Source: Pyrinomonadaceae bacterium
GTDB lineage: Bacteria; Acidobacteriota; Blastocatellia; Pyrinomonadales; Pyrinomonadaceae
Assembly: GCA_014380365.1 (NCBI GenBank)
Contig: JACMJZ010000019.1
Span: 1 to 64,000, forward strand
DNA length: 64,000 bases
Direction of reading: 5' to 3'
Within the stretch, counting starts at the first letter, position 1, and each line of letters begins with the position of its first letter. The notes beneath the pieces are model-generated. The model was given only the letters and a program-made list of their open reading frames with translations. It had not been told where the DNA came from and ran no database searches. Positions 1 through 64,000 of the stretch are shown here, piece after piece. The position numbers were made by a program, and so were the translations under genes.

Positions 1-142
1 CAAGCGGTCGGGGCATTCTGCGCTCTGACCGCGTCTTGGCGTCTCTGGGTATTTTCAGTTTTCGATGGCCGATTGCGATTCGAGGGGGCGGGCCTTGAAT
101 AAAAAATCGGAAATTGGAAACGGCAATGATAAGGAACCTCTC
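1..142 (+). other. rpoB upstream leader
   Basis: No complete gene is visible here. The rpoB frame is open from 65, but this part does not resemble the RpoB N terminus and is probably untranslated leader. An AAGGA ribosome-binding site at 131-135 precedes the preferred ATG at 143. An upstream rplL gene, the usual neighbour, is not in the window. Confidence 0.5.
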
Positions 143-4615
<4,473 letters not shown>

Positions 4616-4623
4616 CAGAAGTG

Positions 4624-4675
4624 CGGATTTCGGATTGCGAATTGCGGATTTGAGTTCCGCGAAATTCGAAATCCG
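4624..4675 (+). repeat. Inverted repeat between rpoB and rpoC
   Basis: CGGATTTCG (4624-4632) pairs with CGAAATCCG (4667-4675), and GCGGA (4644-4648) pairs with TCCGC (4656-4660) inside it. The element is built of short near-repeats of the words CGGATT and CGAAAT. No U-tract follows, so it is not a classical terminator. It could modulate the rpoB/rpoC ratio or protect mRNA ends, which is inference. Confidence 0.6.
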
Positions 4676-4703
4676 AATTCCGAAGTTCGAAATGGAGAGT
4701 GAC

Positions 4704-7700
4704 GTGTTTCGATTTCAACAAGAGAAGACGCAATTAGCTCCTGATTTTGAGGCTATTCGAATTTCGCTGGCTTCGCCGGAAAAGATCCGACATTGGTCGC
4801 ATGGCGAAGTTACGAAGCCCGAGACGATTAACTACCGGACCTTCAAGCCTGAGCGCGATGGCCTTTTCTGCGCGCGCATCTTTGGACCGGTAGCTGATTG
4901 GGAATGCCTCTGCGGGAAGTACAAACGCATGAAGCATCGCGGTGTGATCTGCGATAAGTGCGGCGTGGAAGTTACGCAGGCAAAAGTGCGCCGTGAGCGT
5001 CTGGGCCACATTGACCTGGCCAGCCCGTGTTCGCACGTTTGGTTCTTCAAGGGCCTGCCTTCGCGCATCGGCCATCTGCTGGATATTCCTCTGCGCGAGC
5101 TGGAGAAGGTCCTCTATTTTGAGTCGTACATCGTGATCGATCCCGGCGACGTTACCGGAATCAAGGAACGCGAGCTGCTCTCCGATGAGCGTTATCGCGA
5201 GCTGGTGCGCGACTTTCCGGCGCAGTTTGTCGCCAAGATGGGCGCGGAAGCTATCAAAGAACTGCTGGGGATGGTGAAGATCGAGGAGCTGGCGATCGAG
5301 CTTCGCAAGCGCATGAAGGAAGAGACTTCGCAGCAGAAGAAACTTAAGTATTCGAAGCGTCTCAAAGTCGCCACCAGTTTTCTGAAGTCAGGGAACAAAC
5401 CCGAGTGGATGATTCTCGACGTCATTCCAGTTATTCCGCCTGAGCTGCGACCGCTCGTGCCGCTGGATGGCGGACGTTTTGCGACTTCCGATCTCAACGA
5501 TCTGTATCGTCGTGTTATCAATCGCAACAACCGCCTGAAGAAGCTGATGGAGTTGCGCGCGCCTGAGGTTATCGTCCGTAACGAAAAGCGCATGCTTCAG
5601 GAAGCAGTCGACGCGCTGTTCGATAACGGCCGTCGCGGGCGCGTGTTGCGGGGAGTCAATAATCGTCCGCTGAAGTCTTTGAGCGGAACGCTAAAAGGCA
5701 AGCAGGGTCGTTTCCGTCAAAACTTGCTCGGCAAGCGTGTGGACTATTCAGGCCGTTCGGTGATCGTAGTTGGTCCGGAACTGAAACTGCACCAGTGCGG
5801 ATTGCCGAAGAAGATGGCGCTCGAACTATTCAAGCCATTCATCTACAACCAACTCGAAAAGCAGGGACATGCTGCAACGATCAAGCAGGCGCGCGAAATG
5901 GTGGAACGCCAGGAACCTGTGGTTTGGGACATCCTCGAAGAAGTTATTCGCGAGCATCCGGTGCTGCTAAACCGCGCGCCGACGCTCCATCGTCTGGGCA
6001 TTCAGGCGTTTGAGCCGGTGCTGGTTGAAGGCAAGGCCATCAAGATTCATCCGCTGGTCTGTACCGCTTTTAACGCGGACTTTGACGGCGATCAGATGGC
6101 AGTGCACATTCCGCTGTCACCGGAAGCGCAGATTGAGGCCGCGGTGCTGATGCTCTCGAGCAACAATATTTTGAGCCCGGCGAGTGGTCAGCCAATCGCG
6201 GTTCCGTCGCAGGACATCGTGCTGGGGATTTACTACCTGACGCGCGACAAGCCCGGCGCCAAGGGCGAAGGTCGCGTGTTCGCCTCTTTGGAAGAAGTGT
6301 TGCTGGCGCTTGACGCCAAGGAAGTAACGACGCAAACACCAATCAAGCTGCGCATCTCCGGCGACTTGATTGATCTTACTCAGGAACACGACACGCAGGA
6401 CATTCTGCGCGCGGCGGTGCAGGAGAACGTGCGCCGGGTGGTGAACACCACGGTTGGCCGAGTGATCTTTAACGATTCAATCCCGGCAGGCTTGCCTTAC
6501 TTCAACGGCACGCTGAAGAAGAAGGGCCTGACTTCGTTAGTTAACTATTCGCACATTCGTCTGGGCCACGAGATGACCGTCAAGATGCTTGACGATCTCA
6601 AGAACCTGGGCTTCCTCTACGCCACCCGCGCGGGCATCTCCATCGGCATCGACGATCTCGTCACGCCGGATGCGAAGAAGCCGCTGGTAAATAAGGCGGA
6701 GAAGGATGTCATCGCGGTCGAACAGCAGTATCTCGACGGCGTGATCACCTCGGGTGAACGCTACAACAAAGTCATCGCCATCTGGTCCGAAGTCACTGAC
6801 AAAGTCGCCAAGGAAATGTTCAAGGCGATGGATGAGCGCGAGAAATCCTCGGGCGAGCTGAATCCAATCCTCGTCATGAGCGATTCCGGAGCGCGAGGCA
6901 GCGCGCAGCAGATTCGCCAGCTGGCGGGCATGCGTGGACTGATGGCCAAGCCTTCGGGTGAAATCATCGAGACGCCGATCAAGGCAAACTTCCGCGAAGG
7001 TCTGGACGTGTTGCAGTACTTCATTTCAACACACGGCGCGCGCAAAGGTCTGGCCGACACCGCGCTGAAGACGGCCGACTCGGGTTACCTGACCCGTCGC
7101 CTGGTTGACGTGGCCCAGGACGTGATCATCAGCGAGCCTGACTGCGGCACCGTACGCGGTATCTCCGCCAGCGCCATTGTTGAAGGCGGCGAGGAGATCG
7201 AGTCGTTGCGCGACCGCATCGTCGGGCGCATCGCTCTTGAAGAAGTGATGGATCCGGTCGAGGGCCGGGTCATCGTCGAGTCAAACTCGGAGATTGATGA
7301 AGATCTTTCCTCGGAGATTCAGCGTTCCGGCGTGCAGCGTGTACGCATTCGCTCGGTGCTGACTTGCGAGTCGCGCCGGGGTTGCTGCATCAAGTGCTAC
7401 GGTCGCAACCTGGCCACTGGCAGACCGGTGGAAATTGGTGAAGCTGTCGGCGTCATCGCCGCGCAGTCAATCGGCGAACCGGGCACGCAGCTGACGATGC
7501 GCACGTTCCACATCGGTGGTACCGCGCGTCTGGAAGAGTCGTCCAAGCACGAAGCGCGTCAGGACGGGACGATCAAGTATCTAGAACTGCAGACCGTGAA
7601 GAGTCGCAAGGGCGAACGCATTGCCATGAATCGCAATGGTTCAATCATTATTGTCGACGATCGCGGTCGCGAGGCGGCGCGCTATCAAATCGTTTACGGC

Positions 7701-8921
7701 GCGCACATTCTGGTGGAAGACGGCGCTCGAGTTACTCAGGACCAGCTCCTGGCGACCTGGGATCCGTTTACCTTCGCTATCCTGACGGAAGTTGCCGGAC
7801 ACATTAAGTACCAGGACTTGAAGGAAGGCGTCACTTTTGATGAAGAAGTAGACGAAGTGACCGGCCAGTCGCGCATGGTTGTGAAAGACTCGCCTGACGA
7901 GAAGAAGCAGCCGCGTATTGAAATTCGTAACGCCAGCAACAAGATGTTGAAGACCTACCAGATGCCGGTGCGGGCGAACCTGATGATTACCGACGGCGAG
8001 ATGGTCGAGCCGGGAGACATCATTGCGAAGATTCCGCGCGAGACCACCAAGACCAAAGATATCACCGGCGGTTTGCCACGCATCGTCGAACTCTTCGAAG
8101 CGCGACGGCCGGCCGAAACGGCGATCATGTCTGAGATCGACGGCATCGTTAAGCTGGGTGAAATCTCCAAGGGTAAGCGCAAGTTGATCGTTACGGGTGA
8201 CGACGCCGAGGAGCGCGATTATGACATCCCGCGCGGTACCCACATCAACGTGCAGGAGGGCGATCGCGTCCGTGCCGGCGAAGCGTTGATGGATGGTCCG
8301 CTCAATCCGCACGACATCCTGCGCGTGCTGGGAATGCAACGACTTCAGGAATATCTCGTCAACGAAATCCAGGAGGTCTATCGCCTACAGGGTGTGAACA
8401 TCAACGACAAGCACATCGAGGTTATCGTGCGTCAGATGCTGCGCTGGGTGAAGATCAAGGAAGTTGGCGATACAGACTTTCTGCTCGAGGAGCAGGTGGA
8501 TCGTTTCCGCTTCACTGACGAAAACGAACGCGTGGTCAAGACCGACGGTGAGGTCGCCCAGGCTGAGCCGCTGTTGCTGGGTATCACGAAGGCTTCGCTT
8601 TCGACTGACTCCTTCATCTCGGCAGCGTCATTCCAGGAGACAACGCGAGTACTGACCGAAGCCGCCATCTCCGGCCGCATCGATTACCTGCGCGGTCTGA
8701 AGGAAAACGTCATCATGGGACGGTTGATTCCTGCCGGCACGGGCATGGAGTATTACCGCAACGTGGAGATCGCTCGCGATGAAACAATCGAACAGGCCCG
8801 CGAACGCGAGATGGACGACTTTCCCGATATCGTTGGCGGTCAGGACGTGCCGGTGACTACGGGTCGCCCGCCGCTGGTTGTGACTCCGGCGGATAGCGAA
8901 GTGGAGGAAGTACCGGAGTAG
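4704..8921 (+). CDS. rpoC: DNA-directed RNA polymerase subunit beta'
   Basis: Beta' subunit of RNA polymerase, 1405 aa from the GTG at 4704. The GTG is chosen because GGAGAG lies four bases upstream (4694-4699) and the protein then begins MFRFQQEK, close to the usual MFR start; an in-frame ATG at 4692 and a TTG at 4635 are alternatives. The N-terminal zinc finger is [20 protein letters not shown]. The catalytic Mg-binding loop [12 protein letters not shown] lies near residue 460. The second Cys cluster ([16 protein letters not shown]) and the trigger-loop region [20 protein letters not shown] are intact. Length is normal for a form without the large beta' insertions of other phyla. It follows rpoB and ends before a terminator at 9035. 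Confidence 0.98.
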
Positions 8922-8925
8922 CGGC

Positions 8926-9025
8926 GTAGGACAGACTTTCCAGTCTGTCCCCCTGGGAGCGCAGGAATTCCGCCTGCTTTTTCCCGGCGTTCACTGAAGT
9001 GGACAGGCAGGAATGCCTGTCCTAC
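8926..9025. repeat. Palindromic intergenic element after rpoC
   Basis: The outer arms GTAGGACAG (8926-8934) and CTGTCCTAC (9017-9025) are exact inverted copies. Inside are three more hairpins: ACAGAC/GTCTGT, GCAGG/CCTGC and GGACAGGCA/TGCCTGTCC. It is one of about a dozen unrelated-sequence palindromes that fill gaps in this window. Confidence 0.75.
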
Positions 9026-9034
9026 TAAGACAAG

Positions 9035-9068
9035 ACCGGCGTGGGTTAATCCGCGCCGGTTTTGTTTT
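9035..9068 (+). terminator. Rho-independent terminator of rpoBC
   Basis: A ten-pair stem, ACCGGCGTGG with CCGCGCCGGT (one G-T pair), encloses a six-base loop and is followed by TTTGTTTT. It lies about 110 bp after the rpoC stop and is the expected end of the rpoBC transcript. Confidence 0.85.
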
Positions 9069-9101
9069 GAGGAAGGCCCAGCGCGCGATAGCCGGGAAGG
9101 T

Positions 9102-9704
9102 TTAATTGCTAAGTGAGTTACGGAAGATTTGCCTGAGTTTCCTCGTTTCGATAATAGCCACCTTAGCCGCGTCCAAGGCCTCACGACTATTGGCAGCAAC
9201 GATGCGTTGACCGGTCATCCTTCGAATCAGTCGCTCGGCTGCGAAGTAGTAGCGCCGTTCTGACGTCGAACTCTCGCCATTCTTTTCAGAGTAGAAGATC
9301 AACTGTCCCGCAGGGTTGAAAAGATATTCCGCGGATTCGTGCCGGTCTGACCGGTTCGTCGTCACGGTGATTTTAAGCAAGCGGTTCGGGTATGGATCTT
9401 TCTCTCGATCGCCGAAAGTGTAATAGAACTTAACAACGCTGCGATAAATCCCAACTGCGGGCCACGACTTGTCGCCTTTGTTAACGACCAACTCGTTACA
9501 ATAGATTGCGTTGCTTTCCTCGAGTCGCTCACTCTCCGCAATCTGCTCATTGATCTGGTTGGAAAGCCGCCTTATGCCTTCCATCCTTCTGTCGTCTTGC
9601 TGGGCGTCGGCCAGTAGGACATGACCAGCGAAAATGATGAGAATGGCCAACGGCCGACAGGGTCGACCCTTGATGCGCCGAATCTTCTCCATGAGATTTC
9701 GCAT
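9102..9704 (-). CDS. Secreted hypothetical protein
   Basis: A protein of 200 aa that I do not recognise. The ATG at 9704 is preferred over the one at 9719 because AAGGAGA lies just upstream. It has a basic N terminus and a hydrophobic stretch (LAILIIFAGHVLLADA) followed by QQDD, a plausible Sec signal peptide, so it is probably periplasmic or exported. A charged helical stretch follows (RRLSNQINEQIAESERLEE). The middle contains YLFNPAGQLIFYSEK, the sort of beta segment seen in proteins that track residues with repeated strand-turn units. It is convergent with rpoC, alone on its strand, and shares a 300-bp gap with the cytochrome cluster. No catalytic motif is evident. Confidence 0.7.
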   Translation of the reverse strand: MRNLMEKIRRIKGRPCRPLAILIIFAGHVLLADAQQDDRRMEGIRRLSNQINEQIAESERLEESNAIYCNELVVNKGDKSWPAVGIYRSVVKFYYTFGDREKDPYPNRLLKITVTTNRSDRHESAEYLFNPAGQLIFYSEKNGESSTSERRYYFAAERLIRRMTGQRIVAANSREALDAAKVAIIETRKLRQIFRNSLSN

Positions 9705-9719
9705 TGTTCTCCTTCGCAT

Positions 9720-10006
9720 GAAAATGCAATTTTGCGAGTCGAATGATAGTTGAAGAGTAAGAAACAGTCACCAAGCACGCAAGGAACCTTGCCGCTCACC
9801 AGGAAACCAGATCTCCCTGCCTGCCGGCTTCGGGCTGTCGGTTCACATCCTCTCTGGTAAGTGCGTTAGCGCACAGACCGAACTTTTGCCCTGACCTAGA
9901 CTGACTAACTCGGCAGATCGTCTCCTGACCAAGGCGTAGAAGGCCATTTAACTCCGACCCCGAGTTCTTCATAGACGACGAAGAGTCTCCTGAGAAGCGA
10001 GGAAGT
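9720..10006. other. Intergenic gap, no gene seen
   Basis: This gap lies between two divergent genes and should hold both promoters. I see no convincing -35/-10 pair, RNA gene or repeat. A minus-strand frame at 9796-10119 overlaps the cytochrome signal peptide and does not look like protein. Confidence 0.5.
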
Positions 10007-11026
10007 TTGACGCGGACCAAATTCATCAAATTCCTGCTGGTCTCCGGGATGCTGCTATGCGCAGCAATGTGGGTTGGCTCAGGCCGAACTTCGGAAGCTG
10101 TTAGCAAAGAAAAAGACAAACCAAAACTGGCGAGCGCAGTGTCCGATGATTCCGGTTACGTCGGCAGCGATGCCTGCAAGGATTGCCACGAGGATCAGTC
10201 CAAGGCCTTCTCTCACACTTCGCATGCCCAGCTTTCCACCATCCGCAGTTGGAAGGGAAAGGTAACCGGTTGCGAATCATGCCACGGTCCAGGCAAGGCT
10301 CACAGCGAAGAGGGCGATCCCGCGAAGATCATTTCATTCAAGAATAAATCGTCAAAGGAAACTTCTGAGACTTGCCTTTCCTGCCACGCAGGCAGGGAGG
10401 AACACAACAACTTCCGTCGTGGCGAGCACTGGCGCAACGACATAGGCTGCACGGATTGCCACTCGACACATTCCGCGGAGACCGGGAAAAACGTAGCCAG
10501 TTCGAACGTTTTCGTCGCCGAAGCAAACGCTCAGAAGCCGGGCTTCTCAATGGTCAAGTTGTTGAGGACGAGCGAACCGCAGCTTTGTTTGAGCTGCCAC
10601 ACCGAAGTTAAGCACCAGTTCAACCTGCCCTCCCATCACAAGGTCCTCGAAGGCGCCATGAAGTGCAGCGACTGTCATAATCCTCACGGCGGTTTTGAAC
10701 TGAAACAAACGAGACTGGCAACCGGTGCTGATGCGGCTTGCATGAAGTGTCACGCGGACAAGCAAGGTCCATTCGCTTTCGAACATGCACCGGTGAAGAC
10801 CGAAGGATGCAGCGCGTGTCATACGCCGCACGGTTCGGCTAACCCGCGCCTGTTGACGGCCAGCCGGGTGCCGCAGCTTTGTTTGACATGTCACAGCGTT
10901 GCCCATGATGTCGGCGCCATAGAGCCGGCCGGCCCGCAGCATAATTTGAACGCGCAATACGGCAACTGCACGAATTGTCACATCAAGATCCACGGGTCAC
11001 ATACGAGTCCCGTCTTCTTCAGGTGA
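10007..11026 (+). CDS. Decahaem c-type cytochrome, DmsE/MtrA type
   Basis: A 339-aa periplasmic or outer-membrane-inserted decahaem cytochrome. It starts at a TTG with GAGG four bases upstream, followed by a signal peptide (FIKFLLVSGMLLCAAMWVGS). There are ten CXXCH haem sites: CKDCH, CESCH, CLSCH, CTDCH, CLSCH, CSDCH, CMKCH, CSACH, CLTCH and CTNCH. The terminal motif CTNCHIKIHGSH resembles the C terminus of MtrA, DmsE and PioA proteins. In those families the decahaem protein sits inside an MtrB-type barrel and passes electrons across the outer membrane. The next gene encodes such a barrel and nearly abuts this one, which supports the same arrangement here. The substrate (metal, mineral or other acceptor, or an electron donor) cannot be told from the sequence. 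Confidence 0.92.
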   Translation: MTRTKFIKFLLVSGMLLCAAMWVGSGRTSEAVSKEKDKPKLASAVSDDSGYVGSDACKDCHEDQSKAFSHTSHAQLSTIRSWKGKVTGCESCHGPGKAHSEEGDPAKIISFKNKSSKETSETCLSCHAGREEHNNFRRGEHWRNDIGCTDCHSTHSAETGKNVASSNVFVAEANAQKPGFSMVKLLRTSEPQLCLSCHTEVKHQFNLPSHHKVLEGAMKCSDCHNPHGGFELKQTRLATGADAACMKCHADKQGPFAFEHAPVKTEGCSACHTPHGSANPRLLTASRVPQLCLTCHSVAHDVGAIEPAGPQHNLNAQYGNCTNCHIKIHGSHTSPVFFR

Positions 11027-11077
11027 AGGTTGGAGTCTGGTATTGGAGCCGGGGCTCTGGTAGAGCCAGGGAACGCG

Positions 11078-13321
11078 ATGCACAGCAAAACCACATCGAT
11101 TTGGTCGGCCACGGCTACTCAGTTAGTAATGAGTCTCTTGTTACTGTCGTCAGTCACTCTGGCACAACAACCAACCCCGAGCCCGACCACCCAGGGCCCA
11201 AAGCAATCTGCCGAAGCTAAACCCAGCAGTTCCGGCGTTGAAGCCGGAGAGGATGCTGGTAACTACACAATCATCTCCAGTATCGAGTTGGGCTATCGTG
11301 GCCTTCAGGTAGTCGGCGATCTCAACAAGTATCAAAGTGATCTGAACTACAAGGCCGGACCACGCCTCTTCGACAGCAGCTTCCTGATGAAATCCAGGGA
11401 CGGCAAGGGGCGCCTCTTTGATAGTCTGCTGATAACTTCGAGCGGGTGGGGAGCGGACCCGCACGGCCAGATGCGAATGAGCGTCGAGCAGCCGAAATTG
11501 TACCGCTTTGACGCAAGCTACCGGCGGTTCAAATACTTTAGATTCCTCAACAGCTTCGCGAACCCGAATTGGGTGTTCAGTCCCGCAAGCTTTAGTCGCC
11601 CGCCCAATCCGACCACCGGTGAACACGGCACGAATACGCAGATGCAGCTTGGGGATTTCGATCTAACAATCCTGCCGAAGGACGAGCGGATTCGGATCAA
11701 TGTTGGCTATTCGCCGGAGCGCTACCACGGGCCCGCGTTCACAAACTATCACGCCGGCGGAAACGAATTTAATTTGCTGTCGCAGGTTGAATCGCGTGCA
11801 AGAGACTTCCGCATCGGCGCGGACGGCAAGCTTGGGCCCATCGGTTTCTCGTTCCTGCAGGGCTTTCGCATTTTCCGCGACGACAGCTCCATCCACCTCG
11901 GACCAACCCCTGGCATAAACCTGAATACCACGGCCGCCAGCCTGACGAGTTTCAATCGCGACGAACCTGTACGCGGGAACGTTAACTACATGCGGTTCAG
12001 CGCCCACACGCTCTTAGCCAGGAAGCTGGACATCACGGCCCGCATCGTCCACAGCAACGCCACCACACGCTTTATTTTTGCCGAAAGCTTCACCGGCAGA
12101 AACTGGAACCCCAGAATTACCGGGTGGCCACCCGGCCCTGCCGTCACACCCAACACACTAAATCTCGGCCAGTACAACATCACCGGAAACACCACGCGGC
12201 CGACCACGCTTGGCGACTTCGGCGTGACCTTGCGTGCGACAGACAAGCTGCGTATCTCAAACACGTTCCGGGTAGAAAACTTCGAGATCGATGGCTTTGC
12301 GCTGTTCAGCGACTTCTTCTCCATAACGCGGGTCGTCGGCTCGACTTCGAGGACCGACACAGTCAGCATCGGCAATTTGGACGCCCACAGGACAACCAGA
12401 TATCGCAAATATCAGAACACCTTCGAAGGCGACTACCAGTTCAATCCTCGCTACTCGATACATCTCGGATATCGCTACGGCAGCCGGCGCATTGAAGAAA
12501 GCTTTGAAGGATTCAATCTCGGCTCCAACGGGTCGCTGACGCCTCCACCGGTGCGCAGCTCAAGCAGCGAAGTTGCGCAGAATCATACGCACGCATTTTT
12601 TGGCGGATTCAAGGCGCGACCCGTAAAGAACTGGACGATTTTCTTCGACGCCGAACGCGGTAGCGCTGACAATGTGTTCACCCGCATCGGAAATTACGAC
12701 TACACGAATATTCGCGCCAAGAGCAGATACGCACCGAACAAGAAACTGTCTTTCCACTTGGCGCTCATTACAAAGAACAACTCTAACCCTTCGGAGATAG
12801 CCGGAGTTTCGTTACAAAATTTCGGCGTGGACACCAGGTCACGCATTTTTACTTCATCGGTTGACTGGACACCGACTTCCGACGTTTCGTTTAGCACTGG
12901 CTACAATTACCACTGGGTTAACAGCGACGCGGCGCTTGAATATTTCTTCAATAGCGTGCGTCACCTGCTGGGCCGCAGCCAGTTCTACGTGCGAAACCAT
13001 TTCTTTTATGTTGATTCAATTGCCCGGCTGCACCCGCGCGTAACGCTCTACAGCGCTTATCGAATCAACAAAGACAACGGTCAGGGCAGCCGGCTCGCGG
13101 ATCCCACGGGCACACCCGGAACACTGATTTCGTCGTATCCGATGAGTTTCCAATCGCCGGAAGTCCGGCTCGCCTTCAAGATCAACAGGCGGTTGGATTG
13201 GAATCTCGGATATCAGTACTACAACTACAACGAAAGCGCGCTGGTCGGTCCCAGGCCGCAGAATTATCATGCGCATCTGCCTTATACGTCGTTGCGCTTT
13301 TACTTTGGTCGCAGGGAATAG
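11078..13321 (+). CDS. Outer-membrane beta-barrel, MtrB/PioB type
   Basis: A large outer-membrane protein of 747 aa from the ATG at 11078; an in-frame TTG at 11030 is possible but adds an unlikely leader. The signal peptide (TQLVMSLLLLSSVTLAQQ) is followed by a Pro/Ser-rich linker. From about residue 75 there are alternating amphipathic strands rich in Tyr and Arg, ending in LPYTSLRFYFGRRE, typical of a barrel with two dozen or more strands. It is 51 bp downstream of the decahaem gene, which fits a porin-cytochrome conduit. I do not see the N-terminal CXXC pair common in Shewanella MtrB, so the PioB-like or a divergent acidobacterial subtype is more likely. The family assignment comes from length, strand pattern and context. 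Confidence 0.8.
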   Translation: MHSKTTSIWSATATQLVMSLLLLSSVTLAQQPTPSPTTQGPKQSAEAKPSSSGVEAGEDAGNYTIISSIELGYRGLQVVGDLNKYQSDLNYKAGPRLFDSSFLMKSRDGKGRLFDSLLITSSGWGADPHGQMRMSVEQPKLYRFDASYRRFKYFRFLNSFANPNWVFSPASFSRPPNPTTGEHGTNTQMQLGDFDLTILPKDERIRINVGYSPERYHGPAFTNYHAGGNEFNLLSQVESRARDFRIGADGKLGPIGFSFLQGFRIFRDDSSIHLGPTPGINLNTTAASLTSFNRDEPVRGNVNYMRFSAHTLLARKLDITARIVHSNATTRFIFAESFTGRNWNPRITGWPPGPAVTPNTLNLGQYNITGNTTRPTTLGDFGVTLRATDKLRISNTFRVENFEIDGFALFSDFFSITRVVGSTSRTDTVSIGNLDAHRTTRYRKYQNTFEGDYQFNPRYSIHLGYRYGSRRIEESFEGFNLGSNGSLTPPPVRSSSSEVAQNHTHAFFGGFKARPVKNWTIFFDAERGSADNVFTRIGNYDYTNIRAKSRYAPNKKLSFHLALITKNNSNPSEIAGVSLQNFGVDTRSRIFTSSVDWTPTSDVSFSTGYNYHWVNSDAALEYFFNSVRHLLGRSQFYVRNHFFYVDSIARLHPRVTLYSAYRINKDNGQGSRLADPTGTPGTLISSYPMSFQSPEVRLAFKINRRLDWNLGYQYYNYNESALVGPRPQNYHAHLPYTSLRFYFGRRE

Positions 13322-13355
13322 TGAGCAACTATGTGGTTCTCAATACGCTATCCCT

Positions 13356-13526
13356 GCGGCTTTGGCGCCGCACAGTGCGGTAAGGCTACGCCTTACCGGC
13401 CTCTAGTCAATTTGTCTTGAGGCTGTGCCTCCCTAATAGGAGATGGAGGCGCAGCCTCCAAAGTAAATTAGAAAACTCGCCGTCGGTAAGGCATAGCCTT
13501 ACCGCACTGTGCGGCGGCAAAGCCGC
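13356..13526. repeat. Long inverted repeat, 43-bp arms
   Basis: Arms 13356-13398 and 13484-13526 are inverted copies with only two mismatches. Each contains the shorter palindrome GGTAAGGC/GCCTTACC. The spacer carries a further GAGGC..GCCTCC hairpin. The right arm shares GTGCGGCGGCA with the element at 24861. The element covers the first part of the open frame of the next gene, so that frame's long version is not coding. Confidence 0.85.
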
Positions 13527-13563
13527 AAGACCATCGATGTTTACGGAAGACTGTTCAAAAAGG

Positions 13564-14814
13564 ATGGCGGCGGTACGGCTGGTAACGTTTCTGGTGATGG
13601 GTTTCCTTGGACTTCTACCATCGCAATTGATCTCGAATGCGCTCGTTTACGGCTCACCAGGTGAGCCACAGGGCCAGGGCCGTCGACCGAAAAAGGCAGC
13701 CAAACCCGCAGCACAGAAGAAGCCGCGAGTGGACTATTCAAAGTTTTCCCATAACACCCACGTCACGCAGGAGAAGTTGTCGTGCGATTCCTGTCACAAG
13801 TTTCCTACCAAGAACTGGAAGGAGGTGCGCACGGGAGACGCCGCGTTTCCCGATGTGGCTGAGTTTCCCGAACACTCATCTTGCCTCAACTGCCACCGGC
13901 AACAGTTCTTTGCACGGCAACGGCCCGCGCCGGCTATCTGCTCAAACTGTCACGTGAAGGCCACTCCGCGTGACACTACGCGCTTCGTGTTTCCCAGCCT
14001 CGGCGACGTTTCCGGTATGAATCTCAAGACGCGAGAGTCCATTTCGGAGTTCGGTATCGGCTTTCCGCATGACAAACACTTAGACGTGGTGGGACTCACG
14101 CGGCCAGAGTTCAGACAGGATGTTGCTGCGGGGTTTATCACAGTCGCGTGGGGCCGCCCTTGGATGGTTGGGCAGAAGTCATCTGAGCAGCCAAAGAGTT
14201 GCCCGGTCTGTCACCAGACTTATCAACCGCAGGGCACGTCGAGTGAAGAATACGTGACGACGCCTCCTAAGAGTCTGGGCGATAACTTTTGGCTAAAGAA
14301 GGGCACCTTTCAAACTGTGCCGAACAGTCATGCGGTTTGTTTCACCTGTCACAGTGCGGACTCGGGGATTGCGCCAGAGCCGAAGGACTGCAACGTCTGC
14401 CATAAGCTTTTGCAAGCTGACCAGAAGTCTACAGTTGATTTCGATCCTAAGGTCGCCACAGAGATGGGCATTACCGACCGGACCATCCTCCGCGGTTGGA
14501 GCAGGCGAGTCTCTGCGGGGGCGTTTAGGCATGAAGGCGGCCAGCATCCGGATTTGAGCTGCACTGGCTGCCACAACGTCACCGTGATGAACACGCTCGA
14601 ACCGAAGACCCAGAAAGTTCCGGTGCTGTCATGCGGCGGCGCCGAAGGGTGCCACATTACCGCGACAACTGACGACGGTGGGGCATTGAATTTCGAGATT
14701 GATCAGAAGAAAGCGAATCCGGGTTTCGTTTGCGCGAAGTGCCACATCAGCTTTGGAAAAGAACCAGTGCCGGCGAACCACCTTGTAGTGATTCCGAGCG
14801 CGCCGCAGAAGTAG
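13564..14814 (+). CDS. Multihaem cytochrome c, eight CXXCH sites
   Basis: An exported multihaem cytochrome of 416 aa from the ATG at 13564; an ATG at 13537 gives 425 aa. Frames starting earlier run through an inverted repeat. The signal peptide is VRLVTFLVMGFLGLLPSQLI. A Lys/Pro-rich linker and VDYSKFSHNTH follow. Haem sites are CDSCH, CLNCH, CSNCH, CPVCH, CFTCH, CNVCH, CTGCH and CAKCH. A further CGGAEGCH has five residues between the cysteines, so it may be an unusual ninth site or a structural motif. The spacing resembles cytochrome c3/c7-type proteins with separated haem pairs. In context it is likely a periplasmic carrier between the inner-membrane NapC-type protein and the outer-membrane conduit. 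Confidence 0.85.
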   Translation: MAAVRLVTFLVMGFLGLLPSQLISNALVYGSPGEPQGQGRRPKKAAKPAAQKKPRVDYSKFSHNTHVTQEKLSCDSCHKFPTKNWKEVRTGDAAFPDVAEFPEHSSCLNCHRQQFFARQRPAPAICSNCHVKATPRDTTRFVFPSLGDVSGMNLKTRESISEFGIGFPHDKHLDVVGLTRPEFRQDVAAGFITVAWGRPWMVGQKSSEQPKSCPVCHQTYQPQGTSSEEYVTTPPKSLGDNFWLKKGTFQTVPNSHAVCFTCHSADSGIAPEPKDCNVCHKLLQADQKSTVDFDPKVATEMGITDRTILRGWSRRVSAGAFRHEGGQHPDLSCTGCHNVTVMNTLEPKTQKVPVLSCGGAEGCHITATTDDGGALNFEIDQKKANPGFVCAKCHISFGKEPVPANHLVVIPSAPQK

Positions 14815-14823
14815 TCGTCTGCA

Positions 14824-15007
14824 ATTAGCTCCGTAGGAGCCGAATGTCTATAGCCAAAAGAACCCAGACGAAGTCCAAACTCCGTAGGAATGCAATGTCT
14901 CCCCCGAATGCACGAATCCATCGGGCGATCAATATTTCGCTCCTGCGGAGCTGGGGACGTTTTCCTGAACCGACCGTCTATAAACATTCTGTCCCTACGG
15001 GACTTAT
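14824..15007. repeat. Imperfect inverted repeat carrying start signals
   Basis: CTCCGTAGGAGCCGAATG (from 14828) and a second version CTCCGTAGGAATGCAATG (14880-14897) face CATTCTGTCCCTACGG (14985-15000) and CTCCTGCGGAG (14940-14950). Each forward copy contains AGGA followed by ATG at ribosome-binding distance. The unit extends into the start of the next gene. Confidence 0.6.
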
Positions 15008-15836
15008 CGTTCTAACCGTCAGTGTCGTCGTGATTGCCTGGGCGCTCGCAGCATCGCATTCAACTCTCGCCAGGGTGGAAACGGACTTGCTCGAGCCGCC
15101 GGAGCCCGTAACCGACTTCTCGAAATTCAAACATGGTGATCCCAGTCATGCGCGCATGCCGTGTATGCTATGTCATCGACGCGAGACGAATTCGCCGCGA
15201 CCGGCTCTGCCCGGAAGCAATGGCCACTTACCTTGCGCCGGATGTCACGCTCAGCAGTTCGCGAGCTCATCAGGTCCGATGTGCACGATCTGTCACACGA
15301 GTTCGCAATCTCTCAAGCTGAAGGCATTCCCCCGGCTGACCAGCTTCAACATGAAGTTCGATCACGCTCGCCACGCGAGAATGGGCGGCGCTGGTTGCGT
15401 TACCTGTCATCGACCTGCGCGTGGCGGCGTGGCCATAACAATTCCCGCGGGCGTCAACGCTCATACAACTTGCTTTCGCTGTCATAGTCCGGGCGCAAAG
15501 TCTGGCGCCCAGGCAAATGGTCGCGACATCTCTTCCTGCGGCACATGCCACGAACCTGGTCGTCATGTCCGCGCGCGCTCAACAGTGCCTGCGTTTCGTC
15601 TGGGCTTCAGCCATGCAAAGCATGATAAGTCGGAAGGATTGACTTGCAACGAATGTCATCGGGTTCGAGCGGGCGTGGCGCGGCGAAACCAGGTCAGCGC
15701 GCCTCAGCCGCTTAACCATCACGCGTCGCCCGGCGCGTTTAGCTGCATGTCTTGTCACAACGGGAAGCGGGCGTTTGGCGGTGATGACTTTTCGGTTTGC
15801 AAGCGGTGCCACACGGGGACTGCCTGGCACTTTTGA
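14895..15836 (+). CDS. Multihaem cytochrome c, nine CXXCH sites
   Basis: A nine-haem cytochrome of 313 aa from the ATG at 14895 (330 aa from 14844). Both starts lie inside a repeat, so the true start is uncertain. A hydrophobic segment, LIVLTVSVVVIAWALAA, follows the repeat and would act as signal peptide or anchor. Haem sites are CMLCH, CAGCH, CTICH, CVTCH, CFRCH, CGTCH, CNECH, CMSCH and CKRCH, the last ending the protein as CHTGTAWHF. VTDFSKFKHGDPSH near the start resembles VDYSKFSHNTH in the preceding gene, so the two are related by duplication or share a fold. It sits in the same operon-like run, 36 bp before the tetrahaem gene. It is probably a periplasmic electron carrier. Confidence 0.82.
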   Translation: MSPPNARIHRAINISLLRSWGRFPEPTVYKHSVPTGLIVLTVSVVVIAWALAASHSTLARVETDLLEPPEPVTDFSKFKHGDPSHARMPCMLCHRRETNSPRPALPGSNGHLPCAGCHAQQFASSSGPMCTICHTSSQSLKLKAFPRLTSFNMKFDHARHARMGGAGCVTCHRPARGGVAITIPAGVNAHTTCFRCHSPGAKSGAQANGRDISSCGTCHEPGRHVRARSTVPAFRLGFSHAKHDKSEGLTCNECHRVRAGVARRNQVSAPQPLNHHASPGAFSCMSCHNGKRAFGGDDFSVCKRCHTGTAWHF

Positions 15837-15840
15837 TTAA

Positions 15841-15859
15841 TGACCTGCGGAACAGGTCA
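15841..15859 (+). other. Short hairpin before the tetrahaem gene
   Basis: TGACCTG and CAGGTCA form a perfect seven-pair stem around CGGAA, directly between the stop of one cytochrome gene and the ribosome-binding site (AGGAAAGG) of the next. It may mark an mRNA processing or translation-control point, which is inference. Confidence 0.45.
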
Positions 15860-15871
15860 GGAAAGGCTGAC

Positions 15872-16441
15872 ATGAAATTCTTTACGTTACTTGCGCTCTT
15901 CGTCGTATCCATCCTGCTCGTTTCCAGCACATTGGGTCCTGAGACTTCGGCCCAGAATGGACGCAAGCCACAGGACATGATCGTTCTCGGTCCGGAGGCA
16001 AAGTTGGGGACGATAAAGTTCAGTCACCTCGATCATACAACGAAGAATCGCAGCATCGAGGGCGCCCAGATCGCGTGCATCGAATGTCATCATACCGCGC
16101 AACCGTCCTCCGAAGCTGCGAAGCATCCCCCTCTGAAGACAGGCTGGCCCGCGGATCGGACGACCACTCTTACTGCGGACCAGTTCGAGAAAGATCCTGC
16201 TGCGCCGGCAGTAGTCGCCTGTCGCGATTGTCACGCTCGAGCTGACACCAAGCCAAAGCTCTTGCCCGAACTGCCCCAAATCAAACTTGAAGTCGGAACT
16301 GAGTTGGTTACCTTGAACAATCAACAAGCCTTTCATCGCAACTGCGCCGGTTGCCACGATGAGATTATGAAGACTAGCAAGGATCTGAATCCGCCAACCT
16401 CCAAAAAATGTACGGCGTGTCACAAGCGGGCAGCAGCTTAA
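15872..16441 (+). CDS. Tetrahaem cytochrome c, c3/c7-like
   Basis: A small periplasmic cytochrome of 189 aa. The ATG at 15872 has AGGAAAGG upstream and is followed by a signal peptide (FFTLLALFVVSILLVSS); the longer frame from 15797 overlaps the previous gene and lacks support. Haem sites are CIECH, CRDCH, CAGCH and CTACH. Extra His residues at HLDH, CHH and AFHRNC could supply distal ligands for bis-His haems, as in class III cytochromes. In such proteins low-potential haems shuttle electrons in the periplasm. Its place between the multihaem proteins and the membrane-anchored NapC type suggests the same task. Confidence 0.85.
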   Translation: MKFFTLLALFVVSILLVSSTLGPETSAQNGRKPQDMIVLGPEAKLGTIKFSHLDHTTKNRSIEGAQIACIECHHTAQPSSEAAKHPPLKTGWPADRTTTLTADQFEKDPAAPAVVACRDCHARADTKPKLLPELPQIKLEVGTELVTLNNQQAFHRNCAGCHDEIMKTSKDLNPPTSKKCTACHKRAAA

Positions 16442-16607
16442 GCAAGAACTATTTTGCGTAAACCCTTTCAATCGGGTGCGCGGATGCTTTAAGCGGTCAC
16501 TTCGACTCGTAGTTGCCCCTGATTTGCCGAAGCGTCTGCATCCAACTTATTAGCGAACTTGAAAGCTGGGGTTCCAGATCGATTCAAAAAAAGGTTTGTG
16601 GGCAATT

Positions 16608-16937
16608 ATGAAGACTCTAAAGATCATGACAGTGGTGGCGGTGTTGGCGACCTTCTTTACAGCAATGATGATGGTTTCGACTGCGTCACGAGCAGCAACT
16701 GAAGAGCAATTCGATGCCGCGGCCACTTACAAAACAAAGTGCGTGGCGTGTCACGGGCAAAAGGCGGAGAAAAAATTTGATTCGACCCTACCGGACCCGC
16801 AGCTAATCGACGCAGTAATGAAAGGTAAGAAGGGTGAGAAACCCCCTAACATGCCGGGCTACAGCGAAAAAGGCGTTACCGCCGAACAAGCAACGGCGCT
16901 GGTTGCGCAGATGAAGCAGTTAAAGAGCGCTCCGTAA
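16608..16937 (+). CDS. Monohaem cytochrome c, class I
   Basis: A 109-aa exported monohaem cytochrome. The start is the ATG at 16608; a TTG at 16596 is an alternative. The signal peptide is MTVVAVLATFFTAMMMVSTASRA in outline, with cleavage likely before ATEEQF. One haem site, CVACHGQKAE, sits near the N terminus and a Met ligand is probably in PPNMPGYSEKG, which is the standard class I layout. The C-terminal helix TAEQATALVAQMKQL matches the family. It is a small soluble carrier, likely passing electrons between the larger multihaem proteins. A 150-bp gap upstream may allow separate transcription. Confidence 0.88.
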   Translation: MKTLKIMTVVAVLATFFTAMMMVSTASRAATEEQFDAAATYKTKCVACHGQKAEKKFDSTLPDPQLIDAVMKGKKGEKPPNMPGYSEKGVTAEQATALVAQMKQLKSAP

Positions 16938-16980
16938 CCACTCAGCCGGCTCGCAAGACTTTGATTGGAGTTTCAGCATA

Positions 16981-17044
16981 CCTCTCCATGTTCGTCTCCT
17001 GCGAAAGCAGCAGGCGCGCATGGAGGGGCGTGCGTCTTTGCTTT
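16981..17044 (+). terminator. Structured terminator-like element
   Basis: CCTCTCCATG (16981-16990) pairs with CATGGAGGGG (17019-17028). An inner CTGC-GAAA-GCAG tetraloop hairpin sits within it, and CTTTGCTTTT follows. It lies between the monohaem gene and the NapC-type gene and may attenuate transcription between them. Confidence 0.5.
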
Positions 17045-17089
17045 TAAAGAAACGCGAGCCGTTAACCACTCGACACCGGGAAGAAACTC

Positions 17090-18667
17090 ATGAGCGATGA
17101 TGGGCAGACCTCAGTTAAAGCGCCGACGCTTTTTCGCAACTACATCAGCTTTGCGGGAGCTGTGATCGTTGCTGCTAGTCTGGCCAGCATCATTCTGCTC
17201 TTCTTGATCGAGTTCACGAAGGCTGCGGACAATCCTTACCTCGGGATCGTTACCTACATAATTCTGCCGGCGTTTCTTACCTTTGGCCTGGTCATTATTG
17301 TAGTTGGCATGCTGGTCGAGCGGCGTAAGCGTAAGCGGTCGCCGGATTCTCATATTGCCGCATATCCGAGAATTGATCTGAACGATCCGCGTCAACGCCG
17401 GATAGCATTCTCTCTCGTCGCCGTTTCGTTCGTCTTTATTTTCATGAGCGCCTTCGGCAGCTATCGTGCTTACGAGTACAGCGAGTCGGTGGAATTCTGC
17501 GGGAAGACTTGCCACTCGGTAATGAAACCCGAGCACGTAGCTTTCATGGCTACCTCCCACGCCAGGATTCGCTGCGTTGACTGTCACGTGGGCCATGGCG
17601 CCGAGTCTTACGCGCGCTCGAAACTGAACGGGGCCCGTCAACTTTACTCACTTGCGTTTAACAAGTATTCCAAGCCAATCCAGACGCCGGTCCACAACAT
17701 GCGACCGGCAAACGAAACATGTGAAAAGTGTCACTGGCCCTCCAAATTTTATGGCGCCCAACTCAAGACCTTCAATCATTACGCACACGACGAAAAGAAC
17801 TCTTTGCGGCAGACTCGAATGCTCATCAACGTTGGTGGCGGCAATCCGGATAGTGGCCCAGTCGCCGGCATTCACTGGCACATGAACCTCGCCAATGAAA
17901 TTTCCTACATTGCGACTGACAGCCATCGTCAGGAGATTCCCTGGATTCGCGTGAAAGACCGACAGGGAAACGTGACCGAATACTACGATCGCACCAAGCC
18001 CCTCAGCCCTGAACAAGTTTCGCAGGCCGAAAAGCGGCGTATGGACTGCATTGATTGTCACAATCGTCCAGCGCATGCTTACCTGGCGCCGGACGTTGCC
18101 CTGGACCAATCCTTTGCGGCGGGCAGGCTCGATCTGTCGCTGCCCTACCTTAAACGTGAAGCGGTAGCATCTTTGAATCAACCTTACACAACGGAGGACG
18201 AGGCCGTCAGAGCGATCGCTACCAGTCTGGATAAATTTTATCGAACTAATTACGGCGAATTGTACGGGCAAAAAGGGGATGCGGTTAAAAGCGCAATCAG
18301 TGAGACCCAGCGAATCTATCAGACCTACTTCTTTCCCGAGATGAAAACGAACTGGGAAACACATCCGAACAATATCGGGCACCTTTATTCTTCAGGCTGT
18401 TTCCGCTGTCACGATGGCGAACATGTCAGCAACACCGGCAAAGTAATTTCGAACGATTGCAACGTCTGTCACACGGTTCTGTCAGACTCTGCCCGTCCTT
18501 CCACAGTTATCAAAACTCTATCCGTGCAGCATCCGGTCGACCTCGGTGGGCTCGCTGATCGCAAATGCGAAACCTGCCACAAGGCCAACGAACCGTTCAA
18601 GCATCCGGTTAATCTGGGTGACATCTCCAGCTTTCAATGTGTCGAATGCCATTCGCGAAAGGACTGA
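17090..18667 (+). CDS. NapC/NirT-type membrane octahaem cytochrome
   Basis: A 525-aa inner-membrane cytochrome. Three transmembrane helices are visible at about residues 20-44, 50-75 and 105-127, followed by a periplasmic haem domain. The first haem site is CGKTCH, with three residues between the cysteines, in FCGKTCHSVMKPEHVAF, the pattern of the NapC/NirT/NrfH quinol-oxidising family. CXXCH sites follow: CVDCH, CEKCH, CIDCH, CFRCH, CNVCH, CETCH and CVECH. Such proteins take electrons from quinol and hand them to periplasmic cytochromes. As the only clear membrane component of the cluster, it probably links the quinone pool to the soluble carriers and the outer-membrane conduit. GGGAAG precedes the ATG. 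Confidence 0.9.
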   Translation: MSDDGQTSVKAPTLFRNYISFAGAVIVAASLASIILLFLIEFTKAADNPYLGIVTYIILPAFLTFGLVIIVVGMLVERRKRKRSPDSHIAAYPRIDLNDPRQRRIAFSLVAVSFVFIFMSAFGSYRAYEYSESVEFCGKTCHSVMKPEHVAFMATSHARIRCVDCHVGHGAESYARSKLNGARQLYSLAFNKYSKPIQTPVHNMRPANETCEKCHWPSKFYGAQLKTFNHYAHDEKNSLRQTRMLINVGGGNPDSGPVAGIHWHMNLANEISYIATDSHRQEIPWIRVKDRQGNVTEYYDRTKPLSPEQVSQAEKRRMDCIDCHNRPAHAYLAPDVALDQSFAAGRLDLSLPYLKREAVASLNQPYTTEDEAVRAIATSLDKFYRTNYGELYGQKGDAVKSAISETQRIYQTYFFPEMKTNWETHPNNIGHLYSSGCFRCHDGEHVSNTGKVISNDCNVCHTVLSDSARPSTVIKTLSVQHPVDLGGLADRKCETCHKANEPFKHPVNLGDISSFQCVECHSRKD

Positions 18668-18720
18668 AGATGGCTGTGAAATGACAGTTCTCGACGAAGG
18701 GTTATGGGTGTGATGCGAAT

Positions 18721-18766
18721 CCCAGCCTTGAAAGGCTGGGCTAAATTCAACCGTCGCTCTGCGACG
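18721..18766. repeat. Paired short hairpins
   Basis: CCCAGCC-TTGAAA-GGCTGGG (18721-18740) is followed by CGTCGC-TCT-GCGACG (18752-18766), both perfect stems. There is no U-tract. They sit just before the GCS2-CBS start codon. Confidence 0.65.
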
Positions 18767-18780
18767 TAATAGCGGTGCAT

Positions 18781-20772
18781 ATGGGCGAACATAACGTTGA
18801 GCAGCAGTTTGACGAGAAAAAATCGCAGGCCTTTATGAAGGCGCTGCTCGACGATCTGCACGCCCTTGATTACATGATCGCCACCGACCGCCTCGAAGTC
18901 GGCGTGGCCCGAATTGGCGCCGAACAGGAAATGTTCCTCGTTGATCGCAACATGCGGCCGGCACCGATTTCTTTGGAAGTCCTAAGTCAAGCAAATGACT
19001 GCCGACTAACGACCGAGATCGCCAGGTTTAATCTCGAAGCGAATTTGACTCCACTGTTGTTAACCGGCGGCTGTTTTCAGCAAATGGAGCAGGAGCTGAA
19101 CAAACTCTTGTCACTAGTACGTAGGTGTGCCGAGAACTTTGGCGCTGACGTGCTTCTTTCCGGCATCTTGCCCACGCTCCAAAAATCGGATCTGACGTTG
19201 GAAAACCTTGTCCCTATTCCACGCTACCGTCAGCTGAACGAGGGCGTAATGCGCCTTCGAGGCGGACCTTTCTCAATTCACATAAAAGGGTTGGACGAAC
19301 TCCAGATCACGCACGACAACGTCATGATGGAATCGTGCAATACAAGTTTCCAGGTGCATTTTCAGACGAGCCCGGCCGAGTTTGCGTCGCGTTACAACAT
19401 GGCCCAGGCGATTACGGCGCCGGTGCTGGCGGCGGCGGTTAATTCTCCGCTCTTATTTGGTCACCGGTTATGGCAGGAAACGCGGGTGGCGTTGTTCCAA
19501 CACTCGATCGACTCTCGTACTCCTACACAATTGGCCCGCAGCCAGCCAACGCGAGTGAGCTTTGGTGACCGTTGGCTTAAGAATTCGGTCGTCGAACTCT
19601 TCCATGATCAGATCTCTCGCTTCCGCCCCATTATGATCACACAACCGGACGAAGATCCGTTCCAGGTATTGGCGCGCGGCGAAACTCCGCTGCTCTCCGC
19701 TCTCAGAATGCACAACGGCACGGTGTGGCGCTGGAACCGCGCCTGCTATGGCGTTGCCGATAACATTGCCCACTTGCGAATAGAGAATCGCGCGCTGCCA
19801 GCCGGGCCAACTGTGCAGGATGAGATGGCAAACACCGCTTTCTTTGTCGGGCTAATGGTCGCTTTGCCGCAGGAGTATGGCGAGATCGCGACGCGCATGA
19901 GTTTCGACGATGCCAAGGGAAACTTTTTTGCGGCCGCCCGTCACGGATTGAATGCGCAGTTGCGATGGCTTGACGGCAAGAGCCTCGGCGCGACCTCTTT
20001 AATCCTGGATGACCTCTTGCCCCTGGCGCGCGCGGGGCTAAACGAGGCTCGGGTCGATCCAAGCGATATCGATAGATACCTTGGCATCCTGGAAGGACGT
20101 GTTCGCAGTGCCCAAACTGGGGCGCAGTGGATGCTGGACTCTTTGGCGTCACTTGAAAACCAAAAGGGCCACGAGCCCAATGACCTGCGTACCCGCGTCT
20201 TAACTTCAACTATTCTGGCGCGGCAGAAGGAGGACAAACCGGTGCACGAATGGAAACTGGCCGAGCCTGACGAATCGACGGACTGGAGCCAAAGCTATCA
20301 AACGGTGGGACAATTCATGGCAACTGATCTCTTCACGCTCCGCCCCGATGATCTGGTGGACCTCGCGGCCAGCTTGATGACTTGGCGTCACATCAGGCAT
20401 GTTCCTGTTGAAGACAAAGATGGACGCCTGGTTGGGCTGGTAACTCACCGTGGACTACTGCGTTTGTTGAGCCGTGGTTCAAGCGCACCCGCTGGTACTT
20501 CGCTGACCGTGCGCGAGATAATGAAGCCGAACCCAACCAGCGTGTCGTCAACGACACCCACGTTGGAAGCGATTGAAATCATGCGACAGTCCAGGATTGG
20601 TTGTCTTCCAGTGGTTGACGGCGATCAGCTTGTGGGTATTGTCACCTCCTACGACTTTCTGACGGCGACCGCGAGTCTTTTCAAGCAACACCTGGCAGCT
20701 TCGGCGGAACCAATAGAGAAACAGACGTCGACGCGAACAGCGTCAGCAATAACGTTCGGTGCAGCGGAGTAG
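18781..20772 (+). CDS. GCS2-type ligase with C-terminal CBS pair
   Basis: A 663-aa fusion protein; the ATG at 18781 is preferred, with a GTG at 18775 possible. Residues 1 to about 480 match the glutamate-cysteine ligase family 2 (carboxylate-amine ligase) fold: RIGAEQEMFLVDRN, ITHDNVMMESCNTSFQVHFQ and LRIENRALPAGPT are visible. From about residue 500 there are two CBS units, starting at VGQFMATDLFTLRPDD and VREIMKPNPTSVSSTTP, each ending with a VPVEDKDGRLVGLVTH- or PVVDGDQLVGIVTS-like core. CBS pairs bind adenine nucleotides, so the ligase activity may be energy-regulated. The amino-acid substrate is unknown; it need not be glutathione synthesis. It stands alone between the cytochrome cluster and the sensor kinase. 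Confidence 0.88.
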   Translation: MGEHNVEQQFDEKKSQAFMKALLDDLHALDYMIATDRLEVGVARIGAEQEMFLVDRNMRPAPISLEVLSQANDCRLTTEIARFNLEANLTPLLLTGGCFQQMEQELNKLLSLVRRCAENFGADVLLSGILPTLQKSDLTLENLVPIPRYRQLNEGVMRLRGGPFSIHIKGLDELQITHDNVMMESCNTSFQVHFQTSPAEFASRYNMAQAITAPVLAAAVNSPLLFGHRLWQETRVALFQHSIDSRTPTQLARSQPTRVSFGDRWLKNSVVELFHDQISRFRPIMITQPDEDPFQVLARGETPLLSALRMHNGTVWRWNRACYGVADNIAHLRIENRALPAGPTVQDEMANTAFFVGLMVALPQEYGEIATRMSFDDAKGNFFAAARHGLNAQLRWLDGKSLGATSLILDDLLPLARAGLNEARVDPSDIDRYLGILEGRVRSAQTGAQWMLDSLASLENQKGHEPNDLRTRVLTSTILARQKEDKPVHEWKLAEPDESTDWSQSYQTVGQFMATDLFTLRPDDLVDLAASLMTWRHIRHVPVEDKDGRLVGLVTHRGLLRLLSRGSSAPAGTSLTVREIMKPNPTSVSSTTPTLEAIEIMRQSRIGCLPVVDGDQLVGIVTSYDFLTATASLFKQHLAASAEPIEKQTSTRTASAITFGAAE

Positions 20773-21028
20773 GGTAGGACCTCGAGAGGCGCCCGGATAA
20801 TCTCCAGTCTTTTAGCGTTTTAGTTTCCTTCCGGAAGTCAGAATGATCGAACAACCATCGATGTTTCGTCGGTTAGCCGTTTTGGTGAGATCAGTTAAGA
20901 TGCCCTGTGATAGGGCGGTCGGTTGGAGAACACCGTGGACTGGAATCCGGCACTCTGTTTAATTAGGCCCGCCACGAGGCATTGGATTCAGCGGGGTGAT
21001 CTCTCATTAAACCTTCGATAGTTTCAAA

Positions 21029-23326
21029 ATGCAGCTCCGAGATCGTTTTGTTTACGACCCTGAGGAGAACATTCTCTTCATCGACTTCGCCGGTTTGCGG
21101 ATTGAAACCCGCGAGCAGGTGGACGAGACCCGCCGCCTGGTCCGCGAGATAATCGAAAGCCGTGGCCGCCGAGCTTATGCGATCGTCAATTACGAAGGCA
21201 CAGAAATCGCGCCGGAGATCATGGACTACTACGGCGAGAGCATCAAGGAGCTTTACGACCGCTACAGCCTCACTACCGTGCGCTATTCGTCGAGTGGATT
21301 AACGCGCTCGGCATTGCGTTACCTGGGCGCGGCAATAGATCTCGAATCCAACATCTTCGCCACCCGCGAAGAAGCTATTCGCGCAATCGAGGAGCTAAAG
21401 GAGCGGAGCCGGATCGTAAACCGGGTCTCCGCACACTCGATCTTCAATCCTCGCCAGAGCCTTGTGGGGAAGTTAGCGGCTGGATGGCTCCTGCTTCTGA
21501 TCTTTTTGGTGTTGGGCTACTTCATCGTCCGCGTTTGGATTACGCCGGAACAACTGAATGTCTTTAGCGGCGCTTTAGTGGGCGCTGTCTTTACCCTGAT
21601 GGCTGCAGCGTTGGTTAGCAGCGTCATTCTTTTCGTTTATGTGATCCGGCCCTTGCGTCAGGTCGAAGATGTGGCGGGACATCTGCGGCTGGGTAAGCTC
21701 ATCGAGCCAATACAAACCAATCGCGCGGATGAGGTAGGACAACTCACCAACACGATCAATGAAGCCGCGCTTCAATTGCAACAAGAGATTGAACGGTTAA
21801 GCGGCTTGTACCATATCTCCTTAATGATGGGCACCGGCGCGGAGGTCAGCCAGATTTGCGAGTTGCTGACCCGAAAGATCGCCCGTCTACTCGGCGCCGA
21901 GATTTGCGTCATCATGCTTTACGACGAAAGCCAGGACTGTATCCGCGCCCAGGTGCCGGCATACGGCATGGCGGACGAACAGCTCTTGACCCTTCGTTTC
22001 GCCCCCGAGGAAACGAGCATCGCCACTCGTGTTTTCACCACCGGAGAGCCCTACCTGACTAACGACGCGCGCCAGGATCCGCAACTGAGCGTGAAGGCTG
22101 ACGGCAACATCCGCGAGATACTGGCAGTGCCGCTCAAAGCGGGCCAGCACATGCTCGGCACGATTGAAGTAATCAACAAGGCAGGCGGCTTTCTCGAGGA
22201 AGAGAAGCGACTGGTAACCATTTTCGCATCGCAGGCCGCGCATTTGCTCCGCAACGGCCAGCTCTTCCAGCAAGTCCGCGAATCGGAAGAGCGCTACCGG
22301 CAAATCTTCGAAAACGCAGTCGATGGACTCTATCGCAGCACACCTGACGGCGAGTTGGTCACGATCAATCCGGCACTTGCGTTGATGCTGGGTTACCGGA
22401 CACCGGAAGAGTTGGCCAGCATTAATTTGATCGAGGACCTTTTCGTCGACCAGGCCGCCGTCCCTCATCTGTTTAGCCAACTAACCGAGCGCGGCCAGGT
22501 ACTGGATTTTGAGTGCGATCTGAAACGTCGATCCGGCGAACCGATGCCGGCCCGTCTCAGTATTCGAATAGTGACGGACGCAGCAGACAGCCAGGTCTTT
22601 CACCTGGGAATCGTAAAAGACATAACCGAGCAAAAGCGGCTTTCGCAGCAACTCATTATCTCCGAGAGACTCGCGGTCGTAGGCGAGCTCGTCGCCGGCG
22701 TTGCGCATGAAGTGCGGAATCCGCTCTTTGGGATTACCACCACTCTCAGCGCGCTGGCCCGCGAGCTGCGGGACCGCAAGACTGTCCAACCTTTCATCGA
22801 TGTGGTGATGACGGAAGTCAGCCGGCTCAACTACCTGATGGAGCAACTACTCGAACACAGTCGCCCTGTCCGGCTTGACCCCGACGTTTCGGCGCTGCGA
22901 ATCGTGATTGAGGAGGTGGCCGAAGAGTTTCGCGCCGCGGCCAACGAAAAAGGTGTCGGACTCATTATCGAGTATCACGATCCCGAGGGTCCCCGAGTCG
23001 ATCGGCGTAAGATGTATGGGGTGTTCACCAATTTATTTGAGAACGCACTCCAGCACACCGGACGAGGCGGTCAGATTCGGCTGATTTCGAAAAACTCCTC
23101 AGACGACCCGTCGGAGATTCAGATTGAAGTCAGCGATACTGGCGCAGGGATTGCTCGCGAAAACCGGCACAAAGTCTTCGAGCCGTTCTTTACTACGCGG
23201 CCGAACGGCGTAGGACTCGGGTTAGCAATCGTTCGCAAGACCATTCACGATCACGGTGGGAGCATTGCACTGCGATCCAACGGGGACACGGGAACGACAT
23301 TTGTTATTAAGCTGCCTCTGAGTTAG
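21029..23326 (+). CDS. Membrane sensor histidine kinase (HAMP-GAF-PAS)
   Basis: A 765-aa hybrid-free sensor kinase. Residues 1-130 form an alpha/beta STAS-like (SpoIIAA-type) domain (ILFIDFAGLRIETREQVDE). Two transmembrane helices lie near residues 150-170 and 180-208. A HAMP linker (RPLRQVEDVAGHL) follows, then GAF (about 267-415), PAS (about 425-545), and a HisKA domain with the phosphoacceptor His560 in VAGVAHEVRNPL. The HATPase has N, G1 and G2 boxes (NLFENALQH, DTGAGI, GVGLGLAIV). The two TM segments are close together, so little is periplasmic and sensing is probably cytoplasmic or in the membrane. The next gene, 133 bp on, is an NtrC-type regulator and its likely partner. Confidence 0.93.
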   Translation: MQLRDRFVYDPEENILFIDFAGLRIETREQVDETRRLVREIIESRGRRAYAIVNYEGTEIAPEIMDYYGESIKELYDRYSLTTVRYSSSGLTRSALRYLGAAIDLESNIFATREEAIRAIEELKERSRIVNRVSAHSIFNPRQSLVGKLAAGWLLLLIFLVLGYFIVRVWITPEQLNVFSGALVGAVFTLMAAALVSSVILFVYVIRPLRQVEDVAGHLRLGKLIEPIQTNRADEVGQLTNTINEAALQLQQEIERLSGLYHISLMMGTGAEVSQICELLTRKIARLLGAEICVIMLYDESQDCIRAQVPAYGMADEQLLTLRFAPEETSIATRVFTTGEPYLTNDARQDPQLSVKADGNIREILAVPLKAGQHMLGTIEVINKAGGFLEEEKRLVTIFASQAAHLLRNGQLFQQVRESEERYRQIFENAVDGLYRSTPDGELVTINPALALMLGYRTPEELASINLIEDLFVDQAAVPHLFSQLTERGQVLDFECDLKRRSGEPMPARLSIRIVTDAADSQVFHLGIVKDITEQKRLSQQLIISERLAVVGELVAGVAHEVRNPLFGITTTLSALARELRDRKTVQPFIDVVMTEVSRLNYLMEQLLEHSRPVRLDPDVSALRIVIEEVAEEFRAAANEKGVGLIIEYHDPEGPRVDRRKMYGVFTNLFENALQHTGRGGQIRLISKNSSDDPSEIQIEVSDTGAGIARENRHKVFEPFFTTRPNGVGLGLAIVRKTIHDHGGSIALRSNGDTGTTFVIKLPLS

Positions 23327-23448
23327 AAGACAGAAGACAGAGTTAGAAGACAGAAGACAGAAGACAGAATTAAGAAGGAAGAGGCAATGGTGGGAAGTGA
23401 CCCTCAGTCTTCAGTCTTCTGTATTCTGAATTCTGTCTCCTGTCTTCT
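23327..23448. repeat. Low-complexity inverted repeat (AGAAGACAG units)
   Basis: Several direct copies of AGAAGACAG at 23332-23368 face CTGTCTTCT-type copies at 23413-23448, forming a long imperfect hairpin. It occupies the whole kinase-regulator gap and leaves the regulator with only a weak ribosome-binding site (AAAAGA). Confidence 0.75.
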
Positions 23449-23459
23449 CCGTCAAAAGA

Positions 23460-24821
23460 ATGGTTACAGCTAAAGACAAGATCCTGGTGATTGACGACCA
23501 GCCTTCAGTGCGCTTTGGTCTGCGCCGGCTGCTTGAAGGCGAGGGCTATCGGGTGTTGGAGGCTGAAACCGGCGCGCAGGCTTTGCCGATCGTGACGGAG
23601 AACGCTCCGGAACTAATTCTGCTCGACCTGCGTCTGCCGGACGTCAATGGCCTGGAGCTGCTCACCCGGATAAAAGAGATTGATGATGATGTACCGATAA
23701 TTATCCTGACGGCTCATGGGACGATTGAGAGCGCTATCCTGGCGCTCAAGAGCGGCGCCGAGAATTTCTTTACCAAGCCTTTCGACGCGGAAAGCATTCT
23801 GATCCTGATTGCCAAGACGCTGGAGCGGAGTCGCGCCCGTCGCGAACTTCTCCTTGCGGGGCTGGTGCAGGAGCGCGTGACCTCAGAGTTTTTCCACGGC
23901 GAGAGCGAGGCCATCTTGCGTATTTACCAAACCATCGAGCGGCTCGCGCAGTCTGACAGCACAGTGCTCTTGCAGGGCGAAACCGGGACCGGAAAAGGCG
24001 TCATTGCCCGGCTCATTCATCGCCTCAGCGCGCGCAATGAAAAGCCTTTTGTGGCGGTTAACTGTGCGGGCTTGAGCCGCGAACTGCTGGAATCGGAACT
24101 CTTTGGACATGAGAAGGGCGCTTTTACCGGCGCAGTTGCCAGCAAGCCAGGGTTGTTTGAGTTGGCACACGCCGGAACAATTTTCTTCGACGAGATCGCG
24201 GAGATGGAGCCGGCCATCCAGGCTCGGGTTCTCACTGTGCTGGAGGAGAAGAGATTTCGGCGCGTCGGCGGGATTCAGGAAAAAGAAGTGGATGTGCGGG
24301 TGGTGGCGGCCACTAACCGAAACTTGCAGGCCGAGATCAAGCGGGGACGTTTCCGCGAAGACCTCTTCTATCGCCTAAACGTGATGCCCCTGACTATGCC
24401 TCCGCTTAAGGCACGGCGTGCGGACATCCTGCCACTCGCAAAACATTTCATCCTCCACTACAGCCAGAGACTGAACCGGCGCGTGCAGGGCGTTACCCCC
24501 AAAGCGGAAGTGCTGCTCGAAAGCTACAACTGGCCCGGCAACATTCGTGAGTTGCGCAATGTAATTGAGCGTGCAGTGATTCTTTGTTCCGGCGATCGCA
24601 TTCACGCGAGCGACCTGCCGCTAGGTGGGCCGGAACTCCTGGAGTCTGCTAAACAGGATGAGTCGGAGCAGTTTCTCTCGCTCGAGGAAGTTGAACGACT
24701 GCACATACAACGCATCCTCACGGCGACGGGAAACAATCTCAGTCGCGGAGCCGAGATTCTTGGCGTCACCCGCTCAACTCTCTATAACAAGATGCGCCGC
24801 TACCAGGGTGAACCTTCGTGA
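23460..24821 (+). CDS. Sigma-54-dependent response regulator, NtrC family
   Basis: A 453-aa transcription activator. The receiver domain (about 1-120) has acidic D12 and D13, phosphoacceptor D56 in LLDLRLPD, and the KPF lysine. The AAA+ domain has Walker A GETGTGKG from residue 173, the sigma-54 contact loop GAFTGA at 220-225, and Walker B IFFDEIAEM. A Fis-type helix-turn-helix closes the protein (LSRGAEILGVTRSTLYNKMRRY). The intact GAFTGA loop means it should activate sigma-54 holoenzyme. It follows the sensor kinase, and a sigma-54-like promoter lies 240 bp beyond its stop, in front of the TonB receptor, the obvious target. Confidence 0.95.
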   Translation: MVTAKDKILVIDDQPSVRFGLRRLLEGEGYRVLEAETGAQALPIVTENAPELILLDLRLPDVNGLELLTRIKEIDDDVPIIILTAHGTIESAILALKSGAENFFTKPFDAESILILIAKTLERSRARRELLLAGLVQERVTSEFFHGESEAILRIYQTIERLAQSDSTVLLQGETGTGKGVIARLIHRLSARNEKPFVAVNCAGLSRELLESELFGHEKGAFTGAVASKPGLFELAHAGTIFFDEIAEMEPAIQARVLTVLEEKRFRRVGGIQEKEVDVRVVAATNRNLQAEIKRGRFREDLFYRLNVMPLTMPPLKARRADILPLAKHFILHYSQRLNRRVQGVTPKAEVLLESYNWPGNIRELRNVIERAVILCSGDRIHASDLPLGGPELLESAKQDESEQFLSLEEVERLHIQRILTATGNNLSRGAEILGVTRSTLYNKMRRYQGEPS

Positions 24822-24860
24822 GCATGAGAACCTCGCAGGACTAATCCGCTTGCGCCTCCG

Positions 24861-24890
24861 CCGCCGCACAGTGCGGCGGCAGAGCCGCAA
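24861..24890. repeat. Palindrome in the regulator-receptor gap
   Basis: CCGCCGCAC-A-GTGCGGCGG is a perfect inverted repeat at 24861-24879. With the following CAGAGCCGCAAGAC it resembles the right arm of the element at 13484. The rest of the 366-bp gap (24822-25187) holds no gene that I can support, apart from the promoter at 25061. Confidence 0.7.
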
Positions 24891-25060
24891 GACTGACTGT
24901 ACAAAGATTGGGCACTGTGCAGGTTAGGCGTCCAAAAAATGGGCGCTCGCCAAGATACACGCAGGCGATTCGTCTGGTTCCCACGATTTTGATCAATTCA
25001 TCAGACCCATAAATCGCGTCTGAAACCAATCTCACAACCCTTTGACAATTCCGCCGACTC

Positions 25061-25076
25061 TGGAGCGCGGCTTGCA
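25061..25076 (+). promoter_or_regulatory. Sigma-54 promoter of the TonB receptor gene
   Basis: TGGAGCGCGGCTTGCA has the invariant GG (25062-25063) and GC (25074-25075) separated by exactly ten bases, plus the TTGCA box. Only two bases of the TGGCACG half differ from consensus. It lies 112 bp before the receptor ATG and downstream of an NtrC-type activator. The call combines the match and context; no upstream activator site was identified. Confidence 0.7.
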
Positions 25077-25187
25077 CTAGAAACCCGCGTTTGCACTTCC
25101 CAGACGCCCTGGCCGTCAAAATGTTAGGCCCGAGCGTCCATCCCATCCCGAGTCTGGTGCAGTTTTAAATGAAGGAGATTAGCGCCG

Positions 25188-28100
25188 ATGAGTAAGCGTA
25201 TTGCCGGTTTATTTTTCACCTCCCTGTGTCTGTTGCTTCTGTCGACCCTCACGGTAATGGCCCAGAGCCAGACCACCGGCCGCCTCGTCGGCACCGTTAC
25301 GGATGAGAAGGGTGGCGCGCTTCCCGGCGCCGCAGTCACCGTGACGAACCAGGCTAGTGGTGAAGTGCGTACGGTTGTCGCTGACGAGTCTGGTCATTAC
25401 ATTGTGCCGCTGCTTCCGTCTGGGAGTTACAGCGTTAGTGTGACCGCGAACGGGTTCAAGAAATTCATTGCCGAAGACGTGCGGGTCGCGATTACCGAGA
25501 CGACCACACTCGATCCAAGCCTGGTGGTAGGCGCTGTTTCTGAATCAGTGACCGTCGAAGCCACCGCTCAACTCGCGCAAACTGAGGGTGCGCAATTGGG
25601 ACGCGTGGTTGACAGCCGTGCAGTTTCAGACTTGCCGCTGGCCACTCGTAACTTCACTCAGATCCTGGGCCTGTCTCCGGGCACGGCCACATATCTTCCC
25701 GACAACACGGCAGTGGGACGTAACTCTCAAAACATTTCGGTTAACGGCGGACGCGTCACCAACAACAACTTTCAGATCAACGGCGTCGATGCAAACTCGA
25801 TGGGCACAAACTCCGCTCCCTCACTGTCCGTGCCGGCGCCCGAGTCGATCCAGGAGTTTAAGGTCCAAACCTCGCTCTATGACGCCACGTTTGGCCGCTC
25901 AGGCGGCGGAAACATTCAGGCAGTCACCAAGAGTGGCGGTAATGATTTTCACGGCGGCGTCTATGGATTTCTTCGTAACGCCAGGTTCAACGCAAATAAC
26001 CCGTTTCTGAACGCGGCGGGTGTGGCTCGCCCGGTTCTGACGCGGAAAGTTTTTGGCGGCACCGTGGGCGGCCCAATCAAGCAGGACAAACTATTCTTCT
26101 TCGCGTCTTTCCAGGGCACGCGCGAGCGCAACGGCGCTTCGCTCATCAATAGTGTGTCGTCCGGCGTGCTGGTTGCCCCCGGTCTGACTGACAATCGCAC
26201 CGAAGCTGCGTTGCTTGCGACCTTTCGCCCCGTCACGCTGTTCGGCGTACCGGTGACTTCCATAAATCCAACGGCCCTCGCGTTGCTGAACTCGAAGCTT
26301 CCCAACGGCCAATTCCTGATTCCGACACCAACCGCCGCCAACGGCACTTACACCGGTTCTACACCTTCGGTGTTTGACGAGAATCAGGTCAACGCCAATA
26401 TTGATTACCGTTACAACGACGCGAACACATTCGCTTTCAAGTTTTTCGCTTCCAACGCACCGCAGACGCTTGTACTGCCAAGCTTTCTCGGCGGCGGGCC
26501 AAACGTGCCGGGTTATGGCAACTTCCAACAGAACAACAACCGGCTGATCACGATGCAGTATGTGCACATCTTCAGTCCGACCGTCTTCAACGAGCTGCGC
26601 GCGGGCTACAACTTCATTCGGGTTGATGCATTTCCGGAGGAGCCGATCAACGACTCCGCCGTCGGAATCACTCGATCCAATGCCAACATCTTCCCCGGCT
26701 TGGGACTGATACGCATCAATCCAGGCGCCGGCGGAATCGTCTTTGGCACCTCGGCCACGATTGACGTAAGGGCTGTGGCGCCTTCCACCACTCTGGCGAA
26801 TACGCTTTCCATCACCAAAGGAAGTCACACCGTTCGCCTGGGCGGCGAATATCGTTACAACGAAAACAACTACGTCCTCAACTTCTTTACGCGCGGCCAG
26901 ATTGATTTCGGCAGCTTCAACAATTTCCTGGTCGGCTCGCCGACATTCTCGATCTTCGGAAGCGGCATCGGTAACCGTAGCCTGCGCGCCACTGATTACA
27001 ATTTCTTTGTGCAGGATGATTGGAAATTCAATCGGAAGTTGACCCTAAACCTCGGCTTGCGTTATGAGCTCGATTTGCCGCCCTACGACACGCGCGGTCG
27101 CATCGCGACATTTGATCCTGCACTGTATGTTCCGAGTCCGCTGGCCGTTGGCGGCGTGCCTATCGGCCCGCCAATTGGCGGCTATGTGCAGGCCGGCAAC
27201 GTAATTCCACAGTATGACGTGGCGAGCATGCCGAATGTGGGAAAGCGCGTGGTACATAGCATCGACCCGAACAACTTTGCGCCACGCGTGGGTTTCGCCT
27301 ATTCTCCGCTCGACTCCGGTCGCCTGGTAGTTCGCGGTGGTTATGGCATCTTTTATTCGCGAACTTCCTTTCAGTACATAACGCTCAACGTAATCGCGCC
27401 GCCCACTTACGTCTTTGGTGTCAGCGCGCTCTTCCCGCCCATCAGCAATCCGTATTTTAACGCGCCGCCAACCAGTGCATTCCCAACTTTGGTTCCCGGC
27501 GTGGCGTTATCGGGAACGCTGTTCGATCGCAACATTCGCACGCCTTACTTGCACCAATACAACTTCAACGCGCAGTTTGAAATTCTCAAGGATTACCTCC
27601 TTGAAGTCGGTTACGTAGGCACAACGGGCGCCAACCTGTTTCGTCAGGTAGGAATCAATCAGGCAAGACTTGCGAGCGCGGCGAGTCCGATTACAAACGC
27701 TGTGACCGGCGCCGTGATTACGACGAACACTCCAGCGAATGCCAGCTTGCGCGCGCCATTCCAGGGCGTGAGCGTAAATGGCTTCTTCCAAAATCAATCG
27801 ACCGCCGATTCAAAGTACGATTCGTTGCAAGCGAGTCTAACCAGACGGTTCGCCAACGGTCTCCAGTTTTTGGCGTCGTACACTTTGGCGAAATCGACTG
27901 ACAATGCGTCCGGGCAGGGCGGGGGACCGGGCGCCGGCGGGGTGCTGAATCCGGGCGCCGTGGGGGAAACCAGTCCGATTCTCGGGAATCAATTGGACTA
28001 TGACGCCAATCGCGGACGGTCGGATTTTGATCGCAACCATCGTTTCGTGTTCAGCGCGCTTTATGAGTTGCCCACGCCAAAGTTTGCCCAGGACTCGCAG

Positions 28101-28697
28101 GCAGGGAAGTTGCTCCTCGGTAACTGGCAGCTTTCAAGCATCGTGACCTCCATGTCCGGGCTGCCGATCGACATTGTCGACACCGGGGCTGGATCTTTTT
28201 ATGGTCTTTCGGGTGGCGGTTCGGCGCTCGCGCGTCCAAATCTCGTTGGCGATCCGTTTGCCAATGTGCCCACCGGATACTTCTTCAACCCGCTGGCGTT
28301 TGCGCGGCCCGTTGTAGCTGCGGGTGCAATCATTCCGAGTTCCGGAGGCACGGCCACGGCCGGAGCGGTCGGCACCGACTTCGGAAACGTCACTCGCAAC
28401 ATCCTTCGCGGACCACATCAGAATAACGTGGACCTTTCCCTCAGCAAGCGCTTCCGCTTTTTGGAAAGCAAGAGCATTGAGTTTCGCACGGAGTTTTTCA
28501 ATCTCTTCAACACGGTGAACTACGCCAATCCAATCAGCGATCTAAACGCCGTCCCGGCTGGAAACTTCAATCCAGACGGCACCATCAATCCTAACGCGGG
28601 AGTCGGAGCCGCGCAGGGACCCGCACGCTTTGGAAAGATAATCTCCACCAGCAGCAACCCTCGTCTAATTCAATTCGGGCTGAAGTTCAATTTCTAG
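25188..28697 (+). CDS. TonB-dependent receptor, Oar-like
   Basis: An outer-membrane receptor of 1169 aa. The signal peptide ends near VMAQS, and the ATG at 25188 has AAGGAGAT upstream. Residues 30-110 are a carboxypeptidase-regulatory-like beta-sandwich (GRLVGTVTDEKGGALPGAAVTV). A plug domain follows (about 120-240: INGVDANSMGT, GGGNIQAVTKSGGNDFHG), then a long 22-strand-type barrel ending in RLIQFGLKFNF. This is the Oar/carboxypeptidase-regulatory architecture abundant in Acidobacteriota. Such receptors take up large or scarce substrates using TonB energy. The substrate is unknown. The sigma-54 promoter upstream suggests nutrient- or starvation-linked control. An alpha/beta hydrolase gene follows after 10 bp and is probably co-transcribed. 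Confidence 0.93.
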   Translation: MSKRIAGLFFTSLCLLLLSTLTVMAQSQTTGRLVGTVTDEKGGALPGAAVTVTNQASGEVRTVVADESGHYIVPLLPSGSYSVSVTANGFKKFIAEDVRVAITETTTLDPSLVVGAVSESVTVEATAQLAQTEGAQLGRVVDSRAVSDLPLATRNFTQILGLSPGTATYLPDNTAVGRNSQNISVNGGRVTNNNFQINGVDANSMGTNSAPSLSVPAPESIQEFKVQTSLYDATFGRSGGGNIQAVTKSGGNDFHGGVYGFLRNARFNANNPFLNAAGVARPVLTRKVFGGTVGGPIKQDKLFFFASFQGTRERNGASLINSVSSGVLVAPGLTDNRTEAALLATFRPVTLFGVPVTSINPTALALLNSKLPNGQFLIPTPTAANGTYTGSTPSVFDENQVNANIDYRYNDANTFAFKFFASNAPQTLVLPSFLGGGPNVPGYGNFQQNNNRLITMQYVHIFSPTVFNELRAGYNFIRVDAFPEEPINDSAVGITRSNANIFPGLGLIRINPGAGGIVFGTSATIDVRAVAPSTTLANTLSITKGSHTVRLGGEYRYNENNYVLNFFTRGQIDFGSFNNFLVGSPTFSIFGSGIGNRSLRATDYNFFVQDDWKFNRKLTLNLGLRYELDLPPYDTRGRIATFDPALYVPSPLAVGGVPIGPPIGGYVQAGNVIPQYDVASMPNVGKRVVHSIDPNNFAPRVGFAYSPLDSGRLVVRGGYGIFYSRTSFQYITLNVIAPPTYVFGVSALFPPISNPYFNAPPTSAFPTLVPGVALSGTLFDRNIRTPYLHQYNFNAQFEILKDYLLEVGYVGTTGANLFRQVGINQARLASAASPITNAVTGAVITTNTPANASLRAPFQGVSVNGFFQNQSTADSKYDSLQASLTRRFANGLQFLASYTLAKSTDNASGQGGGPGAGGVLNPGAVGETSPILGNQLDYDANRGRSDFDRNHRFVFSALYELPTPKFAQDSQAGKLLLGNWQLSSIVTSMSGLPIDIVDTGAGSFYGLSGGGSALARPNLVGDPFANVPTGYFFNPLAFARPVVAAGAIIPSSGGTATAGAVGTDFGNVTRNILRGPHQNNVDLSLSKRFRFLESKSIEFRTEFFNLFNTVNYANPISDLNAVPAGNFNPDGTINPNAGVGAAQGPARFGKIISTSSNPRLIQFGLKFNF

Positions 28698-28707
28698 GGA
28701 GGCCGCA

Positions 28708-29640
28708 ATGTCACGTGCCCCCCGGCAGCAACCCGCTTTGAAGGTCACGCGAGAGGCGCGAGGCCGCGTCTCAGGCGATGGTATTGAACTCAGCTACGGC
28801 TATTGGCCCGGGCGTGGCGCGCCCGTCGTGGCGCTCCATGGCCTGACGGCTTCCTACTTAAACTTCATCGGTATCGCCGAGCGACTCGCCGGTCGGCGCC
28901 CACTGCTCGCCCTCGACTTGCGAGGCCGCGGCGACTCCGACAAGCCTGACGGGCCCTACGGTCTGGAACAGCACGCGCGCGACGTCGCAGCCGCTATGCG
29001 CGCGTTTGATATCGGCCCCAGCTTAATCGTGGGCCATTCAATGGGCGCTTTCATTGCCACCGCCCTGGCGGCACAGCATCCGGAGTTGGTGGCGGGACTG
29101 ATCCTGATCGACGGTGGTTATCTTCTCGCCATGCCCGTCGAGGCCGACGCCGAACAGGTGCTTGACAGTGTGCTCGCGCAACGAATTGAGCAGCTGCAGG
29201 AAACTTACCCATCGCGCGAAGTCTACCGTGAGTTTTGGCGTGCGCGCCCGAATTTTCCGCCGGCGGATTGGGGACCCTGGACGGAAGCATTCTTAGACTA
29301 CGAAGTCGGTGGTGAAGCTCCGGAGTTGCGGCCGAAGGCAGCGGAAGCAGCAGTGCGTTTCGATGTGGCGGAGAGTTTTAAGGCGGCGGAGATCACGGCG
29401 CGACTAGAGACTTTGCGCGTGCCCGTGATGCTGCTTCGAGCGGCAAGAGGCTTTGCACTGGATCGACCTCCCTTGATTCCTGATTCCGCCGTGGAGCAGA
29501 TGCAAACCTTGATTCCGGGGATGCAAAGTGAAACTATTCCGGATACGACACACTACACAATCGTGCTCGGCGAACGCGGCGCGTCGCGAGTGGCCGACGT
29601 GATCGCCCAATTCACCGAGCGCTGCGAGTCAGAAAATTAA
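28708..29640 (+). CDS. Alpha/beta hydrolase
   Basis: A 310-aa hydrolase. It has the oxyanion HGLTASYLNF and the nucleophile elbow GHSMG with Ser111. DLRGRGDSDKP is the usual strand-turn seen in haloalkane/epoxide-hydrolase-like members. A catalytic His is likely in DTTHYTIVL near the C terminus, and the acid residue is probably in the preceding strand region. There is no signal peptide, so it is probably cytoplasmic. It sits 10 bp after the TonB receptor with AGGGAGG before the ATG, so it probably acts on the imported compound or a breakdown product, for example an ester or lactone. The substrate is unknown. Confidence 0.9.
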   Translation: MSRAPRQQPALKVTREARGRVSGDGIELSYGYWPGRGAPVVALHGLTASYLNFIGIAERLAGRRPLLALDLRGRGDSDKPDGPYGLEQHARDVAAAMRAFDIGPSLIVGHSMGAFIATALAAQHPELVAGLILIDGGYLLAMPVEADAEQVLDSVLAQRIEQLQETYPSREVYREFWRARPNFPPADWGPWTEAFLDYEVGGEAPELRPKAAEAAVRFDVAESFKAAEITARLETLRVPVMLLRAARGFALDRPPLIPDSAVEQMQTLIPGMQSETIPDTTHYTIVLGERGASRVADVIAQFTERCESEN

Positions 29641-29836
29641 CCCGGAGGGTTAGCAGAGAGTAGCCGGTGGTCGGAGCGGAGCGCAGACCACCGGAAGCAG
29701 TCATTAGTTCAACCGCACCCCGGAGGGGTGCAACGATCTCGGTGGCACCCCTCCAGGGTGCGAATTATTTTGCCGTTGTCTCCGGTGGTCTGCGCTCCGC
29801 TCCGACCACCAGCTACTATCTGCCAGCCCTTCGGGC
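29641..29836. repeat. Long inverted repeat, 30-bp perfect arms
   Basis: Arms 29666-29695 and 29781-29810 are exact inverted copies (GGTGGTCGGAGCGGAGC...). The outer edges GTAGC/GCTAC and AGCAGA/TCTGCC extend the pairing outward. The centre holds GCACCCC-G-GAGGGGTGC-type hairpins. The esterase frame is open through this element from 29667, but its real start is after it. Confidence 0.85.
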
Positions 29837-29861
29837 TGATTTCGGAAAGGTCCGATATTCC

Positions 29862-30872
29862 ATGAGCGCACAACAAATCAGAATTTTCGTCATTCTCATC
29901 GTGACTCTCGTGTCGCTCGCGCATGAAATTAGGGCGGGTGAATGGGTGAACGGCACCGCGAGCAGCGCCACCGGCTCGCGAAATTATTCTTTGTGGGTTC
30001 CCTCAGGGTATGACAAACGAAAGCCGGCGCCGCTCGTCATGATGCTGCACGGCTGCATGCAAAAGCCTCGGGATCTGGCCACGACCTCCGGGATGAATAC
30101 AGTCGCAGATAAGCACAAGTTTCTAGTCGTTTATCCTGAACAGACAAAGGAAGCAAACGGGCTGCAATGCTGGAACTGGTTTGATACGAAACACCAGTTG
30201 CGCGATTCGGGTGAGCCTTCGATCCTGGCGGCTATCGTCCAGCAGATCGGCTCGTCACATCGCATCGATGCAAAGCGTATCTATGTCGCGGGCATTTCTG
30301 CGGGCGCAGCAATGGCCGTTGTCATGGGCGTTACATATCCAGACGTGTTTTCGGCAATTGGCGTGAGCTCGGGTTTGGCTTTCAAAGCCGGCACCGATGT
30401 ACAGGGCGGATTGACGGTGATGAAACAGGGCGGCCCCGATCCGACACAGCAGGCGTTGCTTGCATTCAAGGCAATGGGAAAGAATTTCAAAGGCAAGTCA
30501 GCTCGTCGCATGCCCGTAATAGTTTTTCATGGCGACGCTGATCCCTACCTGAATCCTGTAAATGCTGAACAGGTGATTGTTCAGTGGGCGACGACAAACG
30601 ATTACCTCGACGACGGTCGAGATAACGGCAGCGTGAAGTCCACGTCCGCCAAGTTAGTCCAGGGGGTTGTCCCCGCGGGCCACAGTTTTACACGTTACCT
30701 CTACAATGATCGCTCCGGTCGCCTGTTACTCGAGAAGTGGATCGTCAAAGGATTGGGCCATGCATGGTCTGGCAGCCCTGCCGCCGGTCCCTTTGGCGAT
30801 CCGAAAGGGCCCAACGCGAGTGAAGAGATGTGGCGCTTCTTTGGCGAAACGTCGCGAGCCAGCCACAGATGA
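29862..30872 (+). CDS. PHB-depolymerase-type esterase
   Basis: An exported esterase of 336 aa. The start is the ATG at 29862, not the frame from 29667 that crosses a repeat. The signal peptide is IRIFVILIVTLVSLAHEIRAG. The fold is the esterase/PHB-depolymerase (CE1-like) one: PLVMMLHGCMQKPRD for the oxyanion, CWNWFD, and the nucleophile elbow GISAG with Ser146. A late Asp (HGDADPYLNPVNAEQV) and His (GLGHAWSG) complete the triad. Family members release short-chain or PHB-like oligomers or feruloyl groups outside the cell. With an acyl-CoA synthetase and a MaoC hydratase downstream, a hydroxyalkanoate-using role is plausible but not proven. Confidence 0.88.
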   Translation: MSAQQIRIFVILIVTLVSLAHEIRAGEWVNGTASSATGSRNYSLWVPSGYDKRKPAPLVMMLHGCMQKPRDLATTSGMNTVADKHKFLVVYPEQTKEANGLQCWNWFDTKHQLRDSGEPSILAAIVQQIGSSHRIDAKRIYVAGISAGAAMAVVMGVTYPDVFSAIGVSSGLAFKAGTDVQGGLTVMKQGGPDPTQQALLAFKAMGKNFKGKSARRMPVIVFHGDADPYLNPVNAEQVIVQWATTNDYLDDGRDNGSVKSTSAKLVQGVVPAGHSFTRYLYNDRSGRLLLEKWIVKGLGHAWSGSPAAGPFGDPKGPNASEEMWRFFGETSRASHR

Positions 30873-31002
30873 ACGCGGGTCGGTAAGCCACAGATGAACA
30901 CGAATAGGCACGGATATGGCTACACCTTTGCGAATGGGTATCAGGTAACTGAGTTCAAGTTCTTTTTGCTGAATCCGTTTTTATCCGTCGCCGTCTGTGG
31001 CT
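30868..31002. repeat. Inverted repeat (CCACAGATGAAC units)
   Basis: A direct pair of GCCACAGATGAAC copies at about 30871 and 30887 is followed by an inverted partner, giving arms 30886-30915 and 30973-31002 that pair imperfectly. The outer AGCCACAG/CTGTGGCT pair is exact. It overlaps the last bases of the esterase gene. Confidence 0.75.
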
Positions 31003-31024
31003 GAATCTTCTTACTGAGAACGCA

Positions 31025-32563
31025 ATGAATATTGGCTCCCTGCTTCCCAGACACGCCCGCTATCGCCCTGACCACCTGGCGATAGTTTTCAATGATCAGC
31101 GTCTGAGCTTCAGAGAATTCAACCAGCGCGTTAATCGCCTCGCGAATGCTTTATTGGGTCTGGGTCTCCGCAAGGGCGACAAGATTGCCACCATCCTGCC
31201 CAACTGCCTGGAGCTGCTGGAGGTTTATTGGGCCGTCGCGAAAACTGGGCTGGTAGTTGTTCCGTTAAGCACTCTGACGCGTGGCAAAGGCCTCGTGAAT
31301 CTACTGCGCGATTCCGACGTCACCACGGTCATCACGAATCGCGACTTCGTCGAAGAAGTAAGTGCGATCAAGCAGGCCCTGCCTGACATTGCCGGCGATC
31401 GTTACCTCGTGACCGGCAATGAAGTCGTCAGCGGCTATCGTAGTTATAACGAACTCACTGCGGCTGCCAGCGACAGGAATCCAGAGGCGATCGAGATCAA
31501 CGACGAAGATCTCTTCAATATCATTTACAGCAGCGGCACGACCGGACAGCCAAAGGGAATCGTGCACACTCACTACATCCGGGCGATGTATTGCACGCTC
31601 TTCGCTTCCGCTTATCGCATCCGCCCGGAAAGCATCATCATGCATGCCGGCTCAATCGTCTTCAACGGTTCATTCCTGACGCTGATGCCTTCGATGTACG
31701 TCGGTGCTACATATATTTTGCTGGAACAGTTTGAGGTGAAGGCGTTCATTGAAACGATCCGCCGCGAACGCGTGACCCACGTCAAGATGGTTCCCTCGCA
31801 GATCGTCGCCATGATCAACGCGCCAAACTTTTCCGCCGAAGCGCTCGACTCGCTGGAGATGATCGGGACGGTTGGCGCGCCGCTGCACCTCCAGCACAAG
31901 GAGAAGCTAAACAGCGTGCTGCCCGGGCGCTTTTACGAACTCTATGGATTAACCGAAGGCTTTGTGACGATTCTCGATAAGAACGACTACGACGCAAAGG
32001 CCAACTCCGTCGGTGCGCCGCCGCCGTTCTTTGAAATGCGGATCATCAAAGAGGACGGCAGTGAGGCAGCAACGGGAGAAGTCGGGGAAATCGTCGGTCG
32101 CGGGCCTGCTCTAATGCCCGGGTACTACAAGCGCCCTGACCTCACTGAACAAGCGATCATTGATGGCTGGCTGCATACGGGCGATCTGGGTTACGTCGAC
32201 GAAGACGGTTTTCTATTCCTGGTGGATCGAATGAAAGACTTGATCATCACCGGCGGATGCAACGTCTTCCCCAGGGATATCGAAGAGATCATTGTGCAAC
32301 ACCCGGCCGTGCGCGAAGCCGCTGTATTTGGAGTTCCGAGCGAGAAGTGGGGGGAGACCCCAATGGCTGTAGTAATTCTGCGTGAACCGGGAGCCGTCAG
32401 TGAAGACGAGTTGCGCGACTGGATCAATGAGCGCGTCGATAGCAAGCTACAGCGAGTGCATGCTGTCGCGTTCATGGAAGATTTTCCGCGAAGCACCGCC
32501 GGCAAGACCCTCAAGCGCGTGATGCGCGACCCCTACTGGGCCGGCCGCGACAAACGGATTTGA
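31025..32563 (+). CDS. Acyl-CoA synthetase, AMP-binding family
   Basis: A 512-aa adenylate-forming enzyme that activates a carboxylic acid to its CoA thioester with ATP. Motifs: IIYSSGTTGQPKGIVHTH (the P-loop-like AMP signature, from residue 167), LYGLTEGFVT, GWLHTGDLGYVDEDG, and a hinge at DRMKDLIITGG. The catalytic Lys498 is in STAGKTLKR. It has no signal peptide, so it is cytoplasmic. Length and motifs fit medium- or long-chain fatty acid/aromatic acid ligases, but not one substrate class. Hydratase, malate synthase and isocitrate lyase genes follow, so a fatty-acid or hydroxyacid role is likely. Confidence 0.92.
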   Translation: MNIGSLLPRHARYRPDHLAIVFNDQRLSFREFNQRVNRLANALLGLGLRKGDKIATILPNCLELLEVYWAVAKTGLVVVPLSTLTRGKGLVNLLRDSDVTTVITNRDFVEEVSAIKQALPDIAGDRYLVTGNEVVSGYRSYNELTAAASDRNPEAIEINDEDLFNIIYSSGTTGQPKGIVHTHYIRAMYCTLFASAYRIRPESIIMHAGSIVFNGSFLTLMPSMYVGATYILLEQFEVKAFIETIRRERVTHVKMVPSQIVAMINAPNFSAEALDSLEMIGTVGAPLHLQHKEKLNSVLPGRFYELYGLTEGFVTILDKNDYDAKANSVGAPPPFFEMRIIKEDGSEAATGEVGEIVGRGPALMPGYYKRPDLTEQAIIDGWLHTGDLGYVDEDGFLFLVDRMKDLIITGGCNVFPRDIEEIIVQHPAVREAAVFGVPSEKWGETPMAVVILREPGAVSEDELRDWINERVDSKLQRVHAVAFMEDFPRSTAGKTLKRVMRDPYWAGRDKRI

Positions 32564-32567
32564 TCTG

Positions 32568-32658
32568 GCCGCGGATTTACGCGGATAGACGCGGATCTGC
32601 AATAACATTGTCTGAGCTGGTTCGATCTGATCCGCGTTTATCCGCGCAAATCCGCGGC
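32568..32658. repeat. Inverted repeat of GCGGAT units
   Basis: Arms 32568-32597 and 32629-32658 are inverted copies with two mismatches in 30 bp, made of three spaced GCGGAT words each. It lies between the synthetase stop and the hydratase start, nine bp from the latter. Confidence 0.85.
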
Positions 32659-32666
32659 TAATAGGC

Positions 32667-33062
32667 ATGAACTTCAAAATAGGAGACACAGCTTCGATAA
32701 CGAGGAAGATTACCGACAAGGACATTCGCGCGTTCGCTGAAGTGACAGGCGATCACAATCCGGTCCATCTCGATGAAGCATTTGCCAGAGAGACCAGATT
32801 CGGGCGTCGCATCGCGCATGGCATGCTCGGGGCGTCGCTGATATCAGCGGTACTGGGAAACGAGTTACCCGGCAAGGGATCAATCTATCTAAGCCAGTCA
32901 CTCCAGTTTCTTGGCGCGGTCTACATCGACGACACGGTGACCGCACGGGTCACAGTAACAAAAGTCAGAGAAGATAAGTCGATCGTGACGCTTGAAACAG
33001 TCTGTGAGAACCAACGCGGAGAGATCGTCATTCGCGGCGAGGCCGTGGTCTTGGTTGAATAG
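32667..33062 (+). CDS. MaoC-like enoyl-CoA hydratase, PhaJ type
   Basis: A 131-aa hot-dog-fold (R)-specific enoyl-CoA hydratase. The catalytic Asp and His are in EVTGDHNPVHLDEAFA, and the second part of the hydratase-2 motif is RIAHGMLGASLISAVLG. Such enzymes add water to 2-enoyl-CoA to give (R)-3-hydroxyacyl-CoA, or run in reverse. PhaJ links beta-oxidation to PHA. Size and motifs fit single-domain PhaJ/MaoC. Its gene follows an acyl-CoA synthetase and a PHB-depolymerase-type esterase, which supports a hydroxyacyl role. The ribosome-binding site before the ATG is weak, as the repeat ends nine bp upstream. Confidence 0.9.
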   Translation: MNFKIGDTASITRKITDKDIRAFAEVTGDHNPVHLDEAFARETRFGRRIAHGMLGASLISAVLGNELPGKGSIYLSQSLQFLGAVYIDDTVTARVTVTKVREDKSIVTLETVCENQRGEIVIRGEAVVLVE

Positions 33063-33075
33063 AGGCCCGGTTCTA

Positions 33076-33170
33076 CTGGGACCGCGGGCGCCCTCGCCCG
33101 CCTGATGACCTTCAGTCAGTTTAGTGTAATAGACCGAACGCAATGCGGGCGAGGGCGCCCGCGGTCCCAG
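33076..33170. repeat. Perfect 26-bp inverted repeat
   Basis: CTGGGACCGCGGGCGCCC.. (33076-33101) and its exact reverse complement (33145-33170) flank a 43-bp spacer. The stem is GC-rich and very strong, but has no U-tract. It lies between the hydratase and transporter genes. Confidence 0.9.
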
Positions 33171-33195
33171 CAAGTCGCTTGAGTGATAAGCACAG

Positions 33196-34497
33196 ATGAG
33201 CACCACTCCAAATCAAACGAGCAGTCAAGTGACTCCACTTGCGACCGTCCTCGACGACCGGGTGCCCGCTTACTCGTGGTACGCGCTCGGCGTTCTGACG
33301 ATCGTTTATGTCCTCAACTTCCTGGACCGCACGCTGATTTACATTCTCTTTACGCCGATCAAGAAGGAGATGGCATTTACGGATCTGCAACTTGCACTTC
33401 TCGGCACCACCTCCTTTGTCATCTTCTACACTTTGCTGGGAATCCCTTTTGGACGGCTCGCGGACCGCGTGTCCAGAAAGAACATGATCGCGGCCGGACT
33501 GGCAGTGTGGAGTCTGTTCTCCGGGTTGACAGGATTTGCCAAAGGGTTTTGGGCGATGTTCTTCTGCCGCTTGATGGTAGGTGTGGGTGAAGCAACGCTG
33601 GGGCCCGCAGCTCTTTCACTGCTCAGTGACTACTTCCCGCCTCGCATGCGCGCCACCGTCCAGGGCGTCTACTCGTCCGGCATCGCCATCGGCAGCGGGC
33701 TTGCTTTCTTTCTTGGCGGCTGGATTGGACAGACTTACGGCTGGCGCTATGCGTTCTACTTTCTCGGTTTTCCCGGTTTGGCCCTCGCCGTCGTCGTTTT
33801 CTTTTTGCGAGAGCAAAAACGCGGACGTACGGAGGTGGCGACGGTCCACTTCAGCAGCAACGACTGGAAGATTCTCTTTCGCTCCGTTCCCCTCCGCTAC
33901 TTGTGTCTGGGCTACGGCCTCTTCGGCATCGCTTCAAACAATCTTGGTATTTGGGTGCCGTCATTCTTTGTACGTGTGCACGGCATGAGCCTGGTCTTGA
34001 TTGGAACCGTCATGGGAATTCTGGCGATTGTGGTTGGAGTGCCGGTAACGATTATGGGGGGATACCTGTCCGATCGGTTTCGTCGATTCGGCAAAGGTGG
34101 CCGCATGATGTTTAGCGCGTGCGCGGCCGTCGCTTCGGTCCCGCTCTGGGGACTCATGCTGTTCACTGATCACCAGATACTACTACTCGGACTAAACGGC
34201 GTCCTCTTCGCGCTGGCCATATCGTGGCTGGGACCAGCAGCCGCCGATGTTCACGACATTGCCGGTCCGCATCTGCGTGGACTGGGTATCGGCATTTATT
34301 TCTCGACGGTCAACATCTGTGCTTACGGTATCGGTTCACCCCTGATAGGAAAAATAAGCGACCTGCTCGGCGTGAGCAGCAATCCCGGAGTGATGAGGTA
34401 CTCGCTGCTGGTCTGTCTGGTTGCGTCTGCGCTGAGCGCGGTGGCACTTTGGAAAGGCAGCCGGGCGCTGCAGGCTACGGCTGGACGAGCACAATGA
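33196..34497 (+). CDS. MFS transporter
   Basis: A 433-aa major-facilitator transporter with about twelve hydrophobic segments. The cytoplasmic loop signature GRLADRVSRKNMIAAG follows TM2, GVGEATLGPAALSLLSDY lies in TM4-5, and GGYLSDRFRRFGKGGR is the corresponding loop of the second half. The arrangement resembles Spinster/anion-symporter-like families, which carry organic anions. The malate synthase gene overlaps its stop (ATGA), so the two are translationally coupled. That points to an organic acid or a two-carbon precursor as cargo, though the substrate cannot be read from the sequence. Confidence 0.9.
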   Translation: MSTTPNQTSSQVTPLATVLDDRVPAYSWYALGVLTIVYVLNFLDRTLIYILFTPIKKEMAFTDLQLALLGTTSFVIFYTLLGIPFGRLADRVSRKNMIAAGLAVWSLFSGLTGFAKGFWAMFFCRLMVGVGEATLGPAALSLLSDYFPPRMRATVQGVYSSGIAIGSGLAFFLGGWIGQTYGWRYAFYFLGFPGLALAVVVFFLREQKRGRTEVATVHFSSNDWKILFRSVPLRYLCLGYGLFGIASNNLGIWVPSFFVRVHGMSLVLIGTVMGILAIVVGVPVTIMGGYLSDRFRRFGKGGRMMFSACAAVASVPLWGLMLFTDHQILLLGLNGVLFALAISWLGPAAADVHDIAGPHLRGLGIGIYFSTVNICAYGIGSPLIGKISDLLGVSSNPGVMRYSLLVCLVASALSAVALWKGSRALQATAGRAQ

Positions 34498-36086
34498 GGC
34501 ACATGAGTTCATCACACACGGAACAGGCTAAGTCGAACCGGCGCTACAACACGGCTCCGCCGGGGTTTGATCCGTCGACTGACCTCCCGGCCGGGTTCAT
34601 GGATTTTCTGCTGCCGCTTCATCGTGAGCTGACGCCGCGTCACCAGGCGTTCATCGAAAGGCGCGCTGAAGTCCTGGCCGCATCGCACCGAGGACAAGGG
34701 CCCGACTACTCTCCTGCATCGGAGGCCACCACGGGCGACTGGAAGATTCAACTGCCCGCCTGGTGCGCCGATCAGCGCAACCAGATGACTGGCCCCGCCG
34801 ACGATGCCGAGCTGGTGGTGAAGATGCTGAACTCCGGCGCGCCGGGAGTAATGCTCGACCTCGAAGACTCGATGGCCAACAACTGGTCAAATTTAATGAC
34901 AGGGATCGACAACGTACTAGCAGCGTTGCGAGGTGATCTCAATTACGTCGACGCAAAACGTAATCGAAACGTGGGCATCAATGAAAGCCAGACCGTGATC
35001 TTTACCCGAGCCCGCGGGTTGCACATAAGTCAGGCCGGTGTTGTCCCGGGCGAACTGATGTCTGCATCGTTGTTTGATGTCGCGCTGGTTTCTTATCAGG
35101 TCGAACCCGAACGTTTGCGCCATCCACTGTCGTTCTACATCCCGAAGTCAGAATCCGCCGCAGAAGCTCTTTGGTGGCGCGATCTATTTCAGGCGATTGA
35201 AGACGCCCGCGGCTGGCCGCGCGGCTACGTGAAATGCATGACCCTGGTGGAGGCGCATCCGCTGGCTTATCAGATGGAGGAGTTCGTTTTCAATCTGCGC
35301 GAGCACATCATTGGTTTGAACCTTGGCCGCTGGGATTACATGGCCAGCCTGATCCACTTCAACCTTGCTGACAGCGATTGGGTGTTGCCGGATCGAAACA
35401 CCATCCCGCACAACGTGCCGTTCTTTCAAAACCTTCGCGAGCTGTTGGCCGAAACCTGTCACAAGCGCGGGATTCTGGCGATCGGTGGGATGACCGCGCT
35501 TTTCCCCAGCCGGATCGATGCCGAGTTGAACGAACGAGCACTCAGAGTCCTGGCTGAGGACAAGAAGAATGAAGCGAGCTGTTTGATGGACGGGGCATGG
35601 ACCGGCCATCCGGATCAAAACGAGATTGCGGTCAAACAGTTTCCTGCACCCAATCAGGGTGGCGTCCGTAAGTCTGGAGTTGAGTGTCGCCCAAACCTAC
35701 TCCCGACACCCAAAGGAATTGGAAAGATTACTCTGGACGGTACCCGAGCCGCGGTGCGCACTGTCATCCGTTACCGCAATGGTGTGTTGAGCGGAAAGGG
35801 CGCCAGCCTCCTCGACGGTTACATGGAAGATCTGGCAACCGATCGCATTTACCGTTTAATGATTGCGCAGCGCATTCGTCACCGCGACACGGTCGAAGTC
35901 ACCGATGAACCAGCGTCTCCTGCGAAACATACCCCGGAGTTTGTTAGTGAATTATTTGATGAGGGACTTGAACGCATCTTAGGTGAGCTTCCGCTCGACG
36001 CGGGCGAATCGTCAATCGAGAAGTATAGCGAGGCACGTCGGATCAGTGAGCTGTTGATCCTGAATGAAGAATTCGATCCGATCTAA
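34494..36086 (+). CDS. aceB: Malate synthase A
   Basis: Glyoxylate-shunt enzyme that condenses acetyl-CoA and glyoxylate to malate; 530 aa from the ATG at 34494, which overlaps the transporter stop (ATGA). A second ATG is at 34503. The frame is open back to 34224, but that part is the transporter gene read out of frame. Family motifs are clear: MLDLEDSMANN, TRARGLHISQ, ECHPLAYQ-like VEAHPLAYQMEEF, GLNLGRWDYMASLI, GGMTALFPSRID, and MDGAWTGHPDQ with the catalytic Asp region. Length matches the A form (about 530 aa) rather than the larger G form. Isocitrate lyase follows. Confidence 0.96.
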   Translation: MRHMSSSHTEQAKSNRRYNTAPPGFDPSTDLPAGFMDFLLPLHRELTPRHQAFIERRAEVLAASHRGQGPDYSPASEATTGDWKIQLPAWCADQRNQMTGPADDAELVVKMLNSGAPGVMLDLEDSMANNWSNLMTGIDNVLAALRGDLNYVDAKRNRNVGINESQTVIFTRARGLHISQAGVVPGELMSASLFDVALVSYQVEPERLRHPLSFYIPKSESAAEALWWRDLFQAIEDARGWPRGYVKCMTLVEAHPLAYQMEEFVFNLREHIIGLNLGRWDYMASLIHFNLADSDWVLPDRNTIPHNVPFFQNLRELLAETCHKRGILAIGGMTALFPSRIDAELNERALRVLAEDKKNEASCLMDGAWTGHPDQNEIAVKQFPAPNQGGVRKSGVECRPNLLPTPKGIGKITLDGTRAAVRTVIRYRNGVLSGKGASLLDGYMEDLATDRIYRLMIAQRIRHRDTVEVTDEPASPAKHTPEFVSELFDEGLERILGELPLDAGESSIEKYSEARRISELLILNEEFDPI

Positions 36087-36094
36087 GACAAGCA

Positions 36095-36159
36095 GTTTAG
36101 AGTACAAGCTTTAGCTTGCAGGTCCTGGGGCGCCGCAAACTAAAGTTTGAACTCTGAAC
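36095..36159. repeat. Imperfect inverted repeat before aceA
   Basis: GTTTAGAGTACAAGCTTTAG (36095-36114) pairs with CTAAAGTTTGAACTCTGAAC (36140-36159), 16 of 20 positions. It lies between the two glyoxylate-shunt genes and could set their relative expression. Confidence 0.65.
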
Positions 36160-36186
36160 TTCTTGAATATTCCTGCGGAGGTAATC

Positions 36187-37506
36187 ATGAACACTCAAGA
36201 CGATTTCGCACAACTCGAAACCAGATGGGCCACCGACGATCGCTGGCAAGGAATCAAGCGCGGCTATACAGCCGAAGCGGTGGTCAGACTCCGCGGGTCG
36301 GTCGAAATAAAGCACACGCTCGCCGAGTTGGGCGCCAACCGGCTCTGGAAACTCCTGCATTCCGAGTCGTACGTCGCCGCCCTCGGAGCGATGACCGGCT
36401 GCCAGGCAGTGCAACAGGTTCAGGCTGGGCTCAAGGCGATTTATCTCAGCGGCTGGCAAGTGGCGGCGGACGCCAATCTGGCAGGCCAGATGTATCCGGA
36501 TCAGAGCCTGTATCCAGCCAACAGTGTGCCCGAAGTTGTGCGGAAAATTAATCAGTCACTTCAGCGCGCGGATCAAATTGATCAATCCGAGGGACGTAGC
36601 GACGTACACTGGTTTGCTCCGATCCTGGCCGATGCCGAGGCAGGCTTTGGCGGGAATCTCAATGCGTTTGAGTTGATGAAGGCAATGATCGAAGCGGGCG
36701 CCGCCGGAGTGCACTTCGAAGATCAGCTTGCGTCTGCGAAAAAGTGTGGCCACATGGGCGGTAAGGTATTGGTCCCGACTGGGGAGTTTATTCAAAAACT
36801 AATCGCCGCGCGCTTGGCTGCTGACGTCATGGGCGTGCCCACGATCATCGTCGCCCGCACCGATGCAAACGGGGCCAGCTTGCTTACCAGCGACATTGAC
36901 GAACGCGATCGTGCGTTCATTACCGGAAGCCGAACAAGTGAAGGCTACTACGGAGTGAAACCCGGACTTGACCAGGCCTTAGCTCGCGGGCTGTCGTATG
37001 CGCCCTACGCTGACATGATTTGGTGTGAGACTTCAGAACCGAACCTCGAAGAGGCGGCGCGCTTTGCCCACGCCATTCACGCCGAGTTTCCAGGCAAGCT
37101 GTTAGCTTACAACTGCTCGCCGTCGTTTAACTGGAAGAAGAAGCTGGACGAACCCACGATTGCAATATTCCAAAAAGAGTTGGCGCTGATGGGTTACAAG
37201 TTTCAGTTCATTACGCTGGCCGGTTTCCATGCTCTCAACCTCGGCATGTTTGAACTGGCCCAGGAGTACTTCAATTCGGGAATGCCTGCTTACGCCCGGC
37301 TACAAGAAATTGAATTTGAGCGTGAAGCTGCCAACGGCTACCGGGCGGTGAAACATCAGTCGTTTGTGGGGACGGGATACTTCGATGCAGTGGCTCAGGC
37401 TATTGCCGGCGGCACCTCATCCACGACAGCCCTCTCAGGCTCCACCGAAGAGGAACAATTCGAAAAGGCAGTTGCGGGGCCGTCGGCCGGAGCGGTCGTT
37501 AAATAA
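36187..37506 (+). CDS. aceA: Isocitrate lyase
   Basis: Cleaves isocitrate to succinate and glyoxylate, the first step of the glyoxylate shunt; 439 aa from the ATG at 36187, which has GGAGG seven bases upstream. The frame from 36163 begins with TTG and adds eight residues. The family signature with the catalytic Cys is [14 protein letters not shown], and the DADAGFGG-like metal site is present as [20 protein letters not shown] and [11 protein letters not shown] are also conserved. It forms a pair with the malate synthase gene, so cells can grow on acetyl-CoA sources such as fatty acids. Confidence 0.97.
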
Positions 37507-37533
37507 CGGTCTCAAAGTTTTTCGCTTTACCCA

Positions 37534-37584
37534 CCCTCCATCGGGCTTCAGTAACACTCAAACTGAAGCCCGACCGAGGGAGGG
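37534..37584. repeat. Inverted repeat after aceA
   Basis: CCCTCCATCGGGCTTCAGT (37534-37552) pairs with ACTGAAGCCCGA.. (37562-37573) and GAGGG copies up to 37584, around the loop AACACTCAA. It may serve as a transcript end, but there is no U-tract. Confidence 0.7.
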
Positions 37585-37683
37585 CTCCGCTATTCCATGC
37601 CTTCAGTCTGAGCTATCCCTGCCGGTCGGGCTATACCCCGCTCCGTAAGACCAAAACTTCAGCACAACCAAAGGCCAAGTCAC

Positions 37684-37724
37684 TTGACATCTGCCTTGCC
37701 GTAAAGTATCTTGACATCAAGGTA
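37684..37724 (+). promoter_or_regulatory. Promoter and MarR-type operator
   Basis: A TTGACA at 37684-37689 and a TATCTT at 37707-37712, separated by 17 bases, fit a sigma-70 promoter. The -10 is the first half of a near-palindrome, TATCTTGACATCAAGGTA (37707-37724), with CTTGA/TCAAG arms. Such dyads are typical of MarR-family operators. A repressor bound here would block polymerase, so autoregulation by the adjacent MarR is likely. Confidence 0.65.
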
Positions 37725-37740
37725 AACGCGGAGAGACTGC

Positions 37741-38211
37741 ATGAGCGGACAAAAACTGGAATCGTTGACAGGCGGGAGTGGGGTTCACGTCTTCCTGGTG
37801 TTGTGGAAGGCGTCGCGCGCGGCTCAAGCCTACGCCGAAAAGAGCATTCTGGAGCTGGAGATCTGCGGCAGCGACTTCGCCGTGCTGGAAGCGCTACTGC
37901 ACAAAGGGCCGCTCCCAGTTAACGAGATCGGAAAAAAAGTTCTCTTGACGAGCGGGTCGATCACGGTCGCCGTTGACCGATTAGAGACGAAGGGATTGGT
38001 GGAGCGGCGCGCGCACGGCACTGATCGACGTACGCGAGTCGTTCATTTGACCAAAGCCGGCAGGAAACTGATCGCGCGCGCCTACGCACAGCATGCCGCC
38101 GACATGGAGCAACTCACGTCTAAGTCCCTGACCGCTGTGGAACGCAAGACGTTGATCGGTCTGTTGAAGAAGATCGGCTACGAAGCGGCAGGCTCATCAG
38201 CAGGCGTGTAG
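37741..38211 (+). CDS. MarR-family transcriptional regulator
   Basis: A 156-aa winged-helix repressor. The DNA-binding part is PLPVNEIGKKVLLTSGSITVAVDRLETKGLVERRAHGTDRRTRVVHLT, of which the recognition helix is SGSITVAVDRLE. The wing has the conserved Asp-Arg (DRRTRVVHLT). The N- and C-terminal helices form the dimer. MarR proteins next to pirin, DoxX and YceI genes usually sense quinone or oxidative compounds. The operator at 37707 overlaps its own promoter. No sensing cysteine is certain; one Cys is in LEICGSDFAV. Confidence 0.9.
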   Translation: MSGQKLESLTGGSGVHVFLVLWKASRAAQAYAEKSILELEICGSDFAVLEALLHKGPLPVNEIGKKVLLTSGSITVAVDRLETKGLVERRAHGTDRRTRVVHLTKAGRKLIARAYAQHAADMEQLTSKSLTAVERKTLIGLLKKIGYEAAGSSAGV

Positions 38212-38277
38212 AGGGGCGTCACTCTGTAGGCACCCCTGGATTTGGTGCACGGGGCGCCCACGGAGGGACGCCACTAC
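38208..38277. repeat. Inverted repeat after the MarR gene
   Basis: GTAGAGGGGCGTC (38208-38220) pairs imperfectly with GGACGCCACTAC (38266-38277), with GGCACCCC/GGGGCGCC inside. The stop of the MarR gene is within the left arm. Confidence 0.65.
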
Positions 38278-38321
38278 ACACATTCGCAAGATACAAGAAT
38301 CGGTAAAAGAGAGGAAATGTT

Positions 38322-39245
38322 ATGTCGATGGTGGGTGAAGCATTGAGTGATCTGGAAACGCGCGCGGGCGGAAGGCGCACGGTCTCCGGAGTTGTGGGCA
38401 GCGTCGAGACTTTAGAGGGCGAGGGTTTTCTGGTTCGTCGCCCTTTCCCCCAGGCGTCGTTCTCCGAATTTGATCCGTTCCTGTTGCTCGATGAGATGGG
38501 GCCAATGGAACTCGCGCCCGGTGAGGCGAAAGGCGCACCGGACCATCCGCATCGCGGATTCGAGACGGTGACCTACCTGCTGGCGGGAGACATGGAGCAC
38601 AAGGATTCTCGGGGACACGCCGGACGCCTCAGGCCGGGTGACGTGCAGTGGATGACTGCCGGTGCGGGCGTGATCCACTCGGAGATCCCCGCCGGAGAGT
38701 TCGCACGCACCGGAGGCCGGATGCACGGATTCCAACTGTGGGTGAACCTGCCGCAGCGCGACAAGATGATGAACCCGCGCTACCAGGAGATCCCGAACGC
38801 GCAAATTCCTAAAGCGACTTCGGCCGATGGTCTGGTGACCGTGAGTGTGATCGCGGGCGAAGCGATAGGCAAGAAAGCGGTGATTGAGACGCGCACGCCG
38901 ATCATCTACCTGCATTACAGGATCAAGCCCGGAGGCACGGCCAGACAGGAGGTGCCCAGCACGTACAACGCCTTCGCATACGTGGTGGACGGAGTTGGGT
39001 TGTTCGGAGCAGAGGGCGAGCGGGTTGAGGACGGTCAGATGGTTATGTTCGCGCAGGACGGCGACGAGGTAAGAATCGAGAATCCGGCGGACGCGAAGGC
39101 TACGCTCGACGTGTTACTCATTGCCGGAATGCCATTGAGCGAACCGGTCGCGCGTTACGGGCCGTTCGTCATGAACACGCATACGGAAATCCGCCAAGCG
39201 ATTGAAGATTACCGTCTGGGCAGGATGGGAACGATTAACTCTTGA
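38322..39245 (+). CDS. Pirin family protein
   Basis: A 307-aa bicupin protein. The N-terminal cupin has the metal-binding signature DHPHRGFETVTYLLAG, then EHKDSRGHAGRLRPGDVQWM and GVIHSEIP, giving His, His, His and Glu ligands. The C-terminal cupin half (STYNAFAYVVDGVGLFGAE) carries no evident metal site. Bacterial pirins have quercetin-dioxygenase-like activity or redox-control roles; which of these applies is unknown. It has AGAGGAAA before the ATG and follows the MarR gene, 110 bp downstream of its stop, in a redox-stress type operon with DoxX and YceI. Confidence 0.93.
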   Translation: MSMVGEALSDLETRAGGRRTVSGVVGSVETLEGEGFLVRRPFPQASFSEFDPFLLLDEMGPMELAPGEAKGAPDHPHRGFETVTYLLAGDMEHKDSRGHAGRLRPGDVQWMTAGAGVIHSEIPAGEFARTGGRMHGFQLWVNLPQRDKMMNPRYQEIPNAQIPKATSADGLVTVSVIAGEAIGKKAVIETRTPIIYLHYRIKPGGTARQEVPSTYNAFAYVVDGVGLFGAEGERVEDGQMVMFAQDGDEVRIENPADAKATLDVLLIAGMPLSEPVARYGPFVMNTHTEIRQAIEDYRLGRMGTINS

Positions 39246-39353
39246 ACGGAAGGGTTAACTATTGAGTAGCCAGAATAGTTCGAGAGCCGGAGTTTGCGTT
39301 CTGGTCACGCCCGACAATTGTGTGCTGCTTCTAACGTCAGGAGGGAAAGCGAA

Positions 39354-39734
39354 ATGAAAATTGTAACCTTGATCGCACGTCTGCTACTTGGGCTGATCTT
39401 CGTTGTGTTTGGCCTCAATGGGTTCCTAAATTTCATTAACATGGGGCCTATGCCTTCGGGATTGGCAGGCCAGTTTATCGGCGCACTCGCACTGTCTCAC
39501 TACTTCTGGGTTGTCGCTGCGCTGCAAGTCGCAGGTGGCGCGCTATTGCTCGTGAATCGGTTTGTACCGCTTGCGCTGGTGCTTCTCGGTCCAGTGATTG
39601 TGAACATCATTTTGTATCACGTGTTCCTGAACCCGAGCGGTTCAGCGGTGGCAATCGTTGTAACAATCCTCTGGGGGATTGTCTTCTACAGCCGCCGCCA
39701 ATACTTCTCGGGGATATTCACGCAGCAGACCTGA
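39354..39734 (+). CDS. DoxX-like integral membrane protein
   Basis: A 126-aa membrane protein of the DoxX/YphA-type family. The ATG at 39354 has GGAGGG upstream; the longer frame from 39294 is not supported. Four transmembrane helices are visible: ARLLLGLIFVVFGLNGF, GALALSHYFWVVAALQVAGG, FVPLALVLLGPVIVNII and AVAIVVTILWGIVFY. DoxX proteins occur in respiratory or thiol/redox-stress operons, and are often paired with pirin or YceI. The specific function is not known. The next gene follows after 51 bp. Confidence 0.88.
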   Translation: MKIVTLIARLLLGLIFVVFGLNGFLNFINMGPMPSGLAGQFIGALALSHYFWVVAALQVAGGALLLVNRFVPLALVLLGPVIVNIILYHVFLNPSGSAVAIVVTILWGIVFYSRRQYFSGIFTQQT

Positions 39735-39785
39735 TGAGTGTTAGAGCTCAGGATTGCCGAGTCAGATGTCAACGGAGGGTCAACG

Positions 39786-40340
39786 ATGACTAAATGGATT
39801 TTTGAACCTGGACACACCGCAGCTGAGTTTCGTGCGCGGCACATGATGGTGACGTATGTCCGCGGACACTTCAAGAACGTTCACGGTACGCTTGAATTTG
39901 ATCCGAAGAGCCCGCGCGATTCTTCAGTGGCAGTACAGATTGACGCCAGGGGAATTTGGACCGGAACGAAAGAACGTGACGACCACCTGCGCAGCGCAGA
40001 CTTTCTGGATGTGGAGCATCATCCGGAGATCACCTTCACTGGCAAAGAAGTTGAGATTAAAGGCGAGCACGACTTTGCAGTCACGGGACATTTGTCCATT
40101 CGAGGAGTTACTCGCCCAGCCACGTTGAATGTGCGTTACCTGGGACAATGGGAGACGCCCTGGTGGGAGGACGGAGTTGACAAGGGACCGAGGACGCGCG
40201 CGGGTTTCGTGGCTACCACTCAGATCAATCGTCAGGACTTTGGAGTCAGGTGGCAAGATACAATGGACCGCGGCGGCATTGTCGTCGGTAATGAAATCGA
40301 TATCGCCATCGATGTTGAAGCGATACTGGAAAACTCATAG
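39786..40340 (+). CDS. YceI family protein
   Basis: A 184-aa lipocalin-like beta-barrel protein. The ATG at 39786 is preceded by GGAGGG. It begins TKWIFEPGHTAAEFRARHMMVTYVRGHFKNVHGTLEFDP, the standard YceI opening, and contains HHPEITFTGKEV and GVTRPATLN. No signal peptide is visible, so this member is probably cytoplasmic, unlike E. coli YceI. YceI proteins bind isoprenoid or quinone-like molecules. With MarR, pirin and DoxX upstream it is the last gene of a redox-response operon. Confidence 0.93.
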   Translation: MTKWIFEPGHTAAEFRARHMMVTYVRGHFKNVHGTLEFDPKSPRDSSVAVQIDARGIWTGTKERDDHLRSADFLDVEHHPEITFTGKEVEIKGEHDFAVTGHLSIRGVTRPATLNVRYLGQWETPWWEDGVDKGPRTRAGFVATTQINRQDFGVRWQDTMDRGGIVVGNEIDIAIDVEAILENS

Positions 40341-40411
40341 TCTCCTTGAGATCTTAAGGGATGCATCCGACCCCGTTGCGATGTGAACGTTTCGACCGTC
40401 AGAAATGTTTA

Positions 40412-40783
40412 TTAATGGAAGGGCCATCGCCCATGGAGGATTGGATGAGCGGCCTTCGAGAGTTGGGTGTTTTTGAGAAGTAGTTTGCGAAGTACTTCGC
40501 CTTTCGCGCTCTCGAGCGCTGCCCGCCCGGGTTCGAAGCGAGACCTTCGATCCGGAGAGCCGAAGGGCCAGTGTGAAGCCTTCTCGTCGCGAAGGTCGAC
40601 TGTGATTGTCACGTCATCGAGGACTCCGGCTTTGCCCTTGGCGCCCCAGAGCAAACCACCATTTATTCCGTGGACTGAAAGCCTGGTGAAACGTTTCCAG
40701 CGTTCAAGACCGCCGTGGGCTTCGATGGCCAACTTCGCGAGATCCGGTGCTGAGACTTCCGCTGGTTCGTAGGTGCTTTTCAT
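40412..40783 (-). pseudogene. Probable truncated hypothetical gene
   Basis: A 123-aa frame that begins well (APDLAKLAIEAHGGLERWKRFTRLSVHG), like the first half of a larger family of about 240-aa proteins with unknown function. After SRFEPGRAALESAKGEVL the sequence becomes unlike the family (LRKLLLKNTQLSKAAHPILHG) and stops. I infer a C-terminal truncation or frameshift. It could still be a short real gene. The start has AGGTACATACA before it, so there is only a weak ribosome-binding site. Confidence 0.4.
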
Positions 40784-40831
40784 TTGTATGTACCTCTCAT
40801 TTGTAAGTTCCGCTTCTTGGGAAAACCGCCC

Positions 40832-41451
40832 TCAATCTCTTTCTTTTTCCATCCATTCGCGAATATATGCAGCGCAGTTCTCAAGCGTCACGCCATCTGC
40901 TTCGCAACGCACGAAAAAGCACACTACGTCGCGATCGACCACGCCAACGTCTTTCAAATCTAAGTTGCGCTTGCGGTCTTCGATGTCGGTGTTTGTTCCG
41001 AACCATTTGACTACCCTCCCATCGTTGTCAAACGACGGAGTTGCACGGAAAAGAAACCACCGATATTCGCCATCGAAGCGGCGCAGGCGTGCTTCAATCT
41101 CACCCGGCTCGCCAGAAGCCAGAACGGATCGCCAGTAATCCTCAAGTCCTTTCCGGTCGTCCGAGTGATGGCAGCCGTCCAGCCCCAATCACGCGCCTCT
41201 TCGGCGGAAAGGCCGGTATAGTCGAGCCAGCGTTGATTGAAGAAGTCAGCGGAGCCGTCTGAACGAGCGGCCCATGCGAGCGTGGGAATTGTGTCAACTA
41301 TAAGGCGAGCGTCTACGAGGCGAACGTCCTGTGCCTCCCGAGCGTGTTCGGAGCCATGCTCTGCGGATGCCATGCCCGGATTATGGTCCCTTTGTGCGAT
41401 TTCCGCGTCCTTGTGCTCCAAACCCAACGAATTCGGATCGTTCAAAACCAA
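40832..41451 (-). pseudogene. Frameshifted PAS-domain remnant
   Basis: Two overlapping minus-strand frames (41011-41451 and 40832-41188) make one PAS domain. The first has PTLAWAARSDGSADFFNQRW and LDYTGLSAEEARDWGW. The second continues as LDGCHHSDDRKGLEDYWRS, GEIEARLRRFDGEYRWFLFR and VVKWFGTNTDIEDRKR. The joint is at GATTGGGGCTGG, where a one-base change shifts the frame. The kinase or output domain expected after the PAS is missing; instead there is an unrelated tail. It is probably the residue of a histidine kinase or diguanylate cyclase gene. It lies next to the tRNA-Ala island's left boundary. Confidence 0.65.
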
Positions 41452-41563
41452 AGCACTGCTGACTCAGTTAGTTGATGTCCAATCGAAAATCGGTGAAGTA
41501 GGCCGCCGATGAAAAACAGATCAGATAATTGCGTGACTGTAAGTGGTTGAGGGTTTGAGGTTA

Positions 41564-41606
41564 TTGGTGGAGCAGAGGAGGGTCGAACTCCTGGCCTCCG
41601 CATTGC
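41564..41606. repeat. Left att-like copy of tRNA-Ala 3' half
   Basis: Identical over 43 bp to 46739-46781, including the CCA end (read on minus), the T arm (AGGAG/CTCCT) and part of the anticodon loop. The two copies diverge just past the repeat, at the first anticodon position: minus-strand T here against C in the intact gene. The rest of the tRNA (D arm and 5' acceptor) is missing here, so it is not functional. Confidence 0.85.
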
Positions 41607-41848
41607 AAACGGCAAAGTTGGCGTTGTGATGGGCCACTAAAAATTCGCCGCTTTGTCACCGACCCCAATAAGAAAGCAGCCACGAACAATATTTTGACCG
41701 CTACGAATTACTACGCAGAAGGTCCCAGTTTGCCGAAGTTTAGCAACGGAAAAATGGGATAATCGAGCGATCTAACTTCGATACCGTTGATTGGAACTCG
41801 GAGGAGGTGATGGGTTGCGCCTCAGCAACGTTAAGTACTTGCGAGCAT
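41607..41848. other. Noncoding island left end
   Basis: 242 bp between the orphan tRNA copy and the stop of the NYN frame. I see no gene, no clear terminator and no repeat. Short minus-strand frames here overlap the NYN C terminus and are not convincing. Confidence 0.5.
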
Positions 41849-43393
41849 TCACAACGCCGAGAAAGTCTCCCTAGACGCTGACTTGGCTTCGATGCTTGAT
41901 TCTTCCTCGCCAAAGACCAAGTCTTCCAACCATCCAATCTGAATCCGATCTGGCCCCGTCAAATAGTACTTATAAACTTCATTAAGAGCTTTTCGGGTTG
42001 CCAAAAGAACAACGTTCTTACCTTGCTCCTGAAGTGTCTTGATGACTTCACCATAGTCACCATCCCCAGTGGCGATAACGTAAACGTTAATTTCAGGGTT
42101 GTTTCGCAGAACATAGTGAATCTTTTCTCGGAGAACATGATCAGAAGCGTTATCCTTATCCTCTCCGGCAATGTCCGGCCAATAACGGCATCGCTTGAGG
42201 ACCATTTGATCCCCGGAAAAAAAAGGCTTTTCCCAATTGGCCACGGCCCACCTTTGTCGAGGTTCTCCGTAACGAGAAGCTATGTTCAGCAAGCGGTTAC
42301 CTAGATCAAAACTCTCAAGCCGCCCTTTGAATTTCTCAGCCTTAGCCCGTGGCATGTCTCGATGAAAATCCATTAACCTGATCTTTACGTTTTCCCAATC
42401 CAAGAGTAACGCGAGAGGCTGATTAGGAGCATGGGCTTGGGGTTTTCCTCCGCTCTCCTGAATTGCGCGCTGCATAAGACTTGCGAGATACCGTTCCAGA
42501 AAAGCACCTCGTATCCGCCAACGAGGATCGTTTCCTTCCTTTACTTCAGTTAGAACTTCCAAGTCGCTCATTTCTTCTAGATATTTCCCTAAGGTGCGTA
42601 CTCCCCCCTTCTGACAAACTTCCGCAAGTCTCGATTCGGCGATGCCAAGTCGGCTTTCGGCTTGATTCTGCAATATGAGAAACGCAACTTGCCGATGAGT
42701 AGTTGTTACCAATCCCTCCTTCTCGTTCCACCATAGGTCGTTTACGCGCTGGTCGGTAGCAAGGACCAAGTCGGCAGCCCGATCGATATCGTTAGGACCT
42801 ACCAAGCGTCTACGCTCCTTATTCAATCTCTCGGTCGCCTTTTCAGCTAACACTTGTGTTACCCAAGGGTGCCCTTCGGTCATATCCCACAGTCGGTCCA
42901 GAGCCTCCTGGAGCCAAATCACACCATCGTTCATCACGGGCAACGTGACAATCTTCTCCATCGCGTCTTTGCTAACGAACGATATGTTGTATGGTTCCAT
43001 ATTGGCCCACATTGTATGTTCGTAACGCTTGCGCATCACTGAATAGGATTCTGATCCAGTACACACAAGAAACACATCACCTTGTAGCTTCTGGATTTTC
43101 CCGCGGAGCCATGAAAGATAACCGTCAGCTATTGGATCTTCGGGATCCGCAATGCGCTTTACCAAAAACTGAACTTCATCGAAACAGACTAGTACGTGTC
43201 TTCTCGCCGTTTCCCCGCGAAGATTCTCTAAAAAGGCATCAAAAACAATCCACGGAGGATCGAGCTCAAAAACATCGCGGCTTGGACGAGTTATTGACAG
43301 TTTCGAAAACTCCGGCACCTTTCGAACTTCCGCAATTGATTCACGAATGAGCTGGCCCACAAATTCTATGTCGCTCATCTTTGGCTTGTTCAA
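41849..43393 (-). CDS. ATPase C-terminal half with NYN nuclease domain
   Basis: 514 aa if started at the weak TTG at 43393; the frame is open from 43408. It has no good ribosome-binding site and lacks a Walker A. Residues 66-75 (HVLVCFDEVQ) are a Walker B with D72-E73, and FLVCTGSESYSV is a sensor-like strand of an AAA/STAND-type ATPase. A winged-helix region is likely at about 230-305 (TTHRQVAFLILQ, TLGKYLEEMSDLEVL). From about 326 to 480 there is an NYN (PIN-like) nuclease domain: LLLDWENVKI (D332), ASDHVLREK (D418) and ATGDGDYGEVI (D444, D446), the acidic metal-binding set. The Walker A is in the upstream frame, which overlaps by 53 bp, so I infer one split ATPase-nuclease. Alternatives are a re-initiated second subunit or a frameshifted pseudogene. 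Confidence 0.75.
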   Translation of the reverse strand: MNKPKMSDIEFVGQLIRESIAEVRKVPEFSKLSITRPSRDVFELDPPWIVFDAFLENLRGETARRHVLVCFDEVQFLVKRIADPEDPIADGYLSWLRGKIQKLQGDVFLVCTGSESYSVMRKRYEHTMWANMEPYNISFVSKDAMEKIVTLPVMNDGVIWLQEALDRLWDMTEGHPWVTQVLAEKATERLNKERRRLVGPNDIDRAADLVLATDQRVNDLWWNEKEGLVTTTHRQVAFLILQNQAESRLGIAESRLAEVCQKGGVRTLGKYLEEMSDLEVLTEVKEGNDPRWRIRGAFLERYLASLMQRAIQESGGKPQAHAPNQPLALLLDWENVKIRLMDFHRDMPRAKAEKFKGRLESFDLGNRLLNIASRYGEPRQRWAVANWEKPFFSGDQMVLKRCRYWPDIAGEDKDNASDHVLREKIHYVLRNNPEINVYVIATGDGDYGEVIKTLQEQGKNVVLLATRKALNEVYKYYLTGPDRIQIGWLEDLVFGEEESSIEAKSASRETFSAL

Positions 43394-46316
43394 AGCAGTT
43401 TCTATGTTTCAAAGAGAGTGTCAAGACCTCGCGCCCACAGTGTTTCCCTAAATGCTCTATAAGTGAGGATTTGCCGACTCGTCGGATACCATTAACAAAA
43501 TAAAGCTTCCGTAAGAAATCACCAGCAAAGGCTTCCTGTAAATCTAGGAGTTCGTCATGGCGTCCGTGAAACAGGTCTACTCGATCAGCACCTACAGGTG
43601 CACCAGTCACATACCGAACCGTAACAGGAACAGGCTTTCGGATCGTTCCGACCGGTATACGACAATTAACGTGATTTGTAAGTTGAACACCTCCGGCCGA
43701 GTAAGTGACATGAACCCTTACCGACACCTCGTTCTCAAGATCGCCGATCACATCAAATGCACACTCAACTATTTGCTTCTCGCCAGGATTGAGCCTAAGA
43801 ATCGGCATCCCTTCACCCGAGAATCGAATTCCTGAAGAAGGCGACGAAAATACACTGTTGATATTCCGCATCTCTTCCAAGCCTGGATTACAAAGACGAG
43901 CGAACATCCGGCTTGCGTATCTAGTTTTGTCAGGAGCCCCAGCCTCAAAGACAAATTTCAGTGCGTCGGGTGGAGTAATCGTGATTTCGGTCGTTGCACC
44001 CGTTCTTACGCACGTGTTCTGGATGACTCGTTCGCATGCTTGTCCCAAGCCGCGAATCTCGTACGGAAGGCTCTCTCGATTGTTTCGTAGCGCCCCAAGT
44101 TGAAGCTTCATCCTTTGCACCAAATCCTGAGCCTGTGTACCGTCGACTCCATTACTGAATTCCTTTGCAAGTCGAATAACCTCGCGGATCGAGCTGAAAA
44201 GAACCGAAGAAACATCTGGTCGCTTCATTTGCACAGCGCTGAGAAGCCGCTCTGCATTTCCGGCGCCTCCAGACAAGGTCTCGACCGCGCTGACTCCGGA
44301 AAATGTTCCTGCAATCTCTTGTATCACCTTGTCGGCTTCAATGAGAGTCGCGGTCGGGAGATTCACTCCGTCCTCTCGTATCAGCCCTGTTTCTATAGAA
44401 TCAGAGGTGAAGGGCTTTGTTGGAACCGTCGATGTCGGAACGGCGTCAGTTCGTGCTGGAGGCTGCGGATATAGCGATGTTTTGGTTAACCGCTGCTCCC
44501 AGATCCGGAGGTCACTTTCGGACATACCGATTCGTTGCCAGCTGCTCTTGATCATGCTGAGGGCATCTTTTTCAAAGCCATTTCGCTGAGACCAGTTTAA
44601 GATGAATTTCAGTTTTCCAATTTTCCGATCAAGATCAGTCTTGCGGTCGCGTACCAAACAATCCCAAACACGTCGGTGACACTGCCAAGCAGCTTCTTTA
44701 TTGTCAGCCTCTTCGTGCAGTTTCGCGGCACAGTCCCAGTTCTTGGAATAAAATCGCCCCTGTTGATCTGATAAGCGTTGATGGAACCACTCTATACCTG
44801 CGGGGACCATTGAGTTCTCCATGAACTCTCGAGTCAATTGATCCAACTCACCGAAACTTAAACGTTCCTTGGGATCTGGGAACTCATGGTCCGGATCGCG
44901 AAGGATTCTCCCGACACGACGGAAATGATCACCCGAAAGCTCATCATCGCCCTGCAACAATTCAGCGGCGTAGAGTGCCGCTAACAGTTGGGCTTCGAAG
45001 TAATACGACCGACCGAGTAACTCCGGCAAGATCTCTTCTCGATCCTGATCCAGTGACCACAAAAGAGATAATTCGAAGACTTCGGAAGGGTGATACTGAT
45101 TCTTTAGAATGGGCACCAGCAGATCTAGCGATTCATCGGCGCGAGTCGGCAACCTACGTAAAGCACACGCGAGATTCCAATTGGCCGTCCAATTTGATTC
45201 CTGTCGGTAATATTCTGATTGGATAACGTCCTCAAGGAGTTCTATCACATCATGCGTATCAGTCTTTTCACCAAATCTGGCTAGAGCGTAGGCGTACCAC
45301 TCTTTCGCAGTGGTATTGTTGTTTCTTCTAAAATGAATGTCACTGAACTTGCGTAGGGCGGCGGTTCCATCCCGCAATAGTAGATCGTGGGCTTCGACAA
45401 AATATCTGTCAGGGTTGTGTCTTGTGCCTAATTGAGAGATTGGTTCTCGAAAGTCCGCCTTCGCATCTAAACGAAGGCGAAGATTCTTAACCAGAACATC
45501 CTCAACTTCAGCGAGAGAACTTCTCAGAATCTCAACATTGCCTTCTTCAACGGCCGCCTTGATCTTCTTCCAAGATTCCGGCAACAACAGTTCTGATAAA
45601 TCCTGAGGACGGTGAAGCACCCGACCGGCGGTTCGAGTTGCTGTAGGTGCTACATGTGCCCCAATTTCCTCCCAGCGATCTTGAACCTCAGCGAGTCTCT
45701 GGGGAACCTCCAAAGACAGAACGCTTTCGATGTTGTCAGTGATGAACCGTTCGTGAAGAGCCTTATCCTTCTCTATAGTGGAGCGAACGCGTTCCAATTC
45801 TGACAACAGAATTTCATTGATCATCAAAGCAAGTTGCGGAGGTATGGTTCCCCACGCGCTAGAGACTATGTTATTTAGATTTTCATGAACCAAACCTGCA
45901 TCAGTTTCTCCTGTCCGCACCCGCTCGATCTCCGTCATAATCAGCGTTCTCAAGGCGGCCGGAAGCACTTGACGCATCTGCTTGTTGGGACCTGTCGAAC
46001 TTATGGTAGCCCTAAATATTTCGTGAGCGGACCGAAACAGGGCCAAGCTCTGTTCCGGCGTTGCGCTCTTTGCTAATATTCGTGCCAGTTGTTCAACCGC
46101 GAACGCTAGAGTAACTAAATTGCCGTTCTTGGATGGATCCTCAATTTCTGCAGAGGTTGGCGCGCCCTTCTTTAGGGCTTCTATGGCGGTTAGATTTTTC
46201 TCCTGGTGTTCCGCAGGAAAGTCTTCGAGGCTCGACTCCACTCTTTCAATCAATCCAGGTATCGACCCCATTAATTCTTCAGTTGACAATGGACGCCAGT
46301 CCGTAAGGATACTCAT
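43341..46316 (-). CDS. Helical-repeat protein ending in an ATPase Walker A
   Basis: 991 aa with an excellent ribosome-binding site (AGGAGG, 46324-46329). Residues 1 to about 600 are almost all helical, with repeats of TPR-like appearance (AKEWYAYALARFGE, NWTANWNLACALRRLP, CAAKLHEEADNKEAAWQCHRR). A Pro/Thr-rich linker (about 640-680) and a further helical part (680-790) follow. About 800-915 is a beta-sandwich (RMFARLCNPGLEEMRNINSV, LNPGEKQIVECAFDV). Then YVTGAPVGADRVDLFHGRHDEL leads into Walker A GIRRVGKS (943-950), the usual opening of an AAA_16/STAND ATPase. The frame stops 41 residues after the Walker A, before any Walker B, which is in the next frame. The complete ATPase would need a +1 shift between 43408 and 43341. 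I do not recognise the N-terminal part. Confidence 0.8.
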   Translation of the reverse strand: MSILTDWRPLSTEELMGSIPGLIERVESSLEDFPAEHQEKNLTAIEALKKGAPTSAEIEDPSKNGNLVTLAFAVEQLARILAKSATPEQSLALFRSAHEIFRATISSTGPNKQMRQVLPAALRTLIMTEIERVRTGETDAGLVHENLNNIVSSAWGTIPPQLALMINEILLSELERVRSTIEKDKALHERFITDNIESVLSLEVPQRLAEVQDRWEEIGAHVAPTATRTAGRVLHRPQDLSELLLPESWKKIKAAVEEGNVEILRSSLAEVEDVLVKNLRLRLDAKADFREPISQLGTRHNPDRYFVEAHDLLLRDGTAALRKFSDIHFRRNNNTTAKEWYAYALARFGEKTDTHDVIELLEDVIQSEYYRQESNWTANWNLACALRRLPTRADESLDLLVPILKNQYHPSEVFELSLLWSLDQDREEILPELLGRSYYFEAQLLAALYAAELLQGDDELSGDHFRRVGRILRDPDHEFPDPKERLSFGELDQLTREFMENSMVPAGIEWFHQRLSDQQGRFYSKNWDCAAKLHEEADNKEAAWQCHRRVWDCLVRDRKTDLDRKIGKLKFILNWSQRNGFEKDALSMIKSSWQRIGMSESDLRIWEQRLTKTSLYPQPPARTDAVPTSTVPTKPFTSDSIETGLIREDGVNLPTATLIEADKVIQEIAGTFSGVSAVETLSGGAGNAERLLSAVQMKRPDVSSVLFSSIREVIRLAKEFSNGVDGTQAQDLVQRMKLQLGALRNNRESLPYEIRGLGQACERVIQNTCVRTGATTEITITPPDALKFVFEAGAPDKTRYASRMFARLCNPGLEEMRNINSVFSSPSSGIRFSGEGMPILRLNPGEKQIVECAFDVIGDLENEVSVRVHVTYSAGGVQLTNHVNCRIPVGTIRKPVPVTVRYVTGAPVGADRVDLFHGRHDELLDLQEAFAGDFLRKLYFVNGIRRVGKSSLIEHLGKHCGREVLTLSLKHRNCFEQAKDERHRICGPAHS

Positions 46317-46738
46317 GACAAGACCTCCTACATCAAATCTTCACCCTAATGGTTCCGACAGAATCCTTCGTAACTCCGAAATAGACCTTAACCGAAATTT
46401 ACGTGACGAAGCCCGGCAGGTGTCCGGGCTAAGAACTGGCCGAGACTAGCTAGTTGAGAACTCTCAGGGTAACAGGAACTAATTTGAGCCTTGTTGCGCC
46501 GTTGCAAGAGGATAGCTCATCTACCTCTGTTTGGGAACGTAAACTGACCATTTCGCAGCGGACTTCTCGCAAGGGTGGAACGTCAAATCCGCCAGCGACG
46601 AACTTCGCCAAGCGGCCGCGCCATTGCTTGAGCTATGAACGGATTTCGCCTCGGAGTGTGTGAAGTATTTTGTCCAGAACGTTCATGGCCTTGCGACGTT
46701 GTGGCACGGCGAACAGTGGCGCCGTAAGCCGTTGATAT
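46317..46738. other. Noncoding right end of the island
   Basis: 422 bp between the ATPase start and the tRNA 3' end. It includes an AGCCCGG/CCGGGCT hairpin at 46410-46430. I looked for an integrase remnant in minus-strand frames and the plus strand and saw none. The promoter of the island gene must lie here, but no clear -35/-10 pair is visible. Confidence 0.5.
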
Positions 46739-46781
46739 TTGGTGGAGCAGAGGAGGGTCGAACTCCTGGCCTCCGCATTGC
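46739..46781. repeat. Right att-like copy inside tRNA-Ala
   Basis: The 3' half of the intact tRNA-Ala gene, from one base past the CCA end to the middle anticodon base. It is the partner of the left copy at 41564-41606. Confidence 0.85.
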
Positions 46782-46815
46782 GAACGCGGCGCTCTGCCAA
46801 CTGAGCTACTGCCCC
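46740..46815 (-). tRNA. tRNA-Ala (anticodon CGC)
   Basis: A complete cloverleaf on the minus strand, 76 nt including an encoded CCA. The acceptor GGGGCAG pairs with CTGCTCC, the D arm is GCTC/GAGC, and the anticodon stem CCGCG/TGCGG holds loop TTCGCAA with anticodon CGC. The T arm is AGGAG-TTCGACC-CTCCT. It lies 90 bp downstream of, and in the same orientation as, an alanyl-tRNA editing gene. Confidence 0.95.
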
Positions 46816-46832
46816 ACGAGGAAGAGAATACA

Positions 46833-46863
46833 GTTTCGAGTTTCGAGTTTCAAGTTTCGAGTT
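46833..46863. repeat. Short tandem repeat TTTCGAG
   Basis: Four near-identical 7-bp units (TTTCGAG, one as TTTCAAG) directly upstream of the tRNA gene. It is low-complexity and has no evident function. Confidence 0.75.
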
Positions 46864-46907
46864 GGCCAGCCAAGTAATCGGTGAAATCTGCGGAATCTGT
46901 GGGTTGA

Positions 46908-48119
46908 TTATTCGGATAACGAGCTGGCGGCGATGTTGATTGCTTCCTGGAGCTTCTCAACATTGTGCCCACCGCCTTGTGCCAGGTCGGGCTTGCCACC
47001 GCCGCGTCCATCAAGCATTGCACACGCTTCACGCATGAGCGCATTCATGTCGCCGACGGTATCCGCGGATTTGGCGAACACCAGGCGGGCGGTTTCCTCA
47101 TCTCGGGAACCGAGCAACGCGATGGTTCGTGGATGACTAATCAGCGCGCGGGCCAGGTGTTTTAACGACTCCGCATCGCGATTCTGGAAGACGTGGGCGA
47201 TAACCCGCGTGTCCGCCGCGGTCGGAGGGGCAGCAGCTATCAGGTCATCCGCTTCGACGCGAGCGGCAATCTCTTCAAGTGCGCGCACGCGTCGATGAAG
47301 GTCCTTGTTCTCTTCAAGCATTCGTGCCGTCAGCTTCGCGGCGTCATCGCGCGCGGAGCTGAACAGAGCGGCAACGGCGCGCGCAGTTTTGTTTGCGCGG
47401 CGATAATCGGCCAGTGCCCGCCCTCCCGCGAGAAACTCGATTCGAGTTAACCCTTTGGCGCGTTCCCAGGAGCGCACCGCAATCATTCCGACCTCACCGG
47501 TGCGAAAGGCGTGTGTGCCGCCACAAGGCGTCAGATCAAAACCTTCGATTTCGATCACGCGTAGCGGCCCTCCGCGTGAAGGCTCTTTTCGGAGTTGCAG
47601 GCTGCTCGCTTCTTCAGGCGTGACGGTCTTGATCGTAATCATACGATCTTCCCAAATGACATTGTTGGCGAGTTCGACTGCGCGCTCGATAGCCGCATCA
47701 GTTGGGTTGCTTAACTCGACGTCAATTTCGCACAACTGCTCCAGCACACGGAAACCACGCGTGGGTGCATTGAATAATGTAATGAACGCTTGCGAGAGAA
47801 TGTGCTGGCCGGTGTGTTGTTGGATGTGGTCGAGGCGTCGCGGCCAATCGATCCTGCCGGTCACTGCTGCGCCAATCTCCGGCGCTCGCCCCTGAATCAT
47901 GTGCAGCACGTTCTCATTCTCGTCGTCGACACATTCGACCACGCGCAGGCCATTCAGCGTCCCGGTGTCGCTCGGTTGGCCGCCGCCAGTCGGATAAAAG
48001 GCTGTGCGATCGAGAGTAACCGCAGTCCAGCCACTAACGCGCTCAGTTTTGTCAGTCACCTGAGCTGCAAACTCAATCAGGTGAGAATCGTTGTAATAGA
48101 GACGCTCGGTTGCAGGCAT
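46908..48119 (-). CDS. Alanyl-tRNA editing protein, AlaX type with DHHA1
   Basis: A 403-aa trans-editing protein that hydrolyses mischarged tRNA-Ala (Ser or Gly). It is the editing and C-terminal part of AlaRS without the synthetase core. The N-terminal barrel has DRTAFYPTGGGQPSDTG. Zinc ligands are H102 and H106 (QHTGQH) and C199 and H203 (CGGTH). A coiled coil (about 255-300) follows, then DHHA1 with GRGGGKPDLAQGGG near the end. This is the long AlaX-II/L form. The start is the ATG at 48119. The tRNA-Ala gene is the next gene downstream on the same strand, a pairing that makes functional sense. Confidence 0.94.
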   Translation of the reverse strand: MPATERLYYNDSHLIEFAAQVTDKTERVSGWTAVTLDRTAFYPTGGGQPSDTGTLNGLRVVECVDDENENVLHMIQGRAPEIGAAVTGRIDWPRRLDHIQQHTGQHILSQAFITLFNAPTRGFRVLEQLCEIDVELSNPTDAAIERAVELANNVIWEDRMITIKTVTPEEASSLQLRKEPSRGGPLRVIEIEGFDLTPCGGTHAFRTGEVGMIAVRSWERAKGLTRIEFLAGGRALADYRRANKTARAVAALFSSARDDAAKLTARMLEENKDLHRRVRALEEIAARVEADDLIAAAPPTAADTRVIAHVFQNRDAESLKHLARALISHPRTIALLGSRDEETARLVFAKSADTVGDMNALMREACAMLDGRGGGKPDLAQGGGHNVEKLQEAINIAASSLSE

Positions 48120-48297
48120 GATGAGTTAATAATCTAAGCGGGTTAACCATGCAAGTGACGTGACACTACTTAATCTGACCTTTAACCGAAATTTCACAGG
48201 CAACAGATCGGTGACATTCTTTGACAGGGTTTCCTGAGAACCAACATAATCCGCTCATGCTTTCTGTCGCCCATTCTTTTGTTAGTTGCCGAATCAT
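48120..48297. other. Divergent promoter region
   Basis: 178 bp between the AlaX gene (minus) and the peptidase gene (plus). Both promoters should be here, but I cannot define their elements. There is no repeat. Confidence 0.5.
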
Positions 48298-50208
48298 ATG
48301 AGTCGCATTATCCACCCACTCTTCTGGCGCCGATCCCTGCTGACGCTTTTCATGGTCGCTTCGTCGAGCGTTGTCTGTTTCGCTCAGGACCGTCCGCTGC
48401 GTTCGATAACCTATCGGCTGGCAATGTCGCGGCCCGTCTCGCATTTGTTCGAGGTAGCAATTGAAGTCGAACTGCCTGATCCCGCGCCCAAGTCGATAGA
48501 TTTTCAGATGGCCAAGTGGTCGCCAGGTCGCTATGCAGTCTTTGACTTCGCCAAGAACGTGCAGGAATTTGAGGCCCTGGGCGGGATCTGCCCAGCCGAG
48601 GCGAAGTGCAAGATGCCGACGTTTCCGGTCACCCGGGTTGACGGACAAACGTGGCGCGTCTCAACGATGAATACTCACCGCCTGACGATTCGCTACAAAG
48701 TCTTCGGCAACGACCTCTCGGGTACCTTCTCCCAACTTGATGCGCGTCACGCGAATTACAATGGCGGATCGCTGTTCATGTACGTCGTCAATCACAAACC
48801 GGATCCGGTGAAGCTGGTGATCGATCCCCCGGCGGGTTGGCGCATCGTCAACGGACGGATGAGTCGCCCGCATCAGCGGGAGTGGCAGTTTCCAAACTGG
48901 GACGAGATGATCGACACGTCAACGGAAGTAGCTCCTGATTGGACACTGGACAGTTTTGACGTTGAGGGTAAGAAGTATCACGTCGCAGTTCATTCCTTCG
49001 GCAGCGAAGGCGGCAAGCGAACCACCCTGGTCCGGGACATCGAAAAGATCGTGCGGGCTGAAACTGCGATGTGGGGGCCGCCGGATTTTGACGCTTACAC
49101 TTTTCTGATCCACTACGCTGCCGACGATCGGTCCGGCGACGGAATGGAACATCTGACGTCAACCCAAATTATCCTGCCGGGGGCCCTCGGAGAAGAGGGC
49201 GTTCTCGGCGAGACACTTGATACCGTGGCCCACGAGTTTTTCCATGTCTGGAACGTCAAACGTCTGCGTCCCACTGAGCTTGGTCCCTGGGACTTCACCC
49301 GGCCGCTCAACACGCGAAGTCTCTGGATCGCCGAGGGGATAACCAATTACTACGGACACCTGATGATGCGCCGGTCCGGAGTTTGGGATGATACGGCGTT
49401 TTTCCGACGTGAAGGCCAGACCATTACCGGAATCGAGAACGCCGGGGGAACTCGCTTGATGAGCGCCGAAGAATCCTCGCTCTCGGCGCCCTTTATCGAT
49501 AACGCTCCGCACGCGCAACGAACCAACCTGTCGAACACTGCGATTAGCTACTACCCAAAAGGGGAACTAGTTGGCATGGTGCTCGACCTGACCATTCGCG
49601 GAAAGACAAACGGCAAGGTGTCACTCGACGACGTGATGCGACGCATGTACGAGGAGTTTTATTTGAAGAGTCCGAATTCCAGTTACTACCTGCGCGGACG
49701 GGGTTACACCGGTGATGATTTCGAGCGCGTGGCTTCTGAGGTGGCCGGCTATGACCTGAGCGGATTTTTCCGGCGCTATGTCCGCGACGTGGAGACGCTG
49801 CCTTATGACGAGGCCTTCGCGTATCTGGGAATGCGCGTGATTCGCGAGCAGGCCCGCCAGCCTTACGACGCCGGAGTCGGACTCGATTGGCAGAACGAGG
49901 GCAGTTTGATCATTGGTGCAGTGCGCCAGGGTTCAGCGGCCGAGGATGCGGGATTACAACCAGGCGATGAGATTGCCATGCTCGGGCGCAAGAAGATCGC
50001 GCGTGAGAACTGGCTCGTTTCGCTGAACCGTTTCAAACAAGGCGACCGGGTTTCAGTTTCGGTGAAGCGCGATCGCCGGACGATTGAGACTGTGCTTGTC
50101 CTGGGCGCTCCCGAACGCTTTGAGTACCGCATTGAAGAAAAGAAAGACGCGACGCCGCAACAGAAAACATTGCGTGCGGCCTGGCTAACTGGTTCAGCTC
50201 AACGTTGA
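48298..50208 (+). CDS. M61 family peptidase with PDZ domain
   Basis: A 636-aa exported zinc peptidase. The ATG at 48298 starts a signal peptide (RRSLLTLFMVASSSVVCFAQ); the frame from 48286 begins with TTG. The N-terminal beta domain is typical of M61 (MAKWSPGRYAVFDFAKNVQEF). The catalytic HEFFH is at residues 312-316 (AHEFFHVWNVKRLRP), with the third ligand E346 in WIAEGITNYY. A PDZ domain lies at about 540-615 (GSAAEDAGLQPGDEIAMLGRK). M61 glycyl aminopeptidase-type enzymes release N-terminal Gly or Ala and are periplasmic. No operon partner of known relation; the next gene is 22 bp away. Confidence 0.95.
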   Translation: MSRIIHPLFWRRSLLTLFMVASSSVVCFAQDRPLRSITYRLAMSRPVSHLFEVAIEVELPDPAPKSIDFQMAKWSPGRYAVFDFAKNVQEFEALGGICPAEAKCKMPTFPVTRVDGQTWRVSTMNTHRLTIRYKVFGNDLSGTFSQLDARHANYNGGSLFMYVVNHKPDPVKLVIDPPAGWRIVNGRMSRPHQREWQFPNWDEMIDTSTEVAPDWTLDSFDVEGKKYHVAVHSFGSEGGKRTTLVRDIEKIVRAETAMWGPPDFDAYTFLIHYAADDRSGDGMEHLTSTQIILPGALGEEGVLGETLDTVAHEFFHVWNVKRLRPTELGPWDFTRPLNTRSLWIAEGITNYYGHLMMRRSGVWDDTAFFRREGQTITGIENAGGTRLMSAEESSLSAPFIDNAPHAQRTNLSNTAISYYPKGELVGMVLDLTIRGKTNGKVSLDDVMRRMYEEFYLKSPNSSYYLRGRGYTGDDFERVASEVAGYDLSGFFRRYVRDVETLPYDEAFAYLGMRVIREQARQPYDAGVGLDWQNEGSLIIGAVRQGSAAEDAGLQPGDEIAMLGRKKIARENWLVSLNRFKQGDRVSVSVKRDRRTIETVLVLGAPERFEYRIEEKKDATPQQKTLRAAWLTGSAQR

Positions 50209-50230
50209 TTGCGAGTGGCCGGCAGCGAAG

Positions 50231-51319
50231 ATGGCAGACGATACGACACAGAGCAACGCGTCGGCGAAAGGCGAGCGATCCAGGGTACAGGTCGCAGGAT
50301 ATTTCCTGATGCTCTGGCTATTGTTCTTCTTGATTTGCTTTGGTCTCGGTTATCCCACGCTGAACCGCTACGACCCACGCGCGACCGGCGGATTAAGCGA
50401 CACAGCAAAGTATTACGCGATGAGTACGGGCGGCGACCAGTCTGCGTTTCGAGAAGTCTTTCGCCGCCGCATCCTGGTGCCCGCCGTCGCGCGTCCTTTC
50501 TATTGGTTTGCCAGCAGGTTTCCAGGCACATGGGATCCGGGCTTCTTCGCGCTGCTGGTGGCTAACTCTCTTTTCTGCGCCACCACTGTCTGCTTCATCG
50601 TAAGCCTTGGAACCAGGCTCTTCAACGATCCGGCAATAGCTCTATTGGGAGCGACGCTCTACCTGCTTAGTTTCGCTGTCCCCAATCTGCTGCTTGCCGG
50701 GCTGGTAGATGCAGGCGAGGCCTGTTTCATGGCCATGCTTATTTGGGCGCTCCTCAACGGAAGATGGCTTCTCCTGCCGCTGTTGGGAATTGTGGGAGCG
50801 CTGGCGAAAGAAACGTTTGTTCCGTTTGCGTGTGTCTTCGCCATCAGCTGGTGGCTGATAGAGGAGAAACGCGACGAAACGCGCTGGGCCAGACGCCACC
50901 GGCATCAACTCATGTGGACCGCTGCCATGGGAGTAGTGGGCCTCGCTACGGTGATGTTGGTTTACTCGCAAGTTGCCGAACGTTTTGCGTGGCCGTGGGA
51001 CATTGCCCTGGAGGCAAGAGCAGACGTGAACTATTTCATGGCCGTCGCGCGTGCCATATCACAGCCTAACTTTTGGTATGTCTTCGGCTGGTTGATCCCG
51101 CTGGGCGTGTGGCGGCTGAGACTTTTTCCCAAGCCATGGGTGGTTGCATCGGTTACCACCGCTACGACAGCGTTACTATTAGGAGCCTTCATTGACGCGG
51201 GCGGGAGCATCGGTCGATCAGTTTTCAATATCAGCGGGCCGCTAATGAGTCTTTCGGTGGCAGTGCTGATCTCCCGACCCTCACAGGGGTTTTTAACGGA
51301 GACACTTCGGAAGAGCTAG
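50231..51319 (+). CDS. Polytopic membrane protein, unknown
   Basis: A 362-aa protein with about nine hydrophobic segments (FLMLWLLFFLICFGLGY, FALLVANSLFCATTVCFIV, WLLLPLLGIVGALAKETF, and others). An early hydrophilic stretch has YDPRATGGLSDTAKYY, DQSAFREVFRRRILVPAVARP, a layout like GT-C/glycosyltransferase-39-type or DUF2029-type membrane proteins. No catalytic Asp pair can be assigned with confidence. It is probably co-transcribed with the M61 gene (22 bp), but the relation is unknown. Confidence 0.7.
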   Translation: MADDTTQSNASAKGERSRVQVAGYFLMLWLLFFLICFGLGYPTLNRYDPRATGGLSDTAKYYAMSTGGDQSAFREVFRRRILVPAVARPFYWFASRFPGTWDPGFFALLVANSLFCATTVCFIVSLGTRLFNDPAIALLGATLYLLSFAVPNLLLAGLVDAGEACFMAMLIWALLNGRWLLLPLLGIVGALAKETFVPFACVFAISWWLIEEKRDETRWARRHRHQLMWTAAMGVVGLATVMLVYSQVAERFAWPWDIALEARADVNYFMAVARAISQPNFWYVFGWLIPLGVWRLRLFPKPWVVASVTTATTALLLGAFIDAGGSIGRSVFNISGPLMSLSVAVLISRPSQGFLTETLRKS

Positions 51320-51538
51320 TACTTAACGCCGAAGGCGTTGGCTAATCCCAGCCCAGGGTTTCCTACCCTGGGATTAGTTGAGATTGGGAATATTCGAACT
51401 CTGAAAGAGTTCGCGAGTCCTTCCTCATCGCCAGCAAATCTGCCAACTCCTTCAGAGTTAAGCGGGCAGGTGGAGCCCTTTCGTCCCAGGGTAGGAAACC
51501 CTGGGCTGGAATTAGCCAACGCCTTCGGCGTTAAGTAC
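51319..51538. repeat. Inverted repeat with 55-bp arms
   Basis: Arms 51319-51373 and 51484-51538 are inverted copies with one mismatch in 55 bp, the longest in the window. Each arm contains the palindromes AACGCCGAAGGCGTT and CCCAGGGTTTCCTACCCTGGG. The centre holds AACTCTGAAAGAGTT and AACTCCTTCAGAGTT, further palindromes. It begins at the stop of the membrane-protein gene. Confidence 0.9.
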
Positions 51539-51642
51539 AAACCTACTTTTTGCACAAGCCGGAGATACTGAGTTCGGCTGGAATGACTTTCTGTGCAAAG
51601 CCCCGACATGCGGGCAGGATGCCTGCGCTCCCGGGCTTGATC

Positions 51643-51673
51643 AAAATAAAAAGGGGCACGTCGGCCGTGCCCC
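51643..51673 (-). terminator. Rho-independent terminator of the giant protein gene
   Basis: On the minus strand GGGGCACG pairs with CGTGCCCC around a five-base loop and is followed by TTTTTATTTT. It lies 30 bp beyond the stop at 51704, in the right orientation. Confidence 0.88.
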
Positions 51674-51703
51674 ATCCCAAATACAAAGCAAGTGCTACTC
51701 GGT

Positions 51704-54700
51704 TTACTGCCCAGCCCGGCGTCGATACTCACCCGAGGTGATGAACGCCTTGACCATCTCGGCGGCGACGAAATCGCCGTTGAACTGATTCAGCTTGGCC
51801 AGCCAGAAGTCGTAGCCGGTATGGTCTGAATCAGGCGCTGCATTTGGATTGCGCCGCAGATATCCGAAGTACTGCATCAGCACAAAGGCCCGGTTAAATT
51901 CGGCGTTAACCAGATCCGAATCTTCCGCCACCGCCCGCAACACCTGGGCCCGCGTCTTGGTTGACGTTGAGAGATCGCTAACCAACTGATTGCGTTCTGC
52001 CTGCGACAAAGGATTGCCGGCATTGGCGTTCAGCTCGTCTACGAAATCCGCCGCTGTCATCCCCACGGGATAGTCTGTCGTAAACCTGGCTCGCTCGACG
52101 AACCGAGCGACGAATGCAGCCTTGTTGTTTTCCAAAGCGGCTTCCCAGCCAGTTTGTCCGACTATTACACCGAGCCCGATCTCCTGCGTGTCCAGTAGAA
52201 ATTCGCTGAACCTTACGACGGGTACCGGGAGCGTGTGCGCCCCGCCGTTGGTCGAATTGCCGGTCGCGTCTCCGTAGGCGGCTTTGTAAAGTCGTTCCAC
52301 GAAATAACCGGTGCCCTGGAATTCGATGGAGAGATAGAAGGCCGCCGAGACGTGGATGCGCTTGTTATCAATGCAAGCCTGGTCTGTACCGCAGGAAGTG
52401 ATCTGGTTGGTCCAGAAGGCGAGGCCACTCGCATCAGGCTCGCGGTTGAGAAAGTCGTGATAATGCTGACGGACAAAGTTTTCCGCATCATCGATTGGGT
52501 TTGTCGCCGGCTCGACCGGATCGTCGTCAATGGTCAGCGTTGCGGTTGCCGGTACGCCAAATACGGCGCCGCCGGTCAGGTTCGAGAGCGTCAGGGTTAG
52601 CGCTTCGGGTCCTTCAAGATAATTGTCCTGAGAGATCAGAACCGCGAAGGTCTTGGAAGTTTCACCAGCCGCGAATCGCAGCGTGCCCAGCGCCGTGGTG
52701 AAATCGCAGCGAGGTGAAGCGAAGCCGTTAACGGTTGCGCAGGGAACTACGGTGGCGGAGTTGCTGTCATCCGGAGTGGCATAGTCAACGGTTACCGCGC
52801 CTGAAGTGTCACCGGTCCGTTCGACGGTGACGGTCACGAAGCGCGAGTTTTCGGTAGTGTTGTAGGAGGCAGCGCTGAATCTGACGATCCCGCCCGCGGC
52901 ATCATCGTTGGTAATGGTTCCAGTGGCCGAACCAGGACTGGCGGCGTTGTAGCCCGTGCCGGCAGTCACCGTCAGGATTACGGTCTCATCCGATTCCCCG
53001 CTGGTGTCAGTGGCAGGGTCGATGGTTACAGCGGCGGTCGAATTTCCCGCGGCAAAATTGACCGTACCGCTAATTCCGTTAAAGCTGGCGGCGCCTGTCT
53101 GCGTGTAGTCGGTGCCGAAGGCGGCCGTACCGGAGACTGAGAAGTTCACTGTTAGCGCGCCCGTGGTCACGCCGTTGCGCGTGAAGGTGTAGACGAGATT
53201 CGGGACGCCATCTTCAGCCACCGAGCCCGGTGAAACTGCGACGGTCACGTCCGTATCGTCGGTCGTAATGGTTCCGGTAGCCGCGCTGGGGCTGGCGACG
53301 TTGTAGCCAGTTCCGGCAGTCACCGTTAGGACGGCCGTCTCATCCGATTCCACGGTGGCGTCGGCTGACGGGTCGAGGGTCACTGCGGCGGTCGAGTTTC
53401 CCGCGGCGAAATTGACCGTACCGCTGGTTCCGTTAAAGCTGGCGGCGCCCGTCTGGGTGTAATCGGTGCCGAAGGCCGCGGTACCGGCAACCGAGAAGTT
53501 TATGGTTAGCGCGCCGGTGGTCGCTCCATTGCGCGTGAACGTGTAGATGAGATTCGCAGCACCATCCTCCGTCACCGACGAAGGCGAGACCGCGACGGTT
53601 ACATCTGCGTCGTCGTTTGCAATGGTTCCGGTAGCCGAGCTGGGACTGGCGACATTGTAGCCAGCGCCGGCCGCGACTGTCAGGATTACGGTTTCATCCG
53701 ATTCCACGGTCGAGTCGGATGCCGGATCGACGGTTACGGCGGCGGTGCTGTTTCCGGCGGCGAAATTGATCGTACCGCTGGTTCCGTTAAAACTGGCGGC
53801 GCCGGTCTGAGCGTAATCGGTGCCGAAGGCGGCAGTGCCGGCAACCGAGAAGTTGACGGTCAGCACACCCGAGGTGACCCCCGTACGCGTAAAGGTGTAG
53901 ACGAGATTTGCAGCTCCATCCTCCGCTGTCGAGGAAGGTGAAACTGCGACGGTCACGTCCGTATCGTCGTTGGTGATGGTGCCGGTGGCCGCGGTAGGAC
54001 TGGCGTTGTAGCCGGCGCCGGAAGTGACCTCCAGGATCGCCGTCTCGTCCGATTCCACGGTGGAGTCGGCTGACGGGTTAATGGTTACTACGGCGATATT
54101 GCTTCCAGCGAGAAAGGTCACCGTACCGTTTGAATCGCTGAAGGAGTCGGCGCCTGTCTGCGTGTAATCAGTAGGGAAGGCCGCCGATCCCGAGACCGCG
54201 AAGTCGACGGTCAGCGGGCCGGTGGTCACCCCATTGCGCGTGAAGGTGTAAGAAAGATTCGAGGCTCCATCTTCTTGCACCGCCGCAGGCGAAACCACCA
54301 CCGTCACGTCGGTATCGTCGTTGGTGATGTTGCCCTGACCAAGAGCGTCGCCGATGGTGGCGTTGGTCGGGTTCGACAGGTTAACGGAGAACGCCTCATC
54401 AGGTTCAACCGTCGGGTCACCATTAACCGTAACCGTGAACTGCTTGGTCGTTTCTGACGGCAAGAAGAGCAAGGTCGTAGTCGGGATTGCGCTGAAGTCT
54501 GGCGTACCACTGGTCGACTCAGCTGTCCCATCAAGCGTCGCGTAATCCACCGTCGCGTTTAGTGCTGTGCTGCCGGTCTTGGTAACCGTAAACACATAGT
54601 CCGTTGTTTCGCTGTCGCCCTCCAGATGCGTCACGTCGTTTATCGTGAACGACGGCGGAGGGTCGTTATCGGTAATCGTCAACACCGCCGAGTGGGGATC

Positions 54701-57700
54701 AGCTTGCGCCTGAAGCGAATCGTCGTCGCCTTTTGTCGCGTTAATTACGGTCGAACCCAGCGAGAGCAGGACCGTTTCATTGCCCTCATAGACACTGTCG
54801 TCGTTAATGGTGACTGTGACCGTCTTGTTGGCAGTCTCGCCTTCTACGAAAGTAATCGATTCACCGGGGACTGCCGTGTAATCGCTGCCTGCGGTGGCGC
54901 TGCCATTACTGGTCGAGAAGGTGGTGGTGACCGAACCGTTGCTGCCGCCAACGCGCTTCACTGTAATCGAAGCCGTCACCCCAGCCTCGCCCACCGTGTA
55001 AGTTGCGTCTGTGAACTGAATGTCGCCTGCGGCACCTCCGATTGAGCCGTCGGTGATGATGGCGCACTGCGAGAATTCCGACGTGCTCGAGGAAGCGCCA
55101 GTCGACGTCGCCGTGGCGGTAATAACGTCACCGATATTCAGCAGCGGCGTGGGGTGGAAGCTGAACGAAACGTCGCCGTTGGCATCGGTTGGATCAGTTG
55201 TGATAGAGGCGAGATAGGTCTTCCCTTCGCCATTGCCAGACGTGTCGCATGCAGGACTCTGATAGAAATCAATAATGAACGTCTGGGGTGCCAACGGGTT
55301 CACAGTTGGCGTCGAGTTTAAAGTTCCGCTGATCGTCCGCGTGCTGCCCGTAACCCGGGCCACAGTAATGATGGGGAAGTTTTGCAGGTTGTTTGGACCG
55401 GTGTCCGTATCCATTGCATCGTTTGCTGTGACACCGTCCGTGCCGAGGTCAATACCCATATTGTTCGCGGTGGCGCCGCCATTCGAATAAATCGAGTTGC
55501 CGCGGATGGCGTTGCCCTGGGCGGCGGTGGTGGTCAGGTGTAAGCCGTCGCCGCCGTTAAAGGCAATGGTATTACCGTCACCCGCCTGGGTGCCGCCTAT
55601 CGTGTTGAATACCGCACCGCCGCCGGCGAAACTGATTCCGTTGCCGCCGTTGCCAAGCGTAGCAATGGCGTTGGCCTTTGTTCCGATCAGATTACCCAGC
55701 ACCAGAACGCTGTTGGTGCTCGTGAATGCGACTCCATCGCCGTCGTTGCCGGAGATAAGGTTGACGTCAGCGGGTGTAGATCCACCGATGGTCGCGCTGC
55801 TGCCGGTGTTGTTGATGCCATGGAGGGTGTTTCCCAGATCGAGCGTGCCACTCACGTCCGTGCCGATGTAGTTGCCAACCACGCTGTTGTTGGTTCCGCC
55901 CTGAAGGTCAAGGCCATGGCTGGTGAAACGATTGACGACCAGGCCGTTCACGCTTGAGGTGCTGGTGTTTAGGGTCAGACCTGACGCGCCTGATCCTGCG
56001 TTTTCGCCAGTCAACTCGAGTGTCAGGACGGCATCGTTGCCCGCCGCAGGAGTATTAGCCGAAGCGCCTGTCTGGCTGTAGCCATCAACCACCACGCGAT
56101 GCGTGATCGCCGGCAGACTCGACTCAGGACGAATCGACCACCAACTGTGCGGCCAATCCGGATCAATTGGATCGACTGCCGCCCCGACGAGTGTTGAGTC
56201 GTCGGCAGCAGTAGTTGTTGCCACATTCGCCAAGGTTACCTGATTGGCGACACCGTCGTCCGTGTAATAGAAGTGCCTCGGGTCGGTGGCTGGGATGTCG
56301 AAACTGATGCCGATGGCGTCAGCGCCGGGACTGCCGCTGACCGCCACGATCACTTCACGCAGGCTGCAGTGCGCGAGATTACATGTCCCATCATTGACAT
56401 CATCAGTGGTGTTGACGGTGAGCGACGTGCCGGGTGAATCGTCGTTCTGGATAGTTCCGCGACCCTGGCTGTCGTTAATCGTAGCCTCACTAGCATTAGA
56501 GAGGTCCACGAAGAACGTCTCGTTAGCCTCAACATTAGCATCGCGGCAGACAAGGATCGTAATCGTCTTCGTAGGTTCATTGGGCAGGAAAGTAAGCGAG
56601 CCGATTTGTGACACATAGTCGACGCTGCCGCCGCAGGCTCCGCCGCCGGTTGCCGCATTGGTAACGCCGTCCGCGGTGCCGAAATCAACGGTCGCCGTCA
56701 CCTCAGTGGCGCCGGTCCTGGTCACGGTGAAGACAAAGTTGGTGGTTGTGGCAGGGCCACTGGTCCCCTCGTTAGCGATCCTATCGCCGATCGACAGCGT
56801 CGGCGGCGCATCGTTGTTATTGATCGTTCCAGTAGCCGAATGATCGGGAGAGTCGGCAGGCCCATAGCCGGTGCCGGCGACGACGGTCAGAATCACCGTC
56901 TCGTCGGTCTCGTAAATGGCTTCAGTTACCGGATCGATGGTCACGGTGGCAGTGGTGACGCCATCAGCGAATTCCACCGTTCCACTAGATGAGGTAAACG
57001 AAGATGCGCCAGTCTGTGTGTAATCCGCAGGGAAGACGGCGGTGCCGCCCACGGAGAAGTTGACTGTAATCGCGCCGGTGGTAACGCCGGTGCGGGTAAA
57101 CGTATAAACCATCACCGGGTTGGTCAGCTGGTTGGGCGGATCATCTTCGGCGATCGGCGTCGGTGCGACGGCGACTGCGATGTCGGTATCGTCGTTTGCG
57201 ATCACGGCGCTGGCCGTGTCCGGAGTGCCAACGTTGTAGCCGGTGCCGGCCACGACCGTCATGTCCACAGTTTCATCCGGCTCCACGTCCGAATCGGTTG
57301 AGGGGTCAACAGTTATCGTGGCGGTAGTGCTGCCGTTCGGGATCACGATCGTGCCTTCGAGTGCGTCGTAGGTCGCCGCTCCGGTCTGACTGTAATCATC
57401 GGGGAACAAGGCCGTGCCGCAGACGGTGAAGTTGACCGTGATATCGCCCGCGGTAAGCGGAGTACGCGTGAACGTGTAGACGAGATTTGGCCCGCCGTCC
57501 TCGGCTGTGGTTGCGGGCGTCACTGTCACGCTCACTTCCGTATCGTCGTTGGTAATTGTGCCAACGCCCTGGTCGGTGGTGGTGGCGTTGACCGGACTTG
57601 TCAGGTTGACGAAGAACTGCTCGTCTGACTCGATGGTTAGATCACCGTTGACCTGAACGAGGAAATGCTTCTCCGTCTCATCCGGCGCGAAGGTGAAGGG

Positions 57701-60700
57701 GGTGCTAGCGCTCGTATAGTCTGAATCAGCCGTCGTGGCCGAGTTGTCGGCAGTGGCAGCAGTCACCGTGATGGTTTGATAAGACGGGTTCGACAAACTC
57801 ACTGTGAAATCGTACTCGGTGGTACCGGAGTTTCCTTCCGGATGCGTCACGTTGTCGATCAGGATTGTAGGCTGCGTGTCGTCGTTCGTGATCGTCAGCG
57901 TCACCGGGTTGTCGCCGGCAATTGCAGCGCCGCCCTGAGCATTTACGAGCTCGATGCTCACCGTCTCATTCAGCTCAAACTTGGTGTCGCCATTGACCGT
58001 GATGGGAATGTTCCGGTTGGTATCGTCGCCATTGGCCCAGGTTAGCGTACCGTTCGCTGCTGAATAATCTTCACTGGTTGCTGTGCCGTCAGTGATTTCA
58101 TAGTCGACAGACACCGCGCGGTCGGCGCCGCCGACGCGCTGAACCACGATATTGACGACGTGAGTGCCTGAGTTGGTTTCGGTGTCATTGGTGTTGGGCG
58201 CATTGGCCGCCGCAAATTTGATTTCGCCGAAAGCGATCGCCACTGCGGATTTGCACGCCGAGAACTCCGAGGTGTTGCCCGCGGAGTCAGTAGCAGTCGC
58301 GGTAACGACATCGTTTGCGTTTAGCGTTGCGGGATTGAACCTGAATGCGCCGAGGCCGTTGGCGTCGGTGGTTGTGCTCCTGGAGCCGAGATAGGTTCGA
58401 CCTTCGCCGTTCCCTGTCGGATCGCATGTGCCCGCCGGACTGGAATAGAAATCAATGGTGAAGGTCTGACTGGGCGTCGAGTCCAGAGTGCCGCTGATCG
58501 TGTTGGGAGTGCCTACGACAACCGCCGCTATCACGGGGAAGTTTTGCAGGTTGTTAGCGCCGGTATCGACGTCGTCGGCTGCGCCGTCGTCGTTGGCGGT
58601 GACGCTGTCAAGGCCGAGGTCGATACCGAGGCCGGTGTTCGAGTAAATGGAGTTGGCGCGAATCACGTTGCCGGTGCCGGATTGTATGAAGACGCCCTTG
58701 ATACCGTTGTTGGCAACCGTGTTGGCTTCGCCGGCAGCTGTGCCGCCGATGACGTTGTTGTTAGCGTTAACCGTGTGGATGCCGGCCTGGCCGTTCCCCA
58801 AAACTGCGCCGGCGCTGTTCGTGCCGATGAAGTTGCCCTTGATAACTGTGCTGTCACCGTTAACGCGAATACCGTCCTGGCCATTGCCGGCGATAACATT
58901 GGCTTCAAGAGCCGTAACGCCGCCGATGACCGTGTTCGGGCTGCTGATAAGTCTAATGCCGTCGCCCGCATTTGGGATCGTCGCCGTGCCTGCGGCGTTA
59001 GTGCCGATGTAGTTTCCCTTAAGGATGTTGCCGGTGGCGCCGGTGCCGGCTACCTGGATACCCTGCGCACCGCTCGTCGTGCCGCCGGAAATGACATTGC
59101 GATCAGCCGCGGTCGTGCCGCCAATGGTGTTGGTGCTGGCGCTACTGAGGTGAACACCATGCGCGCCATTGCCCGCCGTCGATGTGCCGGTGACGTCCGT
59201 GCCGATGAAGTTGCCGGCGACGACATTGTTGGTGTTGGACGTCAGGCGGATGCCGTCTAATCCAAAGCGGTTGACGATCAGGCCGCGCACCGAGCTGAGC
59301 GTCGCACTGAATTCAAGGCCGATGGCGGTTGGCCCCGCGTTCGTGCCGTCCAGCACGATCTTCAGTGCCGCGTCGTTGCCCACTGTTAGCGTGTTGGCAG
59401 AAGCGCCCGTCTGCGAGTAGCCGTTTATGTTCACCGGAGTGTCGACGGCTGGCAGCGCCGACGTGGGCTGGATGGTGCATACGCCGGTGAGCGAGTTGCA
59501 GCCGGCGTCGGTCGCCGCCGGGATCGCAAAGGTGATGCTGTTCGTGTCTGAGATTGCGTTTGCATTGGTGATCGCTTCGCGCAGCGAACAATCATCCAGA
59601 GAGCAGAAGCCATCGTTTGTGTCGTCGGTCTTGGTGACCACCAACGTGGCGGGAATTGGATCCTCGTCCGTGATCGTGCCGGTAGCCGCGCTAGGGCTGC
59701 CGACGTTGTAGCCAGTTCCCGAAGTAACGGTAAGGATGACGGTCTCGCTCGGCTCGTACGAAATATCTGTAGTCGGATCGATTGTCACATCAGCCGTAGC
59801 GTTGCCGGCGCCGAAGGTTACCGTGCCGGTGGATGAGGTAAAGCTCGCCGCACCGCTCGCCGTGTAGTCAGAACTGAACACCGCCGTACCGCCGACTGAG
59901 AAGCTGGCGGTCAGCGAACCGCTGGTGACGCCGTTGCGGGTGAACGTGTAAACCAGATTCGGCACGCCGTCTTCAACCACCGACGTCGGCGCCACCGTCA
60001 CGCTGACTTCGGTGTCGTCGTTGGCAATCGTCAGGGTGGCGGGGTTCGTGCCGCCAATGCTGGCGCCGGTCGCGGCGCTGAGCGTCAGATCTACGATCTC
60101 ATTTGCCTCGACAGTTGTGTCTCCGTGAACGGTGACCGTGAATGTCCTTTCGCTGCCGTCTCCGTCCGCCCAGTTAAAGTCGCCAGAAGCGGAGTCATAA
60201 TCCGATCCTGCGGTAGCCGCGTTAGTCACGCCGTCGCTGGTCGCGTAATGGACTGAGGCGGGACCGTCGCTGCCGCCAATGCGCTGAACGGTGATCGTGG
60301 CCGTATGCGTGCCAGTGTCCTGTTCGGTGTCGTTATAGTTGACAGCACTAAACTGAATGGTCCCCGGCGTCCCCGCAACCGCAGTGAAGCAAGCCGAGAA
60401 TTCCGAGGTGTTCCCGCTAGCATCCGCAGCCGTGGCAGTAATTACATCTCCGACGCTGAAGGCAGTTGCCGAATAGAAAGTGAACGACACGTTGCCGCTG
60501 CCGTCAGTATTGCCCGTCAAGACATTTCCCAGATAAGTCTTGCCTTCGCCGTTGCCGGAAGCGTCGCAGGCAGGGTTGGAGAAGAACTCAATCGTGTAGC
60601 CGGAGGTGCTGCTGACTGTCGTGTTCAGCGTTCCCGTGATCCTATAAGTCGTGCCCGTGACTTTCGCGCTGGCAAGTACCGGGAAGTTTTGCAGGTTGTT

Positions 60701-63700
60701 GCCGCCATTGTCCGTATCGCCTGCATCGTTGGGCGTCACCCCGTCAAAATTCCCATCGGGCGGAGGTGACAAATTAATACCCAGTGCCCCATTCTCGAAG
60801 AAGGAGTTTTGCGTGATCCGGATGTTCAGATGGTTGTTGCCGGGAACGCCGCCGAAGTAGTCAGGCTCGTCGCGGAACCCATCGCCGCCGTTGTAGGCGA
60901 TGATGTTGCTGCTGATCGTGTTGTTTGCGAAATTGGTGCAAACCGGTCTGAACCCAATCCCGCTATTGCCTACATTGCTCGCACCGGTGCGGTCGGTGCC
61001 GATCTTGTTGTTCGTAAAGGTACTGTTCAGGACGTCGCAACTGGAGAGGCCTATACCGGTGTTGCCCGAAATCAGATTGCCGGAGATCAGATAGCCGCTG
61101 GTCACACCGGCGGAAGCCCCGACTCCCAGCCCGGAAGCATTGGCAACCGCCGCCGTGCCCGCCGCATTAGTACCAATGTAGTTATTGAGAACCTGGGCAT
61201 TGTTGGCCCAAACGACCACTCCCGTGCTGCCGAAGCCGTTGATCACCAGATTGGCTATCACCGTGTTCGTGGCGCCGCTGCTCGCGTAGAACCCGCTAGG
61301 TGAACCCGAAAGCAGGCTACCGTTGATCACAACTTCCGGCCCATTCGCATTCGTCTCACCAGTGAAAGTTGTCTGTGAAGCGCCGTCGATCGTGACTCGT
61401 TGCGTAATTTCCGGAAGTGCCGTCGGCGTCGGTTGAATCGTGAACACTCCCGTGACTGCGCTGTAGCCCGGGTCCGCCAGCGGTATGTTGAAGGTGATCG
61501 TGCTCGTATCAGAACTGAAGTTCGCCGCGTTGATCGCCTCGCGCAAACTGCAATTGCCCGGTAGACACACGTTATCTGTGTCGGCAGTCTTGGTGACCAC
61601 CAACGTGGCTGGTGGACTATCGTCGTTGGTAATGGTGCCGGTGGCTGAACTGGGCATTCCGACGTTATATCCAGAGCCCGGGGTAAGCGTTAGCAACACA
61701 GTCTCGTTGGCTTCATAGTCCGTATCCACCGCGGGGTCGATCGTCACTACGGCCGTGGAGTTGGTCCCGGTGAAGGTGACGGTGCCGCTGGTCGCGCCGA
61801 AGGTGGCGGCGCCCGTCTGCGTGTAGTCCGTGCCAAAGGCCGCCGTGCCACCCACGGTAAAGTCCACCGTCAGCGTTCCAGTCGTGTTGACGGTGCGCGT
61901 GAAAGTGTAATCGAGATTTGTCCCGCCATTTTCCAGGACAGACGACGGCGACACCGCCACGCTCACGTCCGCGGCCACCACGGTCAGCACTACGTCATTG
62001 CCGTTCGTGCCGCCGACGTAAGTAATCGTCGCGCCGAAGGCTGAGCCGAGGAAGTTGGGAATAGTCGCTCCCGGCGGCAGGCCGTTGAACTCGCCTGTGA
62101 TCGGATCAGAGTCATCGTTGTTGACGATGGTAAAAGTCTGGCCGGCGGCGGGCGTGTGCGAGCCGCTGAGCACAAGGGTGACGCCGGTGATGTTCACAAT
62201 CCCGGCGACGTTGAGTTGGGTGTATTGCGTATCTACCGTCAGGCCATCGATGACGATCGCCAGATCGCTGCCGAATGACAAGGTACTGGCAGTTACATCC
62301 GTAGATGACTTTACGGGCTTCACTGCCGCGGGCGAATTGCCCGGATCGAGGAGCAACGTGCCGCCGCCCGTGTTCACTTGACCACCGCTGATGATGACAT
62401 CGCTGCCGCTCACCAACTGCATGTTTGTGCTCAACGCGCGGGTGATGTCAGCACTGACGGTGATCTGGCCGCTGTTGGCATCGCCGAGGTTGAGCGTGCC
62501 GGCGGTGATTCGATCCAACTCTGCGTCGGTCAAGCCAAGAGTTCCAGTCGCATCAGCGGCGCCTAAATCAATGGACCGGCTGTTGGTTTTCTGGCGCAGC
62601 GTGACGGTATTGGCCCCCGCGTTGATAGTCTCCGTGCTGGCGATGTTGATCGTGTCAGCGATGAAGGAGTTGCTCGCCCCGGTCAGCGTTATTGTCGTGG
62701 GGATGCCGAGCCCGATAGTGATCCCGGTGCCGACGGCGGGATCCGTGCTGCCGGGGGTGCCGGTCATAGTCAGGTTGGCCGTGCCGGTAGTCGTGATGGC
62801 CGACTGGTCCTGTACCTGAATGCCGTGATTGATGGATCCCGTGGTGTCGATGGCCGTGCCGGTAAGCGCGATGTCGCCGTTTACGGAGGAAACGGTACAG
62901 ACTCCACTAATGAGGACGCCTCGATTCATTTCGCTGCCGTCTCCGCCAGTGCCCACTATGGTTATTTTGGCGGCGCCCGCAGCGGTTACGTCGGCGCCAT
63001 TCACCATATTCACCCCGATGTGGGTTGAGCCTGTCCCGCTGCCACCTTGACCGGTGATTGAGATATCGCCCGCCGCCGAACTGATCTGACTAGAAAACAT
63101 CGAGACTCCATTATTCCCAGTGGTGCCGCTTCCTCCGGTGCCATTTAGCGTAATTGTTCCCGCTCCTACGGCCATGCTCGTCGAGGAAATCACGCCGTCA
63201 AACGCGCTTATGCCGGTGTGAATTGCCGTAGAGGCGTCCAAGCCTCCTTTGCCGGTCAGGTTAATTGCACCCGTGCCGGAAGTGGTGAGCCCCGCGTCGA
63301 AGAAACTAATCCCCATGAAGTTACCGGCCGTTGTACCGGCGGCATTCGCCTCAAGCGTAAGAGCGCCGTTCACGACACTGATACTCGAGCCGGTTTGGAA
63401 GGTGATATTGCGTGCGGTTCTTAGCGAGACCGTGCCGGTGCCTGAGGTAGTTAGATCGCTGGTCGAAGATGGCAGACTGATCGTGCCCGTGGCATAGGCT
63501 GCCAGATTCTTGTTGGCTGCGAGAGCCAGGGGACCGGTGAGCCCGATCGTGCTGAAAGGATTCGCGACCGAACCAATCGTCAGACTGGCATCGAGATCGG
63601 GTGTGCCGTTGAAAGTGAGCGTGTCGGCCGGGTCGCCGCGGTTGATGGTTACCGAGCCGGACGGGTTCATGAAATCGGTTTGTTCAAAAGTCGCGCCGCT

Positions 63701-64000
63701 CAGCCGTGAAATGCCATTTCCCGTCGTCCCGTCGTTGCCAAGAATGGCAGCATTCGGGCCCGCCGGTAGATTGAAGATGATGTCAACTGCATCGCCGTCG
63801 TTCGTGATCGGTTCCAGCCCGGTGTAGGTCACTGTGCCGTAGTTGGACATCACGATGTTGCCGTCGTTCGAATTTGTGTAGTTGTAAGTGACTGTGCCCT
63901 GGCTGCCGCCGGTGATCACGAGCTTATCGCCCGGAGTTCCGGTCTGAGCGCCGCCCGCGTAGCTGACCCCGCCCGCCGGGATGAAATCGCCGCCCGCCAA
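51704..64000 (-). CDS. Giant surface protein (Calx-beta, CSLREA, DUF4214), partial
   Basis: The C-terminal 4098 aa of a very large exported protein; the start is beyond 64000. In protein order: hemagglutinin-like Gly/Thr repeats (64000 to about 62000), then blocks of Calx-beta units (VTVAVSPSSVTEDG...YTFTR) alternating with right-handed beta-helix/CSLREA domains. The three CSLREA motifs are CLPGNCSLREAINAANF (near 61540), CSLDDCSLREAITNANA (59590) and CNLAHCSLREVIVAVSG (56380). The C terminus (51707 to about 52490) is DUF4214: FVRQHYHDFLNREPDASG, YLRRNPNAAPDSDHTGYDFW. Such proteins are cell-surface or secreted adhesins; DUF4214 is common at their ends and may relate to secretion or attachment. 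The tandem Calx-beta units are described separately. Confidence 0.88.
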   Translation of the reverse strand: MAGGDFIPAGGVSYAGGAQTGTPGDKLVITGGSQGTVTYNYTNSNDGNIVMSNYGTVTYTGLEPITNDGDAVDIIFNLPAGPNAAILGNDGTTGNGISRLSGATFEQTDFMNPSGSVTINRGDPADTLTFNGTPDLDASLTIGSVANPFSTIGLTGPLALAANKNLAAYATGTISLPSSTSDLTTSGTGTVSLRTARNITFQTGSSISVVNGALTLEANAAGTTAGNFMGISFFDAGLTTSGTGAINLTGKGGLDASTAIHTGISAFDGVISSTSMAVGAGTITLNGTGGSGTTGNNGVSMFSSQISSAAGDISITGQGGSGTGSTHIGVNMVNGADVTAAGAAKITIVGTGGDGSEMNRGVLISGVCTVSSVNGDIALTGTAIDTTGSINHGIQVQDQSAITTTGTANLTMTGTPGSTDPAVGTGITIGLGIPTTITLTGASNSFIADTINIASTETINAGANTVTLRQKTNSRSIDLGAADATGTLGLTDAELDRITAGTLNLGDANSGQITVSADITRALSTNMQLVSGSDVIISGGQVNTGGGTLLLDPGNSPAAVKPVKSSTDVTASTLSFGSDLAIVIDGLTVDTQYTQLNVAGIVNITGVTLVLSGSHTPAAGQTFTIVNNDDSDPITGEFNGLPPGATIPNFLGSAFGATITYVGGTNGNDVVLTVVAADVSVAVSPSSVLENGGTNLDYTFTRTVNTTGTLTVDFTVGGTAAFGTDYTQTGAATFGATSGTVTFTGTNSTAVVTIDPAVDTDYEANETVLLTLTPGSGYNVGMPSSATGTITNDDSPPATLVVTKTADTDNVCLPGNCSLREAINAANFSSDTSTITFNIPLADPGYSAVTGVFTIQPTPTALPEITQRVTIDGASQTTFTGETNANGPEVVINGSLLSGSPSGFYASSGATNTVIANLVINGFGSTGVVVWANNAQVLNNYIGTNAAGTAAVANASGLGVGASAGVTSGYLISGNLISGNTGIGLSSCDVLNSTFTNNKIGTDRTGASNVGNSGIGFRPVCTNFANNTISSNIIAYNGGDGFRDEPDYFGGVPGNNHLNIRITQNSFFENGALGINLSPPPDGNFDGVTPNDAGDTDNGGNNLQNFPVLASAKVTGTTYRITGTLNTTVSSTSGYTIEFFSNPACDASGNGEGKTYLGNVLTGNTDGSGNVSFTFYSATAFSVGDVITATAADASGNTSEFSACFTAVAGTPGTIQFSAVNYNDTEQDTGTHTATITVQRIGGSDGPASVHYATSDGVTNAATAGSDYDSASGDFNWADGDGSERTFTVTVHGDTTVEANEIVDLTLSAATGASIGGTNPATLTIANDDTEVSVTVAPTSVVEDGVPNLVYTFTRNGVTSGSLTASFSVGGTAVFSSDYTASGAASFTSSTGTVTFGAGNATADVTIDPTTDISYEPSETVILTVTSGTGYNVGSPSAATGTITDEDPIPATLVVTKTDDTNDGFCSLDDCSLREAITNANAISDTNSITFAIPAATDAGCNSLTGVCTIQPTSALPAVDTPVNINGYSQTGASANTLTVGNDAALKIVLDGTNAGPTAIGLEFSATLSSVRGLIVNRFGLDGIRLTSNTNNVVAGNFIGTDVTGTSTAGNGAHGVHLSSASTNTIGGTTAADRNVISGGTTSGAQGIQVAGTGATGNILKGNYIGTNAAGTATIPNAGDGIRLISSPNTVIGGVTALEANVIAGNGQDGIRVNGDSTVIKGNFIGTNSAGAVLGNGQAGIHTVNANNNVIGGTAAGEANTVANNGIKGVFIQSGTGNVIRANSIYSNTGLGIDLGLDSVTANDDGAADDVDTGANNLQNFPVIAAVVVGTPNTISGTLDSTPSQTFTIDFYSSPAGTCDPTGNGEGRTYLGSRSTTTDANGLGAFRFNPATLNANDVVTATATDSAGNTSEFSACKSAVAIAFGEIKFAAANAPNTNDTETNSGTHVVNIVVQRVGGADRAVSVDYEITDGTATSEDYSAANGTLTWANGDDTNRNIPITVNGDTKFELNETVSIELVNAQGGAAIAGDNPVTLTITNDDTQPTILIDNVTHPEGNSGTTEYDFTVSLSNPSYQTITVTAATADNSATTADSDYTSASTPFTFAPDETEKHFLVQVNGDLTIESDEQFFVNLTSPVNATTTDQGVGTITNDDTEVSVTVTPATTAEDGGPNLVYTFTRTPLTAGDITVNFTVCGTALFPDDYSQTGAATYDALEGTIVIPNGSTTATITVDPSTDSDVEPDETVDMTVVAGTGYNVGTPDTASAVIANDDTDIAVAVAPTPIAEDDPPNQLTNPVMVYTFTRTGVTTGAITVNFSVGGTAVFPADYTQTGASSFTSSSGTVEFADGVTTATVTIDPVTEAIYETDETVILTVVAGTGYGPADSPDHSATGTINNNDAPPTLSIGDRIANEGTSGPATTTNFVFTVTRTGATEVTATVDFGTADGVTNAATGGGACGGSVDYVSQIGSLTFLPNEPTKTITILVCRDANVEANETFFVDLSNASEATINDSQGRGTIQNDDSPGTSLTVNTTDDVNDGTCNLAHCSLREVIVAVSGSPGADAIGISFDIPATDPRHFYYTDDGVANQVTLANVATTTAADDSTLVGAAVDPIDPDWPHSWWSIRPESSLPAITHRVVVDGYSQTGASANTPAAGNDAVLTLELTGENAGSGASGLTLNTSTSSVNGLVVNRFTSHGLDLQGGTNNSVVGNYIGTDVSGTLDLGNTLHGINNTGSSATIGGSTPADVNLISGNDGDGVAFTSTNSVLVLGNLIGTKANAIATLGNGGNGISFAGGGAVFNTIGGTQAGDGNTIAFNGGDGLHLTTTAAQGNAIRGNSIYSNGGATANNMGIDLGTDGVTANDAMDTDTGPNNLQNFPIITVARVTGSTRTISGTLNSTPTVNPLAPQTFIIDFYQSPACDTSGNGEGKTYLASITTDPTDANGDVSFSFHPTPLLNIGDVITATATSTGASSSTSEFSQCAIITDGSIGGAAGDIQFTDATYTVGEAGVTASITVKRVGGSNGSVTTTFSTSNGSATAGSDYTAVPGESITFVEGETANKTVTVTINDDSVYEGNETVLLSLGSTVINATKGDDDSLQAQADPHSAVLTITDNDPPPSFTINDVTHLEGDSETTDYVFTVTKTGSTALNATVDYATLDGTAESTSGTPDFSAIPTTTLLFLPSETTKQFTVTVNGDPTVEPDEAFSVNLSNPTNATIGDALGQGNITNDDTDVTVVVSPAAVQEDGASNLSYTFTRNGVTTGPLTVDFAVSGSAAFPTDYTQTGADSFSDSNGTVTFLAGSNIAVVTINPSADSTVESDETAILEVTSGAGYNASPTAATGTITNDDTDVTVAVSPSSTAEDGAANLVYTFTRTGVTSGVLTVNFSVAGTAAFGTDYAQTGAASFNGTSGTINFAAGNSTAAVTVDPASDSTVESDETVILTVAAGAGYNVASPSSATGTIANDDADVTVAVSPSSVTEDGAANLIYTFTRNGATTGALTINFSVAGTAAFGTDYTQTGAASFNGTSGTVNFAAGNSTAAVTLDPSADATVESDETAVLTVTAGTGYNVASPSAATGTITTDDTDVTVAVSPGSVAEDGVPNLVYTFTRNGVTTGALTVNFSVSGTAAFGTDYTQTGAASFNGISGTVNFAAGNSTAAVTIDPATDTSGESDETVILTVTAGTGYNAASPGSATGTITNDDAAGGIVRFSAASYNTTENSRFVTVTVERTGDTSGAVTVDYATPDDSNSATVVPCATVNGFASPRCDFTTALGTLRFAAGETSKTFAVLISQDNYLEGPEALTLTLSNLTGGAVFGVPATATLTIDDDPVEPATNPIDDAENFVRQHYHDFLNREPDASGLAFWTNQITSCGTDQACIDNKRIHVSAAFYLSIEFQGTGYFVERLYKAAYGDATGNSTNGGAHTLPVPVVRFSEFLLDTQEIGLGVIVGQTGWEAALENNKAAFVARFVERARFTTDYPVGMTAADFVDELNANAGNPLSQAERNQLVSDLSTSTKTRAQVLRAVAEDSDLVNAEFNRAFVLMQYFGYLRRNPNAAPDSDHTGYDFWLAKLNQFNGDFVAAEMVKAFITSGEYRRRAGQ
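52911..54323 (-). repeat. Tandem 354-bp (118-aa) Calx-beta-like units
   Basis: The marker GTAATGGTTCC and its variants recur at 52911, 53265, 53619, 53973 and 54324, so successive distances are exactly 354, 354, 354 and then 351 bp. The copies encode near-identical units beginning TDVTVAVSPSS..EDGAANLVYTFTR and ending TGTITNDD. They are in frame, so number can vary by recombination. Confidence 0.9.

Follow-up and report, generated by a model that had tools for sequence, protein, structure and literature searches.

The 64,000-nucleotide stretch of DNA that we analyzed (the window) very likely contains a site-specific island at tRNA-Ala(CGC) that has lost its integrase and whose single gene, encoding an ATPase-NYN protein, is now frame-broken. 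We postulate that the island (41564-46739) entered by tyrosine-recombinase-mediated, site-specific recombination at the anticodon loop of the tRNA gene, and that integration would have rebuilt the tRNA and moved its original 3' half 5.2 kb away. Loss of the integrase, which abuts the tRNA in relatives, would have left a recombinase-less element between two attachment sites, decayed or similar to a cis-mobilizable element (CIME). The integration reading is based on the repeat, a step in GC content, an element-like tail beside the tRNA and use of the same site by relatives, and not on an empty version of the window's own locus. A preliminary description of this DNA had proposed site-specific integration at the tRNA, and the recurrent orphan copies, the integrases in relatives, an empty and occupied pair in a sister genus, and the GC step all support that proposal. 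The island appears to be real and site-specific, but of an ordinary kind: integrase-less and probably decayed.

The intact tRNA-Ala(CGC) gene (46740-46815, minus strand) is the only tRNA that ARAGORN detects in the window, and we take it to be the rebuilt target gene and the tRNA-side end of the island. Its displaced 3' half (41564-41611, minus strand), which would be the distal attachment site, has the orientation of the intact gene. A repeat search identified 41564-41611 and 46739-46786 as direct repeats of 48 nt (98%) spaced 5175 bp apart, consisting of 43 nt of exact identity, one mismatch and 4 further matches. The exact 43-bp copy noticed previously is therefore confirmed, and extended to 48 nt with one mismatch. 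Exact identity over 43 nt rules out a chance origin of the repeat. A search of the 4.98-Mb genome found no other comparable 3'-half copy, the runner-up being 36 nt at 86%. Aligned with the copies in relatives, the window copy begins at the anticodon loop and extends through the encoded CCA. This extent is the footprint expected for integration at the anticodon sub-site, the sub-site used by 2083 of the 3919 islands in Islander (PMC4383910).

The sequences next to the two marks are also informative. The tail directly 3' of the tRNA (46715-46739, minus strand, AATATCAACGGCTTACGGCGCC...) resembles the element-side tails beside the tRNA in integrase-bearing relatives; 1 of 200 shuffles reached the observed pooled score, which for a short sequence is moderate evidence. 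The tail past the distal copy (41540-41563, minus strand) would be chromosomal sequence that flanked the old target; it is similar to the tails at tRNA-Ala(CGC) elsewhere in the genus, with a pooled score reached by 0 of 200 shuffles (again a short sequence and moderate evidence). The distal inner end of the island compared unconvincingly with the element ends of relatives (14 of 300 shuffles reached the pooled score). Because that end lacks clear similarity to these element ends, we do not name a parent element family.

The composition of the DNA changes where the repeats are. GC content is 0.49 inside 41564-46739, compared to 0.56 in the left flank and 0.57 in the right flank, and GC3 of the two cargo reading frames is 0.48-0.49, compared to 0.57-0.72 in the neighboring genes measured. 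The compositional change coincides with the repeat positions, and the DNA between the two marks is foreign in composition. No integrase was found between the two copies, in agreement with the preliminary description. A non-coding gap of 423 bp (46317-46739) separates the cargo gene from the tRNA, and comparison with relatives indicates that this is where their integrase lies. Sixteen integrase sequences from the genus, used as queries, detected no integrase remnant in the gap. We infer that the integrase was lost through decay.

The island shares several properties with those in Islander (PMC4383910), including an intact tRNA with a same-orientation 3' fragment on its 3' side, an anticodon-centered site, and a size greater than 2 kb. 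In contrast to those islands, it has no integrase between the marks. The published Islander filter, which calls for an integrase inside, would therefore reject it, and we classify it as an integrase-less island and not an active one. More generally, such elements escape island finders in which an integrase is mandatory. CIMEs are defined as having both attachment sites and no integration or transfer genes (PMC5704250), and integrase-less islands at ssrA in Dehalococcoides have likewise been read as CIMEs (PMC3146451). From its sequence, the window island resembles a decayed element of this type: it is bounded by retained attachment sites, has no integration or transfer genes, and shares its site with integrase-bearing elements, and there are tandem arrays in relatives. 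It differs from CIMEs in that it is very small, with a single gene, and in that we do not name its parent element.

The cargo is encoded on the minus strand in two reading frames. ORF1 (43341-46316, 991 aa) has a long N-terminal region followed by the first portion of a STAND-like AAA ATPase with a Walker A motif (GIRRVGKSSL). ORF2 (41849-43393, 514 aa from a TTG) contains the Walker B motif (VLVCFDEVQF), the rest of the ATPase, and a C-terminal NYN domain (ORF2 residues 327-467, about 41993-42415, minus strand; PF01936, E 6e-8, above cut-off). ORF1 stops soon past Walker A, and ORF2 starts ahead of Walker B. Nine related ATPase domains from the phylum were used to build a profile. Positions 8-75 of this profile align with ORF1 (up to ~43404) and positions 83-369 with ORF2 (from ~43372), placing a +1 reading-frame change inside the ATPase domain at 43372-43403 on the minus strand. 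A read-through version gave one continuous alignment to the profile, which scored 134.5 bits, whereas the separate pieces scored 102.9 and 24.5 bits. Two long relatives (1632 and 1493 aa) have the ATPase domain in one frame. Because the profile runs unbroken from ORF1 into ORF2, the two are one gene of ~1500 codons split by a frameshift. Of the ATPase-NYN unit described earlier, the two domains stand; the division into an ATPase gene and an NYN gene does not, as the profile spans both ORFs.

The cargo has few recognizable relatives. Searches of genome contigs, viral contigs, plasmids, phages and PDB sequences found no close ones. ORF1 had no matches in 59 relatives or in 396 genomes of the phylum, and no relative of its N-terminal region was detected among the genomes, phages and plasmids searched. 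No similarity was detected between the part of ORF1 preceding the ATPase and the relatives L177 and L183. ORF2 had distant matches only, to the ATPase or to the NYN domain. Pfam families AAA_14 and AAA_16 matched the ATPase below cut-off only. AlphaFold without an alignment gave a pLDDT of 39-40 and no usable model.

The frameshifted cargo gene is probably a pseudogene. Among the explanations for the break in the reading frame, mutation is the likeliest and an error of assembly or sequencing, in which case the gene would be intact, is second. We regard such an error as unlikely, while giving it some weight. The break is near short A and T runs, and the genome is a draft of 34 contigs. However, RNA polymerase subunit genes and other long genes in the window are uninterrupted, as is an open frame that exceeds 4000 codons, and these intact neighbors indicate that the assembly is not generally error-prone. 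The very long frame (51704-64000) contains repeated Calx-beta-like segments (by inspection) and runs past the end of the window.

It is quite improbable that the break represents programmed +1 frameshifting into one protein, or that the two frames encode two subunits, with the system intact and regulated. Both frames are long and otherwise open, and the intact long genes nearby would fit such regulation. However, inspection of 43372-43403 did not reveal a canonical +1 shift motif, a convincing start for ORF2 is lacking, relatives with a single frame have an unbroken ATPase domain, and DNA nearby also looks decayed.

We suspect that in the intact ancestor of this gene, ligand binding to the long N-terminal region, the presumed sensor, would switch the STAND-like ATPase, and that the switched ATPase would release the C-terminal NYN domain to cut RNA in a conflict-type response. 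Sensing, RNA cutting and a role in conflict are suggested by the likeness of the protein to bacterial conflict STAND NTPases (PMC8195603, PMC7159879), which likewise are very long proteins with a central P-loop ATPase of the AAA_14/AAA_16 type and a nuclease domain fused at one end. The window protein differs from these in that its effector is C-terminal, its copy is frameshifted, and it is called no more than STAND-like here, with no clade named. Like NYN RNases (PF01936), with which it matches above the Pfam cut-off, the NYN domain has the motifs expected of an active site (LLLDWENV and ATGDGDY, by inspection). Unlike them, this predicted RNase domain is fused behind an ATPase. Because the reading frame breaks inside the ATPase, the window copy is probably inactive. 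Our analysis thus points to one candidate ATPase-NYN conflict protein, of which the copy in the window looks broken.

The tRNA-Ala(CGC) gene, with its anticodon-loop sub-site, is a heavily used integration site in this little-studied family. With the tRNA as query, we searched 16 genomes of the genus, and nine genomes other than the window's carry additional orphan 3'-half copies. When aligned, the genus copies have a sharp start within the anticodon loop or adjacent to it, and their other end is the encoded CCA. Orphan 3'-half copies also recur across a sample of 119 genomes of the family, with few per genome, and nearly all of the family fragments are 3' halves that begin near the anticodon loop. 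In each of the 10 genomes with tRNA and copy on one contig, the copy is 3' of the tRNA and in the same orientation, at a distance of 3.0-52.9 kb. If side and orientation were random, agreement in 10 of 10 would have a probability of ~1e-6.

A comparison in a sister genus documents occupied and empty states of the site. One genome (G199) has a 42.6-kb island at tRNA-Ala(CGC). The sequence beyond its distal copy aligns with the sequence after the intact tRNA in G222 from the first base past the CCA (86% over 655 bp, then 90% over 3478 bp), and with that in G230 starting at base 4. Occupied G199 and empty G222 and G230 provide a clean comparison at the same tRNA. For the window itself, the preliminary description had predicted related genomes in which the sequence left of 41564 comes straight after the tRNA; neither the genus sample nor the family sample contained one. 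Searches of the window's genus with the AlaX gene and with the pirin gene, an ORF and DNA of the left flank found tRNA loci and no matching junction. The left flank from 40.3 to 41.56 kb looks like gene debris and is not syntenic in the genus; at 40412-41451 it includes a short ORF that has no Pfam match and a PAS domain whose parts lie in two overlapping frames. Further left is a conserved MarR-pirin-DoxX-YceI block, which in G004, G006 and G007 is on contigs other than that of the tRNA.

Relatives also have integrases at this site. In several of them a tyrosine integrase gene is directly after the tRNA, 10-46 bp from its end, and reads towards it. The integrases of G418, G455 and G491 are whole (367, 370 and 427 codons, respectively; 10-18 bp from the CCA), and those of G001 (in two frames) and G010 and G015 (truncated) are broken (17-46 bp away). 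G453 has a tandem arrangement (L227, contig C262) of tRNA, integrase-less unit, 3'-half copy, and a second unit with an integrase. This second unit has ~950 bp in common with the integrase region of G455. In G005 and G002, remnants of integrase C-termini are found beyond the copies. Given the broken integrases, the tandem and the remnants, both tandem accretion and decay happen at the site. A single tRNA gene in this family is therefore documented with elements that carry an integrase, elements that have decayed and elements that lack an integrase, as well as with an exact pair of empty and occupied sites. In G015, a stretch with a 3'-half copy inside (G015:C5:356865-424341), which also has integrase matches, and a piece with the tRNA near a contig end (G015:C4:1-4354) match in orientation. 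The two would fit one island of ~72 kb, provided that the contigs join there.

Small integrase-less units recur between tRNA-Ala(CGC) and a 3'-half copy. For example, a 4.6-kb island (L228; G022:C36:13205-17738) encodes a HerA-like ATPase and a DNA methylase, and a 3.0-kb island (L229; G029:C44:92103-95074) encodes a single HD-CE/HATPase protein. A 17.7-kb segment from tRNA to copy (G004:C27:11780-29408) has two very large toxin-complex-like ORFs (by inspection) and no integrase. The recurrence of such small units (G022, G029 and the window island) is the only part of our findings that might go beyond the routine.

Such units could be cargo modules that normally depend for their movement on integrases encoded by other elements at this tRNA, in which case the absence of an integrase would be their usual state and would not reflect decay. 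The site would then host recurrent minimal, conflict-type modules that move in trans, and the window would contain an undescribed STAND-like ATPase-NYN one. The units in G022 and G029, the larger one in G004, and the integrase-less unit in tandem with an integrase-bearing one in G453 are what such modules would look like. However, the same cargo was never seen at different tRNA copies, the broken integrases reveal decay at this site, and no integrase for the site was demonstrated in the window's own genome. We therefore consider movement in trans rather doubtful, both as a general property of the site and for the window island, and favor loss of the integrase. We reject the idea that a dispersed tRNA fragment, with no relation to the intervening DNA, accounts for the 43-bp match, since fragments are indeed present in many family genomes but are few in each, are almost all 3' halves starting near the anticodon loop, lie 3' of the tRNA and in its orientation in all 10 same-contig cases, have matching empty sites in one case (G199), and in the window coincide with the GC step.

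A role in defense, proposed for the cargo in the preliminary description, is plausible by analogy. PADLOC found only weak P-loop matches to described anti-phage families (E 0.007 or worse), and the cargo of other tRNA-Ala(CGC) islands is mixed. The islands in G010 and G455 have type I restriction-like genes (by inspection), and the cargo in G453 includes acetyltransferase, subtilase and GGDEF-EAL genes. Because of this mixture, the site is not reserved for defense genes. A 41.8-kb island at the same tRNA (L219, G017:C23) opens with contractile-injection-system-like genes (by inspection). Many genomes of the genus have an AlaX-like gene adjoining the tRNA. In the window, this putative alanyl-tRNA editing gene is directly beside tRNA-Ala(CGC) (46740-48119), an arrangement that is kept in several congeners.
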